Shown: in pieces, positions 1 to 64,000 of the stretch
Numbering within the stretch: position 1 is the stretch's first letter
How the letters are laid out: each line of letters begins with the position of its first letter
Assembly: GCA_963575745.1 (NCBI GenBank)
Contig: CAUYUJ010020566.1
Span: forward strand, 1 to 64,000
Reading direction: 5' to 3'
Length of the DNA stretch: 64,000 nt
Origin: Prorocentrum cordatum
Taxonomy: Eukaryota > Sar > Dinophyceae > Prorocentrales > Prorocentraceae
Made by a program: the position numbers and the translations under genes
Notes under the pieces: model-generated
The model's input: only the letters and a program-made list of their open reading frames with translations
The model's database searches: none
What the model was told of the DNA's origin: nothing

Positions 1-72
1 GGAGGGAGGAGGAGGAGGAGGAGGAGGAGGAGGAGGAGGAGGAGGAGGAGGAGGAGGAGGAGGAGGAGGAGG
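1..72. repeat. GGA/GAG microsatellite
   Basis: An almost uninterrupted run of GGA triplets. It is the first of many purine/pyrimidine triplet tracts in the window, and open frames through it are low-complexity artefacts. Confidence 0.95.
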
Positions 73-1917
73 CAGGAGGGGGAGCAGGAGAAGGGGCAGG
101 ACAGGCAGCCCCCGCGGCGTGGGTGAGCTTGGTTCCGGATCCCCGAGGCGGCCTGCCCCTCCTGCGGGGGGCGGCAGGGCCTCGGTGATCTGCCCCACGC
201 GCACAGGTGGCGACGTAGGGGGAGGAAAATCAGGGGAGGAGAGGGTACAGTGGGGGCGCGCAGCAAGAAACCACATGCTTTTCGTAAGGGCATCCTGGGT
301 TTCTTCGCTCCTCGCGCTGCGCGGTGACTTCCCGCAGCCGTTGAGGGAGCTGCTGCGTTCAGGGTGCTCCAGGTTTGCCCTCAGGTGCACCTCGCGCTCG
401 GGTTCTCAGGGTTGGGTTTTTTTGGCCGCGCCCGCACTGTATCGATACTGCTACCCTTCCTTCGGTTTCGCTTTCTTGGGCCTCCAGGGGGGGGGCCTTG
501 TCGCTACCGCTGGATTCGCCTCGAAAATACTCCTCCCTCACTCTGGCGGGTGTGCGCCCTCGTGCGCTCACAGGGCCCTTCTTCCAGCGGACTTGGCCAC
601 GGGCCCTCCTGGGGCAGTGTGCCACCAGCTGCCCAGCCAAAAAGGCGCAACCCCCACCAGGGAGGGCGGGTGGGAGAACAGACAGGCACAGAACCCACGC
701 GCGGCGGACCAACGGCCCCTGCTTTCAAGCACGCAGGGCCCAGGCCCGCGACCGATGCTCCTGAGCGGCACCTTTCCGTGGGCCTCCGCGGGCCCGGCGC
801 TCCTGAGCAGCGCCCTTCCGCTGGCCTCCACGGGCCAGCACCGGGCCAGGCCGCCCCGCCAGTGGAAGCGACAGACCAGGCCGAAGACAGGGCGGCAAAG
901 ACAGACAGACAGGACGACGACACGCCGACAGACGGACAGACAGACAGACCAACCGACTGACAGGACAACGACAGACAGACAGACAGACAGGCCAAGACCG
1001 ACGACAGACATCCGCAGCCCCTGGAAGGGGCACCACGCACCCCCCTCGGCGCAAACAGAAATAAGCCCCCCAGAGGCCAGGAGTGGAAGAGCGGGCCACG
1101 AACCGTGTGTTCGTCAGATTTTCCTGCCCCCCAAACCTACAGTTTAGGGGCGAAGAAGGTTGGTCAGAGCGCACCCTGGGAGAGGTCCGCGGAGTAGCAG
1201 TATCAGTACTATCGGGTTTCTCCAGAGTCGGCAGGAGGGAGAACGAAAGAGGAGGGAGGAGGGGGAGGAAAAGGGCAGCCCTTCTCTCATCTGCTCCCCC
1301 TCCGACGTCGCCGCTCCTGGCCGAGCGTCCTGAGGCGCGGGGTTAGGGGCAGGTCGAGGGAGCCAGGCCAATTTGCATCGCGCAGAGGGGGCTGGGGGCG
1401 GGGGAGAGGGCTCCTTCGAAGCACCCCTGCTTCTTGAGAGGCGCAGGCCTTACCTGCAGGCGTAGGGCCGGCGCCCCTCCCCGCGGTGCGCGCCTCCAGG
1501 AGCTTGCTCCTCTCAAGATGCTGGCACGCTGGCTTGCACGGGGCGGGTGCGGGGGGGGGGGCGGGGAGGCGAGGCCCGAAGGGAAACTGGACTTCACGCA
1601 GGTCAGGGCTCACTCGCACGTGTTTGGGTCGGCCCGGCGCAGTTTGAGGAGGTCTGGGGGGGGGCTTGTTATGCGCAAGCAGATTTGCCCGAGTCTGAAG
1701 AAAACGCTCTCTGGCCTCGCACTGGGCGGCAGCGAGACACCCCCATCACTGGGCGGCAGCGAGAGGAGGGCGGCCTTCTGAGAATCGGGAGACGGTTAGG
1801 AAACAGCTTTTCTTGCATCCCCTGGCGGTAACTCAGAACAGGAACAAAAAACATAATCACAAAGGGTTTTATTGGTTTTATGCCTGAAGGGGGCGTCGTT
1901 GAGAGGGTACCTGGCAC
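73..1917. other. gene-free GC-rich stretch with (ACAG)n
   Basis: No frame here has the look of a real protein; the open frames are Arg/Pro/Ser-rich shadows of GC-rich DNA. Positions about 893-992 are a degenerate ACAG/GACA tandem repeat. A short GGGCGGCAGCGAGA direct repeat lies near 1725-1765. I see no RNA gene or mobile element. Confidence 0.6.
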
Positions 1918-3443
1918 GGATGCGGGGATCGGGGTGGCGTCGGTGTTTGGAGCTGGCGGTTTGCGTGGCAAGTGCGTTTAGCTGGTCGCATGTGTTCGGA
2001 ACGCGTGGCGGGTGGAAAGGCCGCTCACCAGCAACTGGCAGTCCTCTGCCCGCGGGCCAGAACAAATCGTTGCGCGTTCGCAACAGGGTGTGGGAAAGGG
2101 TCTGGCAAGAGAGCGCGAGTCTCATCCCCAAGAAGTCCCTTCGATAGGCAGCAAACAACCCTTTTCCTATTCATCTGCCGCACGGTCAACCAAACGAACG
2201 AACAACTGTCTCGGCGCGCAGTGTTAGCCTCGCTTGCGCGCATCCTGGCTTCCTTCCGTTGTTTTTTTTTCGTTTTTTCTCGCCCTTTTTTTTTCGTCTT
2301 CCCCTGCTTTGCCTTGTCCCGCCCCCCCTTCCTTTCGGGTTGGGAGCTGTCACCTCGCGCGAAGAGCGCAACCCAAAGGGCTTTGCTGTAATTCCTTTGT
2401 GTGCCACGAAGTATCGTGTAATTCCTTTGTGTGCAGTCTGGTTACACTGCCAACGCGGGGGGCACACAAAAGAAATCCCTTTTTGTACGATCGTTTTCGC
2501 CTTCCCCGCAAGAGCACGCGCGATTCCTTCGTGTAGAGCTTGCTTTCCCGCCTCGAGGAGCGCGCGGGGCCTGGCGCTACAATCGCAAGCCCGCGGCGCC
2601 TGGCAGTGCGACGCAGTTGTGCCGGATACCACGCCCAAAACGATCCTACGTGGATTTCGGTTTTTCTGCCGAAGTCATGCTGGCAGCTGGCCAGCCACAT
2701 CGCCGGCCCTGCATGCCCGCGCGCGCTACTGCTTTCGGCTGCCGCGAAGCGTGCTGCTGTCAACGGATGAACAAAATGACGTTGCACGGGGGTTTGGCTG
2801 TGCCAAACCACCGTGGAATGTTGGTTGGTGGCGGATATTGGGATTTCGTCGCCGCCGACAGCCTTGCCACGCCATACATGTCAACTGCATCCTAGAGCGC
2901 AGCCGTGCGTCAACCCTGGTTCGGATCGCTGGAGATCCAGTGGAATGTGCGCACACGCGTTGCGCCGTTGGTGGTGCCAAAACCCTTCGTGTGACATCTT
3001 ATTTTTTTGAATATTTGTTTTTCTGGCTCCTAGTAGCGGGCGTGACCGAGGGGGGGCGGAGAAGGAGGCCGGTCACGTTGTTACACGATTGGCGCCGCTG
3101 ACGCCGTGTGGAAATCCCTACAGGGATGGCTAAGTTACATACTCCGCCAGCGCGAATCGTGAAGTGACCAGGGGGCGGAGGTCTGAGGGGCGGGGCCGGG
3201 CACAGGCGTGATCGTAAATCGTGAAACAGATCAGGCGGTCGCAAACATGCATCAAGAGGGCCATGGATCAGCGACGGGTCCCGTTTCCCCAGGAAGTCGC
3301 GGATGTCTGGCGCGGAGCGAGACGGCGCAGGCCGCTTTTTGGGGAGGGCAGCTCCCCCGATCCATGGATTTGGCGACCGCGCGCCAAATCCGTGGATCGC
3401 TCATCCATGCTTGCCCGCCCCCGAGCAGAGCCGGGCTGCAATC
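1918..3443. repeat. 1.5-kb tandem duplication, copy 1
   Basis: This segment recurs almost base for base at 3444-4968, offset 1,526 falling to 1,525 after a T-run length change near 2265. Internally it has two short direct repeats around TGTAATTCCTTTGTGTG (2389-2433). Near its end (3359-3398) is an inverted repeat with 16-bp arms and an 8-nt loop. Open frames in it are repeated identically in copy 2 and resemble no protein. Confidence 0.9.
3359..3398. repeat. hairpin-forming inverted repeat
   Basis: GATCCATGGATTTGGC is followed after 8 nt by its reverse complement with one mismatch. A second copy lies at about 4884-4923 in the duplicated unit. No function is implied by the context. Confidence 0.7.
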
Positions 3444-4968
3444 GGATGCGGGGATCGGGGTGGCGTCGGTGTTTGGAGCTGGCGGTTTGCGTGGCAAGTG
3501 CGTTTAGCTGGTCGCATGTGTTCGGAACGCGTGGCGGGTGGAAAGGCCGCTCACCAGCAACTGGCAGTCCTCTGCCCGCGGGCCAGAACAAATCGTTGCG
3601 CGTTCGCAACAGGGTGTGGGAAAGGGTCTGGCAAGAGAGCGCGAGTCTCATCCCCAAGAAGTCCCTTCGATAGGCAGCAAACAACCCTTTTCCTATTCAT
3701 CTGCCGCACGGTCAACCAAACGAACGAACAACTGTCTCGGCGCGCAGTGTTAGCCTCGCTTGCGCGCATCCTGGTTTCCTTCCGTTGTTTTTTTTCGTTT
3801 TTTCTCGCCCTTTTTTTTTCGTCTTCCCCTGCTTTGCCTTGTCCCGCCCCCCCTTCCTTTCGGGCTGGGAGCTGTCACCTCGCGCGAAGAGCGCAACCCA
3901 AAGGGCTTTGCTGTAATTCCTTTGTGTGCCACGAAGTATCGTGTAATTCCTTTGTGTACAGTCCGGTTACACTGCCAACGCGGGGGGCACACAAAGGAAA
4001 TCCCTTTTTGTACGATCGTTTTCGCCTTCCCCGCAAGAGCACGCGCGATTCCTTCGTGTAGAGCTTGCTTTCCCGCCTCGAGGAGCGCGCGGGGCCTGGC
4101 GCTACAATCGCAAGCCCGCGGCGCCTGGCAGTGCGACGCAGTTGTGCCGGATACCACGCCCAAAACGATCCTACGTGGATTTCGGTTTTTCTGCCGAAGT
4201 CATGCTGGCAGCTGGCCAGCCACATCGCCGGCCCTGCATGCCCGCGCGCGCTACTGCTTTCGGCTGCCGCGAAGCGTGCTGCTGTCAACGGATGAACAAA
4301 ATGACGTTGCACGGGGGTTTGGCTGTGCCAAACCACCGTGGAATGTTGGTTGGTGGCGGATATTGGGATTTCGTCGCCGCCGACAGCCTTGCCACGCCAT
4401 ACATGTCAACTGCATCCTAGAGCGCAGCCGTGCGTCAACCCTGGTTCGGATCGCTGGAGATCCAGTGGAATGTGCGCACACGCGTTGCGCCGTTGGTGGT
4501 GCCAAAACCCTTCGTGTGACATCTTATTTTTTTGAATATTTGTTTTTCTGGCTCCTAGTAGCGGGCGTGACCGAGGGGGGGCGGAGAAGGAGGCCGGTCA
4601 CGTTGTTACACGATTGGCGCCGCTGACGCCGTGTGGAAATCCCTACAGGGATGGCTAAGTTACATACTCCGCCAGCGCGAATCGTGAAGTGACCAGGGGG
4701 CGGAGGTCTGAGGGGCGGGGCCGGGCACAGGCGTGATCGTAAATCGTGAAACAGATCAGGCGGTCGCAAACATGCATCAAGAGGGCCATGGATCAGCGAC
4801 GGGTCCCGTTTCCCCAGGAAGTCGCGGATGTCTGGCGCGGAGCGAGACGGCGCAGGCCGCTTTTTGGGGAGGGCAGCTCCCCCGATCCATGGATTTGGCG
4901 ACCGCGCGCCAAATCCGTGGATCGCTCATCCATGCTTGCCCGCCCCCGAGCAGAGCCGGGCTGCAATC
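3444..4968. repeat. 1.5-kb tandem duplication, copy 2
   Basis: Second head-to-tail copy of 1918-3443 with only a handful of differences, so the duplication is recent or homogenised. The hairpin is conserved at about 4884-4923. Confidence 0.9.
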
Positions 4969-7459
4969 GGGCGGGAGAGCCGCCGTTGTCTCGATTCGAC
5001 TACGCGTGAGAGTGACCCCTCGCCGGAGTGACCTTCGGTGCTGGCCCAAAAGGGGGTCGGGTGATTTTTCCGGTGGAATGAGATTGACCTCGCGTCGGCA
5101 CCCGCATCGCGCGATTACGCTCGCATCTGAGCGCGCCAGGTTTGGGCCCACCCATTACAATCGACAGCAACGCACACGCGTCGCACTCTAACGCTTGCGT
5201 TGGTTACCAGAGGGGAAGCCGGTCGACCAGACGGCGCGTTTTCCGGCCCAGAACCAGTCCCGAATCCCATCCCAAGTCTTACATCGTCTGGCTTGCATGT
5301 GTTTGGATATCCTTGGGTACCTTTCTGGATATTTCGAATATTTTGAATACGTGTGAATACGTTTGAACATGTAATTCGAACACATGGGATATTTTTTATT
5401 ATAACTATATTCCAGGTGGTCCCCAACAGCGTCTGCATTCGCAGCGCCTTCGAAGTGTCACTCGGGGCGCTTGAGCACAAACATAAGATTCGAGTGGCGC
5501 CCCGCCGATCGTTGATGCGGCGCGGCAGTGCCGGCTTGCGCGATTGCGTTTGGCCCCCACCAGCGCCCCTGAAACCGCGCACCAAACGCCACGCTAGCCT
5601 AGGGTCACTCCTACGTGTAGTCCATCGATGGCACCCCCCCCCGCCCGATCTGAAAAGGCGGAGACAACCCTGGGGCCCTTTTGAGAAGGATCCGTGCGTT
5701 GTTCCAAGAAGGCTTCGTAGAAGGTGCGGTAGTGTCTGCTTGACCCAAAAGGGGTCCAGCTGAACATAAGTGGTGCAATAGATTGGCGCTTTCGCAGTAT
5801 ATTGGGGATTGTCAGTACATTCCAGTGCGCAAACATTGCTGGATTATCGCGTGCAACACTCTAGATGCAACACGGTGCGATACATTTCTCCGTCGCAATA
5901 CGCTTGCAACACAGTAGGCCTAAACCTATTGCGCCACCCCTTTTCAATTGGACTCCTTTGTTGGGCCAACCAGAGAAAGCTTCTTAGAGGCCACCTTGCC
6001 TCCGAGAAGCCTTCCAGGCTCCTTACACGGCCGCCTGCATCGGGCCACCCTCTTGCGCTCGCCGCCGAATCTGTTTGGGAGTGCCCAGGTGGTGCCACTT
6101 GCAGTGCAGCCGGGGCGCTGAAAAAAGGAACCCTTCTCGTTTGGGAAGGGGGTTCGGTGTTCCTCAGTTGTTTCACAGCTTGCCTTCGGTTTTCCTCAGG
6201 TCTCGATGGCAAATCGAAGCTTAACTTACGGACAAAAGGGGCCTCGTTCCTTATTTAGGGTTCCTTAGGTCAACGCGCCGACTGTACTCACTCCTCGGCT
6301 CGCGTACGCAGGCCATCACGATTCATAGCCTGCCTGGCGGCCCTGCCCGCTCGGTCACCTCAGGCCTCCGCGCGCCCCGGCGCGCCGCTTCTTCTGTGCT
6401 CTCCGTGCCCAGGCGCGCCATGCGCCACCGCGGGCGCAAACCGCCGTCCGACTGTCTTGCGGCCGCTGACCCCGAAACGTCCAGCGTTGGTTCCGAGTGA
6501 ATTCCAAAGTGAAGCTTCGGGGGCGCAAGAGAGGGGGGTGATGACTAGGGGGTGGGTGGATCTCATGGCGGGGGCCATGATGTTTCCCCAGATCTCGTGG
6601 CGCCTCTCCTTATTTCATTACGTCCCTGGCCCCCCCGCTGGGCCGCGCACGCGCCGTCGGTCATGATTTGCATCCCCCCCTGTTGGACACCCCCCTCTTG
6701 GCCGCTCCCGAAATTTACCACAAGTGATCGACGTAGTCATGACGACCGTGCTGTAGCCCTGCGCAGCCACAGGAGCCGCACGAGTGCGCAAGCTCGCGTC
6801 AGGTCTACGCGCGCTTTCGTGCACGCGCAGTGCATGCCAATTTGGCAAGGTGCCCCCTCGCGCAGAACGTGACCAATCTTCCTTGTGAAGTTGGCGTCGC
6901 CAGTACCCTGCACAGGTGACTGCTGGACGGCTAGAGCTGGGTCATCGAGCCGATCTGGGCTGGGTCGCCCGACATGACGCGGAGTTGCGGATGTGAGAAA
7001 AGACAACGGGACCATCGCGACATCGATCGACAACACGCGGAGCTCCAGCAGTCGAAAAACGCACAGCGATGACGCAGGCATCAACCAAGCGCGCACATCG
7101 GCTGATCGATGTTCCAGGCATCGATCTGCCGACAACGTGCCTCCAGGGCCGTCCCGCGTGTCACCAGACCTGCCACCATTCGTCGGCGGTCCGAGGGTGC
7201 AAGCGAGAGGGGGCAGGCCCTCCCAGAAGGCGGCGGGGCTCCTCAGGAACTCTCGGGCCTCCTGAGAGGCCCCCTGCGTCCTCCGAGAAGGCTTCGAAGG
7301 CTCCTCAGAAGGCCAGCGGCCCTCTGAGCCTTGTGGTGAGAAGGTCTGGTTGCCTCCAGGGACGCACCCCCGAGCCACAGACTTGCCGCAGCGAAGCGGC
7401 CGCTGGATGCGTCCCTTCTGTGACCGTCTGCATGGCAACAAAGCCTTGTGTCGAAGAGA
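4969..7459. other. gene-free stretch
   Basis: No supported gene. A short AT-rich island lies at about 5310-5415, unusual in this GC-rich window. Around 5830-5915 there are loose repeats of GCAACAC. Open frames on both strands are short and lack recognisable domains. Confidence 0.5.
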
Positions 7460-7855
7460 AACAACATCATAAGCATAAGCCGTCGGATGTCCGCGCGGAT
7501 TTGTTGGATCGGTTCGGGCCGGTTCGGCGGCCGCGCTGCAACCGTTTTCCTGGGGGTAGCTTTTCGCCCCGAGCCCGTATGTGATGGTCCTGGGTCCCGA
7601 AAACAGGGCCGAGAGGCCGAAATAAACCCAGCAATTCTGCAGCGCTGGACCAGCACGCCATAAAACCGAATAAAAACAGGGCCCGTGAGGCCGAAAGCAT
7701 AAAGATTCTGCAGCGCCTGGACCAGCTCGCCATTGGACCCTCCTGACAGCGCCTCAGGCGCCGCCATTGGCGCGTTTGCGCGCCAGGGAAGAGGGTCCAG
7801 CGCCGATACAAGATGTCCGCGCGGAGCTCCGACAGTTGAAGTAAACGTTGTTGTT
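7460..7855. mobile_element. MITE-like inverted-repeat element (family E, long copy)
   Basis: The left arm (7460-7512) and right arm (about 7803-7855) are imperfect reverse complements of about 50 bp, sharing GTCCGCGCGGA and GGATCGG/CCGATAC words. The interior carries GGCGCC-rich sequence also found in shorter relatives at 17185-17273, 18443-18594 and 20816-20975. It encodes no protein, so it would be non-autonomous. Confidence 0.55.
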
Positions 7856-8269
7856 CTTGCATTCGAGAGAATCACTAAATCAGCCGCGCGTTGGTCGGAA
7901 GGTGTGGAAGGCGGAGAGTCAGGTTCTTTGGGAACGGAGCTCGCCCAGATTGCGGACGAGATTCATACCCATATCCATTGTTTCTTGGATTTTCTGGGAA
8001 GGGGCGCCAGAAGGCCGAGCCGCAATGGATATGGATACACGTGTAGCCTCCGGGGGCCAGACTTTTGATCCATGCTTGCTGCGCCTCTGGATTCTAGGGA
8101 GAGGACCCCGAAGAGCCAAGACGCAGTGCACATGGAGATACATGTTGAATTTGTCTCCACACCCACTGCGTCTTGGCCATTCGGGATCTCCGACGGTTCA
8201 GACCTGGCGGGCGGAAACTTCTCCCACAAGGATTGAGCCGTCGGAGACGCGGGGGGGGTTGGTAAAACC

Positions 8270-8314
<45 letters not shown>
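8270..8314. repeat. (GT)n microsatellite
   Basis: About 22 uninterrupted GT dinucleotides, immediately before the 403-bp tandem duplication. Confidence 0.97.
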
Positions 8315-8315
<1 letters not shown>

Positions 8316-8317
<2 letters not shown>

Positions 8318-9121
8318 AGTTGCCTTTTCATAGTATCAGATAGTACGATCTCATGGAATCGCTGTCGGGTTCAGACATCCCACTGGCTTGGTAACTGATG
8401 GACAACGACCCGTACATCGAAGTCATCGATCTGGCAACGGCGAAAACGGCGGTGCAACGATGGCGGTATGAGAAACGGAGCGGTTTTTGTAAATGCGAAC
8501 GTGCCGTCAGAAATGAATGCCTTTTGTAGCTGCATGCAAGGGAATTCCATGTGTGACGGATCGCACATTAATTCGTATTTTGGTGGATTACGAATTAATT
8601 TCTTTTGCGGCGGAGTACAAAAGGTTTCTTTTCTCTGTGGGGGTAGCATGTTTTTTTGCGGCAGGTTACAAGAAGGATTCCTTTTGAAGGAAGCTACGCA
8701 GGAGGAAGCCAGGTAGAGACAGTTGCCTTTTCATAGTATCAGATAGTACGATCTCATGGAATCGCTGTCGGGTTCAGACATCCCACTGGCTTGGTAACTG
8801 ATGGACAACGACCCGTACATCGAAGTCATCGATCTGGCAACGGCGAAAACGGCGGTGCAACGATGGCGGTATGAGAAACGGAGCGGTTTTTGTAAATGCG
8901 AACGTGCCGTCAGAAATGAATGCCTTTTGTAGCTGCATGCAAGGGAATTCCATGTGTGACGGATCGCACATTAATTCGTATTTTGGTGGATTACGAATTA
9001 ATTTCTTTTGCGGCGGAGTACAAAAGGTTTCTTTTCTCTGTGGGGGTAGCATGTTTTTTTGCGGCAGGTTACAAGAAGGATTCCTTTTGAAGGAAGCTAC
9101 GCAGGAGGAAGCCAGGTAGAG
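8316..9121. repeat. 403-bp tandem duplication (two copies)
   Basis: Copy 1 is 8316-8718 and copy 2 is 8719-9121, apparently identical by eye. The duplicated unit belongs to the left arm of the foldback structure at 8945-9745. Repeated open frames inside it are consequences of the duplication. Confidence 0.93.
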
Positions 9122-9745
9122 AAAGAGAAACAACAAACATGTGGAAACTCCATGAATGCCGTGAACAGTGATATGTTTTCCATGTTTTTGGTGTCGGAGG
9201 CAGCGAATAACTCTGAAAACACAGCGCTTCCAGGATCCAGAGCTCTTTCATGTTGCGGTTTTCGTTGCAGTTTGTTTAAACCTTGGAGCAAAACACGCTG
9301 TACAGTACAACGTTTCTTGGTCGTTCTGAAAATAGCGCTGTGTGTTACAATGGTTGTTGCTCCATAATCAAAAAACGTTGTCACACACTTCGTTGTTTAT
9401 CCTGTCAAAACCGTTTTATGTTATAATGATTTCGGCATCGGCCAAAACAAAACATAATAGAACACCGCGTTTGGGAGCTCCGGATGCTGAAAACGCTATG
9501 CGTTTCGGTGCTTCCGACACCAAAGACATTGAAACCGCAACATTCCTTACAGTTTTCATTGATTTTCCATGTTTTGTTTCTTTCTCTCCCTGGTTCCCTC
9601 CCACGTAGCTTCCCGCAAAAAGGAATCCTTTAGTAACCGGCCACAAGAATCAATGAGTAACCCCCCACAAAAGAAATATTTTTGTAATCCGCCACAAAAC
9701 GAATTAAATGTGTAATCCGCTACAAAAAAAGGAATTATGGTGTAA
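8945..9745. mobile_element. foldback element with ~280-bp imperfect inverted arms
   Basis: The sequence at about 8945-9241 is an imperfect reverse complement of about 9474-9745. The plus-strand frame over 9062-9241 and the minus-strand frame over 9646-9474 translate to similar peptides, both with GSY-GG and MSLVSEA/MFLVSEA words. The loop is about 230 bp. Short GGATTAC / GTAATCC modules with (T)n or (A)n runs repeat inside each arm. This is typical of a foldback/MITE, not a gene. Confidence 0.6.
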
Positions 9746-9857
9746 TTCGCCACACAAGGAATTCTTTTGGAACCCGGCACAAAAATAACCAATGTGTAAA
9801 ACCCAACAGAAGACATATTCTGGAAATGTGTAACGAAAGGAATCTTCTTGTCAGCGG

Positions 9858-9962
9858 ATGAATAGAGAGAGAAAGAAAGAGAGAGAGAGAGAGAAGAAGA
9901 GAGAGAGGGAGAGGGAGAGGGAGAGACAGCGAGAGAGAGAGAGAGAGAAAAAGGGGACGAGG
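9858..9962. repeat. GA-rich low-complexity tract
   Basis: Degenerate (GA)n/(GAGAGG)n run, followed at 10013-10034 by (AC)n and (CG)n. Confidence 0.9.
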
Positions 9963-10034
9963 AAAAGGAAGAGAGATAATGAGAACACGCGACAGAAAAC
10001 CAACGACGATGTACACACACACACACACGCGCGC

Positions 10035-10377
10035 GCGGTTTTATAAACCTTACCCCGGGGGGGGGGCCCGCAGGGACCCGCGCGGCGTGGCCACGCTGTT
10101 GGCAGGCTGTGGCCCGTGGCCGCGCCGTGGGCGGGGAGGGCACCCGCCCGCTCGGGCCCGCCCGGCGCGAGGTGCGCCGGTGCGTCGCCCCTCCTCGTGT
10201 TTGTTTTCCGCCCGGCGTTCCCTCCTCCTCCTCCTCTTTCTCCTCCTCTTCCTCCTCCTCCCTCCTGTTCCTCCTTCTCCCCCGTGGGCGTCTCACCTGA
10301 GGCGCCCTCGCAAAGGACGGCCCTGAAGCTCGGGATCTGCATGGGCTCCATGGGTGGAGGGCGGGTGTCTTTCACAA
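10035..10377. other. GC-rich stretch without gene
   Basis: Very GC-rich, with a CTCC tract at about 10205-10285. Frames on both strands are Pro/Arg/Ser-rich shadows. Confidence 0.5.
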
Positions 10378-10559
10378 TGTGTCCCCACCCACCAAGCCAC
10401 CCCAACCCAACCCGAAGGTCTCGACTTGCCCTCCACTTCCGGTTGGGGGGGGGGGTCGGGGAACATCGAGAAAGCACATCTGGAACCCGTACCCCCCCCC
10501 CCACCCCGAAGTTCGGGTCTTCGGGTTGGGTGGGGGTGGTCTGGTGGGTAGTCAGTGTG
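10378..10559. mobile_element. MITE-like inverted repeat
   Basis: The left arm (about 10378-10425) with CCCACCCACCAAG and CAACCCAACCCGAAG is an imperfect reverse complement of the right arm (about 10508-10559) with CTTCGGGTTGGGTGGGGG. Homopolymer G and C runs fill the interior. Arms of about 45 bp at roughly 80% match suggest a short non-autonomous element. No target duplication was resolved. Confidence 0.5.
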
Positions 10560-10744
10560 GTGCTCGTTGCAGCGCCGCTGACATGTTTTTTTTCTTGTGG
10601 TTCCGAGGGAAGTTTGCAGGGGCTCCACGGGGGGAGCGCGCTGCGTCTCCAGGAGGTGCTGCTTGCCTCCCTTGGGGCGCCGCGCTCACTGGTGATACGG
10701 ATGTGCAGGAGCTCACGGAGGGACGGCGACACGTTTCCAAGTTG

Positions 10745-11265
10745 TTTTTCTCGCGCGGAGTGCCGCGCGCAATCGTGAGCGAACGGCTGCAAGAGCTTCT
10801 TCACCTGTGGAAAACAGTCCGCGTTCCAGGTGTGGCTCTCACCTTGTCACGGCGCACATTCGTTTCATAAGTTTCGCAAGAGCTTCACGGATGCAGGGCA
10901 ACACGTTTTCCGAATGTGGTTCTTTTTTGGACCGCCGCGCACATTCGTTTTGTTAGTTTGCCAGAGGTTCACGGCTGGAGGGCGGGCAGCTTTCAAGATT
11001 TGGTTCTCGATTGAGCGCCGTGCACATTCGTCTTAATCTCTGCATTGCGATAGTTGCACGGACAGAGGATGGCTCTAAATGTGGCTCTCGCTCGGGCACC
11101 GCGTACGCTTGCGTCACGGTTTGGAAGCACTTCGTGGATGGAGGGTGGAACGTTTTCAACGTGTGGTTCCCGCCCTAGCTCCTCGCACATTCGCCTTGAA
11201 AGTTTGCAACCGTTTCACGCATGTAATGCTCCTCTTGCTGAAAAAGTGGCTCCTGTTTGAGCGCA
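10745..11265. repeat. ~85-bp minisatellite, 5-6 divergent copies
   Basis: Each unit carries CGCACATTCG, then a TTTGCAAGAG-like word, a TTCACGGATGGAGGG-like word and AACGTGTGGTTCTC. The copies are strongly diverged. Translations in every frame follow the repeat and are not credible proteins. Confidence 0.75.
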
Positions 11266-11269
11266 TTAT

Positions 11270-11460
11270 TGTGTTTGGACGTCCCAGGAATGGTGCTCTG
11301 GCGCGATGTGGAGCTGTCCGGGAGCAAAAGTCACGTTGATTTGCAGCGTTGACGTCCCCAGAACTGGTGTTCTGGCACGATTCAGAACCGCAAGGACGCA
11401 TCATTCAAGTGATTCGCAGCGTTGAACGTCCAAGCATTGGCGTGGTAGTACGATTGTGGG
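11270..11460. repeat. ~75-bp tandem repeat, 2-3 copies
   Basis: Repeats of GACGTCCCCAGAACTGGTGTTCTGG-like modules followed by GATTCGCAGCGTTGA, ending in a degenerate copy near 11425-11450. Confidence 0.65.
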
Positions 11461-11596
11461 TTATCAGGCGGTTGTCTTCCAACAGAACATTTCCAGCAGT
11501 GGAGAGTTTGTTGTAGGGACTTCACGTACGAAGAGGAAGCGTGGTGGGAGGCTTTACTGCAACATCGTTGATGCGTCTTTGCTTTGCACTGGTCCT

Positions 11597-11640
11597 CCGC
11601 CTCCTCCTCCTCCTCCTCCTCCTCCTCCTCCTCGTCTCCC
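11597..11640. repeat. (CTC)n microsatellite
   Basis: CTC/CCT triplet run, one of the recurrent pyrimidine tracts. Confidence 0.9.
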
Positions 11641-11809
11641 CTCCCTGCCCCTGCCCCACGCGTGCGGTTCCTCCGTGGCTGGGTGTCTCCCCAAGAGGCG
11701 CTTCGCGCGTTCCTCGCGCGAGCAGCGGCCTCTTGTGTCAGGAGGTAGACCCTCTGCCCCTCCACGCACAGGACCCCCTCTGTTCCCCACCAGCGCTCTC
11801 CAGGCTCGG

Positions 11810-11918
11810 CATCGCTCGGACGTTTGCATTTTTCTTTCGGCGAGGACCATCGAGGAGCATCCTTGATCATTTCGCACGAAACCGAAAAAAAACACAGGGA
11901 ATGGACGTCCGAGCGATG
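11810..11918. mobile_element. MITE family A, copy 1
   Basis: A 109-bp element bounded by exact 14-bp terminal inverted repeats CATCGCTCGGACGT / ACGTCCGAGCGATG. The interior shares GAGGACCATCGAGGAGCATC and the CGAAACCGAAAAAAAACA word with copies at 43342-43461 and 46819-46937. It has no coding capacity. Confidence 0.8.
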
Positions 11919-12089
11919 GCCAGCAGGGGGCGCAGCGGTCTGTGACCTCCCCCCTCCGCTGCCCCCCCGACGGCTGCGGGACGCGGGGCAGGCGCCCGCC
12001 CGCCTCTCGCCCGCCCGCCCCGCCGCGAGGTGCGCCTGTGGTCGCACCTGCAGAGCGGGGAGACCCGGGAGGAAGGCCGGCCCTTGCCC

Positions 12090-12190
12090 AGGAGGAGGAG
12101 GAGGAGGAGGCGGAGGAGGCGGAGGAGGAGGAGGAGGAGGAGGTGGTGGAGGAGGAGGTGGTGGAGTAGGAGGAGGAGGAGGAGGAGATC
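12090..12190. repeat. (GAG/GGA)n microsatellite
   Basis: Interrupted purine triplet tract. Long Glu/Arg/Gly or Leu/Ser/Pro runs in overlapping open frames derive from it. Confidence 0.93.
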
Positions 12191-12789
12191 TCTGACGGCA
12201 TGTCGCCGTGGGGAAGGCGGGTCTTGATGGACACGGGTCCCGGAGTTGTTCGCCGTTCTCGCGTCCCCAGGGCCCTCCACGGGCCTCGGGACTGTCAGAC
12301 AACCATTGAGGATGAAGAGCTCGTCCTGGGGGAAGTCCCCAGGGTCCAGGACCCGTTCCCTTCAGGACCTTCTCCTCCTCTTCCTCCTCCTCCTCTTGCT
12401 ACTGTAGAGGCTCAGGTTTAAAGTCGGACGCAGTTTAGGTATCTCCGTCTGCCGAAATCGTATTCCCGTTTGCCGCTTTGGCCACCTGCCGATCTTAGGT
12501 TTGAGGTTTCCAGGTTTATGTTTTCGCAAAGTTGCCCATGTGGCGAAGGCAAAGTTGTTCTCGCTGCGATGGTGCAGCGCCTTGGTGCATCTTTGGTGCC
12601 CGCAGCGGTTATCCTGTGTGCGAGTAGGGGCGCGGGAGCAAGTGCCCATGTGCGCCATGTTACTTTTCAGCGGGTATTGGCCAGCCACTCCCTCGTCCAC
12701 CTCCTCCTCCCTGTCCCACCTTTCTCCTGTCTTGTCTGCCTGATTATTTCACCGCTTCTCCCACTGCTGAACTGCGTCCCATTTTAAGT
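12191..12789. other. stretch without recognisable gene
   Basis: Only short, composition-driven frames. Nothing in it resembles a domain, RNA gene or repeat found elsewhere in the window. Confidence 0.45.
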
Positions 12790-12794
12790 TTAAA

Positions 12795-13260
12795 TGTAGC
12801 CGAACTTTAGCCCACTTCTAGCACATGCTTAGCCCACTTCTAGCCCACTTTTAGCTCACTTTTGGCCCACTTTTGGCCCACCTTTGAGCCACTTCTAGTC
12901 CACTTTTAGCCCGCGTGCCCGGTCTTTCAGTTGCGCTCCCTGGATGCCCGCCGGGAATACAAAAACGACGAATGGGAATACAGCCGATGTGGCGAGATGA
13001 CACATCAACCGAAAAGCATTAGAAATTCTCGGGCGACTGGACATAGGAAAGCGTCGACCGAGTTCAGTAATCCGCAGAACGAGGATGCGGCGGAGACTCG
13101 CCAGAGCATACAAGGATCCGGCGGAGATTCGCTGGAGCATTTGAGCCCATTTTCAGCCCACTTTTAGCCCACGTCTAGTCTTGCCCACTTCTAGTCCACT
13201 TTTCGTTCACTTGTAGCCCACTTATAGGCCACTCCCACCTCCAGCCCAGATTCAGCCCAG
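12795..13260. repeat. TAGCCCACTT tandem repeats split by an insertion
   Basis: Runs of an 11-nt unit (TTAGCCCACTT and variants) occupy 12795-12920 and 13143-13260. The intervening ~220 bp differs in composition and holds a short direct repeat (GGCGGAGA-TCGC-GAGCAT). The middle may be an insertion into the minisatellite. Confidence 0.7.
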
Positions 13261-13940
13261 TCGTTGGCCCGTGGTCGGAGACGTCGCGAGGCGAGTGCGA
13301 GAGCCATGAGGACGAAGAGAAGCGCGAGGGGCACGAGGGGGAGGCGGGGAGAAGGAGGACGAGGAGGCAGAGGATGAGGAGGGAGGAGCACTGCACGCGG
13401 GAAGTCGTGGCAATCTAAGCGGTCGTCGCCGGGGGGGCGCGTTGCCTGCAAAAGACACCAGTACCGCGGGACTCACACGGGGGGAGTGCGGCGCACGTAC
13501 AGGGGTGAGGGTGTCAGTACAACGAAGAGGTGCCCCACTTCGAGAACACGCCCTGGACGGCTGGCGGCACCTCTCTTCGCCTCCGGGGTGGCGGGTTTGG
13601 GCAGGGCGCTCGTCTGGCGATTTCTGGCCTCTCTCCTGAGCCTGTACACCTTTTACTCCTCCTGCTACTCCTCTCCCTATGCCTGCTACTCCTTCCCCTG
13701 GTCCTTCTTCGGTGACTTCGGGCGCGCCGGGCCACTCCAGCGAGGAAGGCCAGGCCTGGTCGGAGCAAGGTCGGCTGTGGCTAGAAGTGCCCCATGGCCC
13801 AAGGTGCCTCCAGGATTCCAGGGAGGCTCCCCCCCACACGGCCGCCAGAGCACCCCTCACGAGTCCTGGAGGGCACAGGGACTTGGAGATTGAGCGTCAA
13901 GCCAGGGGCTCCTTGGGCCAAGGATACATTTTTGCGCCGG
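13261..13940. other. GC-rich stretch without gene
   Basis: Open frames on both strands are Arg/Ser/Pro-rich shadows with no motif that I can defend. Confidence 0.4.
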
Positions 13941-13944
13941 GGTG

Positions 13945-14103
13945 CGGTTTGTGTCAGGAAGGACAGAAACACAGACACAATGAATCGCCGATTTCCCAGA
14001 AAATATGGGAACATTTGGAAGTGGGGAGGGAGAAGAAAACCCAGAAACTATGGAAACAAAGAGGAAATTATTTAATTTGTGTGTATTTATTTTTGTGTCC
14101 CAG
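13945..14103. mobile_element. AT-rich dispersed repeat (family B), copy 1
   Basis: About 150 bp beginning near ACACAGACACAATGAATC and ending near TTGTGTGTATTTATTTTTGTG, with an internal doublet of CAGAAAATATGGGAA. Related copies lie at 48126-48275, 48300-48449, 51228-51345 (truncated) and 54103-54255. This copy is the most diverged. It is strikingly AT-rich against the background and encodes no protein. Confidence 0.8.
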
Positions 14104-14464
14104 GGTCCCTTCATTGTGATCGGCGCCGCTGGGGCTCATGGGCCATCACGTTGTGCCAAAGACTTCGGGGCGTGGCGAAGGTCTCTGTCGAGGCACTCGC
14201 CGGCCCCCTTCGCCAGGCGCGGGCTGCAAACGTCACCCCCTTTGCTTCGGAGTCGCCGAGATCTGATTGGTTTCAATCCTGGAGTTTTGCTTCGATGTCG
14301 GCCCCTGGGGACCGATATCGGGCCCCTGAGCCCCAGGGCCATCAGGGATCGATCAGGAGCGAAAACACACACCCAGAGAAGGGGTCGGAACCTCTGGGGC
14401 CGCGGATTGAAGAAACATATCCCGCGCGCCGCAGATGTCGCAGGGCAGAGAGAAGGAGGAGGAG

Positions 14465-14496
<32 letters not shown>

Positions 14497-15402
14497 TGAG
14501 GAGGAGGATGAGGAGGAGGAGGAGGAGGAGGGAGGAGGAGGAGGAGGGAGGAGTAGGAGGAGGAGGAGGAGTAGGAGGAGGAGGATGAGGTGGTGGAGGA
14601 GGAGAATGGGCAGGAGGTACGGAGCCATTGAGACGACGCGCCAGTACAAACATCGACCAGGCAGAAACACGCTTCGCCATGCCACCGACTTCTGCAGATG
14701 GCTCCATCAGCCGCGAGTTACAAAGTTCATTCGCTTCAGCTGCGTATGTGACTGCCCATCGATCCCTCGTGGCTTCAACGTCGAAGTTCCAGCCTCTAGG
14801 AACATATAATACGTTTGGCATGGTGCTATGCTGAACGTATGTCGGAGCTTCAAGTCGGTGCCATACCTTCAGGCGGATGGAACCTACACTCGAGTGGCAG
14901 ATTGCAGAATTTGCACGGGTGCCAATGATTGGAGCACATGGACTTTGAGTTTCTCTTATGCCAAGAGCAGCCAAACAACAGGAGAGTTCGATTGGCCGCA
15001 TCAGTCTGTCTAGGCTTGTTTCCTGCTTCAAGGCGTTCGGTAGATTGCGAAACTCTTGGTCCAGAGCGACAGAGTCTGACATCGAGTGCCAACAAGGCCT
15101 TCATACTACCAGCTTCATCATAATTAGGCGCACGACTGGCCAAGGAGGCTGCCGCTCAGTGAGGCGGCGGATCATCCGGATGTTCTGCCTCAGGCTTGCG
15201 GGTGTCCAGAATGCCTCCTGTGACCTGATGCTCTAAGTCAGCGTCTGCCAGAGTCTACTGGGTTACAGGCCCTTTCTTTTCTCGGCCTTTGTTCTTTAGG
15301 GGCAGGCCCGCCACCGCTCCCCCCGTTCTTTCCTTCTTGGCTCAGATTTTTGCCCCGTTCACATTTCCTTATCGATCATACGTGGCTCGCTGTACTCGCG
15401 CA
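14104..15402. other. stretch without convincing gene
   Basis: It contains a (GAG)n tract at about 14455-14605. From 14640 to 15240 composition is closer to coding, and the minus strand has a 246-aa open frame, but half of that frame is the triplet run. I recognise no domain in the rest. It could be a retroelement relic. Confidence 0.35.
15334..15347 (+). promoter_or_regulatory. possible SL relict / trans-splice acceptor
   Basis: TTCTTGGCTCAG resembles the 3' part of the dinoflagellate spliced leader (TTTTGGCTCAAG) and follows a pyrimidine-rich tract. It lies 56 nt before the ATG at 15403. A short match like this could be chance. Confidence 0.35.
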
Positions 15403-15816
15403 ATGATGGTCGCATCCATCTTCGCATGCGCTGGCTTCGCCATGGCGTCGGCGAACACGGTCGTGGCCCCCGTGGCCGCCCAGCAGGTGGCGATGCTCGG
15501 TCGCAGCGCTGTGGTTGGGGACGAAGGCGAGGACTCCCTGGGGGACGGCTTCGGGGACGAGGTCTACACGGACGACGAGAAAGATTTTATCAATGGGGGC
15601 TTGGGGGACTTCGACTTCGAGGGCATCTCCGAGGACAAAAAGCCCAAGAAGAGGCTCGCCAAGCTGAAGAGGAACTTCACTCTGGCGACAGGGAAGCTGG
15701 ACGAGATCATCCCAGAACTGCAGACCGACTTCAAGTATCCCGCTGCCTTCGGCAAGCTCCGCCACCGTGCCAGCACAGCGCCTCTGTGTGGCCCCAGAGC
15801 GCGGTACCACATGTGA
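15403..15816 (+). CDS. candidate first exon of a secreted protein, function unknown
   Basis: From the tandem ATGs at 15403 the frame encodes a hydrophobic Ala-rich N terminus, about residues 1-20, with the look of a signal peptide. An acidic Gly/Asp-rich stretch (about 40-85) and a Lys-rich helix (about 90-110) follow. Codon use up to about 15760 looks like real coding. After that it decays, so the exon probably ends before the in-frame stop at 15814-15816; no donor could be fixed. A TTGGCTCAG motif and pyrimidines lie upstream. I do not recognise the family. It may be the 5' exon of the gene ending at 42007, whose C terminus is hydrophobic, but that link is inference. Confidence 0.45.
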   Translation: MMVASIFACAGFAMASANTVVAPVAAQQVAMLGRSAVVGDEGEDSLGDGFGDEVYTDDEKDFINGGLGDFDFEGISEDKKPKKRLAKLKRNFTLATGKLDEIIPELQTDFKYPAAFGKLRHRASTAPLCGPRARYHM

Positions 15817-15862
15817 CGCCTCTCGCCTCCATCTTTGGAATAGTTTCCAGGAGGCCTACCTT

Positions 15863-15905
15863 CTCCTCGTCGTCGTCGTCGTCGTCCTCCTCCTCCTCCT
15901 CCTCC
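15863..15905. repeat. (CTC/CGT)n microsatellite
   Basis: Triplet run TCGTCG then CCTCCT. Confidence 0.9.
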
Positions 15906-16164
15906 TCTACCTCAGCAGTGTTGGGGTTGTCGTGGGGTCGTCTTGGGCCCCCGTGGTCCTCTTTGGCAATCTTGGTGCTGCCTGGGCCGTCTTGGGCCCC
16001 CCCTCGGCCGTCTGGGGCGTCGCGTGGGTCTGCTCTTCGGGGGTCGCCCTCCTTGGCCCGTTGGGTTGGTTCCTGTGGCTGCCGGGTGCCTCCTGAGGGA
16101 CTGCCGGGCTTTCTCGGCGGCCTTGCTTATCATCAAGCAGTGACGAAGCGTCTTGGCTCGCATA

Positions 16165-16336
16165 TAGCCCTACCAAACAATGTTCTGAGAACCTTTTCTA
16201 GTTTCCACGAACTATTCGTAGAACAAACCTGGTTGAGAGTGTTTCTTTGTTTTCGCACATCGGGTTTATGTTCTAAGAACCTTGTTTGCGTTCTTGGAAC
16301 ATTTTGGGGTTCTTAAGAAATCTCGTGGTAGGACTA
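16165..16336. mobile_element. MITE-like element with TA flanks
   Basis: Terminal inverted repeats TAGCCCTACCA and TGGTAGGACTA (one mismatch) bound about 172 bp. A TA dinucleotide sits on each side (16163-16164 and 16337-16338), as expected for Tc1/mariner-type insertions. The interior has several GTTCT-AGAAC words. It has no coding capacity. Confidence 0.55.
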
Positions 16337-16603
16337 TAGGAAGGCCGGGACGGTCGGCCCCTTCTCAATATCATTCGAAGCCCCGGAGGGGATTTGGAGG
16401 TCCCCGCGGGGGGCGAGCCCGGCTGCGCCCCGGGATCCCCGGGAGGGGTGGGGGGCGCTGCGCGCAGGGAAGCGCGCCCCAGGAGGTCGGGGTGCGTCCA
16501 AGGAGGGGGGTAGTTGGGGACTCCCGGGGGGTGGGGGGGGGGGTAAGGGTGGTATCTTTGCCTAGGTGGCTTCTTTGTTGTCCTGCTTTATCGTCCCCTT
16601 CCA

Positions 16604-16722
16604 CTGCCCCTCTCTCTCTCTCTCTTTCTCCCTCTCTTTCTCCCTCTCCCTCTCCCTCTCTCTCTCTATCCATCTCTCTCTCTCTCTCTTTTTTTTTTCT
16701 CTCTCTCTCTCTCTCTCTCTCG
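16604..16722. repeat. CT-rich low-complexity tract
   Basis: (CT)n with CCCTCT interruptions and one T run. Confidence 0.93.
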
Positions 16723-17184
16723 CTGCCGTCGGCACGTTTTCGCCTTTCGGGACCTCCTGGCAGGCCCTCGTCGCCACGCCTCTGGCTCGCCAGCCAGATT
16801 CTGGTCGGAACGCACCCCGGGGAGAGGTCCGAGGGAGGCCGAGGGAGGAGCAGTATCGGTCTCCGTTGGTCTACCCATTGGCTCTTCCTTCGGGGCTCAG
16901 GTGACGGGGACCACGGCAGATGGGGGTTCAGCCCGAGCTCAGCTCTTGCAGGGTCTTTCGGAGCCAGTGGTGCACTGACCCGGGCTTGCGCGCAGGAGCC
17001 TGCAGTTGCTTGCAGGATGTGGCAAGAGGCAAAGCCTGACTGGCCCAGGCTTGCATCAGTGCGTCCCCGATGCACCTTTCAGATTTGGTGGATGGAGGTC
17101 GGGGGCGTGGAAGGAGGGAGGGCGAGGACTCCCAGGGAGGGACCCCGACTCTCCACTTCCGACGCCTTCCGACCAGGAGCTGGC
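16723..17184. other. GC-rich stretch without gene
   Basis: Only composition-driven frames are seen. Confidence 0.4.
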
Positions 17185-17273
17185 CGATGTGGTGGCCTCT
17201 GGCGCCGCCCGTGGCGCGCTCGGCGCCGATCCGAGAAGTCTGCGCGGAGCGCCGAAGGTTTATGGTGGTTATG
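17185..17273. mobile_element. family E fragment
   Basis: Shares GGCCTCTGGCGCCGCCCGTGG and GATCCGAGAAGTCTGCGCGGAG-like words with the elements at 7460-7855 and 20816-20975. Its left arm is missing, so it is a truncated copy. Confidence 0.5.
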
Positions 17274-18442
17274 CCATTGTTTGCCCTCCGAGGCGACCAC
17301 TAGATCAGCCACCTGCTGGTCGGCAGGTGTGGGGGGTGGAGACAGGGTCGAGTGGGCAGCATGGTTGGGGCCACCGTGAGATCTCCCCGGACGTCATGGC
17401 CCCCGATTCGTCTTTCAAGATGCTCCTCCAGGCCTCCCAGAGGGGAATCGAAGTACCCATCGGTCGTTGAGAGTAGGCATGTCTCGAGTCCCAGACTCCG
17501 ATCTACTCTGAGCGCCTTCCTACTTCAATGATCCAGTGGCTTCACCTTTTCCGTCCTCTTCAGGGGTCGCGCGGAAGCCCAATCTATTTTCAACGCCTTC
17601 CTATTTCTTGTTTCTACCTGCTTCTTCCGACCGATGGGTAAATGGGGCCTGTGGATCGCGCCGCGTCGCCGATGCATCGGCGAGGCGGCTCGATCTGGAG
17701 CCCGCTTTTTCTGCACGCCCAGGGCACCGACGCAGCGCCGACGTCGCGTTGCGACGCGATCCTCCCGCCCCATCTTCTCGGACTCCACCTGGGAAGCCAT
17801 TGTTTCAAGACGTTCCGTGTTCCAATCCTGGCCCGCTCACGCTCCTCCGGCCGCGATCTGAGCACCCCTCCTCTTGGACGCCCTCTCTCTGCCCTGCAGA
17901 CCTGCGGTCGTGATTCCCGCCAGATAGCCCCTGGCGCTCTGCCGCGCCCGCATCCATCCGTGCCGCCGGGGCACGGTGGCGGACAAGACGCAGCAGCTCA
18001 AGGTCGCGCTCGCCTGGTTCAAGGAAGCACTGTCGGGGGTGGACAGAACCCCCAACAGTGACACGTCGATTAGTGAATTGTCCGTTTTCGGTTTTCGAGA
18101 GGGCGCCGTGGCCATTATTTTCCAGGATTGCGCCCGCCAGGTCTGGGCCTCAGGTCGTTTTCACTAAACCACGCTTTACTAAAGGGAGGTCTGTCCATCC
18201 CCGACACTGGGGGCCCATCTGGGTCCGATTCGATGTGGACTCCAGCCGGCACGATCCGTTTTGATGCCGAGAGTGCGTCGATGCGAGGAGGCCCGAGGAC
18301 TGTATGGCGCTGCTGCGCTTCCTGGTGGCACCGATGCGATTCGTTTCCGACGCCGTGCCGGTGCGGTCCGATCCGGCGCACAGCCCGATTCGGTCCGACG
18401 TCCCAATTCGATGTTGACTGATCCTTCGGAGAACAAGCAATG
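17274..18442. other. stretch with one weak coding candidate
   Basis: Mostly uninformative. Around 17976-18045 a short plus-strand frame, starting with residues ADKTQQLKVALAWFKEAL, looks like an amphipathic helix and could be a small exon. No consistent acceptor and donor pair was found, so it is not called. Confidence 0.3.
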
Positions 18443-18594
18443 ACAGACATATAAACTTTCGGAGGTCGCCGCGGATTTCTCGCATCGGCGCCGGAGTCCC
18501 CCGCCGGCGCCTCTGGCGTGCTCCGCGCGCCATGGAGGGGGGCTCCAGCCCCGCTGAAGGAGATCCGTGCGCGTCTCCGAGGGTTTCTGTTTCT
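18443..18594. mobile_element. family E inverted-repeat element, possible introner
   Basis: The left arm at 18443-18488 and right arm at about 18550-18594 are imperfect reverse complements, with GGCGCC-rich sequence between. The element ends only 28 bp before the putative splice acceptor at 18620-18621, so it may supply most of the adjoining intron's 3' end. Confidence 0.5.
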
Positions 18595-18621
18595 GGCGTG
18601 AGTTGTTTCTCGACTTCCGAG

Positions 18622-18780
18622 GAGAAGCAGAGGGACCTGGAGAGGGCGAAGAAGGAGGCGACGAAGGCCATGAAGGAACTCCGCCTGGAGGCCGAGAAGC
18701 GCCGGCTGTCCGCCTCCGAGCGCCGGCGCGCCAAGGAGAGGGAGCGCAGGGCCATCGAGGAGGCCACGCGCACCGCCAAG
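18622..18780 (+). CDS. candidate internal exon, charged coiled coil
   Basis: A 53-codon open block between an AG acceptor (18620-18621) and an AAG|GC donor at 18780/18781, phase 0 at both ends. It encodes a highly charged Glu/Lys/Arg/Ala helix, probably a coiled coil. Codon use is strongly GC3-biased, as in the exons at 40954-41460. The AG|G signature on both sides and phase 0 match the introns of the gene at 40.6-42.0 kb, so it may belong to the same transcription unit. No domain family is recognised. Confidence 0.42.
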
Positions 18781-18959
18781 GCAGGGCCGACCGCGCTCCG
18801 ATTCCATGCGGTGCTCGGCTGCACGTATGCATGACCCTTCGATGCGTACTCGACTGCGCTTTTGCGTCGGCGGCGGGGCAGAAGCGCTGCTCCAGCGGGC
18901 GGCGATCGGGGGCGACCGATACGCGAGCTGGCCGGCGTGCTGCCCTCCCTGCGCGCAAT

Positions 18960-19850
18960 TTCGAGGAGCTCCCTCGCAGCCAGCCTGTAGGCTGCAAGGG
19001 ATTCTCTCGAACTCTGTCGCGGCCGAGGCCAGGGCCGGGGCCAGGGCCGGGGCCGGGGCCAGGGCCAAGGCCATTTCGAGAAACTCCCCCGCAGCCAGCC
19101 CCTGCATGCGGCGGGCGAGCTGCTCGGAAGGCGCCGCGGCCGCGGCCCGGGCAGAGGGGCCAGGGCGAGAGGTTCCCTCGCAGCCAGCCCGTGGGCTGCG
19201 AGGGAGCGTCTCCGAGCTCGCCGCGGCCCGGGCGGGGGCCATGGCCGGGGCCGGGGCAAGTGCCGGGGGCAGGGCTGGGGCCGGGGCCGGGGCCATGTCA
19301 AGAAGCTCCCTCGCAGCCAGCATCGAGGAAGTTTCTTGAAATTCGCCGAGGCCAGAGGAAGAGGAGGAGGAGGAGGAGGAGGAGGAGGAGGAGGGGGAGG
19401 AGGAGGAGGAGGAGGAGGAGGAGGAGGAGGAGGAGGAGGAGAGTACGAAAACAGAAGGAGGAGGAGGAGGCATTCCGAGAAATTTCCTCAGCGCCAGTCT
19501 GAAGGCTGTGAGGGAGTTTCTCGAAGAATTCGCCGGGGCCAGGGCCAGAGCCGGGGCCATCTCGAGAAGCTTTCTCCCAGCCAGCCTGTAGGCTGCGAGG
19601 GAGTTTCGCGAAGTTCGCCGCGGGTGACGTGGAAACGCGCGCCCGCTGGGAAATGCCCGCTCTGCGGGCAGAGACAATTTCAAGAACCTCCCTCGCGGCC
19701 AGCCTGTATGGTGCGAGTGAGTTTCTCGAAATTCGCCGCGGGGGAGGTGGAGGCGCGCCTCTGCTGGGAAATGCCAGGCCATTTCGGGAAACCCCTCGCA
19801 GCCAGCCTGTAAGCTGCGAGGGAGTTCCTCGAAATTCGCCGCGGGGGAGA
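18960..19850. repeat. hairpin-bearing ~110-bp repeats (8-9 copies) with GAG tract
   Basis: A module CTCGCAGCC-AGCCTGTA-GGCTGCGAG, a 9-bp stem with 8-nt loop, recurs at about 18970, 19090, 19180, 19310, 19485, 19575, 19690 and 19796. It is followed by GGAGTTTCTCGAAATTCGCCGCGG variants. A (GGA)n run interrupts the array at 19360-19442. Some copies keep the stem through paired changes. The long 597-aa minus frame over this region is a repeat artefact. Confidence 0.75.
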
Positions 19851-19974
19851 TGGAGGCGCGCGCATGCGGGGGGCGGAGGCCACTTCGCCGCGGGAGAAGG
19901 GGGTCCATCCCCCCTCTTTGGTAAACCTAGGAGTTTCTCAAAAAATGCGTGCTTGATGCGTGTAGCCTATTTCG

Positions 19975-20072
19975 ACAAACTCTTCTGCCGCCGAGCTGGG
20001 GTGGCCGCGAGGGAGGTGTTTCGAAATTCGGTCGCCTCGCAGCCACACTGGCACGGCGGCAGAGGAGTTTGT
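19975..20072. mobile_element. short MITE-like inverted repeat (98 bp)
   Basis: ACAAACTCTTCTGCCGCCG at the left end and its reverse complement with one mismatch at the right end (20054-20072). No flanking duplication was resolved. Confidence 0.55.
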
Positions 20073-20085
20073 TTTTGTTCCTTTC

Positions 20086-20287
20086 GGGGGAGCGTAAGAC
20101 CTGGGTTTGCCAGGACTCGGGTTCGCCATCGTTTTTTGACGACCGCGCCTCGGATTTTGACGAGGAGGAGCTTCGTGGGATGTCTACAGCGGGAGGCCTC
20201 GTCAAAATGCAGGCTTGGCCTCGTCACTTTTTTGACGACCTCGTCGGGGATTTCCGAGTCCCCTGTACCCAGGTCTTAACGTCCCCC
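20086..20287. mobile_element. MITE family C, copy 1
   Basis: A 202-bp element with imperfect ~34-bp terminal inverted repeats beginning GGGGGAGCGTAAGACC. The interior contains several TTTTGACGA / TCGTCAAAA inverted words. A second, better preserved copy is at 48696-48897. It encodes no protein. Confidence 0.75.
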
Positions 20288-20707
20288 TGATCCTTCAAAA
20301 TGGGTACCAAGCGCGCAATTTCAGGAAACCCTTTGTGCGCACCAACCCCTTGTGGCACCCACTGGTTCCCCCACGACTCGCTGGGCGGGGCCGCGATTTC
20401 GATGCGCTTCGACCCGGCAAGGTTCCCACCGGGCGCGGCCATCCGATCCCGACTCGATCTGGGACGATTCCTTGGCGATCCGATCCGTCTGCGATCGGAT
20501 TCGACTTCGCGGTTCGATGACGCTCAGAGCGTGAATTACCTCCCCCGCTTTCGCTTCCAGGCAAAAACCAAGTCATACCACGCGCCTCCTCGTCAAGCGG
20601 CCTGACCAGTACAGGCCGTAGTTTGGCATCGCTTGGTATCTCTTGGAGGCGAGGGTGGTCAAAAGCGAGGTAGGTTTGTCCCCCCCCAAGAAGCCCAAGC
20701 TTGCAAG

Positions 20708-20782
20708 GCGGCCATGATCAAGAAGGCGCAGGCCTTGATGAGCGCCAAGGGCCAGTCAGACGAGTCCGGCATGCTCGGCGAG
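20708..20782 (+). CDS. candidate small internal exon
   Basis: A 25-codon block preceded by CAAG and followed by GAG|GC, phase 0 at both ends. It encodes a short amphipathic helix rich in Ala, Lys and Met, then a Ser/Gly-rich tail. Boundary style and phase match the exons at 18622-18780 and 40654-42007. The exon is too short to stand alone; the call rests on splice-site style and composition. Confidence 0.33.
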
Positions 20783-20815
20783 GCCAGACGGAGAGAAACA
20801 AGACAGGCACGACCA

Positions 20816-20975
20816 CGAACCTTCAGAGGTCCGGGCGGATTTCTTGGAGTTGCGCTAGCCCCCTATGGCGGCGTCTGGCGCCGCCCCTGACGCGCTCCTC
20901 GCGCAAGGGAGGGGGGTCCAGCCCGATCCAAGAAATCCGCAAGGATCTCCGACGCGGTATATTTGTATTGCCTAA
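20816..20975. mobile_element. family E inverted-repeat element
   Basis: The left arm contains GGTCCGGGCGGATTTCTTGG and the right arm GATCCAAGAAATCCGC. The GGCGCC-rich interior is shared with 17185-17273 and 7460-7855. Confidence 0.55.
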
Positions 20976-21074
20976 GTCGTTTTGCGAGCGCAGCCCGTAA
21001 TTTGATTGCCGGGAAGTAGACTGACAGAATTGACAGAACAACTGAATCACCGAAGCCGTTAGATAGCAGTTTTG

Positions 21075-21450
21075 TTTCCAGGGGTGAAGACATTTCGCTG
21101 GCAGTGTTAAGTCAGGGGGTCGAGGACATTTTGCTGGCAGTTTTAAGCCAGGAGGTGAGGATATGTTGCTGGCAGTGTTAAATCAGGGAGTTTGGGATAT
21201 TTCGCTGGTTTAAGTCGGGGAGTTCAGGATTTTTCGCTGGCAGTTTTTATGCGAGTGGTGTGAGGACATTTCGCTGGCAGTTTTAGACCAGGAGTTTGAG
21301 GATATGTCGCTGGCAGTTGTAGGTCAGGGGGTGAGGATAGATCGCTGGCAATTTTAAGTCAGCGAGTTGAGGATTTTTCGCTGGCAGTTTTAGGCCACGG
21401 GGTGAGGACATTTCGCTGGCAGTTTTAGGTCAGGGGGTTGAGGATGTTTC
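21075..21450. repeat. ~35-bp satellite, array 1
   Basis: About ten copies of a unit containing GAGGATATTTCGCTGGCAG, then TTTTAGGCCAGGGGGT, with frequent variants. The same satellite forms a larger array at 39160-40480, on the other side of the 16-kb transposon. Confidence 0.9.
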
Positions 21451-21534
21451 CCCATATCCTAAGATGGGGTTCTTGTTATTTCTTGGACGCCGCCGACTTC
21501 TCCTCCTTCTTCTCCTTCTCCTCCCCTCTCCTCC

Positions 21535-21703
21535 TCATACCCAGACTTACTCACACTCAGATTTACTCATACCCAGACTTACTCAGACACAACCTTACTC
21601 ATACTCAGACCTACTCATACTCAGACCTACTTATACTCAGAGTTACTCATGCTGAGACTCACTCACGCCCAGACTAACTAATACTCAGACTTGTTCCCAG
21701 ACT
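21535..21703. repeat. TACTCATACTCAGACC tandem repeat (insertion target)
   Basis: Degenerate 12-16 nt units ending directly at the left end of the transposon. The array resumes just beyond the right end at 38023 as TACTCATACTCAGACC, so the transposon interrupts it. Confidence 0.85.
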
Positions 21704-21705
21704 TA
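21704..21705. repeat. TA target-site duplication, left
   Basis: TA immediately outside the left terminal inverted repeat, matched by TA at 38023-38024. TTA on both sides is also compatible. Confidence 0.7.
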
Positions 21706-21732
21706 ATCCAATAGCCCTTATAACGGCGACGA
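21706..21732. repeat. terminal inverted repeat, left
   Basis: 27 bp, reading ATCCAAT followed by AGCCCTTATAACGGCGACGA. The reverse complement of 37996-38022 differs at two positions, in the outer seven bases. Confidence 0.88.
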
Positions 21733-21739
21733 TGGAACA

Positions 21740-21805
21740 CAGTGCCGGGGAACTGCTTTGAACATCACCAGTCGTTCAAAGCAGTGCCCCGGCACTGCTT
21801 TGAAC
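21740..21805. repeat. subterminal palindromes, left end
   Basis: GTTCAAAGCAGTGCC is followed after CC by its reverse complement at 21774-21805. A degenerate copy precedes it at 21740-21763. The same palindrome occurs twice near the right end, so it is likely a transposase-binding or end-pairing element. Confidence 0.85.
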
Positions 21806-21844
21806 GATGCGGAAATGCGATCAGCAGGAGCCTTCGTCTGTTCC

Positions 21845-22599
21845 TTCTCCTCTTCTCGTCGCTGTATGCTCTTCCTTGTCCTCCCTCCTCCCCCGTTCCC
21901 TCTCTAATTAATTACCTCGTTCTCCCAGTCTCACGCGCACTCTTCCTCCCCCCTCTCCTCCTCCTCTTCCTGCTTCTCCTCCTCGTCCTCCTCCTCCTCC
22001 GCCTCCTCCCCCTCATTTGTTATATTTCTCCGTCCTTGTCCTCCTGTCCCCGTTCTCCTTCTCCCTCTCCTCCTCCTCCTCCTCCTCGTCGTCGTCGTCC
22101 TCCTCCTCTTCCTCCTCCTCCTCCTCCTCCTCCTCTTCCTCCTCCTCCTCCTCCTCCTCCTCCTCACCTTCTTCCTCCTCCTCCTCCTCCCCCTTTTCCT
22201 CTCCCTCCTCCTCCTCCTCCTCCTCCTCCCCCTTCCCCCTCTTCCTCCTCTGCTATCACTCCTCCATAATTCCTGTCCGCTCCTCCCCTTCACTGATCTT
22301 CCTCTTCGTCATCATCATCCCTTTCGTCGCACGCCTCTTAATCCTCAATCGGTTCCCAATCTTCTCGACTTTCTTGTCATCCGCGTCCTTGGCTGTTGGA
22401 GGGGCCTCAGGAATTCTCAGGGCTCTTGTGTTGCACGCGAAGGCACACCTCCCAGGAACGCATCATCCTCCTCACATTCACCCTCCTCCTCCTCATCCTC
22501 CTCCTCCATGCACGTTCGGCTCAAGCCCGCGCCGACGGTAGGTTTCACGGCGGTTGGGCGGGCTCGCGCCCGCCTCCGCGGCCTGCAGTCGGGGCAGAG
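21845..22599 (+). promoter_or_regulatory. left leader: polypyrimidine tract upstream of gene 1
   Basis: Extended CTC/CCT-rich DNA (21845-22260 and 22462-22507) ends in GGCTCAAG at 22517-22524, the last eight bases of the dinoflagellate spliced leader. The upstream part matches it only weakly (about 14 of 21 with a gap). Such a tract would suit a trans-splicing acceptor. The open frame upstream of 22600 lacks an ATG. Confidence 0.5.
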
Positions 22600-23766
22600 A
22601 TGCGTGCAGGGTGGGATGACAAAGCGGAAGAGGAAACACGGGCCGCAGTTGCGGATTCTTCAAAGAGCAGCGGCGGCGGTTGGGGAACAAGTGGGGGTTG
22701 GGGCGGCCGCAGTGGCGGATACGGCGGCGGAGGTGACCGCAGTGGCGGCTGGGGCGGCGGAGATTCTCTTGGCGGATGGAGAGGAAAAGCGCAGGATGGC
22801 GGCGACGGAAGTGACCGCAGTCGCGGATGGGAGGGCGGCGGATGGGGCGGCAACGGATGCGAGGGTTGGGGAATGGAGGGCGCCCGCTGGTGGGACGACG
22901 AGGGTGGCTGGTGGAATGCATGGGAAGGTGGCCGCTCGAGTGCCTCGGCAGGTTCTCCTGCCGCGGAGCCCGCGGCCGCAACAGCGGCGGGCAAAGGAGG
23001 CGGTCCCCTGCTTCCCCCAGGGCGCGAAGAACAAGGCGCAGTTGCGCTGTTTCAAATTGTGCGCAATGAGCCGCTGCCAATTTTCAAGTTGGAATTCTTC
23101 GAGAACTTCAGGGCGAACTGGAACGGCAATTATAAGCAGCACAACGCGGCCTTGAAGTGGTTCCGAGACGAGTACGAAGACCGAGAAAACCCTTTCGGCA
23201 GCCGCACGCCCGTCTTCGGAGGTACCGCAGTTGCGGAGGAAATTTCGAAGATCCTTAAGTACCGCGCAAAGGGGAAGGCGCAGGACAACAGGGATTGGGA
23301 CTGGGACCACACTGTCAAAGTGCCGTGGTCTTGGCTGGAGATGGTCGCGCAGATGGATGGACCTACAATGCTGCGCGTCGTGTGCGGCCCTGACAATGAC
23401 CGCAGTCGCGGGTTGGTCCGCTGCGAGTGCCGCCCGTGCCCTAGCAGTCTCGACAACATGAGGCACACGAAAGGGGTGGACAGAGGACAGGCGCAAAGAA
23501 TCCCTCTGCCCCAGTGGGATTTCGTCCTCATCCGCGACGACGGCTCGGGCATTCGCGTCCACCCATCCTGGTCTAGCCCGAAGTTCAACACGTATGAGGT
23601 GGAGCCGCACTCGCATCCCGTGCGGGGCCCGAGGGCAGGTCTCGGCAAGAGCGATGGCCACGGAACGTTCACGTTCTGGAAGATGCTGCACGCCCATCCG
23701 AATCCTGGGCGGTTCGACGCGAGCAAGGGGGCGCAGCTGCAACCGCGGTGGTCCGCGCAGCCTTGA
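22600..23766 (+). CDS. transposon gene 1: Gly/Trp-rich protein of unknown function
   Basis: 388 aa from the first in-frame ATG; the frame is open further upstream only through CT-rich leader. Residues about 25-115 are low-complexity Gly/Trp/Ser with repeated GGW and DRSGGW units, of the kind seen in RNA-binding or phase-separating tails. The C-terminal ~250 residues look globular, with WFRDEYEDRENPF and a CECRPCP cysteine cluster, but match no family I know. Seven motif copies of the CCGC-AGTN-GCGG class lie inside it; several encode the DRSGG/AVAD units, so the motif has shaped the protein. Its stop is followed after 2 nt by another copy. Role in transposition is unknown. Confidence 0.75.
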   Translation: MRAGWDDKAEEETRAAVADSSKSSGGGWGTSGGWGGRSGGYGGGGDRSGGWGGGDSLGGWRGKAQDGGDGSDRSRGWEGGGWGGNGCEGWGMEGARWWDDEGGWWNAWEGGRSSASAGSPAAEPAAATAAGKGGGPLLPPGREEQGAVALFQIVRNEPLPIFKLEFFENFRANWNGNYKQHNAALKWFRDEYEDRENPFGSRTPVFGGTAVAEEISKILKYRAKGKAQDNRDWDWDHTVKVPWSWLEMVAQMDGPTMLRVVCGPDNDRSRGLVRCECRPCPSSLDNMRHTKGVDRGQAQRIPLPQWDFVLIRDDGSGIRVHPSWSSPKFNTYEVEPHSHPVRGPRAGLGKSDGHGTFTFWKMLHAHPNPGRFDASKGAQLQPRWSAQP

Positions 23767-24431
23767 CACCGCAGTTGCGGGATTGCGCAGCCATGGAACC
23801 GCAGTTGCGGGGACCGATCGCGTGACGCCGCGCTCGTTTGACTCACTATGCGCGCTTTCGGCCGCAGTTGCGGCGCTGCCTTCTAGCGACTTCATACAGC
23901 TTGGCCGCAGTTGCGGCGCTCCCACGACTGACCGCTGTAATTAGGTGCTTCGGGCGCGCATCACCTCCGTTGAAGCACTCGTGACGTTAATTAGCGCGGC
24001 CGCAGTTGCGGAGACAGGTACTTAAACAGATGGATCCGCAGTTGTTCGTCGTCCTCGTCGCCCCTTCCCCGTCGTCCTCGTCGCAGTCTCCTCCCTCCGC
24101 CTTTCCTCCTCGTCGCAGTTCCTTCCGTTGGCCGTAGCCCGCCTCCGTTGGCCGAGTCATTTCCCGTCGTCCTCGTCGCAGTCCCCCCCGAGGGCCGCAG
24201 TTGCGGACTTTGTTGATTCCTCCTCCTCCGTTTCTGCCCCGTCATCCTCGTCGCAGTCCCCTTGCTCCTTTCACCCTCGTCTGAGCTCTTCGCGCCATCC
24301 TCTTCCGTCGCGTCCTCTCCATCCTCCTCTTCGCCTTCCTCGTCCTCATCCCCGCCGTCTCCCTCGTTGCCCTTCCTCTCCCAAGCCGGCCGCAGTTCCC
24401 CCGTCGGACGGGGGCCGCGCGCGGCCACGCC
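23767..24431 (+). promoter_or_regulatory. intergenic 1-2: motif cluster and polypyrimidine leader
   Basis: Six exact dyad motifs in 430 bp (23769-24206) are followed by CT/CGTC-rich sequence. CCGTAGCC at 24132-24139 equals the first eight bases of the spliced leader and TTGGCCGAG follows at 24147, but with extra bases between, so the relict is doubtful. Truncated motif halves occur at 24036 and 24391. Confidence 0.5.
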
Positions 24432-26258
24432 ATGGACCCAGGTCGCAAAGCCGAGGTCGACAAGCGGTTCGCCGAGCTGAAGCAGCAACTGCGGGAAAGG
24501 TTCGGCCTGCAAGGGGCTGCCGCGGATGCCGCAGTCGCGGAGCCGACGGAGGACCGCAGTTGCGGAAGCCCCGAGCGACCGCCGCGCGAGGCCTCCCCGC
24601 AGTCGTCTAGCTCCTCGCGGGAATATCGGCCGCCGCCGCCGATAAGCGCTGCGAGTGGGAGCTCTGCTGGTGGGAGGCGCGAAGAGGCGCAGTTGCGCAG
24701 GGCGCACTTGACCCCCAAGGCAAAATGGGGGCCTCGGGCGCAGACGCCGACGAAGCAGCAGGACCAACCAGCAGTGACGGGAGCCGCCACCGAGACCGCA
24801 GTTGCGGGGGTGGCCGGCGAGCCAGGTGCCGCGCGCGGCTCATCTGGGAGCAGCGCGCCCTCGGCCGTGCTGCTCGCAGCCGAGTCCAAACGAGGCGCCC
24901 AACCCGAAGACGAGGCCGCCTCCCAGGAGAAAGCCGCCGAGACAACCGCCTCGGCCGATTCGCGGCCGAGGAAAAGGCCGCCTCCCACGGAAGACTCGCC
25001 GCTGTCAGAACCGCAGTCGCGGGGTCGCGCGGGGCCTCCGTCGGAACCGCAGTTGCGGGAAGATGCGGGAGCACCGCGGAAGAAGCAGCGGACCAGGTCC
25101 CCTCCAGGGATAAACTACTTTGGGGAACGCCCCAAGTGGAACGAAGGATTCCTTCGTACAGCAGACGGCAATCGGGTTCCGTCCACCATCGCTTTGGTGT
25201 TCAACGTGGTGGTCATCACGAAGGTGGCAACAAAGGAAGATGTCTTCAGGTGCATCTTGCACCAAACTGCGGCGGTCGTCTTCGTCGTATGGGACCCCGA
25301 GCTGTTCCGCACGGGGAACGTCGAAGGCGCTTGCAGCTACGACGTTCGCGTTGGACTCAGGACTGCCGTCGACGACGCTGTCACTTTGAAAAACGCCTCC
25401 GTGGAGCCTTACTGGACGACGGTTGCCCTGTTCAGAGACACGGGCGTGGTGCTCGTGCGCCCGCACATCATCGCAGAGACCGCAGTTGCGGGTCATGTTG
25501 TTGGGGCCACCCACGCCGTCACGATCCTGAGCTTTCGCCTGAAGGGCTCCGAGATGAATCCTGCCGCGGTGATCCGTTTTGCCGTCGTGTCCAGACACGC
25601 AGTCACCGAACGTCTCCAACAGAAGATCACGCAAACAGAACAAACAGCGTGGCATCCAGCTTTCTTCAAGGACGCGGTTGCTTCCATCCATAAAAATGAT
25701 GTGCGGTTCTTGTGCGGCCTGTTTGACATCCCGCCTGAGCAGCTCGCAGCATTTGGCCGCAGTTGCGGAGCCAGCTACACCTGCCCGGTGGGGGTGGTGT
25801 TCAGGGCTGGACCCGCCCTGTTCGGAGGCATTGTGGAGGGCACACGCGTCATGCATCCGAATTACGTCCTCCCCATTGGCCCGTGCGACGTGCGCATTGC
25901 GGACTACAACATTGATTTTGCAGGGAGGCCGTCGAAGAACGATCCCCAGTGGCTCCCTGATTGGATGCATCGAACAAGCGACTCCATCATCTCTCGGCGC
26001 TGGGTTCCAGCGAAGTACATGCCCAAGTGGGAGGATGACCCTGACCGCAGTAGCGGAGTCAGAGAAAAGCTCGGCTTGGCAGCGCTGCCCCCAATCGGCA
26101 AGGTCATTCAGAAGGAGCTCAACGAGAAGACCTTCAGCACGCACTGGTGCGAGGGCATCCACCAAAACATCGTCTTCGTCGGCCACGGACGCGCAAGTCG
26201 GGCGAGCAAGCGGAAGCACGAAGAGGCGCGATCTGCCGCAGTTGCGGACGAGCGGTGA
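24432..26258 (+). CDS. transposon gene 2: possible divergent EEP-like protein
   Basis: 608 aa from an ATG in GCCATGG context. Residues 1-220 are Ala/Pro/Ser/Glu-rich and disordered-looking. From about residue 225, at FGERPKW, the protein is globular to the end. The order of strands is VFVVWDPELF, VVLVRPHIIAE, AVTILSFRLKG and RFLCGLFDI. This loosely recalls endonuclease/exonuclease/phosphatase folds and the better match in gene 6. The catalytic residues are not clearly present, so enzymatic activity is doubtful. Eleven motif copies lie in the frame, read as AVA, RSCG and PQLR. Unknown-function protein is the safe reading. Confidence 0.72.
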   Translation: MDPGRKAEVDKRFAELKQQLRERFGLQGAAADAAVAEPTEDRSCGSPERPPREASPQSSSSSREYRPPPPISAASGSSAGGRREEAQLRRAHLTPKAKWGPRAQTPTKQQDQPAVTGAATETAVAGVAGEPGAARGSSGSSAPSAVLLAAESKRGAQPEDEAASQEKAAETTASADSRPRKRPPPTEDSPLSEPQSRGRAGPPSEPQLREDAGAPRKKQRTRSPPGINYFGERPKWNEGFLRTADGNRVPSTIALVFNVVVITKVATKEDVFRCILHQTAAVVFVVWDPELFRTGNVEGACSYDVRVGLRTAVDDAVTLKNASVEPYWTTVALFRDTGVVLVRPHIIAETAVAGHVVGATHAVTILSFRLKGSEMNPAAVIRFAVVSRHAVTERLQQKITQTEQTAWHPAFFKDAVASIHKNDVRFLCGLFDIPPEQLAAFGRSCGASYTCPVGVVFRAGPALFGGIVEGTRVMHPNYVLPIGPCDVRIADYNIDFAGRPSKNDPQWLPDWMHRTSDSIISRRWVPAKYMPKWEDDPDRSSGVREKLGLAALPPIGKVIQKELNEKTFSTHWCEGIHQNIVFVGHGRASRASKRKHEEARSAAVADER

Positions 26259-26973
26259 GTGCGGCAAGACCGAGGAGCCGCAGTTGCGGAACAGAGCTCG
26301 GTACTACTGGGCGCCTGCTGCCTGCGTAGTGCATCCCAGTGTAGGATAGCCCGCAGTTGCGGTGTTGCGGTTGCGGTGTAGGATAGCCCGCAGTTGCGGG
26401 GTTGCGGTTGCGAAGCCGCAGTTGCGGTTGCGTATAATAGGAGAGCACGCGGTTGCGAAGCCGCAGTTTGCAATAAGTGTGCGCGCGCTGGGTCATCATC
26501 ATCGTCGTCGTCCGTCCTCGTCGTCGTCGCTGCCGTCGTCGTCGTCGCGTCTGTCGTCTGTCGTCAGCAGTCGTCGTCGGTCGTCGTCGTCGTCAAGTCT
26601 GTCGTCTGTCGTCAGCAGTCGTCGTCGTCGTCGTCCCTCCTCCCTCCTCCCTCCTCCCTCCTCCCTCCTCCCTCCTCCCTCCTCGTCCTCCTCCAGGCCG
26701 CATCCCCCCGCCACCTCCGTCCTAGCTCTCCTTCCCCTTCCCCTCCTCGTCCTCCTCCAGCTTGCACCCCCCTCCCTCCTCCAGCCTGCGCCCCCCCCAA
26801 GCTCTCGCCCGATATTTTGGATTAAAACTGAGCCTTCAGTCGTCCGCAGGCATTCGGCTCAGCAGGTCGTTGGGCTCCTGGCACACACGCCTCCACCCTG
26901 AGCGACGGACGTCGTGCCATAGTCCGCCATATCGGAGCTCCGGGCCGCAGTGGCGGACAGCGTCGGCACAGAT
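26259..26973 (+). promoter_or_regulatory. intergenic 2-3: motifs, polypyrimidine tract, SL relict
   Basis: Motifs at 26278, 26351, 26388, 26416 and 26945. CGTC/CTCC-rich sequence (26505-26810) is followed by 26844-26862, which aligns to the dinoflagellate spliced leader at 16 positions with two gaps and ends CATTCGGCTCAG. The coding ATG follows 112 nt later. Confidence 0.55.
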
Positions 26974-29400
26974 ATGAACGACAGCGTCGGCACAGATAAT
27001 GCCGCAGTGGCGGACAAGAAAGCCGCAGTGGCGGACGAGACAGCCGCAGTTCCAGGCGGAACGCAAGGGATCTTTCAGAGGGCCAACGCCTTGAGGTCTA
27101 GATTCAGGACAGGGGACAAGGTGCGCCTCCCTGTGCTCATGCTCGCCCCGCACACGGGCAACCGAGGCGGGCACTACCCTCAGCAGGAAAGGGTTCGGGA
27201 ACTCGCTGTGAAAATCTTCCTGGCTGGATTCACGCAAGCCGAAGCTGACCACGAAGGTGTCTGCGTTCAGATGTACCCAGCACAAGAGCTGGTGCTGAGA
27301 AAAAAGGAGGACCCGAAGTTCCAGACGTACACAGAGTACAATCTGGAAAAAGCGACCGGCCACCTCGCTGCGTGCTTCGACCGCAGTTGCGGAACAGACG
27401 TTGCGTATGGGACGTGTTCGCACTCCCACTTGTGCCTCGTGTTGCGGGCGTGCGCCCTGGGAGCCAAGTGGCCCATCCCCCAAGGCATGGAGTTCACGGA
27501 GGACGAGAGCGCGAGGCTGAAGCGCGTGCTCGATAAGGACGGCAATCTCGACATGGCCGCAGTGGCGGAACATGACCCTGTCGCTAAGAAACTCGTGCAG
27601 GGGGGTATGCTCATGGAAGTGCTTAGCTGGAAAATCATGGACGAGGAACCCACTGGTGCTTCGCTCATCAGCCAGTCCCTCAATAAAGGAGCCGATTTTG
27701 CGTTGCGAACGACTGAACTCACCGCGCTCCGTGTTCTGTGCAAGGCTGTTGACGCGGAGCTGCACGCCGCAGTTGCGGATCAGGTTGCCTTTGAAAAGGT
27801 CAAGCTCTCCGTCATGCACGAACTCGATCGAGTCGTTCAGGACCCAGACTTCATTGAGCTGTTCTCGTTCGTTGTTGGGCTCGGGAGCACGAAAGCGCAG
27901 TTCATCCCCTTGCTGCTCCAGTTCTGCGAGGTCTACGTGAACTCCAGGAGAAGGGCCCTTCGGCTCGGTGCCTTCGGGGCAGCCAGCGAGCTTCCCGACG
28001 AAGTGCCGTGGGTCAAGGTTGCCGTGGTGATGCGATGCTACAGGAACGCGCCTGCGAGGAAGAGGGGCGTTGACACTCCTGTGTGGTGCCCTGACCCAGA
28101 ACAATCGTGGAAGAAGAAGGAGTTCCGAGACTTCCTCATCGACATGAACTCGGCTCTCCGTTTGTACTTGTTCACGCTGAGCAAGGCCATCGACGGCATG
28201 GGCCCTGAGAAGGCGATCGAGTTCAAGGCGAACCTGTGCATACTGACCGCAGACGGCTTCATGCAGTACCTGAAGGACACCCACGTCAAGGAACGAAGTA
28301 TCCCAGGACATCGTCAGGCGCTCCTCCGCGCTTGCGCGGAGGCCACGGGGAAGGTGGAGCCGAAGTCCAATCGGGACGCCCTTGAGAAGGCCCTCGGCGA
28401 AGTGGGAGTCCGAGGCGGGAAGCCCGATTGGTTCGATTTCAACGCGTTGCCGCGCCCAGAACCGAATGAGCCCGCAGTGGCGGGGAAGACAAAGGCTTCC
28501 GCAGAGGAGCACGAGTTGATGCCGACGGTCATTTCCTTTGACCCCACGACGCAATTACCAACGAACCACCAGCGCAGCAGGGACACGACGGCCATTCCAC
28601 GCGGATCCTTCCCTTTGCCAATCGCCGAATGGAGGCGTTCAGCGGCAGCGAAGGAGCTGGGGCGGGAGCCTGCTTTGGTCAGCGCAGTGTTGCTGTGCCT
28701 TTGGGCGCGCCACATGTCCGCAGTTGCGGAAGCGCAAGTAGAGGTGTTGCAAGACGCTGACACAGAGAAACGCACCGTCAAGGCAACCGCTGCAAACGAC
28801 GAAAAATGCATCGAGTTGTGGCCGTGCGTCCCAAAGGCATCCAAGGTGCACGCCGCAAGCACGCACCCCGAGAGGGTGGCCGTGCAAGTCTGGGTGAAAG
28901 GAGATCCAAATGGGGCCACGCCCACGACCTTCTACTTGCACCCCGAGTTCAAGCCGCCTGCGGACAAGACGCCCGCCGACGTGGCTGACCACGATGTGCG
29001 GTTGAGAGCATGGAAGTGGGATGCGCAAGAGACAATGCACGTCTTCTGGGCAGTCAACAGAGTCACGGAACAGGAGATCCAGCAGAGAAACAGCCGTAAT
29101 GAAAGCGCAGTTGCGCGCATCAACATGGAGCTGGAGACGAAAGAATTGGCGGTGTGCGTGCCTGGGACAGGCGGGGTCGTGCTCGCCGTGAATGTCCCTG
29201 TGCTGGTGAATACCACGGCCGTGAAGAAAGGAGAAGAGCTCCTGTGGGAGGCGAGACCCAAAACCGCACCGAAGAAGAAGGCGGCCGAGGAGACGTGGAA
29301 GACGGACGCGGCCAAGAGGGCCAAAGGGAAGCCTTCGGGCCAGCCCGCGCCGAAGAAATCGAAGAAAGGGTTCGACGAAAGCGGGAAGATGTCGCTCTAA
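26974..29400 (+). CDS. transposon gene 3: 808-aa protein of unknown function
   Basis: The first ATG is at 26974; the open frame extends 24 nt upstream only via GTG. The N terminus (1-30) carries repeated AAVAD units encoded by the dyad motif. Residues about 35-520 look globular, mixed alpha/beta then mostly helical, with no signal peptide or membrane span. A cluster CFDRSCG...CSHSHLC near residue 136 contains several Cys and His and could bind metal, but part of it is motif-encoded. The last ~50 residues are Lys/Ala-rich, suggesting nuclear or nucleic-acid interaction. No family recognised. Its stop is followed 8 nt later by a motif copy. Confidence 0.75.
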   Translation: MNDSVGTDNAAVADKKAAVADETAAVPGGTQGIFQRANALRSRFRTGDKVRLPVLMLAPHTGNRGGHYPQQERVRELAVKIFLAGFTQAEADHEGVCVQMYPAQELVLRKKEDPKFQTYTEYNLEKATGHLAACFDRSCGTDVAYGTCSHSHLCLVLRACALGAKWPIPQGMEFTEDESARLKRVLDKDGNLDMAAVAEHDPVAKKLVQGGMLMEVLSWKIMDEEPTGASLISQSLNKGADFALRTTELTALRVLCKAVDAELHAAVADQVAFEKVKLSVMHELDRVVQDPDFIELFSFVVGLGSTKAQFIPLLLQFCEVYVNSRRRALRLGAFGAASELPDEVPWVKVAVVMRCYRNAPARKRGVDTPVWCPDPEQSWKKKEFRDFLIDMNSALRLYLFTLSKAIDGMGPEKAIEFKANLCILTADGFMQYLKDTHVKERSIPGHRQALLRACAEATGKVEPKSNRDALEKALGEVGVRGGKPDWFDFNALPRPEPNEPAVAGKTKASAEEHELMPTVISFDPTTQLPTNHQRSRDTTAIPRGSFPLPIAEWRRSAAAKELGREPALVSAVLLCLWARHMSAVAEAQVEVLQDADTEKRTVKATAANDEKCIELWPCVPKASKVHAASTHPERVAVQVWVKGDPNGATPTTFYLHPEFKPPADKTPADVADHDVRLRAWKWDAQETMHVFWAVNRVTEQEIQQRNSRNESAVARINMELETKELAVCVPGTGGVVLAVNVPVLVNTTAVKKGEELLWEARPKTAPKKKAAEETWKTDAAKRAKGKPSGQPAPKKSKKGFDESGKMSL

Positions 29401-30003
29401 TTAAGAAGCCGCAGTGGCGGCAGTCAGGGCGGCTTGCTCGCGTGACCGCAGTTGCGGGCAACAGGCCGAAGGGGGGGGCGCACGCGTGACCGCTGTTGCG
29501 GAGCGCTCGTGTAGTTTGCAGTGTCACTGCTTCTGTTAGCTGATGCCGCAGTAGCGGACCGCTGACGATCGAGCACGGAGGTTCGAAACGGACCTCCTCC
29601 CTCCCTTCTCCCTCTCCTCCCTCGCCCTTCCTCCACTTCCTCCCTCTCTCCTCCTCCTTTCTCCCCTTCCTCCCAAGTTGGAAGCCGAAACTACTCATTT
29701 CCTCACTCCCTCCCTCCCTCCCTGGAGGCCCTGGAGGGCGTCCGCCCTGGAGGGCCTGGAGGGCCCTGGAGGCCCTGGAGGGCCTCCCTGGAGGCCCTGG
29801 AGGGCCTCCCTGGAGGCCCTGGAGGGCCTGGAGGGCCCTGGGCTGAGGGCGGAGGCCCTCCAGGGAGGCGCGAGGATCGCAGGGACCGAGGGAGGCCCTC
29901 CAGGGAGGCGTTCAGCTCGCCATCTGGCTCAACCGCGCGCGGCCCCACTGCCCGCACCCCCGCCTTGCCCGCAGTTGCGGCTGTGTCCAGCGCAGTAGCA
30001 CAC
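29401..30003 (+). promoter_or_regulatory. intergenic 3-4: motifs, palindromic GGAGGGCC repeat, SL relict
   Basis: Motifs at 29409, 29446, 29490, 29546 and 29969. Pyrimidine-rich 29590-29720 is followed by tandem CCTGGAGGGCC units (29720-29910). At 29912-29932 comes GCCATCTGGCTCAA, matching GCCATTTTGGCTCAA of the spliced leader with one gap and one mismatch. The ATG of gene 4 lies 71 nt on. Confidence 0.55.
29720..29910. repeat. CCTGGAGGGCC tandem palindromic repeat
   Basis: About fifteen overlapping GGCCCTGGAGG/CCTCCCTGGAGG units, largely self-complementary, confined to this intergenic gap. Confidence 0.85.
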
Positions 30004-31002
30004 ATGCCGACTTCGAGCGAATGGAGCCCTGTGTGCGTTGAGAAGGTCTTGTGCATCCGTGGAGGTTGGCTTGCGCAGACCACCCCCATCCCCGAAAAGG
30101 ATGTCAAGGTGCTCCACGCATGGCCCCTCGGAGAGATAACTTTCGTGCACGTGAACATGCAAAAGGCTTGGCTGCTCAAGGTGTGCGCCAAAGGTAAACC
30201 GACCGCAGGGGCCTTGAAGGCCTCCAAGGCCTGGGACGCGCTGAAGAAAGAAGTCGCGAAGCAGGGCGGCGCCGCAGTTGCGGACGATGAGAGCGACGGC
30301 GACGCGGGGGACGAAGCAGATGACCCCATGTCGGCCCTGGTCAGCCCCACGGACGCCACGAAGAAGCAGGCAGCGACCCCGACCAGCGCCAAGAAGCAGA
30401 AGACTGGAACGCGTGCGGCGACTACTGGCCTGCCCAGGGGCGAGGCCGTGGAGTCGGCCATAGCCACTGTGCACTCTGTACAGATGCCCGCAAAGAGCCC
30501 CATGAAGTTTCCGCACGACACGGCCGTTCGAAACGTGCGGGTGGCCAGCTTCAAGCGGAGGACGTTGTGGCTGGACGCTGCAGACCTTGGGTGGCTGATC
30601 GACATGATCGTGGACGACGTGAGCCTCGGCGGTGTCCCCGACATCGGCGACGGCGACAAGGACGAGGCCGCAGTGGCGGACAGGGACTGGGCAACGGCGG
30701 TTGACCCTGCCACCCCGCTGGCGAAGCAAAAGGAGGTCGACCCCCCCGTGGCGCAGGGGAGCGGCTCTGGCTTCACCGTCGTTTGGGACTTCAAGGGCGC
30801 TTGGGTCGCGACCATCACGCGAGAGTGTGCCAACAAGGGCAAAAGGATCGAGATGGATGTGAAGAAACTTACAAAGAAGAAGTGGCAGTCGGCGCAGTCG
30901 GTGAAGGGCTACGACTACGAGTGGGAGGGCATGACGCAGCACCAGCGCAAGCAAGCGGCTCTGGATTACCTCGAGCTCCAAATCCCCAGTCTGTTCGACT
31001 GA
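30004..31002 (+). CDS. transposon gene 4: 332-aa protein of unknown function
   Basis: From the first ATG at 30004 to TGA at 31000. A small N-terminal globular part (1-90) is followed by an acidic Asp/Glu stretch (about 95-120) and a Lys/Thr/Ala linker with a KKQK basic cluster that could be a nuclear signal. A second globular part (about 155-332) includes VVWDFKGAWVATITREC and ends in helices. Two motif copies lie in frame, encoding AAVAD. No family is recognised. The acidic/basic layout would suit a DNA or chromatin accessory protein, but that is a guess. Confidence 0.72.
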   Translation: MPTSSEWSPVCVEKVLCIRGGWLAQTTPIPEKDVKVLHAWPLGEITFVHVNMQKAWLLKVCAKGKPTAGALKASKAWDALKKEVAKQGGAAVADDESDGDAGDEADDPMSALVSPTDATKKQAATPTSAKKQKTGTRAATTGLPRGEAVESAIATVHSVQMPAKSPMKFPHDTAVRNVRVASFKRRTLWLDAADLGWLIDMIVDDVSLGGVPDIGDGDKDEAAVADRDWATAVDPATPLAKQKEVDPPVAQGSGSGFTVVWDFKGAWVATITRECANKGKRIEMDVKKLTKKKWQSAQSVKGYDYEWEGMTQHQRKQAALDYLELQIPSLFD

Positions 31003-31377
31003 GGCCCGAAGCCGTATGGGCCGCAGTTGCGGTGGGGCTACTGAGTGCCCGCAGTTGCGGGGTGGCTGGGTGCGCGTGAACACGCGGAGGGCGAGGCGGT
31101 GTGAGGAGGCAGGCGGAAGGTTTAGGGTGTTCCACGGGTGCACGCCTTAGTGCGCCAACTTGTGTGGGCGAGCGTTTTTCTTAGAGAAGCATGGAGTGAA
31201 GCATCGAAACCCTGTGCGCGCGATGATTGGGGCTTCCGCGCGGGCGTTGTTGAAATGTACCTCCTTCTTCGCCCCTCCGCATCGTCTTCAGTTGCTCCTC
31301 CCTCCTCCCCTCCCTCTTCCTAGTTCTGTAGCCCGCAGCCGAGTGCCCGGCCCGAGTCGTTCGCCACGCGACCGCTC
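31003..31377 (+). promoter_or_regulatory. intergenic 4-5: two motifs and polypyrimidine leader
   Basis: Dyad motifs at 31021 and 31049 lie 18 and 46 nt after the stop. Pyrimidine-rich 31262-31323 ends in TCTGTAGCC (31325-31333), which matches eight of the first nine bases of the spliced leader but diverges after that. Confidence 0.45.
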
Positions 31378-34300
31378 ATGGATGTTCCCGTGGGGCGGAC
31401 ATGGTATGGCGAGGAGGACGGAACGCATTTCGAGGTGGAGTGGCTCCATTACGACAGCGGCTGCGCACCGAGGAAAACGAAGTATGGCACCACTGGGCTC
31501 GCCAACATCTTGGGCCGCAGTAGCGGCGTTCCGTGCCCCAAGAAGATAAAGGTGCACGCATGTGCGGATTTTCCGTGCCTAGCGAAGTGGCCCGCGTCGC
31601 AGTACGGCCTTGTTGAGCCGCCTCGCTTTCATTTGCGGCCGTCTGCTTGGCGACCGGGCGCGACGCCACCCCCCGCAGTTGCGGCTCCAGGCGGCACCGC
31701 AGTTGCGGCTCCCTCGGCCCCTGCACACATAGCACCAGCAACACCAGCAGAACTCGCAGCTCCTGCGCAAGAAGGACACGCAGCTCCAGCACCAGAAGCA
31801 CCCGCAGAACCCAAACCTCCAGCAGCCCCTGTGCCCGAAGCACCCGCAGCAGCAGTCCCTCCAGCTCCTCCAGCTCAAGTGCACGCAACACCAGACCCGC
31901 CTGCTGCGCAGGAGACCGCAATTGCGGTTGAAGCTCCTGAGGGAGTGGAAGCGGACAAAGACACACCACTTCCAGCACGCTTGCCACCAGCGCGGCCGCT
32001 GCCAGAGAACTGGTCGAAGACGCAGGTCGCATTCTTCCCGTGCCCAGACCCAAAGGCTGCAGCACGAGTTGCGGCGCCTGTTGGCGACGCCTTGCGGCCA
32101 CGAGTCGCGGCGCCACCCCTGGCGCCAGAGAAAGGTGTACCTGTGGAAGACGCGCCAAAGATCCAGGCCGCAGTGGCGGCGACGGTGCCTGACGTCGTGA
32201 TGGCTCTCCTGAGGCAGATTCTGTCCGAGAATTCCTACATAGGGTATTCAGCTTTCATGCTGTTTGCCTTGCGGTTCGGGCGTCGACCTTACGTGTGGGA
32301 AGGCGAGAACCGCAAGGACCTCCTTGACTTCTACATGCCTTGGGCAAAGGAGAAGTGCACTGAGCCATGCGCCGTCGACGGCGTGGCGTGCGTACTCGCC
32401 GCTGCTGAGGATCTGTTCGGGGAATGGACAACGGTGGAACTCAGGCCCGTGACTCCCGAGAACCCTCTCCATGAGGTGCGCCACTGGGTGGCCGCAGTTG
32501 CGGTGGGTGGCGTGTGCTCTGAGGGGGCGGACGCGTTGAACAGGTTCTACGGTCCTCTGGGACAATGGGTCCTAGGGACTGTTTGCGATGGAAACTGCGG
32601 CATTGACCTTATGGCGATGATGTTGCAGAAACCGCAAAATGCCGAGACGCGCAAATGGCTTCGGGAGGAACTGTACGATTTCGGGGTGCGCCGCTGGGAC
32701 GAACCGCGGTTGCACGACATGCTCGTTGTCACGCAGGAACTAACCTTGGAGGAGGTGCGGGCGTACCGCAGTTGCGGGGCCAGCGGCCCTGCTGGACCCA
32801 TGGTCCTGCACGACTCCGAGGGCGAGGGCGAACCAGCAGAGGCGCCGAGAGAGGCGAGCGCGCCACGCCCCGCTCTCATGGCGGCGTTAGAGTGGCAGAC
32901 GGGCGTGCAGGACATGGGTATATTGCTTGCCATGGCTGAGGCTATGCCCGAGGCGTTGCAGGAGGAGCAGATCAGGGCGCACGCACTGGCCAGCGCACGC
33001 CCAAAACCCGAAGTTGCGGAACAGAAGCGGCGCGTGTGCCCGCACATGCTCAGAGACCGCGAACTGGTTTGCAAAGAACTGGAGGCGCACGCACGCAGTT
33101 GTGGTTGGATGGGCGAGGGCGTTCTGCCACGGAATTCAATCGCGTCTTTTTGCGGGCGGTTCACGTGGCCGAAGGGCATGGGGGTCGTCCAGCAGCGCCA
33201 GGCCGTCTCCAAGTGGTTTCAAAACTGGCGCACACAAGGTGGACATGGCACGGCGGGCGTGCATGGCCGACGCCGCGCGCGGGGCAACCAAGGGCGCCCG
33301 AACAAGGCTCCATGGCTGGAAGCCGCTCTGTACGAGTGGTGGTCCCACATGAGGTACTCCGTGGACTGGAAGGCGGTGGCCAAGCGAACCGCAGTTGCGG
33401 AGGAGAGGCCCAAGATGTTGGCCAGGTTCTCCCAATCCCTGCTGGTTACGAAGGCGAAGCAACTCGTCGCGGACTACTGCGTGGAGACAATGAAGCGGGG
33501 AGGCAAACCGATGGTGCCGCAGTTGCGGCCTCGGTGGTGGGTGAAGTGGCGGCGCTCCTACGGCCTGAGCATGAAGAAGCCGAACCGCAAGTACAAGGTG
33601 CCAAAATGGTTGCTCCAATCTCGTTTTGAGACTATGATCTTGAACGTGGCCAGGGTCCGCGCAGCTGCAGAGGAGCTTCTGGGGTACGACCCGCACATCC
33701 TGAACTGGGACCAGTCGCCCTTTCACCACAACGAGTCGTCGTCGGCCTCGAAGCCGACCTTGGCTGTGAAGGGTGGCATTGTCCCGCTTGTCGAGGCGCA
33801 TGACGACAGCAGGGCTCGGTGGACAGCGAACCTGACGGTGTCGAGCGACGCGGAGGACATCCGCAGTTGCGGACCACCGCCGGCGGAGCTAATGTTCAAG
33901 GGGGGATCTGTCATCGCTGAGGGCTTGGCCGCACATGCCCGCAGTCGCGGCTATCCGTCTTGGGTGAGCACGGCGACGTCCGAGAAGGGGTCCTACCGCG
34001 CAGACGACGTTGTATCATTCTTGCAGCGGCACTTGCGGGCCTGGCCCGACGACCCGCAGTTGCGGGGAAAGTGGCGCATCCTCATGGCCGACGACCATTC
34101 CCCGCACAAAGCAGACGCTGTGCGGAGACTCGCCTGGCAGCGCGGCTACGTGCTGATCATTCACGGCGGGGGGGCGACCGCAGTTGCGCAGCCCGTGGAC
34201 ACGGACTTGAACCAGCACGTGAAGCGCCGGTACATTGCCCTCGAGACCAAAGCGCTGGTGCAGCAAATGGCGTTGGGGAAGCACGTGCCGCAGTTGCGGC

Positions 34301-35493
34301 GTTCCGATTGCGCCGACTTGATGCTGTCAGTGTTGGAGAATGTGCAGTTGCACTTGGACGCCGCGAAAGGTTTCCTGAAAGTGGGAATTCGAGCGCCCTT
34401 CGACAAGTCAGGAGATCTCGAGATTTGCCGAGAGGCGGCGGAACTCTGGGAAGCAGGGGGGCTGCGAGCAAAAGTGGACACCGCAGTCGCGGAGGTGAGG
34501 GAAGAATGCGAGCAGAAACGTTTGAAATGGTCCTACAATGACGTGCTGCGTCTCATACACGAATACGAGAAACACGACGCCACAGATTCCGTGTTGGAGA
34601 AGCTCGGCGACGAAGCGCTAGGCCAGGAGCCAGGCCACGAGGAGGGCGATGAGGAGGGCGGGGAGGAGGAGGAGGAGGAGGTGCACGAGGAGCACGAGGA
34701 GGACGAAGAGCAAGAGGAGGCCTCGTGGGCCGAGGCTCTTGCGGAACAGTGCGATGCCGCAGTTGCGGCACCTGGGCCTCAAGGATCCTCGGTATCCATG
34801 GACTGCGTGGTCGACGCAGAGGCGGCCGAGCAGGTGGCAGTGGCGACGTCCTTGGCAGAAACGCTCCGCGAGGCGGAAGATATGCTGCGCCAAGTGGGCA
34901 TGGAGAAACTAGCGCAGGATTGCCGACAGCAACGACACAAACAAAAGAAGCGGTTGAGAGAGCTGGCGCGGGAGGACAACGAGGTCCTACGAGCGTTGAC
35001 TGCCCAGCGAGACCACGAAGCCGCAGTGGTGGCGAAAAAGCGGCGCCTGGCTCTGGAAGCGAACGACAGGACGAAGGCGTTGCACGATCTCAAGAAGCAG
35101 ATTCGAGAGGCCGAGGCCGCCTTGAGGGCAAAGAAGGAGGCCGCAGTTGCGGTGGAAACGGCTTTGGCTAACAAACACGCCCTAGCGCAGTGGAATCCCG
35201 AGGAGTTCAAGATCAAGAAAAACAGGATGGCAGCTCTGGATCGCCTGGCTCGCGGAAAAGGCGTCCTCTCAGACGAGCAGAGGGGGGAGTGGGCATGGTT
35301 CAAGACGCATTGGGACGAGGAGATGTGCAAGCAGCACAAGGAGCAATGGCCGCTCACGTTTGCTGGGTGGCTGCAAAAAGTCGCGAACGACGCGGCGTCT
35401 GGGAACCGTTCGGCGCTGTCGCAGTTCGTGCATTCGGAAACAGTGAGAACCCTGGGAGGGCAAATGGCGCTGGTAATCCCAGCCCTAGCGTGA
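31378..35493 (+). CDS. transposon gene 5: DD35D transposase with OTU-like region
   Basis: 1,371 aa from ATG. Residues ~90-250 are Pro/Ala-rich. Residues ~275-440 include VCDGNCGIDLMAMML, reminiscent of the DGNC nucleophile segment of OTU cysteine proteases; no partner His was identified. Residues ~585-730 are basic and helical, probably DNA-binding. The catalytic core follows: NWDQSPF (D778), LMADDHSPH (D905) and AQPVDTDLNQ (D941). The last two are separated by 35 residues, as in the DDE_1 (pogo/Tigger-type) superfamily. A coiled-coil, Glu/Lys-rich tail (~1085-1290) could oligomerise. It would cut and join the element's ends at TA sites. Motif copies are read as AVA, RSCG and PQLR within this one gene. 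Confidence 0.82.
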   Translation: MDVPVGRTWYGEEDGTHFEVEWLHYDSGCAPRKTKYGTTGLANILGRSSGVPCPKKIKVHACADFPCLAKWPASQYGLVEPPRFHLRPSAWRPGATPPPAVAAPGGTAVAAPSAPAHIAPATPAELAAPAQEGHAAPAPEAPAEPKPPAAPVPEAPAAAVPPAPPAQVHATPDPPAAQETAIAVEAPEGVEADKDTPLPARLPPARPLPENWSKTQVAFFPCPDPKAAARVAAPVGDALRPRVAAPPLAPEKGVPVEDAPKIQAAVAATVPDVVMALLRQILSENSYIGYSAFMLFALRFGRRPYVWEGENRKDLLDFYMPWAKEKCTEPCAVDGVACVLAAAEDLFGEWTTVELRPVTPENPLHEVRHWVAAVAVGGVCSEGADALNRFYGPLGQWVLGTVCDGNCGIDLMAMMLQKPQNAETRKWLREELYDFGVRRWDEPRLHDMLVVTQELTLEEVRAYRSCGASGPAGPMVLHDSEGEGEPAEAPREASAPRPALMAALEWQTGVQDMGILLAMAEAMPEALQEEQIRAHALASARPKPEVAEQKRRVCPHMLRDRELVCKELEAHARSCGWMGEGVLPRNSIASFCGRFTWPKGMGVVQQRQAVSKWFQNWRTQGGHGTAGVHGRRRARGNQGRPNKAPWLEAALYEWWSHMRYSVDWKAVAKRTAVAEERPKMLARFSQSLLVTKAKQLVADYCVETMKRGGKPMVPQLRPRWWVKWRRSYGLSMKKPNRKYKVPKWLLQSRFETMILNVARVRAAAEELLGYDPHILNWDQSPFHHNESSSASKPTLAVKGGIVPLVEAHDDSRARWTANLTVSSDAEDIRSCGPPPAELMFKGGSVIAEGLAAHARSRGYPSWVSTATSEKGSYRADDVVSFLQRHLRAWPDDPQLRGKWRILMADDHSPHKADAVRRLAWQRGYVLIIHGGGATAVAQPVDTDLNQHVKRRYIALETKALVQQMALGKHVPQLRRSDCADLMLSVLENVQLHLDAAKGFLKVGIRAPFDKSGDLEICREAAELWEAGGLRAKVDTAVAEVREECEQKRLKWSYNDVLRLIHEYEKHDATDSVLEKLGDEALGQEPGHEEGDEEGGEEEEEEVHEEHEEDEEQEEASWAEALAEQCDAAVAAPGPQGSSVSMDCVVDAEAAEQVAVATSLAETLREAEDMLRQVGMEKLAQDCRQQRHKQKKRLRELAREDNEVLRALTAQRDHEAAVVAKKRRLALEANDRTKALHDLKKQIREAEAALRAKKEAAVAVETALANKHALAQWNPEEFKIKKNRMAALDRLARGKGVLSDEQRGEWAWFKTHWDEEMCKQHKEQWPLTFAGWLQKVANDAASGNRSALSQFVHSETVRTLGGQMALVIPALA

Positions 35494-35820
35494 TGCAGGC
35501 CGCAGTTGCGGACCCACAGGAAGTCCAGAGGGAAGTTGTTTTTCCAAGCGGCTCCCGCGCGGGCAGGAGATGAGGCAAAACCGCAGTTGCGGTCTTCCTG
35601 CTGCTGTGAAAATAATCCTTTCACAGTCCCTTGCAATCGTCGCCCTCCTTCTGCTTCTCCGCCAGTCCATTTGTTGTTCTTTCGGTTCCTTTGAGTCCTC
35701 GCCCTCCTTCTGCCACTCCTCGAATCCTCTTTGTCTCCTCCCTCCATCCGACCCCATGCCCATTCACGATCCATTTCCGTAGCCACCGTGGCTCGAGGTG
35801 GCGCACGCGAAGACGCAAGC
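35494..35820 (+). promoter_or_regulatory. intergenic 5-6: motifs, polypyrimidine tract, SL relict
   Basis: Motifs at 35500 (6 nt after the stop) and 35581. CT-rich 35636-35750 is followed by 35777-35797, which matches the 21-nt spliced leader at 17 positions without gaps: CCGTAGCCA, then TGGCTC and AG. The ATG is 24 nt beyond. Confidence 0.65.
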
Positions 35821-38010
35821 ATGTGGCCGCCCGCGCGCCCGAGCGCATCCTCAGGGAGTATGGACCGTGGACCTCGATTCGCCAGAACGGTGTTCATCCA
35901 CAACGCTGAGGAGGAGGAGGGAGGCAAAGACGAGGAAGCCGCAGTTGCGGATGATGACGACGACCAGCGGACGCAAGATGGCGACAGCACCGTCGCGTCC
36001 TCGGCTGCCTCCGCTGACGAGGCTGAGTCCCGGGGAGGTGCGGGAGCCGCAGTTGCGGCAGCACATGACTCCTACATGCCGAGAGTGTTGTCGTCGCGGA
36101 GACCCTGGAAACGGGTGCCCATCATCGAGACAAGCAATCTGTCGGAAAAACAAAGAGCTCTTGTCGACGCATGGGAGGAGAAAACGGAGTTCGAAGCGGG
36201 ACGGGTCGGCTTCTACGTGGCCAACTTCGGAGGGACTGCAGCTAGACCCACGCAACGCGCGGACGAGTGGGCGCAGCTCCGCGCGAACCCTGCCCAGATC
36301 ATCGCCCTCTGCGAGTGCGACGACGAGACCTGCGCGGTACTCAGTGGGGAGCACGACGCGAGGGACAGTGCAGCCGCAGTTGCGGACGATAGGTTTCGGA
36401 GTCGGACTCAATACAACTACCTGTGCGTTAAGGGCGGCGAGCCATCAGGGACCCTCCTTGTTGGCATGAGGGACCGCAGTGGCGGCCACATTGAACACGT
36501 AGACTTTGCGAGACTCTTCCACAAGCAGGAGAAGTCCAAAACGAAGAAGAAGAAGAAACAGTCCGCAGTTGCGGAGGCTCCTGCGCCAAAGCTGCACAAC
36601 AAGTACTCCAGGGCGATGGTGGTGCGCGTCCACCTGGACCAGGCCGTGACCCATTTGGGGGGCTCCTTCAACGTCATGGCGGTGCACGTCCACCACAGCT
36701 TGGCCAACCAAGACTGGGGCGTCACGAAGCTCCATGAGTTCTACAACTGGTTCGTCGCCTACGTCAGGGAATGGGACGTGAAGGTCTGCATGGGGGACTT
36801 CAACATGTGCATGTTCCAGCTTGTGTCCTGGTGCCGCAATTGCGGCCTGACTGTGGACGTCGCCGCGTGGACCCCCTGGAAGACAGCAGGCGGCCAGCCC
36901 AGGGCAGACAGCATGGCGATTTTGTTCATAAACTGTCCTGGGCAGTACAAGCTTCACCATGGCCTGAGTGTTCTGCACGACCGTGAGGGCGGATTCTTGA
37001 CGACCCAGCATGATCCGTCTTTCCCTGTCTTCGACTACACGAATGGCCCTGGGAAGATGCTTCAGACTTACGTGCCCAAGGCTGAGCCCGTTGAAAACAA
37101 GATGCGCGCCTTCCTGACGCCATCTGGCGAATCCTTGACCGCAGTTGCGGAGTTCGAGCAAAGGATGGCGCGCAGGGAACGCGACGATTGGGTGCGCCAT
37201 CCCTTCAGAGTGAAGCAGGGCAACCTCGACGACAAGATATGGCATGGCGCCTTCGGCAGGGCGAGGCACGGAGCGCACTTCCCTCTGGTGGCTTTCACGC
37301 ACAATACGTGCCGCAGGTCACCTGAAAGACTCGCCGCGAGGTTGGAACGCAGGAAGGGCGGCAGGAAGGGCGGCAAGAAGGGCGGCAAGAAGGGCAGCTA
37401 CGCGGACACCGCAGTTGCGGGGAAGGGCGTCCGACCCCAGATGGGAACCGCAGTTGCGGGGAGAGACGCTGGGGCTGAGCGAGCTGGGAACACGCCACCG
37501 CCGCAAGCTGCCAACGGCGACGATGCGACCCCTTCTTGTGCCGCAGTGGCGGCTGGGTCCTGGGACGCCAGCGGCAGCGGCGCATGGGAGGCGCGCAGTC
37601 CCGCCACGAGATGGCAGGGCTGGTCCTGGTGGGACTGGAGCTCGAGCGAATGGGGCGCTGATGGCGCGCAGTGGTGGCCCTCTGATCATGCCGCAGTTGC
37701 GGACAATGCCCCTGAGGGCTCGCCTCCTCAGCGTGAAGTCGAGTGGGGCTCGAGCGGGCGACCTGCCGAGCGCCCTCCGTGGAGCTTCGAGGGCAGCGTT
37801 GGTGATGGCCGCAGTTGCGGGCAAGTGGAGCATGATGTTGATTGCCGCAGTTGCGGACAGTGTACGCTGGAAAAATCATCATCATCATCAATCATAATCA
37901 TCATCATATCATCATATCATACGTTCAAAGCAGTGCCGGGGCACTGCTTTGAACGCGTTCAAAGCAGTGCCGGGGCACTGCTTTCGATCGTCGCCTCGTC
38001 GCCGTTATAA
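35821..38010 (+). CDS. transposon gene 6: endonuclease/exonuclease/phosphatase-like protein
   Basis: 729 aa from the first ATG. Residues ~20-85 are acidic and Ala/Ser-rich. The EEP-like core spans ~115-510. VGFYVANFGG is followed by ALCECDD (the usual catalytic Glu region), a Lys-rich loop, MAVHVHH, VCMGDFNM (the family's GDxN motif) and RARHGAHFPLVAF in place of SDHxPL. If active it would be a metal-dependent nuclease, perhaps processing ends or RNA. Residues ~515-545 repeat KGGKK, and the tail to ~670 is Trp/Gly/Ser-rich like gene 1. The last residues are read from the subterminal palindromes, and the stop codon (38008-38010) lies inside the right terminal repeat. Confidence 0.78.
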   Translation: MWPPARPSASSGSMDRGPRFARTVFIHNAEEEEGGKDEEAAVADDDDDQRTQDGDSTVASSAASADEAESRGGAGAAVAAAHDSYMPRVLSSRRPWKRVPIIETSNLSEKQRALVDAWEEKTEFEAGRVGFYVANFGGTAARPTQRADEWAQLRANPAQIIALCECDDETCAVLSGEHDARDSAAAVADDRFRSRTQYNYLCVKGGEPSGTLLVGMRDRSGGHIEHVDFARLFHKQEKSKTKKKKKQSAVAEAPAPKLHNKYSRAMVVRVHLDQAVTHLGGSFNVMAVHVHHSLANQDWGVTKLHEFYNWFVAYVREWDVKVCMGDFNMCMFQLVSWCRNCGLTVDVAAWTPWKTAGGQPRADSMAILFINCPGQYKLHHGLSVLHDREGGFLTTQHDPSFPVFDYTNGPGKMLQTYVPKAEPVENKMRAFLTPSGESLTAVAEFEQRMARRERDDWVRHPFRVKQGNLDDKIWHGAFGRARHGAHFPLVAFTHNTCRRSPERLAARLERRKGGRKGGKKGGKKGSYADTAVAGKGVRPQMGTAVAGRDAGAERAGNTPPPQAANGDDATPSCAAVAAGSWDASGSGAWEARSPATRWQGWSWWDWSSSEWGADGAQWWPSDHAAVADNAPEGSPPQREVEWGSSGRPAERPPWSFEGSVGDGRSCGQVEHDVDCRSCGQCTLEKSSSSSIIIIIISSYHTFKAVPGHCFERVQSSAGALLSIVASSPL
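37923..37984. repeat. subterminal palindromes, right end (two copies)
   Basis: GTTCAAAGCAGTGCC, GG, then the reverse complement, at 37923-37954. It is followed by a second, slightly shortened copy at 37957-37984. Both match the left-end palindrome at 21774-21805. Confidence 0.9.
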
Positions 38011-38022
38011 GGGCTTTCGGAT
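37996..38022. repeat. terminal inverted repeat, right
   Basis: TCGTCGCCGTTATAAGGGCT followed by TTCGGAT, the reverse complement of 21706-21732 with two mismatches. It includes the stop codon of gene 6. Confidence 0.88.
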
Positions 38023-38024
38023 TA
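38023..38024. repeat. TA target-site duplication, right
   Basis: TA directly outside the right terminal repeat. The next bases, CTCATACTCAGACC, continue the tandem repeat seen left of the element. Confidence 0.7.
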
Positions 38025-38059
38025 CTCATACTCAGACCTGCTCGTGCTCAGACCTTTTC

Positions 38060-39159
38060 ATTGTCTGATTTATTCCACACGCAGAGCAGATTGTGAGGAT
38101 GTCTCAGGCGGGGCGCTGGCTTCAGCCCCCCTTAGGGGAGCCGCCAGGGGTGTTTTGACGGTCCCGTTCGCGGCCGTTTTGTGGGGATGTCTCAAGCGGC
38201 TTGCTTGTTTTCTGTACCAGCGTCCTTCGTTGTCAGAGCAGATATGGAGGATGTCTCGAGCGAGGCGCTCATGTTCACACCCAGGTGGGCCAGATTTTGA
38301 GGATGTCTTGATCGGTTTGCTTGTTTTGGTGGCCAGGCTCGTGGGCGCAGATTCTTCTGAGGATACCACAGGCGGCTGCAACAGGCTCCAGGCGGCCCCA
38401 GGAGACCACATGAGGTCCCAGGAGGCATCAGGAGGCCACATAAAGTGCCACATAAAGACTCGAGAGGCCACAGGATGTTCCAAGAGGCTCCAGGAGGCCC
38501 CAGGAAGCTCCAGAAGGCTTCAGGAAGCCACAGGTGGCCCCAGGAGGCCACAGGAAGCGAGGCCCCGAGAGGCCCCAGGAGCAGGAGGCCTCAGAAGGCA
38601 ACAGGAGTGGCTCCAATCCCATGTGTTTTACCTATGCTCCTTTCGATTGGGCCTCACCTGGAGCACGATGCCTTGATATTATACGTATGAATCTATATAT
38701 TGTCCTTCTCCTGTGTACACAACAATCATACATGTTTTATGTATGTTCCTATATGTTGGGCCTCTCCTTGGGCACGAGTCCTTGGTGTTTTACGTGTGTT
38801 CCTATGTATTGCCCCTCTCTTGTGACTCTAATCCGCAAGGTGTTATGTACGTCTATTGCTATAGATTGGGCCTCTCCTGGGGCACGACACCTTCCTAGGA
38901 GGCCCCAGGAGGCTCCTGGAGACCCCAGGACGCCCCAGTAGGTTTCAGGAGGCCCCAGGGGGCCCCAGGCTCATGTGCAGAGACGCGCTCGTACTACTGA
39001 GGCTCATCCACACTCCAATTCATTCGCAGTTAGATTCATGTCCAGACCGTCGCAACCGAAGCCCGTGTATATTCGAAAGCTGTTGCGCCTAGACATTCAC
39101 GGCGGACAGGTCCATGCGAGTAGATGCACATATGGGGATCTCCACGCAGTGAATAATTT
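38060..39159. repeat. diverse low-order repeats, no gene
   Basis: A CCAGGAGGC-rich stretch (38370-38620 and 38895-38970) surrounds about four ~65-75 bp units at 38630-38895. Those units contain TTGGGCCTCTCCTGGGGCACGA and TTTTACGTATGTTCCTAT variants. Open frames follow the repeats. Confidence 0.65.
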
Positions 39160-40480
39160 GATGGCAGTTTTCAGTCAGGAGGTTGAGGATATTTCGCTGG
39201 CAGTTTTAGGCGATGGGTGTTCGGATATTTCACTGGCAGTTGTAGGCCAGGGGGGTGAGGATATGTTGCTGGCAGTTTTGAGCGAGGGGATATGAGGATA
39301 TTTCGCTGGCAGTTTTAAATGAGGGGTGTGAGGATCTTTCGCTGGCAGTTTTAGGCTAGGGGGTGAGGATAATTGGCTGGCATTTTTAAGTCAGGGGTCT
39401 GGGGATATTTTGCTGGCAGTCGTAGGCCAGGGGGCGAGGATATTTCGCTTCCAGTTTTAAGTCAGGGAGTTGAGGATATGTCGCTGGCAGTTTTAGGCCA
39501 GGATGGTGAGGATATTTCGCTGGCAGTTTTAAGTGGGGGTGTGAGGATCTTTCGCTGGCAGTTTTAGGCCAGAGGGTTGAGGATATTCCGCTGGCAGTTT
39601 TAGGTCAGGGCGTGAGGATATGTCGCTGGCAGTTTTAAGTCAGGGGTTGAGGACATTTCGCTAGCAGCTTTAAGTCAGGGGGTCGAGGATATTTCGCTGG
39701 CAGTTGTAGGTCAGGGGGCGAGGACATTTCGCTGGCAGTTTTAAGCGAGGGATGTGAGGACATTTCGCTGGCAGTTTCAGACCAGGAGTTTGAGGACATT
39801 TCGCTGGCAGTTTTAGGCCAGAGGGTTGAGAAAATTCCGCTGGCAGTTTTAGTCCAGGGAGTTGAGGATCTTTCGCTGGCAGTTGTAGGCCAGGGGGGAG
39901 GATATTTCGCTGGCAGGTTTAGGCCAGGGGGTGAGGATATTTCGCTGGCAGTTTTAAACAATGGGTGGTCGGATACTCGCTGGTTAGGCCAGGGGGTGAG
40001 GATATGTTGCTGGCAGTTTTGAGCGAGGGGATATGAGGATATTTCGCTTGCAGGTTTATGTCAGGGTGTTGAGGATCTTTCGCTCGCAGTTTCAGGCCAG
40101 GGTTGAGGATCTTCCGCTGGCAGTTGTAGGTCAGGGCGTGAGGATATGTCACCGGCAGTTTTAAGTCAGGCGCGTGAGGATATGTCGCTGGCAGCTGACG
40201 GCCAGGGGGCGAGGATATTTCGCTGGCAGTGTTAGGTCAGGGGGTGAGGATATATCGCTGGCAGTTTTAAGCCCGGGGGTTGAGGATATTTCGCTGGCAG
40301 TTTTCAGTCAGGGGGTTGAGGATAGCTCGCTGGCAGTTTTGAGTCCAGGGTTGAGGATATTTCGCTGACAGTTCTAGGCCTGCGGCGTGAAGCTATTTCG
40401 CTGGCAGCTTGAGACCAGGGGCGTGAGTGTATTTCGCTTAAGCTTGGGGTGTGAGGCTATGGAACTGGAAGTTTTAAGCC
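39160..40480. repeat. ~35-bp satellite, array 2
   Basis: More than thirty degenerate head-to-tail copies of GAGGATATTTCGCTGGCAG + TTTTAGGCCAGGGGGT. They match array 1 at 21075-21450. The last units decay into the sequence upstream of the exon at 40654. Confidence 0.93.
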
Positions 40481-40653
40481 AGGGCGGTGAAGATAATTCC
40501 CGTACGTTACCAAGCAGCGCCATGTGCCACGTACGGGCGGTCAGCCGAAGGCTACGCATCCAGCGCGGTGCTGCGCCCGTATATATGTTCGCCCCTCGGC
40601 GTGGGGCTGGCGGTGGGCCAAGGGGCGAGCTGCCCGGTGTTTCCCCGTTGGAG

Positions 40654-40749
40654 GCGTCCCTCGGCATCATGGTCGACGTGCTCATGGCTCTGCCCGCCGC
40701 CGTGGAGAACCCCGTCTTCATCAAGCGCCTCCAGCGTGCGAAGGATCAG
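40654..40749 (+). CDS. host gene, exon (third from last)
   Basis: 32 codons, phase 0, starting after GGAG at 40650-40653 and ending at CAG|GT (40749/40750). The left boundary is less certain than the right. It encodes a hydrophobic amphipathic helix starting ASLGIMVDVLMALPAAVENP. It joins in frame to the exon at 40954. Protein family unknown. Confidence 0.55.
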
Positions 40750-40953
40750 GTCTCGGGCAGTGCCAAGGGGGGCTACCGCTGAACTGGGGCGGTCACACGA
40801 TCCTCGTGGAGACCGAGGTTCTGTGATCGAAGCCCGAGGAAGTGTTTGGCCGTGGGGAGGCTCGCGAGCGGCCCACTTCCTCGGGAGGAAGCGATGCTTC
40901 CTCGAGGGAGTGGCGGCCCCCCTAGTGGTGACCCCCCGTGGCACTGCCGCAAG
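40750..40953 (+). other. intron, GT-AG, phase 0
   Basis: 204 bp from CAG|GTCTCG to CGCAAG|GTC. Removing it joins KDQ to VTDSVSAFLN in frame. Confidence 0.55.
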
Positions 40954-41460
40954 GTCACGGACTCTGTCTCGGCGTTCCTCAACATCACCCGGCGGAAGAC
41001 GGCGAAGTTCGTGTTGGCGAGCAGCAAGGCGTCCGACGTGGAGCTCTCCTTCCTCATGGCGCGCTACTTCCACGAGGCGTCCTTCCGGGTCAAGGCTATG
41101 CAGTCGGACGCCGAGAAGGTCGCCAGGGACCTCAATGTCGTGATGCCCAGGAAGCTCCGCACTTCCTTCAACCCCATCCTCAAGCAGCTGCGGTCGAATG
41201 CGGTCCCGCTGCGTGTGAACGCCAGTCAGATGGCGGAGCAGACGTTGTCCCAGGCGTGCACCCAGATGGGCCAGCTGATGTCGAACATCACCCAGTACGA
41301 CAACCAGCTGAACACGCTGCACACCGGCCTGCACAACGTCTGGCAGATGTCCGAGCTGATGCTGCCGCACATGAGCAGGATCTACCCCATGAAGACCATC
41401 ATCATCGACACTGTCAAGGACTTCATGATGTTGGCGACCACTCAGATTGCCAGTCTTCAG
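40954..41460 (+). CDS. host gene, main helical exon
   Basis: 169 codons, phase 0 at both ends. Composition is normal for a globular, mostly helical protein, unlike the repeat-driven frames nearby. Seen features are FLNITRR (one possible N-glycosylation site), FLMARYFHEASF and repeated QxxxL/MxxL heptads toward the C-terminal half, suggesting helical bundling. Codon third positions are almost all G or C. No family is recognised. With the next exon the predicted protein ends in a hydrophobic segment, consistent with a membrane or GPI-anchored protein. Confidence 0.68.
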
Positions 41461-41860
41461 GATCGGGGCCAACGAGCAAGGGGATAGCCCCAGGGCCCAG
41501 GGGTATGCATCGACCTCGAAGGATCGATACACCGACGATGCGTCGACGCAACGTCGATATCAGGGCGATGTACCGACGACGTATAGACGATACATGGGGC
41601 GACATGCATCGACGGTGTATCGACGATGCCTGGGCGATATTTCGGCCATTCGAGGCCGATGGTGCCCATGCCAAGAAAAACCCTGCTTGCCTCCAGGGTG
41701 CCCTGGGTTTCTTGGGTTTCGACGATTCTGCCAGGGAACGCGTGCCGTTCCCTCACCAAAAAAATCGAAGGACGTCCAGGGGTCCCAGGGTTTGTGGAAG
41801 GTTTCTTGTGGTCGGGCCCCTAATGTGTGCCCATCCTCCCCCAACCGCTGCGCCTCACAG
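41461..41860 (+). other. intron with GA donor, phase 0
   Basis: 400 bp from TTCAG|GATCGG to CACAG|GAGG. GA donors are known in dinoflagellate introns. The intron's 5' half contains CATCGA/TCGATG-rich short repeats (41500-41660). Confidence 0.55.
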
Positions 41861-42007
41861 GAGGCGGCGGACGAGATCGTGTCCAACGTCGGGCCCGTCG
41901 TCACCGAGCGGATGCAGTGCACGTGGGGTGCCGCTGGTCCCCGCGGCGTGGGCCTCTTCGCCCTGCTGGCGCCGCTGGTGGCGTTGGCCAGCTCGGTCCT
42001 CCACTAG
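41861..42007 (+). CDS. host gene, last exon with hydrophobic C terminus
   Basis: 48 codons plus TAG. It begins EAADEIVSNVGPVVTERMQC and ends in a run of small and hydrophobic residues, GLFALLAPLVALASSVLH. A small-residue cleavage region followed by a hydrophobic tail resembles a GPI-anchor signal or a tail anchor. If the exon at 15403 belongs to the same gene, the protein would also have an N-terminal signal peptide, supporting a cell-surface location. That connection is unproven. Confidence 0.62.
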   Translation, partial: EAADEIVSNVGPVVTERMQCTWGAAGPRGVGLFALLAPLVALASSVLH

Positions 42008-42075
42008 GCGCCCTGAGCGGGGCCGGCGTAGAGCCAGGACCTGACGCGATTCCCCCCTTTCTCTCCACGTGCGTG

Positions 42076-42125
42076 GGTGCGTGTGCGTGTGCGCGTGCGT
42101 GTGCGTGTGCGTTTGCGCGTGTGTT

Positions 42126-42176
<51 letters not shown>

Positions 42177-42230
42177 TCTCTCGCTCTCTCTCTCTCTTTG
42201 TCTCTCTGTCTCTCTCTCTCTCTGTTAACT
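42076..42230. repeat. (GT)n then (CT)n microsatellite
   Basis: GT/GCGT dinucleotide run to about 42172, followed by CTCT-rich sequence. It lies in the probable 3' UTR or downstream flank of the host gene. Confidence 0.93.
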
Positions 42231-43341
42231 TCTGCCTCTCATATGTTTTGTTGTGATACCTCTCTTTCTATCTTCTCTCTCCCTTTGTCACTTCCCTCTA
42301 CCGGCATACCAAATATACTGGTCCCCTACCCCTCTCGCCTCCCCTCCCGAAGGTCATCCCCCTCCAGTGGATCTTAAGTAGCAGTTGAAGTTGATGTCAC
42401 TGGAAGCTAGTGGTTGCATCGATCGCGCGTTCCGCAAAGTGGTCAATGCAAAGTGGTCAATACAGGGTTCACGCTGATACCATTCTGCTTCATGGCGTGA
42501 CTGTGCCAAGTCTGACTGTGGCAAGTCTGACTGTGGAAGGTCCTGCAATTATCAGAAAGGGCTCCAAGGGAATCATTTGGCCCCCCCAGGTGACAGGGGG
42601 GTAAACCATTCGAATGTGTTTGGTTTTTTATGTTTTGTGACGTTCCTGTCGTTTCGGCCAAAGATGTTTCTGGCGCTTCTTTTGGCGGCCCAAGTTCCAA
42701 GACAGCCCAAGAGACGGTGTGGACGGGAAGGACGCCCAGGAACATTCCTGGCGTTTCGCGTATCCCCCCAGCCCCAGGGGCTGCCCTGCAGACTCCCTGG
42801 ATATGCACGCATTGGCTCAGACGCCCTGGGTCGCTGCTGCCTGCCGCCTGACCGCGGCCCCGCGCGCGCCCGCCCCCCTAGTCGCGGCCGCTGCCCGACC
42901 GTGACCGCCTGCCGCTGGCGCTTCCGCCTGCGGCTGTAAAAAAAAAAGAAAGAAGTATCCCCCCAGCCCATCAGAGACGAATCCCTGGTGAGCTGCTGAG
43001 TTGTTGCGAGAAGAGATTTCGAGGAGTATCAGCGCAACAGTGAGGATGCACACCAGTCAAAATGAAGCTAGGGTCTCCGAGCCAGCTTTGAGCTCTCTGT
43101 GGGACTCTCGGTACTATCTTGAGGATCTTTGTGGGCATCTTGGAGCCTTTTTGGGGGCCCTCTTGCCGCTCACCTCGGACGTCTCGGAGACGCCGTGCGG
43201 CCTTCTCGGGGGCCAATGCTGCATGCAATCGACCAAATCGGATTGGGTTCCTTCAGGGGCCTCCCTCCCTGGGTCGTATTGGGGCCTCCTTGGGGCCGAC
43301 GGAGGCCTTCTGGGGGATTGTTGATGCCCTTCGGGCCCTGG
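42231..43341. other. stretch without gene
   Basis: Unremarkable GC-rich DNA. TATCCCCCCAGCCC occurs twice (about 42761 and 42955). I see no domain-bearing frame. Confidence 0.4.
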
Positions 43342-43461
43342 CATCGCTCGGACGTGTGTATTTTTCCTTCGGCGAGGGCCATCGAGGAGCATCCTTGATC
43401 ATTTGGCGAAAAAACCATGCACGAAACCGAAAAAAAACAGGAAATGGACGTCCGAGCGATG
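43342..43461. mobile_element. MITE family A, copy 2
   Basis: 120 bp between exact CATCGCTCGGACGT and ACGTCCGAGCGATG ends. The interior matches 11810-11918, apart from an 11-nt expansion near the middle. Confidence 0.82.
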
Positions 43462-45610
43462 GCCTTCTGGGGGATTCTTGAAGCCCTCTGGGCCGTGTTG
43501 GGGCAGCCTGGAGCCTTCGTGAACACACCTCAGGAGGCATGGCAAGCGGCATGGGCTGCAGCACAATATGTGCCTTGTCGCATCCCAGGGCCTCGGTCCA
43601 GGGCTTCATGGGTGACCGGTGTCGGGCGCCTCCGGCAAAGATCTCTGGACGTCTTTGGCTGTACGGAGCTCGTCTGGGAACGCTTCGCAACGGGCCTAGG
43701 GAGAAACTGGGATGTCCTGGGGCCCTCTTGAGGCCGCGACGGATGCCAGAGGACAACACATATATGCTAGATGTTGCATTTGTCAGGCGTGATGAGGGTG
43801 GGGCGCCTCTGGAAATTTACAGAGCGCTTGCGAAGCTGTCGTGGGCTTCAACGGCAAAACGGGCGACCATCAAAATGGTAAACACAGTAATCGCGTGTTC
43901 TCAACGCGTCTCTCCCAGGAAGGGAGTCCGTCCTGGAGGCCACCTTCAGGGAGACCTGGGAGGCGCAGGGCTTTGGGAGGCCTTGGGCCTTGGGACCCCC
44001 CCGTGGGAGAACCTTCTTCGCTGATGCATCGGCGATGCGGCCCGACCTGGAGTTTCCACATCCTGATTCTGTCTTCTTCGTCCCCGTTCCGCCTTCTTCG
44101 CCTCCTTGCTCTTTCCTGCTGCTGCTGCTGCTTCCGGGGCGAGGTCAGGGGGGACAGGCTCAGGGGATGATGCACCGACCCCCAATCCTCCTCCTCCTTC
44201 TCCTCCTCCTCCTCCTCCTCCTCCTCCTCCTCCTCCTCCTCCTCCTCCATCCTCCCGACAGGGGGCCGATTGCCCTCCAGGCCCAGCAGCGTACGGTTTC
44301 GCCATCGGGAGCCTACCGCCGATCTACTCGGGATGGATCGTCGAATCCGGGTCCCGCCCTGACGTTCCCCCTCGATGTTTCGTTCCTGTTGCCGCTGCTC
44401 CTTCTTCGGCCTGCCGTTGCATCGCGTCAGTCCAGTCACCCTCCTGTTGCGAAGCGGCCATTTCGACGGGGTTGGCGAGGTAACGCGTTTCCTGTGGGAG
44501 GCAAGTGAAGCTACTTTCACTTTTCGACGCGCACATGATGTCCCTCAACGCCAGTTGATTTGCAGGAAGCGTTAGCATCTAGATGTTACTCTGGAGTAGT
44601 ACGTATGTCTTCGCAGCGTGGTGACCCGTCACAGGACCGTCACCATCATCCTTGCCGTTTCTCTTATGCTCCCCTTCCTCGTCGCGTCGCAACTTCAGCC
44701 ATTCAGCGTCGCCCGGACTAAGCAAAGCAGTGGAGGCAGGACGACTCTCCTGTTCGCTTTGCTGCTTTTGGAAGACGACGCTTGTGCACCTTCGCGTTTT
44801 AGAAAAAGACGGATCATATCAGGAGGACGATCAAGGGTGTTGTGATCGTGACGGTGGGGAGCTTGTTTCCAGTGGTTCGAGAACTATCATTCGGTAGCGT
44901 ATCGATTTCTTTCGTGATCGTATTCGTCCTATTTTTAAGATGGGCACGTGTTTTGTGCAGAATTCCGATGTCACATGCCCAGTCTGTCGTACCGGGTACA
45001 TCCGTCACCCTGTTTTGTGAGGATCATGCCTTCTGTCCCTGTTTCTCTCTCTGTTTGCTCTTCAGTGGTGATGCGATCGAGAGCGAATGGAACGGCGATG
45101 CAGATGGCAGAATTAGAGCAAGGCCCCCTCTTTCCTCCCTGCAGCTACCTCCTTCTCGCGCCTGTCCTCCTCGCCCCTCACTCCCGTAGAAGCGCACAGT
45201 ATGATTACTTCTCTCCTCTCTCTCCCCGAGGACGTCCATGAGAGTCGCGCGCCCCCCCCCCCCGAGTATTGCGAAGGCCTTGCGGCCGGTGCCGCCGACC
45301 CTGAGGTCGGGGAGGAGGGTGCGGAGCATGGAGAGGAAGATGAGGGGGGGTACAGGAGGAAGAGGAGGATCAGGGACCCTTCGGAGTCGTCTTGGAGCCC
45401 TCCTGGGGCGTCTTCTTCCAGGCTTCGTTCGCCGCTTTGAAGCTATGTTCGGCGTCTAGGGCATCTGGGAGGCCGCGCAGTGTAGATTTGGAGGCTTCAG
45501 GGGCCCGGGAGGAGCGTTCGCAAGCTCGTGCCCGCCCCCAAAAAATGATACAGCCAAATATCTCACGCGCCGTTTCAAACCTCGGCAAGCGGGGTTCGGC
45601 GGATGTTCAT
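43462..45610. other. stretch without convincing gene
   Basis: It contains a (CTC)n run at about 44188-44250, with low-complexity frames on both strands around it. From 44500 to 45200 composition drops in GC, but all frames are short. No RNA gene was recognised. Confidence 0.4.
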
Positions 45611-46060
45611 AGGAGCGGTCCTTCGACGTTTCTCTGGAATCTTGTGGAACCGCGGGATTCCCGGGAGAGGCGTCGTATCTGACCCGGGACTGCCCCGTGA
45701 CATCCCCGGGATTTTCCCGAAACCTCCCTGGGCCCCCCCCCCTTCGTCGGGGATGGGATGAAACGGAAGGGGTTGCTTCGACGTTTGTCTGGAATGCTGT
45801 GGAGCCGCGGGATTCCCGGGAGAGGCGTCGTATCTGACGCGGGACTGCCCCGGGACGTCCCCGGGACTTCCCTGGGACACCCCCCCTCCGGCGTGGAAGG
45901 GTTGAACGAGAACGGGTTTCCCTCATCGTCTGCCTGGAATTTTGTAGAGCCGTGGGATGGATTCCCGGGAGAGGCGTCTCATCTGGCCTGGGACTTCCCC
46001 GGGACTTCTCCAGGATCCTGGAGAAAGTCCCTTCGCGCCGGGGTGGACGGGGGGTCGACC
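45611..46060. repeat. ~145-bp tandem repeat, three copies
   Basis: Units start near 45615, 45775 and 45930. Each contains CTGGAAT, then GAGCCGCGGGATTCCCGGGAGAGGCGTC variants and a CCCGGGACTTCCC tract. A partial fourth copy is at about 46290-46335. Confidence 0.8.
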
Positions 46061-46095
46061 CCCCCCGTCCACCCCGGCGTGGAGGGGATGAAAGG

Positions 46096-46280
46096 GAAGG
46101 GTTTCCCAGACCCCCGACGTCGTGATTTGTTCACGACTTCGACCTCCAGAGGTCTGAACCCTGTCCTCGGAATCGGTTTTTGATCCTGAATCGTTTTCCG
46201 ACGATCCCGAGGCCCGGGAAGGGACCCCGGAGGCCGAAAATGGCGAAGAGTCTCCCGTCGTGATTTTTTCGCAACGCGCG
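46096..46280 (-). mobile_element. MITE family G, copy 1 (reverse)
   Basis: Ends in short local hairpins (GACGTCGTGATTTGTTCACGAC and GTCGTGATTTTTTCGCAACG). The interior includes CCGAGGCCCGGGAAGGGACC. It is the reverse of the copy at 54592-54765; a degenerate third copy lies at 62896-63060. Confidence 0.65.
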
Positions 46281-46818
46281 GATGTCTGGGTTTCCATCGA
46301 CGTCTTTCCAGAATTTTGTCGAGCCGCGGGATTCACCTGCTCATCCGCCACCTCCAGTGTGCGCAGCTCCTTTTTTTCAGATTGCGCGTAACACGTGGAG
46401 ATCCATGTTGTGCTTCCAAGTCGGCTACGACGTTCGTTGGCGGACAAGGCAAATCAGCGCAATGGGAAGGGATTTGCGGGGCGGGAGGGATATGAGCCGC
46501 CCGTATCTCGCAAGGTAAATTTGCCAGCTACGCAGGCCCTTCCAAAACAGGCCTGTCTGCTGGGGTTGAGCGAGAGGCTGCGGCGGCTACAGCCCAGGCG
46601 TCGGCCAGCCGTTCTGCTGGCTAACGCCCCAGCCTCCTCTCTCTTTTTCTCTTCCCCGCACGCTGTTCTGCGCAAGCTGCTCCAGATTCTCTCCCGCTCC
46701 ATGCCACAGTTTCGGCCACGGCGTACGGTCATCAGAGACACCTCCTGTTGCCCAACGCCGCCGCGGGTGCGAGAACCCGTAGTCAGACCAGATGTTTGCC
46801 AGCGTGCCAGGGCCCTTG

Positions 46819-46937
46819 ATATTGTTCGGACGTGTATTTTCCTTGGCGAAGACTATCGAGGAGCATCGTGGATCATCTTGCGAAGCACGAGCGCTCGAAG
46901 CCGACAAATGTACGGGGAATGGACGTCCGAGTCATGG
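46819..46937. mobile_element. MITE family A, copy 3 (degenerate)
   Basis: The GTTCGGACGT...ACGTCCGAGTCATGG ends have decayed relative to copies 1 and 2. The CGAGGAGCAT-GATCAT core is retained. Confidence 0.7.
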
Positions 46938-47793
46938 CAAGGGCTACGAAGGTCGCAGATGTGCCCGGCGCAGCCTCACGGGCAAAGGGCGCAGGGCCTC
47001 CTGTGTGCAGAGGCCCCGTGCAACAGGAGCTGTGCGGTGGCCACGCGGTTCTGGTCCCCTTCCCCCCAGCAGCGGTCGCTTACCTCTCCTCCTCGGTTGA
47101 GTATCGTTTAACCGATCCCTATCCCCATCTGCATCCCCATACCGATCACCACCATTCCACCACCCCAGTTGGGTATATATGCCCCTCGAAACTGGAAGGA
47201 AGCAGCCTGTATCACCATCTCGGGGGGTAAATTGGCCAGTGGGGCCCAGGGCACGCTAGCGAGGGTAGGGATAAGTCGGCCTTGCGCAGAGGGTGGTAAG
47301 GGGGAGGGGGGAAGGCTTCTTAGAAGGAGGCTGCGTCTTAGAAGGCGTGGGCCTTGTCTAATGTGTGTAAGGCCGGGGCCTTCTGAGAAGCAGCCTCCTT
47401 CTCAGAGGCCCTCCCCCGGGGCCGCCCCCATACCCCCATGTGCGCGCGGCCAAATGAGCGACGCAGAAAAGATGGGGTCGTCCTCGCCGACATTCGCGCG
47501 TAAGGTGCCTGGGTAAGGTCGCGCGTGAGCGGCCTCGTTTTAAATGCAGCGTGCCACGCTGGCGGCGACTGCGCATGCGGTCGCTGTGCCATCTCGCGTA
47601 AGACCTCCTTATGATCGTCGATTGAGCGATGCTCAACGCCCTCATCCTGGGAGGAACGGAGGGGGCCATGGGTGCGTGTTGTCTGACGGGGGGCCCCCGC
47701 TCGAACGGGAGCCCCCTCCAGGGTCCGGCAACCCGCACCCACGCCCCACACCCATCGTCAGTCCTCCTCTCTCCGGCCCCCCTATGGGTATAG

Positions 47794-47844
<51 letters not shown>

Positions 47845-48125
47845 GCTTGTTCGTCGAACACGGTTGAACTACAGTCAAAAACCCTAATAAGGACGCGCGA
47901 CTTTGCTCAGGGTGCCCTTGCGCCCTTGCTCTTCCTTGCTCCTGCGTCCCTGGGGTTTTCGTCGTCCGCCGCCCCAGACATCCCAACCTCGGCTCCCAAG
48001 GGTCTTGCGCCCTTACCGCGCGTCTGTATTAGGGCCTTTGACTGTATGCCCAGCGCTCCCTCGGCGCGAGGCGACGTCCCCCGGGAGGTCCAGGCCGAGC
48101 TTTCCGGTCTTTTGGCGGCCGCTCT
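46938..48125. other. stretch without gene; (GT)n at 47793-47840
   Basis: Contains a GT microsatellite and a local GAGAAGCAGCCTCCTTCTC-type palindrome near 47310-47410. No convincing coding frame. Confidence 0.45.
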
Positions 48126-48275
48126 TCAGGAGGGGAAAAAACACACAGACACAATTAATCCTCGATTCCCAGGAAAATATAGGAAAATATGGGAAGTGGG
48201 GGGGAATACAAAAACCCAGAAAATATGGGAAAATATGGGGACTATTTTTATTTGTGTGTATTTATTTGTGTGTCC
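48126..48275. mobile_element. AT-rich dispersed repeat (family B), copy 2
   Basis: About 150 bp from GAGGGGAAAAAACACACAG to TTTATTTGTGTGTCC. Nearly identical to the next copy 25 bp downstream. Confidence 0.88.
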
Positions 48276-48299
48276 TTACCGCGCGTCTGTATTAGGTCA

Positions 48300-48449
48300 A
48301 GAGGGGAAAAAACACACAGACACAATTAATCGGCGATTCCCAGAAAATATGGGAAAATATGGGAAGTGGGGGGGAAAACAAAAACCCAGAAAATATGGGA
48401 AAATATGGGGGATATTTTTATTTGTGTGTATTTATTTGTGTGTCCCAGC
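48300..48449. mobile_element. AT-rich dispersed repeat (family B), copy 3
   Basis: Second copy in direct orientation. Flanking host-like sequence (GCGCGTCTGTATTAGG and the following GTATGCC / CGAGGCGACGTCCCCC block) is also repeated around both copies, so a larger segment was duplicated. Confidence 0.88.
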
Positions 48450-48695
48450 TCCCCTTCATTAGGGTCTTTGACTGTATGCCTTGCGCTCCCTCGGCGCGAG
48501 GCGACGTCCCCCCAGAGGTCCAGGCCGAGCTGCAGGCGCTACGGGGGGGGGGGGGGGGAAGCTGCCCCCGCGGGAGGGCCAGGCGCGCCTCCACGGCCGA
48601 GGGCGGCAGGGGCCCCCTCCGGTCTTTTGGCGGCCGCTCTGGGTGCGTCGAGGGGAGAGGCACGCCTTCTGATGTTCGGGCCGGTCGAAAGGGTC

Positions 48696-48897
48696 GGGGG
48701 AGCGTAAGACCCGGGTTTGCCAGGACTCGGGTTCACCATCGTTTTTTGACGAGCGCGCCTCGGATTTTGACGAGGAGGAGTTTCGTGGGATGTTTGCAGC
48801 GGGAGGCCTCGTCAAAATGCAGGCTCGGCCTCGTCATTTTTTTGACGACCTCGTCGGGGATTTCCGAGTCCCCCGTACCCGGGTCTTACGTCTCCCC
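48696..48897. mobile_element. MITE family C, copy 2
   Basis: 202 bp. The left end GGGGGAGCGTAAGACCCGGG and right end CCCGGGTCTTACGTCTCCCC are near-perfect inverted repeats. Same length as copy 1 at 20086-20287. Confidence 0.82.
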
Positions 48898-48958
48898 GAT
48901 TTTGGCGGCCGCTCTGGGTGCGTCGAGGGGAGAGGGGGAGAGGTACGCCTTCTGATGT

Positions 48959-49371
48959 TCGGGCCGGACGAAAGGGGGGGATTGGGAAAGGGGGCCCTGA
49001 TGGTCCGCTACCGAAGATTTCCGGCAGCGCTCCGCAGAGATCGGTCGCTACCGAAATACCGAAATGTAGCGCCCAATACCGGTATCAGAGCGCTCTGAAA
49101 TCCGCTATTTCAACGTGCTCAAACGAAGATCCGGTCGCTACCGAAATTCGGGGTGCGTCGAAATCGCTACCGAAAATTTCCGGTACCAGACCATCTGGGA
49201 TTGGGAAAGGGGGGGGTACGAAATTTGCTGCATGCAGCTGGTTTCGGCCCCACCGAGGGGCGCATTCCTCGATACATGGCCGCCTCCGGCGCCGGGAGGC
49301 GCCAGGAAAATCAGCTGCGTGAGCTGATTCTCAAACCCCCCTCTGTTATCCCCCCCTTTCGCCCGACCCGA
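48959..49371. mobile_element. MITE family D copy carrying a nested element
   Basis: The left end TCGGGCCGGACGAAAG (two changes from the family consensus) and right end CTTTCGCCCGACCCGA enclose a family-D body interrupted by the 197-bp element at 48999-49195. GGGATTGGGAAAGGGGG is repeated on both sides of the nested element. Confidence 0.7.
48999..49195 (+). mobile_element. MITE family F, copy 1 (nested)
   Basis: 197 bp, starting GATGGTC and ending GACCATC, with CTACCGAA/TTCGGTAG words repeated throughout. An inverted copy of the same length is at 52122-52318. Confidence 0.8.
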
Positions 49372-51029
49372 GTCGAGGGGAGAGGCACGCCTTCTGATGT
49401 TCCAACCTGCTTTGGTCTGGGCCACCAGGAAGAATGTCGACCACCAAGAAGGTAACGAAACTGCAGGGATTTCACGTGTCGGGCCCTGGGAGGCGATACT
49501 CGTTCGACACTGTTTCGATCTTCTTCTGGGTGCTCGAACTCATTTTTGGGATGTGGTGCAGGAATACGATGGGAGCAACGTGAGGCACGCCGACCATGAC
49601 CAGCCCAAACGTAGCGTGTCCCAGACGTCCAGCGTCTCGGAAATGCATCGAGACGCAGGTTTTTCTATCGTGCTCGGCCCCCCGCGGCTCCCACCGAAAC
49701 CGACCTGAGATGAAAATCCCGTCCCTGGGAAGTGGTGGAGAGGTCGGGGGCCCAGGTTACGGACGAGTCGAGACGCCCGGTGTCTGGGGTGGCTCCGCCA
49801 GATCGTCAGCCGTAAGGCGCCCTCCTCCTCCCCCCTGTCCTCTGCGGTCGCTCCTCCTCCCTCGGATGCAACTCCTGGGAGGTCAAATTCTGTTTTCGCC
49901 CTGGTCCAAAATCCGGCTTAATCCAGCTTAATCCCGCTTAATCCGGCTGACGCCCGCTCAATCCCGTCAATCCGGCTTAATCCTGCTTAGTCCGAGGCCC
50001 ACTCTTGCGTAACGGCCCCCCAATGGGGCTTAATGTTCCTTAATTCTTCCGACGAAAACCTCCCAGTAGTTGCCTCCTAATCCTCCCTCCTGTCATCTGC
50101 ATCGTGCACAGCCGGACGAGCATAGTTCGTCGCGCGTCCCCGGGAGGGCGAGCGCCCGTGCAGATCGCATCTGCCGTACTGCAACACCAGGTGTGGTTCT
50201 GCCGGTTTCGGCCCAGCACGCTGCGGCGTGATACGCTATCCTCAGGGACAACGATCGGGGGGGATAAGCATAGGGGGGGATGCATCGGCCACCAATCGCC
50301 CATTGATCGCCGATAGGGGCCCGATAGCCCCAGCCTGCCCAGGAAGGTGCGGACTCACTCTCAGAGGCCTATCGCCGATCTATCGGCGACGTATCACCGA
50401 TTCCAGGCCGATGCATCCCTCCCTATGCCAGTCCCCCCCGCACTCGCTGCCCCTCATATCCACTATACACCTTAGGCGATGCTTAAGAAAACCTAAGTTT
50501 TCGGCCAGAGTCTCGATTATTCTTAACGTTTCAATGTAAATCCTAAGATTTTATAGACATGTTGGGCCTTTGTTCAAGTTCTGAGACTGTGAATTTCTTA
50601 ACCCATGATTTCTTAAGCATTTCGCAGGGTGTAGTCGGTCCCCAGGCGTCAACGGCCCGGGCCTTCCCGAGCGTCCCGCCCCGCGGAGCAGAGCGACGAG
50701 CAACCTCTGCTCGCGGGGCATGGCGGGTCGTTGGGGCCGTCGTGGGGGCCCGCCGCCCCGAAGCAAGGCTCCTGGCCGTGCATGCTCGTGCCGTGAGAAG
50801 AACTGCACGCCGGGAGGTTCTCGGCCGCTTTCGGCCACCGGGAGCCCTCGTCGGCCCCCCGGACCATCCCATGACGACTCGGGGTGCGAGGAGCCCATTT
50901 CTTGAAAACGCAGGACATCGCGTGCCTGCGAGGATGCCTCGGCACTATCTGTCGGCGACGATGTTTTGTACATTGGCCCGTGCTAGCCGTCGCTGGTTCG
51001 TGAGGATGGTCCCCGAATTGACGATGACC
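49372..51029. other. mostly featureless stretch
   Basis: It includes an 11-nt TTAATCCGGC tandem repeat at about 49910-50000 and the inverted-repeat element at 50256-50440. No gene is supported. Confidence 0.45.
50256..50440. mobile_element. MITE-like element with ~33-bp inverted ends
   Basis: The left end CGGGGGGGATAAGCATAGG and right end CCTATGCCAGTCCCCCCCG are inverted repeats that continue into GATGCATCGGCC / GGCCGATGCATC. Inner GATCGCCGATAGG / CCTATCGCCGATC words add further symmetry. Confidence 0.65.
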
Positions 51030-51117
51030 AGGAGGAGGAGGAGGAGGAGGAGGAGCAGGAGGAGGAGGAGGAGGAGCAGGAGGAGGAGGAGGAGGAGGAG
51101 CAGGAGGAGGAGGAGGG
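51030..51117. repeat. (GGA)n microsatellite
   Basis: Purine triplet run with GCA interruptions. Confidence 0.93.
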
Positions 51118-51227
51118 CCAAGATCGTCACCGACGTTTCTGCGCTGTTATCTCCTGGTCCTGGTCGTGGTGCTCGTGGGTTCTCCGCCTCTGGGTCGAGT
51201 CGGCTGGTGACCCCCACCTTTTCAGGA

Positions 51228-51345
51228 GGGAAAACACACACACACAGACACACTGAATCGTCGATCCCCCAGAAAATATAGGAAAGTATGGGAGGTGGGG
51301 GGGAAGACGAAGACCCAGAACATATGAGGAAATGTGGGGAATCCC
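51228..51345. mobile_element. AT-rich dispersed repeat (family B), truncated copy 4
   Basis: Matches the first ~115 bp of the family and lacks the TTTATTTGTGTG end. Confidence 0.8.
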
Positions 51346-52121
51346 TCCTGGACACGTCTGCCTTCCTGGCCTCCTCTGCTTTCCTGGCCTTCTCCTCCTC
51401 GTCCTCCTCCTCGGCCCCTGCTGTCTTGGTGGGCGCTCTGGCCGTCGAGGTTGGACAGTCCGTACCAACTTGAGTCCTCGGGTCCTCCTCTGCATTCTTG
51501 GCCTCGGTGGTCTTCTTGCCTCTTGCGCTTTCCAGGCCTCCCTGGCCTTCTTAGACTCCAAATGCCTTTTTGGCTCTCCCGGCCTTGCTGATCTCCTCGG
51601 CTTCAGGTTCTCCGGTCTTCCTTCCTGCCTTTGCCGTCTCGGCCTCCTTCGATTTTCTGATAGCTTCCACCTTCTCAGCTTTTCCTCCTCCTCCTGCTCC
51701 TCCTCTTCCACCCTCAGCCTTGGTGTGTATGTATGATGCCGGATGGGGCTCAGCAGCTATATCTCGAGGTACGGTAGCTCCAGGATGAAAATCGGTAATT
51801 CCTGGTCCAGGATCTGGTTTCCTTGCGCGCTCGCTTGGCCACATCGGGCTCCATGCTCTGGCCAGGCGGCCAGCCTCGTCCTTGTAGCGCTCCTCTACCT
51901 CCGCCTCGTTTTGCCGACTTCCCTCCGCCATCCTCTCCTCCTCGCCTTCCGCGCCCGACTCTCCTCCGCCATCCGGGCCTCCTCCGTCTCCGCCGCAGCC
52001 TCCCCGTGGCTTCCTCGGCCCGCCCTGGCCTCCCCTGCCTGCCGGCCCTGCCCGGCCCGGCCCTCCATGGCCTCCCGTGCCGAGCTTCCAGCTGCTCAGG
52101 CCTCCGGGCCTCCTCCCCCCA
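51346..52121. other. GC-rich stretch without gene
   Basis: A 331-aa minus-strand frame spans several repeats and is not credible. No domain found. Confidence 0.45.
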
Positions 52122-52318
52122 GATGGTCTAGTACCGGAAATTTTCGGTAGCGATTTCGACGCACCCCGAATTTCGGTAGCGACCGGATCTTCGTTTGAGC
52201 ACGTTGAAATAGCGGATTTCAGAACGCTCTGATACCGGTATTGGGCGCTACATTTCGGTATTTCGGTAGCGACCGATCTCTGCGGAGCGCTACCGGAAGT
52301 TTTCGGTAGCGGACCATC
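52122..52318 (-). mobile_element. MITE family F, copy 2
   Basis: Inverted copy of 48999-49195, identical in length, with GATGGTC and GACCATC ends. Confidence 0.8.
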
Positions 52319-52490
52319 AGGGCCCGCCTCCTCCTCTGCCCGCGTCGCCCTCGCAGCTCGGCGGGTGGCCCTCGCAGACCTGCCCAGGGGGCCTCCGCCG
52401 CTCCGCGCGCGGTACGCCGGCAGCCCCGCCCGTGGCCCTCGCAGGGCTGCGCGCGGCTCCCCCAATGCTCGGCTGGACTGCTCGTGAAGC

Positions 52491-52666
52491 TCGGGTCGGG
52501 CGAAAGGGGGGGATTGGGAAAGGGGGGGGTACGAAATTTGCTGCATGCAGCTGGTTTCGGCCTCACCGAGGGGCCTCCTCCGGCGCCGGGAGGCGCCGGG
52601 AAAATCAGCTACGCGAGCTGATTCTCAACCCCCCCCTTTGCTATCCCTTCCTTTCGCCCGACCCGA
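52491..52666. mobile_element. MITE family D with 5-bp target duplication
   Basis: Perfect 16-bp inverted ends TCGGGTCGGGCGAAAG / CTTTCGCCCGACCCGA. The flanks are GAAGC (52486-52490) and GAAGC (52667-52671). 176 bp, non-coding, with an internal GGCGCCGGGAGGCGCC palindrome. Confidence 0.88.
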
Positions 52667-52749
52667 GAAGCTGAGCCGGCGGGCCCCTGCTCTGGGTGGG
52701 ATGGTCATCGAGGGGTGGGCGACCAACCTTTCGACGGAGCTTGCCCATT

Positions 52750-53010
52750 CCCCCCCCCCTCCCCCTCCCCCCCCTCCCCCTCCTCCTCCTCCTCCTCCTC
52801 CTCCTCCTCCTCCTCCTCCTCGTCCTTCTCCTCCTCCGCCTCCTCCTCCTCCTCCTCCTCCTCTCCTCTCCTCCTCCTCCTCCCTCCCCCTCCTTCTCCC
52901 CTCCCTCCTTCTCCCTCCTCCTCTCCTCCCTCCTCCTCGTCCTTCTCCTCCTCCTCGTCCTCGTCCTCCCTCCTCCTCGTCCTTCTCCTCCTCCTCGTCC
53001 TCCAACCCCC
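52750..53010. repeat. (CTC)n / CT-rich tract
   Basis: Long interrupted pyrimidine triplet region. All overlapping frames are homopolymeric. Confidence 0.93.
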
Positions 53011-53861
53011 CTCCACCCGTTCCGACAGCACGTGCCCACCCCCCCCAGCGGATCTAAGGGGGGAATAGTCTTTCCCCATCCAGAGCAAGTTCTGCCAGTG
53101 CCGTCGTAGCCTCCTTGTTGGTGGCCCTCGCAGTTCGGTCGAGTCCAGCGGTGGCGACGGTGTGGGGACCTTTTGCGACGTAGCCCGCGGGGCGAGGTAC
53201 CGATCTCGATGTTTTTGTTCAGGGCTTCTGCCCGGGTCTACCTCGGGTTGAGCTGGCCGTGAGGGCAGGGGAGGTGCAGGTCCTCGGACATCAAGACGTG
53301 GTCCTCGTAGATCCGCAGGTTGGCCTCGTAGCTCAGCTGGTGGATCTCGTAGCTCTGCTTGTTGTCCTGTCGGTAGCTTCCGAAGGTCTGCCTGTAGCCC
53401 TCGCAGCTCAGGCAGCGGCCCTCGCAGCCCAGCTGGTGGCACTCGTAGCCCAGCTGGTGGCCCTCATTATTCTGATGATACCTCTCGTAGGTGGTCGTCG
53501 ATCACGTACTGGTGATCGTACTGGTCATATTGGTGGTCGTACTTGTCGTTATCGTAGTCGGCGAACATGGCGTAGCCGTGTTCCACTGGTATCTCCACGA
53601 CGATGTTTTTAATCATGTTGTCGGGTCATGTCATACCTGGTGTCGTACCTTCTGCTGTTGTGGTACTTGGTGCCGAGCTTTATGTCGGCGGCCGTGGCAA
53701 TGATCATGATATTGTCGGCTCGAGGTAGTTTCCCATGTCGGACGCTGTACCCCACTTGTTTTGTGGCCGCATCTGTTCGCGGCACTGCTCTGTGCGTGCA
53801 TGTTCTCGGCCTGCTTGCCGGCAGGTCTCCAACAAGATGGGTTGATCTCGTAGAACAATTG
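53011..53861. other. repetitive stretch without gene
   Basis: 53270-53470 holds short CTCGTAGCTCAGCTGGTGG-like repeats that give a Val/Leu/Ala-rich pseudo-hydrophobic frame. These relate to CTCGCAGCTCGGCGGGTGG at 52350-52440. No gene is supported. Confidence 0.5.
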
Positions 53862-54057
53862 TCGGGTCGGGCGAAAGGCGGGAATTGGGAAAGGGGGGGT
53901 TACGAAATTTGCTGCATGCAGTTGGTTTCGGCCTCACCGAGGGGCCCATTCCTCGATACATGGGCGCCTCCCGGCGCCGGGAGGCGCCGGGAAGATCGGC
54001 CACGTGAGCTGATTCTCACACCCCCCCTTTGCTATCCCCCCCTTTCGCCCGACCCGA
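53862..54057. mobile_element. MITE family D with AATTG target duplication
   Basis: Perfect 16-bp inverted ends as in the copy at 52491. The flanks are AATTG (53857-53861) and AATTG (54058-54062). 196 bp, non-coding. Confidence 0.9.
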
Positions 54058-54102
54058 AATTGGTGGTTGATGCTGCAGTCGCGGTGGATCACCTTGTCTC
54101 AG

Positions 54103-54255
54103 GAGGGGAAAAAAACACACAGACACAATTACTCGGCGATTCCCAGAAAAAATGAGACAATATGGGAAGTGGGGGGGAAGACAAAAGCCCAGAAAATCTG
54201 GGAAAATATGGGGGATTATTTTATTTGTGTGTATTTATTTGCGTGTCCGTGGGCC
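54103..54255. mobile_element. AT-rich dispersed repeat (family B), copy 5
   Basis: Full-length copy. The adjacent TTGGTGGTTGATGCTGCAGTCGCGG sequence is present on both sides (54060 and 54272), a ~25-bp direct repeat that could be a long target duplication or a segmental copy. Confidence 0.85.
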
Positions 54256-54446
54256 CCTTCAAATTGGTGGTTGATGCTGCAGTCGCGGTGGATCACCTCG
54301 TCGCGGCTGCAGCGCGCCGGCCGCCTCCGACGGCGCGGCTACGCGCGCCGAGGCCGGCCCCCCCCCGAGGGCGGCCGCGCGGGCGGAGCGCGGCGCTGGG
54401 AGCGGGCGCGGGGGATATAGAGAGCTCCCGCAACAAAAAGCCGTCA

Positions 54447-54512
54447 GGAGGAGGAGGAGGAGGAGGAGGAGGAGGAGGAGGAGGAGGAGGAGGAGGAGGA
54501 GGAGGAGGAGGA
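54447..54512. repeat. (GGA)n microsatellite
   Basis: About 22 GGA triplets. Confidence 0.95.
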
Positions 54513-54591
54513 GTGCGGAGAATTCCCGTAAGAAAAAGGCCGTCCACCTCCGCTTCCTCTTCCTCCCACTTCGCCTCCCTCCCGGACCTCC

Positions 54592-54765
54592 TGGCGTCGT
54601 GAACAAAATCACGACGGGAGGTTTTTCGTTATTTTCTGCCTCCGGGGGTCCTCACCGGGCCTCGGGACCGTCAAAAAACGACTCGGGATGCAAAGCCGGT
54701 CCCGGGGAAGGGGTCCAGACCTCTGGGGGTCGACGTTGTGAAAAAATCACGGCGTCGGGGGTCTG
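54592..54765 (+). mobile_element. MITE family G, copy 2
   Basis: Begins with a local hairpin GTCGTGAACAAAATCACGAC and ends with GTTGTGAAAAAATCACGGCG. The interior matches 46096-46280 in reverse. Confidence 0.7.
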
Positions 54766-55041
54766 GGCTCCTCCCTTCTCCCTCCCCCTCTCACCTTCCC
54801 TATTCTACACCCGACCTGTCGGATGCGTGCCATCTGTACGGCCTCGCCGCTTCATGTGGGCATATCCTCTTTTGCACCCAGACATGCGGCGTCCGGATTT
54901 TTTCAGTACGGCTTCCCTGGAAGTCCCGACCTTTTCCCCGGGACCGGCTTTTTCATCCTGAGTAGTCTGTCGTCGTCGCCGCCGTCGTCGTCGTCGCCTT
55001 CGTCGACGTCGTGTCGGTGTCGCCGTTGTCGCCGTCGTCGC

Positions 55042-55079
<38 letters not shown>

Positions 55080-55255
55080 CGCGAGGCCGCGCCACCGGCC
55101 GACGGGGCCTGCGCGCCCAGCGCGGCGCCAGGGCCGCCGCCGCCGGAGCCCCCGCCGGGGCTGGACCAGGCGAAGGTGCGCCGCTCTCGGGGCGGGAGGG
55201 GCCGGCCGTCGGATGAGGGCCAGTCGCTCGGCGCGATCGAGCTGGGTACGGGTTC
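54766..55255. other. GC-rich flank of the LINE
   Basis: Contains CGTCGT/CGCCGT triplets at about 54966-55080. No gene is supported. Confidence 0.4.
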
Positions 55256-55530
55256 TCCTCCTCCTCCTCCTCCTGCTCCTCCTGCTCCTCCTCCCACTCC
55301 TCGCCGTCCCTCTCCTCTCGCCTCCTCCTCCCCCTCCTCCCGGTGCCCCCTTCCCTCCTCCTCCTCCCCCTCGTCCCCCTTCACCTCTCCTCTCCTCCTC
55401 CTCCTCCTCCTCCTCCTCCTCCTCCTCCTCCTCCTCCCTCCTCCCTCCTCCTCCTCCTCCTCCTCCTCTCCTCCCTCCTCCTCCTCCTCCTCCTCCTCCT
55501 CCTCCTCCTCCTCCTCCTCCTCCTCCTCCT
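55256..55530 (+). repeat. (CTC)n polypyrimidine tract before the LINE
   Basis: Nearly pure CTC/CCT triplets running straight into the spliced-leader relict. It could serve as the polypyrimidine tract for trans-splicing of the LINE transcript. Confidence 0.9.
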
Positions 55531-55551
55531 CCGTAGCCACTTTGGCTCAAG
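55531..55551 (+). promoter_or_regulatory. relict dinoflagellate spliced leader
   Basis: 21 nt that start CCGTAGCCAC and end TTTGGCTCAAG, identical to the dinoflagellate spliced leader except one T-to-C change. It abuts the ATG at 55552. This indicates that a trans-spliced mRNA was reverse-transcribed and inserted, or that the element carries the leader as part of its own 5' end. Confidence 0.88.
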
Positions 55552-55712
55552 ATGCCCTTCGTGCGGGCGGAGCCCGCATTGGCCGAACTGGATACCGCTA
55601 GTCCGCGGCAGTGCCAGGGTGCTTGCGCCCGACATCCTCTCTGCGAGGACTGGTCCGCCCCAGTCCATCGCCTGCCCCCTTCACTGGGAGAGCAGCTTCC
55701 CTCGCACCTGCA

Positions 55713-57017
55713 ATGGGAGGCGGCGGCAAGAAGGGCGGCGCTCGCGCGGCTCCAGCGGCAGGGGCCAAGACGACGTACATCACATGCACTTCCTGCAGGT
55801 TCCGCTGGAATTTCAAGAACAATCACTGGTGCTACCAGTGCGGAGGCGCCATGGTGCCGAGCCCTTCGGAGGACAAGCGCCCCCGCGGCCAGTGGGTTTG
55901 GGGCCCTCCGCAGGCGGTCGCAACGCCTCCTCCTGAGGCAGAGCCAGCGGCAGATTCCCCTGCGGCTCCTCCCTGGGCTCAAGCAGGAGGCAAGGGCGCC
56001 AAGGGGCCACCTTTGCCACGGCCCGCACCGAAGGCCCAGGCCGTCCAGCGTCGGCCATGGGTCTACCAGCAGGCGGGCTGGGTTCCTCATGGTGGCCGTG
56101 AAGGGCAGCAGCAGCAGCAGCAGCAGCCTGCTCATGACGCTGACCCCTTCGAGTTCTTCGAGAAGGAGCTCGGCTCGGACTGCGAAGAGCTCCTCAAGCT
56201 CAAGGCGGCAGTGCAGGCCAAGAAGGAGGCGCAGGCAGCTGCTGCTGGCGCGGGTGCCCCGCAGAAGGCGCCACTCCTTGAGGAGGAAGTGCGGGCCAAA
56301 GGCGTGGCTTGCAGGAGGGCGCTGGCATGGCTTGAGACCTGCTCAGCCCGCGTTCTTGAGGGCCAGCAGTGGCTCGCCGACGCCCAGGCCGCAGAGGACG
56401 AGGCGGCCGCCAGCGCCCATGCGGCGCAGCAGGACTGGGAGGCGGCCTGCGCCAAGCAGGTCAAGGCCTCGGCGCCGCCGTCAGCGGCGCCACCTTCTTC
56501 TTCGGCGATCAACCTTTCGACGCTCGTCGACGAGGGCTCGCTACAGATCGTGGACGGGCCGCTGTTTGATCTCTCGGGCCTGGAGCTCGACGAGCAGGCA
56601 CGCGTGGACTGGGAGCGCATCAAGCAGGAGCTGGCCGACAGCGTCCAGACCAAGGTCCAGGAAGTCCTTGGTCCCTCGGCGCAGCGCATCCTGGAGCTTC
56701 GTGAGGAGGCTCGCAAGCTGCGCGCCAGGGAGGAGGCCAAGCGCAGGCGCGTGGACGGCAGCGACGCGGCTGGCTCTGCTGCTGGCCCCGCTGCTACTGC
56801 TGCTACTGACGGGGCTGGGCCTGCTGGCGCCGCTGCGGCAACAGGCGCTCCAGCTGGGGCCGAGGCCATGCGCGCTGCTGCCAGGGCCAAGGCCAAGTCG
56901 GCCCAGGAGGAGCTCTACGCTCAGCAGGAGGCTGCTTCCTCCACCGCAGAGGCCGCCCCTGGTGCTCCTGGCGCCGCCCCCTCCCCTGCAGCATCAGGGG
57001 CTCCGTCCACAGCCTAA
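55713..57017 (+). CDS. LINE ORF1 protein with CxxC-CxxC zinc ribbon
   Basis: 434 aa from ATG at 55713. Residues ~25-50 contain CTSCRFRWNFKNNHWCYQC, a four-cysteine finger with RanBP2-like spacing suited to single-stranded nucleic acid binding. A Pro/Ala-rich linker, a Gln run (~130-137) and long Ala/Glu/Lys-rich coiled coils (~150-255 and ~300-350) follow, then an Ala/Gly/Pro-rich tail. Such proteins bind LINE RNA and form the ribonucleoprotein particle. The alternative frame beginning at 55552 is open throughout this region, but its Arg/Leu/Ser composition looks like a shadow. It ends at 57015-57017, and ORF2 lies in a different frame. Confidence 0.8.
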   Translation: MGGGGKKGGARAAPAAGAKTTYITCTSCRFRWNFKNNHWCYQCGGAMVPSPSEDKRPRGQWVWGPPQAVATPPPEAEPAADSPAAPPWAQAGGKGAKGPPLPRPAPKAQAVQRRPWVYQQAGWVPHGGREGQQQQQQQPAHDADPFEFFEKELGSDCEELLKLKAAVQAKKEAQAAAAGAGAPQKAPLLEEEVRAKGVACRRALAWLETCSARVLEGQQWLADAQAAEDEAAASAHAAQQDWEAACAKQVKASAPPSAAPPSSSAINLSTLVDEGSLQIVDGPLFDLSGLELDEQARVDWERIKQELADSVQTKVQEVLGPSAQRILELREEARKLRAREEAKRRRVDGSDAAGSAAGPAATAATDGAGPAGAAAATGAPAGAEAMRAAARAKAKSAQEELYAQQEAASSTAEAAPGAPGAAPSPAASGAPSTA

Positions 57018-57243
57018 CGCAGATCGAGGGGCGCCACGCCGAGTTTTGTCGGCATCCTGTTTCGGCGGGCGTCCCTGGCCCTACCCAGTCGACTTCTTCC
57101 TCGACTCGGATGAGGAGCGTGCTTTTGGAAGCGATTCAACTACAGCACCGTTGGAGGTGAGCAGTTCGCCGACTGCGGCTCAAGGCTCGGCGGCACGTGC
57201 ACCGCAGGCAAGACGTTCATCGCGTTCTGCGCCGCGCGGAGCT

Positions 57244-60200
57244 ATGCCATCTCCGAGTGTGAGGATTTCGGCCACTCGTACTTCTTCGGGTGCATCGGGT
57301 CAAGCCTCGCTGACGGGTGCGCTTGGCGGGCTGGCGTATGCTGCCCTTAATGACAGCCCTCCCCCGAGGGCTGCGCCTCGCGCATCTACGGGACCGCAGG
57401 CCTCTGTCCCTTCAGTTACGACGGCGCACCTGTACGACGCTGAGCTTGATCCGTTCGAGGATCTGGAGTTTGAGGAGGGCAACGAGCGTTTCCACCAGGA
57501 CTCGCCGTTCGAGGCGGAGGGAGGCCCCGCTCCACCTGGCGTCACCGCCAGGCCCTCCGAGGCTAGGGCGGACCAGGCCGCCGCTTGCGGCGGCCCTACG
57601 GGCCTGGAGGCTGGCCTCAGCGCACCAGCAGCGCAGGCTTTGGCCGCTCCAGCCCCCTCCAAGCTCATATCCGACGAGAAAGATTTTTCGATCCTTTACG
57701 GTAACATCACTGAGTGGGGGCCTCAAGCGCAGCGTTATGTCAACACAGCCCCTTACTCTGTGTTTTGTCTGGTGGAGACCCATGTCACCGCCGCCACGTT
57801 CCACTCCAAGACGGAGATCGAACTGGACAAAGACGGTTGGAAGGTCTGCGCCACAGGGAGCACTCCAACAGGACGAGGAGGTTCGTCTGGTGGTGAATGG
57901 GTCATGGCCAAGAAGCACCTGGCTACCACCTCGCTGCAGGCCATTCGGCAATATGCGCAGGCTGCACGCCAACCTGATCCTATGCGCGGGTTCGCCGCCA
58001 TGATCCTGCATTTGTCCTCCGGCAACCTGGTCCTGGTATCAGTTTATCTGTGGCCAGGATTGGGAGTTTCTGGCAGAAATCGTCAGGTGCTGGTTGCGTT
58101 AGCTTCCTTCCTTCATGGGCTTGCAGACCCTTGGTTGGTTATTGGCGACTGGAATATCTCACCAACTTCATTGGAAGGATCTGGGTGGCCTGATAAAATT
58201 GGGGGCACACTCATTCTACCTGCGGACGTCAGCACCACGTGCGATAAAGGGCAGGAGGGCTCCCTCATTGATTTCGCAATGGCCAAGTACGGAACATCAT
58301 CCAGATACCGAGTTCGGTCGCAGCCCCAGGTCCCGTGGAAGACGCATTGTGCACTGCAGGTTGACGTCCACGATGGCATGCGCAGATGGTGGTACCAGAA
58401 ACTTTTGTTACCTGAACCGTTTCCTAAGGTAGCCAGACCCAAGCTCGCTTCGGACCCTAGCAGCAGGAGGTCCATACTTCGAGCCCAACGGCAAGAGCAA
58501 GAACGGGCACGCGTACCACCCGATCTGCTGGAAGACTACGATGCACTACACCCCTCAAGGAGCACGTTGGATCCTGGGTCCCAGGTCTCTTTTCACATTC
58601 CTTCAGACCTGTGGGAAGAGCAGCCCTCCATGGAGAGGCTCAGCTCTCAATGTTGCAGTGTTGTCGAGTCTGAGTTGTTGGGCCATATTAACGCACTTGG
58701 CCTTGGTGCCGTCACCAGACAGTACGCGCGGTGGTCCTCAGGAGTGGAACGTGCTTTCGCACTTCATCATCAACTCGACCTTCGACAACGGGCCCCACGC
58801 GCAGCTGGGTTTTCTTTACAATGGATGCAGACCAGAGCTACCCCAGGGCGAGTGCACATGACGGATGGAGCTGGAGAATGGTGGGGAACTGTGCTCACCT
58901 TGGTGCAAAGAATCATGGCTCTTCTACGACATGGCAAGGATCCTCGCCAGATAGCGATTTGTACCGCAGCTCTTGGTCGCTACACCAACGACGCCAGCAG
59001 CTTCGACCCATCGGATTTCTTCGGTCCAGGCTCTGAGGGCACCGCTAATCAGCAGCGGTGGATCTCCTGGTCGCGCGCATTTGCTTGCGCCACTGAGATG
59101 GAGCGCGATGATTTTGCTTACTTAACTGAGAAGCTGGCCTGTCGTTCTCAGGCAAGATGTTTGACCTTGAGGCGGCATTCGTTCATCCGTTGGGCCAAGG
59201 GAGTTTGGACGTCTAAGCCAGGACTGCTCCACTCATTGGTGAAGGAACCCAAGGCGGTCTCGTCCGACCCCTTAGTGGATGGGCGAGTCGTTGGAGACCC
59301 AACTATCAGGATGGAACATACCAGATCCACCTGGGAGAGACTCTGGCACGACCCAGTCGACTCTCAGGCCGACATCCTCGCCATGTTCAAGCGCCTGCAC
59401 GCGCAGAGCCGCGAGGAGGAGCTGGATCCAGTCAGCATCGAGCAGGTGGACAAAGTTATCAGGGTCTTAGGCACCAAGGCATGCGGAGTGGACTCCATCA
59501 CACCGCTGGACATCCAGCGACTCCCACTCGAAGGTCGGTGTGATTACTGCAGGCTTCTCAACAGTATTGAAGAACATGGAGTGTGGCCCGCTCAGACCTT
59601 GGCATCTATTGGAGCATTATTACCCAAACCCAAAGGAGGAGAGAGGGTCATTGGATTACTTCCAGAGACGGCAAAGATATGGTCCCGCGTGAGAGCAGGC
59701 GTCACGTCCACATGGACTAAGGAGCTCTCTGATTTCTGGGACACTGCAGTGGCGGGCAGCAGCTCGCTTCGAGCAGGACTCTTGCGAGCGCTGCTCGATG
59801 AATCCGCAGTGGCGCTTGGCATCTCGGCGGCGACCCTCCTCTTGGACTTCGAGAAGTTCTACGACTCGTTGTCCTGGATCCTCATCGGCCAGGCTGCACT
59901 CGACCTCAAGTTCCCAGCGATTGTGGTGTTACTGGAGTTGGAGATGTGCGCTGGGCCGCGGTTCCTGCGTGGCTCTCTTGGCGTTACAGACGCCATCTAC
60001 GCCACCAGGTCACTTGTTGCAGGATCCCCGCATGGGGTAAGGATTGCCAAGTTGTTTTTACATCCATTGATGGAGGCGGCACATCGCAGAGCGAGTTTCA
60101 GCACCTTCTGGACCTTCATCGATGACACTGTGGCCCGCGCAGAGGGCACGCAGGCCAAGGTCCAGACAGAGATCCTTCACGCTACGGTCACGCTGGCCGA

Positions 60201-62661
60201 CCTCGCCAAGCAATTCCGTCTCAAGCTTTCGGACAAGTTTGTGCTCATTGCCACCGTTCCGCAGGACGGGAGGAGGACAGCCGCTCAATTGCAGAAGCGG
60301 GGTATCCCTGTACGGTTCGGCCTTCACGGCACGGATCTCGGCATCGACGCAGCCTCTGGCAAACGGCGCACAGTCGCTAAGGCCAGAATGAGGTTGGTTG
60401 CCAGCAGGAAGAGGGCGGCTCGCATTGCCCGCATACGCAGACATGCTCCTCTACGGCGTGAAGCTCAGGGTCTTTGGACCACAGGCGCAGCTCCTCAAGG
60501 CTCCTACGGGCACCAGGCCCATGGCATGTCACCGTCCAACGTCCTCGCCGTCAGGCGGCAGGCAGCCTTGGCTGGAGCTGGGCCCATGAAGGGCAGGTGT
60601 CTTACGACAACACTGGCGGTCCTTTACGGTCTCAAGGATCCAGCCCTGGAGTTACGACGAGGCCTTCTTTCAGAATTTCTCTGTCTCTGGAAGACCGACA
60701 CCAGCATTCACCATCGAGTTGAAAATGCTTGGACTGTTATTCATCGGCGGCTTCTCGCAGTTGGCGCCAACAAAAGATGGAGACTGGTCAAAGGACCGAT
60801 TGGAGCTGTTATTGCGACTTTGCTAGACGCGGGATGGGAAGTACCCTCAGTTCTACGTTGGAGGAGGCCCACTGTCGGAGGAATCGAGGAGTGGCTGATC
60901 CCAACAGCACGACGTGCAGGCTACGACCCCACTGGGTTCGACATCTCCGAGCTGCTGGACGACGTGGTCACTGATTTTCGCGCTCAGCTTTGGAGTAATG
61001 CGTCGAAGCACATGGCAGGTGATGGCCTGGCTGAGGGAGCGGACCTCTATTGGGCCAGGCTGGAGCTCAGCCACTTCGCCAAGAAGGGGGAGCTCGACCT
61101 GTTCGGCCTCAACTTGTGCGTGGTCACGGGCGCCCAGTGGACGATGGACAGGCAGCACCCGCTGAGTGAGGTCGCTGACCGCCTGTGTCCGCGATGCCAG
61201 CAGGAGGAAGAAACTCTTGCGCATCGCATCTGGCATTGCCCCTGCAATAAAGATCACAGTGATTTCACGTCTACTGATCATTTGATTCCGCAAGCGTTAG
61301 CGTCTGTTGAATCTGAACCAAGCCTTTGGCTGAGAGGTGTTCCGCCTACCCGTGTCACCCACCCTGTTTTCAGGGAGCCGTTGGAGAGCCTAAGCAGAGC
61401 CCAACTTGGTGAGGTCCCTCTTGGAGCCTGCTCTAGAGACCCTGGCAGCAGCCCGTTGGTCGGCTTCGGGGACGGATCTGGAGGACGTTTTTCGTCCGAC
61501 CCTCGTCGCCGTCGTTGTGGCTCCGCTGTAGTTGTGGTCAGGGACGCGAGACCTGGGGAGGGACCTTTGCGTTGGGCCGTCTTGGGGGGCATCTCCGAGA
61601 TTTTGCGAGGCCCCTCGCAAACGGTGCCCAGGTCGGAGCTACAGGCTTTCGCTCTTTTTCTGGAAAGCACTACTGGTCCTGTCCATTTTGTGACGGACCA
61701 CAAGCCTCTCATGACGGGGTGGAGTCGGGGCCGACCTTGGAGCTTGGGGGGGAGGAACAGCGATTTGTGGCTGCGAATTCGCTGCGCCATCGACGACCGA
61801 GGCCCAGGGCACGTCTCGGTCGAATGGACGCCCTCGCACCTGTCCCCTGACGACTCCTCTCTCTCCCATCACGAAGTTTTTCTTGCCAGTGGTAATCAGT
61901 TAGCCGACGAAGCGGCTTCTGAAGCCGCTGAACGATCCTGGACTTTGGCCGCCCAGGTTGTCCCCGCCACAGACGCCTGGGACCTCACCGCTGCCCTGGT
62001 GCGTCGAAGAGCTCGGCGGGCTTTGGCGGACGCCTCTTCGGCGGACCCCAAGCGCGCCAAGGCCCCGACGGAGATCGAGCGGCCTAGGCCGAAGACCGCC
62101 GAGACCCGACGCCTCGAGCACGCGGCCAGGGCCAGCTCTCACAGATTTATTCCAGTCGGGTCCCGTTTCAGGTGCCATCTGTGCTCTGTTCTTTCGTCCC
62201 GACAGGGCCTCTTAGAGGCCCTGAAGACGGAGTGCTTTTCGCCGCTGGTCGTCCCTCCTGGTTTCCCTCGGGACGTGGTGGTCGCGGCTCGTTGTGGCGT
62301 CGCTGTTGGTGGGCTGGAGCTCGACCCCTCCCACCGCCTGGGATTCTGGGACTTGCATTCCTTGCATTTTTGTTTCAGATGTGGTCGGACCGCGACCGTT
62401 GACGGTCGCCAGTTGGCCGAAGGTTGCGGGCCCCCCACTCGCAAAGGCCGAGAGAATCTCGGCCGAATTAAACGCGGGCTGTTTCCGAGCTATGCGGGGC
62501 CTTCTAAGGCCTCGCAAGCGATTTCGCATGCGAGGTTTGTGGACGCGTGCGTCGCCGGGGAGACAGCACAGCGTGCCAGGAGGGCAAGCCCTGTACCCTC
62601 CCACGCTCCCTCCTCCCCTTGCGGGGAGGAGGAGGCGCTGGGGGTGGCTGCTACGGAGTAG
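57244..62661 (+). CDS. LINE ORF2: endonuclease, reverse transcriptase, RNase H
   Basis: 1,805 aa from ATG 57244. The APE-like endonuclease spans ~145-375: NITEW, ETHV (E178), GDWN (D302, N304), D343 and KTHC (H368). The reverse transcriptase spans ~735-1040: LLLDFEKFYD (D868), AGSPHG and FIDD (D960/D961, Phe instead of Tyr). The CPRC...HCPC zinc knuckle is at ~1315-1335. RNase H follows: GDGSGG (D1410), RSELQA (E1465), TDHKPL (D1485), NQLADEA (D1555). Two further Cys pairs, near 1645 and 1715, form a C-terminal zinc region. It nicks target DNA and primes cDNA synthesis there. The same frame is open back to 55552 and looks coding before 57244, so translation may begin upstream by re-initiation or frameshift. 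Confidence 0.88.
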   Translation: MPSPSVRISATRTSSGASGQASLTGALGGLAYAALNDSPPPRAAPRASTGPQASVPSVTTAHLYDAELDPFEDLEFEEGNERFHQDSPFEAEGGPAPPGVTARPSEARADQAAACGGPTGLEAGLSAPAAQALAAPAPSKLISDEKDFSILYGNITEWGPQAQRYVNTAPYSVFCLVETHVTAATFHSKTEIELDKDGWKVCATGSTPTGRGGSSGGEWVMAKKHLATTSLQAIRQYAQAARQPDPMRGFAAMILHLSSGNLVLVSVYLWPGLGVSGRNRQVLVALASFLHGLADPWLVIGDWNISPTSLEGSGWPDKIGGTLILPADVSTTCDKGQEGSLIDFAMAKYGTSSRYRVRSQPQVPWKTHCALQVDVHDGMRRWWYQKLLLPEPFPKVARPKLASDPSSRRSILRAQRQEQERARVPPDLLEDYDALHPSRSTLDPGSQVSFHIPSDLWEEQPSMERLSSQCCSVVESELLGHINALGLGAVTRQYARWSSGVERAFALHHQLDLRQRAPRAAGFSLQWMQTRATPGRVHMTDGAGEWWGTVLTLVQRIMALLRHGKDPRQIAICTAALGRYTNDASSFDPSDFFGPGSEGTANQQRWISWSRAFACATEMERDDFAYLTEKLACRSQARCLTLRRHSFIRWAKGVWTSKPGLLHSLVKEPKAVSSDPLVDGRVVGDPTIRMEHTRSTWERLWHDPVDSQADILAMFKRLHAQSREEELDPVSIEQVDKVIRVLGTKACGVDSITPLDIQRLPLEGRCDYCRLLNSIEEHGVWPAQTLASIGALLPKPKGGERVIGLLPETAKIWSRVRAGVTSTWTKELSDFWDTAVAGSSSLRAGLLRALLDESAVALGISAATLLLDFEKFYDSLSWILIGQAALDLKFPAIVVLLELEMCAGPRFLRGSLGVTDAIYATRSLVAGSPHGVRIAKLFLHPLMEAAHRRASFSTFWTFIDDTVARAEGTQAKVQTEILHATVTLADLAKQFRLKLSDKFVLIATVPQDGRRTAAQLQKRGIPVRFGLHGTDLGIDAASGKRRTVAKARMRLVASRKRAARIARIRRHAPLRREAQGLWTTGAAPQGSYGHQAHGMSPSNVLAVRRQAALAGAGPMKGRCLTTTLAVLYGLKDPALELRRGLLSEFLCLWKTDTSIHHRVENAWTVIHRRLLAVGANKRWRLVKGPIGAVIATLLDAGWEVPSVLRWRRPTVGGIEEWLIPTARRAGYDPTGFDISELLDDVVTDFRAQLWSNASKHMAGDGLAEGADLYWARLELSHFAKKGELDLFGLNLCVVTGAQWTMDRQHPLSEVADRLCPRCQQEEETLAHRIWHCPCNKDHSDFTSTDHLIPQALASVESEPSLWLRGVPPTRVTHPVFREPLESLSRAQLGEVPLGACSRDPGSSPLVGFGDGSGGRFSSDPRRRRCGSAVVVVRDARPGEGPLRWAVLGGISEILRGPSQTVPRSELQAFALFLESTTGPVHFVTDHKPLMTGWSRGRPWSLGGRNSDLWLRIRCAIDDRGPGHVSVEWTPSHLSPDDSSLSHHEVFLASGNQLADEAASEAAERSWTLAAQVVPATDAWDLTAALVRRRARRALADASSADPKRAKAPTEIERPRPKTAETRRLEHAARASSHRFIPVGSRFRCHLCSVLSSRQGLLEALKTECFSPLVVPPGFPRDVVVAARCGVAVGGLELDPSHRLGFWDLHSLHFCFRCGRTATVDGRQLAEGCGPPTRKGRENLGRIKRGLFPSYAGPSKASQAISHARFVDACVAGETAQRARRASPVPSHAPSSPCGEEEALGVAATE

Positions 62662-62895
62662 CCACCTTGGGTGCAGGTGCTTGGCCTCCTCCCTCTGTTT
62701 TCCCCTCCTCCTTTTTTTTTAGCACGCTGTGCTGTGCAAAAGGTCCAACAGGTCCTCCTCCTCCTCCTCCTCCTCCTCCTCCTCCTCCTCCTCCTCCTCC
62801 TCCTCCTCCTCCCCCTCCCCCTCCCCCTCCTCCTCCTCCTCCTCCCCCCCTTCCTCCTCCTCCTCTTCCTCCTCCTGCTCCACAGAGCTCCTCGA
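62662..62895. repeat. LINE 3' flank: T-rich and (CTC)n tract
   Basis: A T9 run at 62711-62719 and a CTC/CCT run at 62753-62878. GTAGCCACCTTGG at 62658-62670 overlaps the ORF2 stop and matches part of the spliced leader (15 of 21 positions), probably by chance. Confidence 0.7.
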
Positions 62896-63060
62896 GTCAT
62901 GAGACAATCCGGGCGGGAGTTTTTTTGGTGTCTGGGCCCTCGCTGGTACCCGTGGCCGTCAAAAAGCGGCTCTGGATGGGAAAGCGGTCCCGGAGAATGG
63001 GTCGAGACCTTTGGGGGGTCGACGCTACGAAGAAAATCATGACATCGGGGGTCTGGGTCC
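62896..63060 (+). mobile_element. MITE family G, copy 3 (degenerate)
   Basis: Shares GCCGTCAAAAAGCGGCTC-GGATG, AAGCGGTCCCGG-GAA, GGGGGTCGACG and ATCATGACATCGGGGGTCTGGG with 54592-54765. Confidence 0.6.
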
Positions 63061-63616
63061 TTCTCCTCCGCCTGCCTACGCTGCAGCGCGGCAGCCTTGC
63101 ACCCGCCCGCTCGCGAAGGCGGGAGCGGCCAGCAAAGGCTTGCTTTCGCTTCGGTCTGGGTCAGGGGCTCCGGCCCGCAGGCCGGGGTGGTTGGAGTGAC
63201 CTCGTGATGATCTTGTGGCCGAGAATCGACACGATATAAAGGATTTGGCGGCCGCCCCTCCTCGGTTCGAGCAGGACTGTTCGTTTCATTTCGGTGTCGC
63301 TGCAGACCTTTGTCCATTCGAGAAAAGGCCGCCTGCCCCACCGCAGCCGCTGCCTGGTTTGGACGGACCCATTCTTCCCCTATCCATTCTGTGGGCGCCC
63401 AGAACGGAGGAGGGCCAGTATCCAGGGCACCGTCAAGGGAGTGGACTTGGGGGGGGGGCGACGTTTCGAGGCGCGTGGGTTTCCGATGCCGCCGTCGGCC
63501 AGCGGCAGCTCTGCAGCCTCGGGGTGCCTTCGAGCGGCTCGGCCTCGCCGTGATCGCTCCGTGGCCACGCAGTCGGAGGAGGGCCCCCTCGGGGCAGGCT
63601 GCGGCAGCGACGAGAG
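63061..63616. other. stretch without gene
   Basis: No convincing coding frame or repeat. Confidence 0.4.
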
Positions 63617-63654
63617 AGCTCGGGACGACGACGACGACAACAACAGCAGCAACG

Positions 63655-63707
<53 letters not shown>

Positions 63708-63895
63708 GGCGAGCAAGAGGACGTGGGACGCGGGACGACCACGACGGCGGCGACGACGCCGCCGCCGGGGCGAGGCAAGGCGACGAAGGGCGACGACGAC
63801 GATGACGGCGGCGACGACGATGATGACCACGACGGCGGCGACAACGACGACGATGACGAGGGACGACGACGACGAGGGACGACGACCACGAAGGA

Positions 63896-63959
<64 letters not shown>

Positions 63960-64000
63960 ATCGACGGTGGCGGTGGCGGTGGCGGCGGCGGCGACGGCGA
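63617..64000. repeat. (GAC)n/(GGC)n triplet repeat
   Basis: Nearly continuous ACG/GAC and GGC triplets to the window end. Confidence 0.93.

Follow-up and report, generated by a model that had tools for sequence, protein, structure and literature searches.

The motif CCGCAGTNGCGG is probably a sense-strand RNA hairpin that a family of DNA transposons keeps at many sites along its transcripts, most densely just past the stop codons. The window (the whole 64,000-nt stretch of DNA analyzed) carries an array of 70 copies, all in sense orientation, at positions 22643 to 37856 within one transposable element, probably from the marine dinoflagellate Prorocentrum cordatum. Covariation among homologous proteins makes it very probable that the motif functions as a hairpin in the sense RNA. 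Proteins of relatives carry traces of this hairpin at different positions, a pattern suggestive of an RNA tagging code not described until now.

Distribution of the motif in a 16.3-kb transposon

Pattern counting found 70 copies of CCGCAGTNGCGG on the plus strand of the window and none on the minus strand. The element margins (21706 to 22642 and 37857 to 38022) held none, and neither strand had one in the remaining 47,683 nt of the window, where a preliminary description of this DNA had likewise seen no exact copy in ~47 kb; within the window, this speaks against a host-wide motif. The exact form CCGCAGTTGCGG occurs 49 times, the number given earlier, always on the plus strand between 22643 and 37856, versus 0.03 expected from dinucleotide shuffles. 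The earlier estimate of about 80 copies agrees with 75 occurrences of CCGCN4GCGG within 22301 to 38000 (77 in the window, 2 elsewhere), together with three GCGCAGTTGCGC variants and a few one-mismatch copies. Loops of the 75 are AGTN in 70 cases, the AGTN of these counted copies being set by the pattern definition, and AATT in two. Base 8 is T in 49, G in 12, C in six, and A in three, which reproduces the reported order. The motif is sharp, with few one-mismatch copies and an outer pair that is CG in 70, GC in three, and CC in one. All three GCGCAGTTGCGC variants (23036 to 23047, 24687 to 24698, and 29105 to 29116, plus strand) have the outer pair changed on both sides; because the core stem barely varies, these double changes are the only evidence for its pairing. 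The motif observation is confirmed and is stronger than first claimed. A search of the whole window against Rfam 15 at the gathering score returned no matches.

As the preliminary description held, a single transposon of the window harbors the motif, and its bounds are now refined to 21706 to 38022 (16,317 nt, plus strand). This Tc1/mariner-type element is delimited by terminal inverted repeats, by a TA target-site duplication (21704 to 21705 and 38023 to 38024), and by its flanks, which when joined without it restore a 16-nt minisatellite unit. The left terminal inverted repeat region (21706 to 21806, plus strand) contains a perfect 34-nt palindrome at 21773 to 21806; the right region (37922 to 38022, minus strand) has the palindrome in full and a second, slightly shorter match. 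Aligned by blastn on the minus strand, the two ends share 34 nt at 100%, 29 nt at 100%, and 29 nt at 93% identity. Arrays of the 35-nt GCTGGCAGTTTT flank the element on both sides beyond its ends. These arrays and the 16-nt minisatellite were rejected as sources of the motif, since they lie outside the element, where no copy occurs.

The element encodes six ORFs, all on the plus strand. ORF1 (22396 to 23766; 456 aa from a TTG, with an ATG at 22508; Gly/Arg-rich N-terminal part; 6 motifs), ORF2 (24432 to 26258; 608 aa; 9 motifs), ORF3 (26950 to 29400; 816 aa; 7 motifs; homologs P0116 to P0128), and ORF4 (29965 to 31002; 345 aa; 3 motifs) matched no family. ORF6 (35731 to 38010; 759 aa and 12 motifs in the window frame) also matched no family, appeared GDFN-type endonuclease-like by eye, and had no match among solved structures in a sequence search; its homologs end at a place matching TGA 37803 to 37805, before the end of the window frame. 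ORF2 was rejected as an ORF6 paralog, since the 39-aa stretch resembling the ORF6 GDFN region reached an hhalign probability of just 10.5%.

ORF5 (31378 to 35493; 1,371 aa; 15 motifs; 112 homologs) is DDE transposase-like. Its putative catalytic triad, assigned by sequence, is D778, D905, and D941 (DD35D, a pogo-type spacing), and these columns are invariant in all 26 sequences of alignment A1. Against Pfam, A1 gave DDE_1 (E 0.063, below cut-off) and DDE_3 (E 0.074), each in one of the 26 members, and one member matched the helix-turn-helix family HTH_psq (E 0.0011). The window's ORF5 alone had no DDE match among family profiles at 0.01, a profile of A1 found six matches among PDB sequences (best E 0.15) with no transposase among them, and no relatives of this transposase were found in viral contigs. 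The portion of PMC7325037 used here reports DD35D spacing for some pogo groups of IS630/Tc1/mariner. Like the pogo family as described there, the element has a TA duplication, terminal inverted repeats, and DD35D; unlike it, the element is 16.3 kb long, with six ORFs, a sub-threshold Pfam match only, and a hairpin array.

Within the six ORFs as listed, the motif is read as AVA 32 times, RS[CGRS]G 15 times, and PQ[LS]R five times, and 18 copies lie between ORFs, in keeping with the earlier view of a nucleotide-level element that is tolerated in every frame and is not a protein repeat. A LINE-like ORF of 7.1 kb in the same window has no motif versus 28 expected at the density of the element's ORFs. 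Motif density in the window peaks just 3' of stop codons: 300 nt of sequence following the six stops hold 10 copies (33/kb) versus 3.9/kb in ORFs, and sequence more than 200 nt past stops holds three in 1,549 nt. The first hairpin lies 2 nt past the stop of ORF1 (23769 to 23780), 19 nt past that of ORF2 (26278 to 26289), 8 nt past ORF3 (29409 to 29420), 18 nt past ORF4 (31021 to 31032), and 6 nt past ORF5 (35500 to 35511), and another (37809 to 37820) lies 3 nt past the stop position of ORF6 relatives, all on the plus strand. Of the 300-nt stretches preceding each ORF, those before ORF1, ORF4, and ORF5 contain none, those before ORF2 and ORF3 one each, and that before ORF6 two, both being the post-stop pair of ORF5.

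Covariation at the flanking base pair

For homologs, the bases at -1/+12 were inferred from the residues around Ala-Val-Ala, that is, from amino acids and not DNA. With one site per alignment column, Watson-Crick pairs were in excess at -1/+12 (z 4.8, versus -0.3 to 1.05 in four control contexts), and all four of them serve there. Flank pairing was consistent per element, with a split-half r of 0.80 versus 0.25 (sd 0.12) when permuted and -0.15 to 0.19 in the control contexts. Class assignment covered 76 of the 112 proteins (those with at least four AVA sites), 23 being class II, 36 class I, and 17 neither. Class II elements pair their flanks (5-bp stem), and class I elements avoid pairing (4-bp stem). 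Held-out sites were paired in 44 of 68 cases in class II (20.3 expected) and in eight of 125 in class I (23.7 expected); for distinct column-pairs, where kinship is corrected only partly, the figures were 36 of 60 (16.8 expected) and six of 69 (15.0 expected). An initial 2x2 test of the outer pair was set aside, since motif sites mixed with background AVA yield the same association.

When classes were defined by Watson-Crick pairs alone, the two G-U wobbles were 3.9 and 3.8 times as frequent in class II as in class I, versus ratios of 0 to 0.63 for all ten mismatches (559 of 621 sites; one protein may contribute to more than one class). The modelled G-U effect had a p of 5e-5, versus 0.79 for A-C, the antisense wobble. 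Against marginal expectation, G-U numbered 16 versus 15.4 in class II and five versus 11.5 in the intermediate class; within class II, G-U only equals its marginal, and its signal lies in the contrast with mismatches and with the other classes. Because G-U, unlike A-C, acts like a pair, the folded strand appears to be the sense strand. The window's own copies match neither stem class cleanly: their 70 flanks include 18 Watson-Crick pairs (about 13 expected, from the table), four G-T, and an excess of G-A/A-G (32 versus 21.7, p 0.0008). The window's ORF5 falls in class II once wobbles are counted as pairs, under labels that cover 72 proteins (at least three sites, intermediates omitted) in a single FastTree run.

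The motif might instead be a double-stranded DNA site read by a protein, either a mark like HIP1, Chi, KOPS, or uptake sequences or a set of internal transposase sites, with polarity given by the AGTN core. We regard this as unlikely. A DNA site would fit the invariant arms around an asymmetric core, the scarcely varying stem sequence, and flanks in which no selection for hairpin folding was found (+/-60 nt, 70 copies): mean stem probability was 0.36 for sense, 0.47 for antisense, and 0.38 for shuffled sense flanks, and was at least 0.5 in only 24 of the 70, a result that also counts against the RNA hairpin. However, the terminal repeats have no motif, the leaders are poor in it, and reading a duplex base by base does not predict four Watson-Crick pairs plus G-U and not A-C. 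Slightly more doubtful is that the hairpin forms not in RNA but in sense single-stranded DNA, as an intermediate of replication or transposition. Covariation indicates a folded strand of sense polarity, and G-T wobbles form in DNA as well, but Tc1/mariner-type elements (TA duplication, DDE) move by cut-and-paste with, to our knowledge, no single-stranded stage, and the post-stop gradient and leader scarcity track gene anatomy. Much less probable is a target on sense transcripts for a small guide RNA, which would account for strand specificity, sharpness, and the single free position but leaves the dyad, the outer-pair double changes, and the paired flanks unexplained.

A hairpin in sense RNA was not among the readings of the preliminary description; the covariation and G-U evidence points there.

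Motif gain and turnover in homologous proteins

Homologous proteins show, at the level of their peptides, wide occurrence of the motif, gain by substitution, and turnover of its positions. The 115 homologs of the transposase and ORF6 contain 816 sense-frame peptides (644/119/53) versus 92 when reversed (87/5/0), and antisense-type peptides number 23/9/30 versus 15/0/3 reversed, the 30 including PQLR, which is also a sense-motif product. The contrast is weaker in ORF3 homologs (P0117 to P0128, summed), with 42/1/6 sense versus 20/0/0 reversed. The 115-protein and 128-protein counts include P0001 and P0113, each of which matches a protein of the window itself at 100% identity over the aligned part. 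In 128 proteins (including P0116 and excluding P0129 and P0130, which are host gene models), 903 xAVAx were found, with S/P/T/A before in 740 and V/A/D/E/G after in 801, and RSC was followed by G in 53 of 59 cases.

Inspection of the alignments by eye showed motif residues opposite different residues, with no gaps between them (TAVAE/TPDRE, IRSCG/LRENG, and PQLR/PFLT), so at the protein level the motif would arise by substitution, not insertion. A mobile 12-nt insertion spreading in the element, in the manner of rickettsial palindromic elements or introners, is accordingly most improbable: its copies are almost identical, 12 nt preserve the reading frame, and a T at base 8 leaves every frame open, but the alignments are ungapped and target duplications are not above expectation (2-nt repeats at 0 of 70 copies, 5.4 expected; 4-nt repeats at 1 of 70, 0.6 expected). 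Rickettsial palindromic elements are insertions, and the earlier analogy with them is supported on neither count. A protein-level feature (Ala-Val-Ala linkers) combined with GC-rich codon use can practically be dismissed: AVA accounts for 32 of the 52 copies in ORFs, more than any other reading, but three frames and 18 inter-ORF positions are used, synonymous-codon shuffles give 0.13 to 0.21 copies per ORF versus 3 to 15 observed, and other-frame peptides are enriched in homologs.

Related systems and possible function

As a sense-RNA hairpin, the motif would have a 4-bp GC stem with an AGUN tetraloop, extended to 5 bp in a second element class, and the folded strand would be mRNA rather than sense single-stranded DNA. 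A postulated trans-acting protein, encoded by the element or by its host, may bind stem sequence, stem length, and the AGU loop, and binding may set mRNA fate by shielding from decay near stop codons, by export, or by RNP assembly. Two binding specificities that co-evolved with their sites could underlie the 4-bp and 5-bp classes.

RNA-virus packaging signals are many small common-loop hairpins dispersed in coding RNA that act in virus assembly. The array shares this layout, but no capsid gene was recognized in the element. CAR-E elements are also repeated in coding sequence. In naturally intronless mRNAs they are reported to recruit export complexes, in experiments noted as disputed (PMC6199362, in part); like them, the motif may provide signals within intronless transcripts, with an export role by analogy, although that part of the source mentions no hairpin or covariation for CAR-E. 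For yeast RNase III Rnt1p, the section of PMC4334505 relied on states that the first five base pairs are required for cleavage. As in the NGNN/AGNN hairpins described there, the tetraloop starts with A-G, its last base is free, and the stem is short; unlike them, most window copies have four base pairs (class II homologs often have a fifth), the stem is near-invariant, loop base 3 is fixed as U, and copies lie within ORFs, so that cleavage there would destroy the mRNA. HIP1 of cyanobacteria (GCGATCGC) is, according to the passages used of PMC4390886, spread over bacterial genomes and linked to DNA methylation. Both motifs are short, palindromic, and massively over-represented, but the HIP1 analogy first proposed is not supported, as the present motif is strictly one-stranded, is restricted to a single element of the window, and has paired flanks with G-U.

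We consider the chances evenly balanced that a DNA-transposon family tags its mRNAs with tens of hairpin copies read by a dedicated putative protein, in at least two forms one stem base pair apart, with site sets that are uniform per element and switched together between related lineages, an RNA recognition code that would shape proteins and be visible in amino acid alignments. A transposon with an RNA-hairpin code through its genes was not found in searches of open-access literature, which does not prove absence. Dinoflagellates regulate genes largely post-transcriptionally. If true, the proposal would open a way into the study of mRNA fate in these organisms, give insight into a DNA transposon that marks its own RNA, and provide a case of a protein co-evolving with about 70 RNA sites; the predictions that follow from stem length, loop, and wobble can each be decided at the bench.

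Two scans of bacterial and viral contigs for motif pairs gave 42 and at least 118 stretches. Of 13 dense loci inspected among at least 160, 12 have spacings that are all multiples of three and 11 carry a single base 8 throughout, as coding repeats do, and such loci were not taken for the true motif. One inspected locus, L058, has spacings other than multiples of three.

Distribution of the motif within a transposon

The motif CCGCAGTNGCGG, a 12-nt dyad (CCGC-AGTN-GCGG) that could form a hairpin with a 4-bp stem and an AGUN loop, was counted on both strands of the window. Exact matches to the 12-mer CCGCAGTTGCGG number 49 and lie between positions 22643 and 37856, each on the + strand, against 0.03 expected from dinucleotide shuffles. 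With base 8 left free there are 70 copies (T in 49, G in 12, C in 6, and A in 3) and none on the opposite strand of the window; neither strand of the 47,683 nt of window outside the transposon carries one. These counts agree with the preliminary description, which had reported 49 exact copies, none in the rest of the window, and variation of base 8 in the order T>G>C>A. Base 8 is the sole free position, and copies with one mismatch are scarce. The outer stem pair is C-G in 70 copies, G-C in 3, and C-C in 1, and both sides were thus altered together in three copies. Flanking preferences are weak, with a purine preceding 59 of the 70 copies. The AGT-N loop is found in 74 of 170 perfect 4-bp/4-nt dyads of 22301-38000 and in only 6 of 233 elsewhere (44,410 nt of the remaining window). 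Two window copies of CCGCAATTGCGG, with an AATT loop, lie at 31916 and 36834.

The transposon spans 21706-38022, as delimited by its inverted-repeat ends (starting ATCC...AGCCCTTATAACGGCGACGA), a TA duplication, and flanks that join as a 16-nt minisatellite unit when the element is removed. It carries six long ORFs, all on the + strand. The ORF5 protein resembles DDE transposases and carries a DD35D triad; its Pfam match to DDE_1 is below the family cut-off, and an ORF5 profile compared with the sequences of solved structures had no transposase among its matches. Part of ORF6 resembles a GDFN-type endonuclease on inspection by eye; comparison with families and solved structures gave no match. 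No family match was obtained for ORF1-ORF4. The window ORF6 extends beyond the stop of its relatives, its last part (37790-38010) reading through what would be their 3' untranslated region.

The motif is found in coding and non-coding DNA. Its listed readings in the ORFs are AVA (32), RS[CGRS]G (15), and PQ[LS]R (5), and synonymous shuffles retained 0.13-0.21 motifs per ORF. The earlier view that it is read in three frames and is not a protein repeat is thus upheld, and codon use does not account for its number. Downstream of the ORF1-ORF6 stops, the first motif follows after 2, 19, 8, 18, 6, and 3 nt, respectively, taking for ORF6 the stop position of its relatives. Density reaches 33/kb within 50 nt past stops, compared with 3.9/kb in ORFs, and is 1.9/kb (3 copies in 1,549 nt) more than 200 nt past stops. 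The first 200 nt past stops hold 17 copies in 1,200 nt versus 50 in 12,766 nt of ORFs (p 4e-5).

Motif peptides in homologous proteins

A public genome and metagenome protein set yielded 112 homologs of ORF5, 3 of ORF6, and 15 of ORF3, two of the last being host gene models that have only a short shared piece. An 11,273-nt contig seems to encode relatives of ORF3, ORF5, and ORF6. In alignments inspected by eye, other residues stand opposite motif residues without gaps, indicating that the motif originates in place. Motif positions, also compared by eye, are mostly common to the nearest relatives (66-81% identical) and mostly different in more distant ones. Across 115 proteins, sense peptides of the AVA, RSCG, and PQLR types number 644, 119, and 53, versus 87, 5, and 0 for the reversed peptides; three of these proteins have no sense peptide. 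The contrast is weaker in the summed ORF3 homologs P0117-P0128 (42/1/6 versus 20/0/0). Among 128 proteins, the residue before AVA is S, P, T, or A in 740 of 903 cases and the residue after it is V, A, D, E, or G in 801 of 903, as NCC-GCA-GTN-GCG-GNN demands. One homolog, P0005, has three RNCG, one PQLR, and two AIA where RSCG or AVA would be expected, which suggests that its lineage may have an AATT hairpin loop in place of AGTN.

Pairing beyond the 12-mer and the folded strand

Because of this codon frame, the bases at -1 and +12 can be read from the neighboring residues, and all homolog bases were inferred from protein in this way (before AVA, A, T, P, and S give G, A, C, and U; after AVA, E/D, G, A, and V give A, G, C, and U). 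Using one site per alignment column, the 112 ORF5 homologs showed an excess of Watson-Crick pairs at -1/+12 (z 4.8; four control context kinds, -0.3 to 1.05). Elements split into two kinds: class I avoids a pair there (4-bp stem) and class II forms one (5-bp stem). When classes were assigned from alternate sites, the held-out sites were paired in 44 of 68 cases in class II (20.3 expected) and 8 of 125 in class I (23.7 expected). Counting distinct column-pairs, the figures were 36 of 60 (16.8 expected) and 6 of 69 (15.0 expected; p 0.003). The split-half correlation of pairing was 0.80, versus 0.25 (sd 0.12, maximum 0.63) with +12 bases shuffled within proteins; control contexts gave values from -0.15 to 0.19. 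Some aligned columns, such as column 1082, show a pair at most class II sites and none at most class I sites. Class labels mapped on a tree of 72 proteins required 6 changes, compared with 23.1 for shuffled labels, and the tree includes three well-supported sister pairs of opposite class.

Wobble pairs were examined with classes set by Watson-Crick pairs only. Class II/class I frequency ratios were 50 for C-G (class I count 0), 26 for G-C, 6.3 for U-A, and 3.7 for A-U; they were 3.9 for G-U and 3.8 for U-G, and each of the ten mismatches lay between 0 and 0.63. Modelling the non-Watson-Crick cells, with class II compared with the rest and per-class base composition allowed for, gave a G-U effect (p 5e-5, distinct column-pairs) and none for A-C, the antisense-strand wobble (p 0.79). 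Within class II alone, G-U stands at 16 versus a marginal expectation of 15.4, with other mismatches down to 0.42 of theirs; an intermediate class has fewer G-U than expected (5 versus 11.5). We see no amino-acid property that would couple S with E/D or G, A with A or V, P with G, and T with V. Together with the G-U effect and the lack of an A-C effect, this indicates, from protein-derived bases, that the folded form is the sense strand, most simply as RNA.

Several results from the window run against a hairpin. RNA folding with 60-nt flanks revealed no selection of flanks for it; the hairpin forms less often on the sense than on the antisense strand and reaches a probability of at least 0.5 at only 24 of 70 sites. 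Window copies sort uncleanly by class, with Watson-Crick flanks at 18 of 70 (about 13 expected from the margins) and an excess of G-A/A-G flanks (32 versus 21.7, p 0.0008); window ORF5 is labelled class II once wobbles count. The four core pairs are near-invariant, so covariation cannot test them.

A putative trans-acting protein may bind the hairpin; such binding would suit the constancy of stem and loop, the use of one strand only, the peak past stop codons, and the agreement among sites of an element. The position of hairpins right past stop codons would suit shielding of messages from decay; export or RNP assembly might be served instead. Rickettsial palindromic elements, to which the motif had been likened, are insertions, whereas the present motif arises in place, as the ungapped homolog alignments indicate. 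HIP1, the other likeness, is a palindrome that is over-represented in cyanobacteria and linked to DNA methylation (PMC4390886). Rnt1p recognizes NGNN loops and requires the first five pairs (PMC4334505), and CAR-E are export signals in intronless mRNAs for which the experiments are disputed (PMC6199362). As far as compared here, none of the four systems combines the features seen in this element. The open-access literature searched yielded no transposon with a hairpin code of this kind, which is not proof of absence.

Terminal palindromes and surroundings of the element

A perfect 34-nt palindrome, CGTTCAAAGCAGTGCCCCGGCACTGCTTTGAACG, is repeated within the terminal repeats (21773-21806 and 37922-37984) and is probably the transposase site. 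It has GCAGTG in common with some dispersed motif copies. The insertion target is the 16-nt minisatellite TTACTCATACTCAGAC (about 21531-21703 and 38023-38075). Beyond each end of the element lies a 35-36-nt tandem satellite with a GCTGGCAGTTTTA core (about 21071-21450 and 39121-40440), the two arrays sharing one orientation. A LINE-like ORF of 2369 aa (55552-62661), with an endonuclease match just under the Pfam cut-off and reverse-transcriptase-like sequence read by eye, has 0 motif copies. GC content of the window is 60-62%, in line with the 59.7% mean of the Prorocentrum cordatum genome (PMC10666404). An ORF3 piece (28186-28278) is identical in two Prorocentrum cordatum gene models, one named casein kinase I and one thioredoxin-domain, with the same start and ends differing by a few residues; these pieces are likely exon calls from transposon copies. 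Together, the GC content and the shared piece make P. cordatum the probable host. At 1917-3300 and 3443-4825, a segment of at least 1,384 nt is present twice in direct orientation with 99.6% identity.
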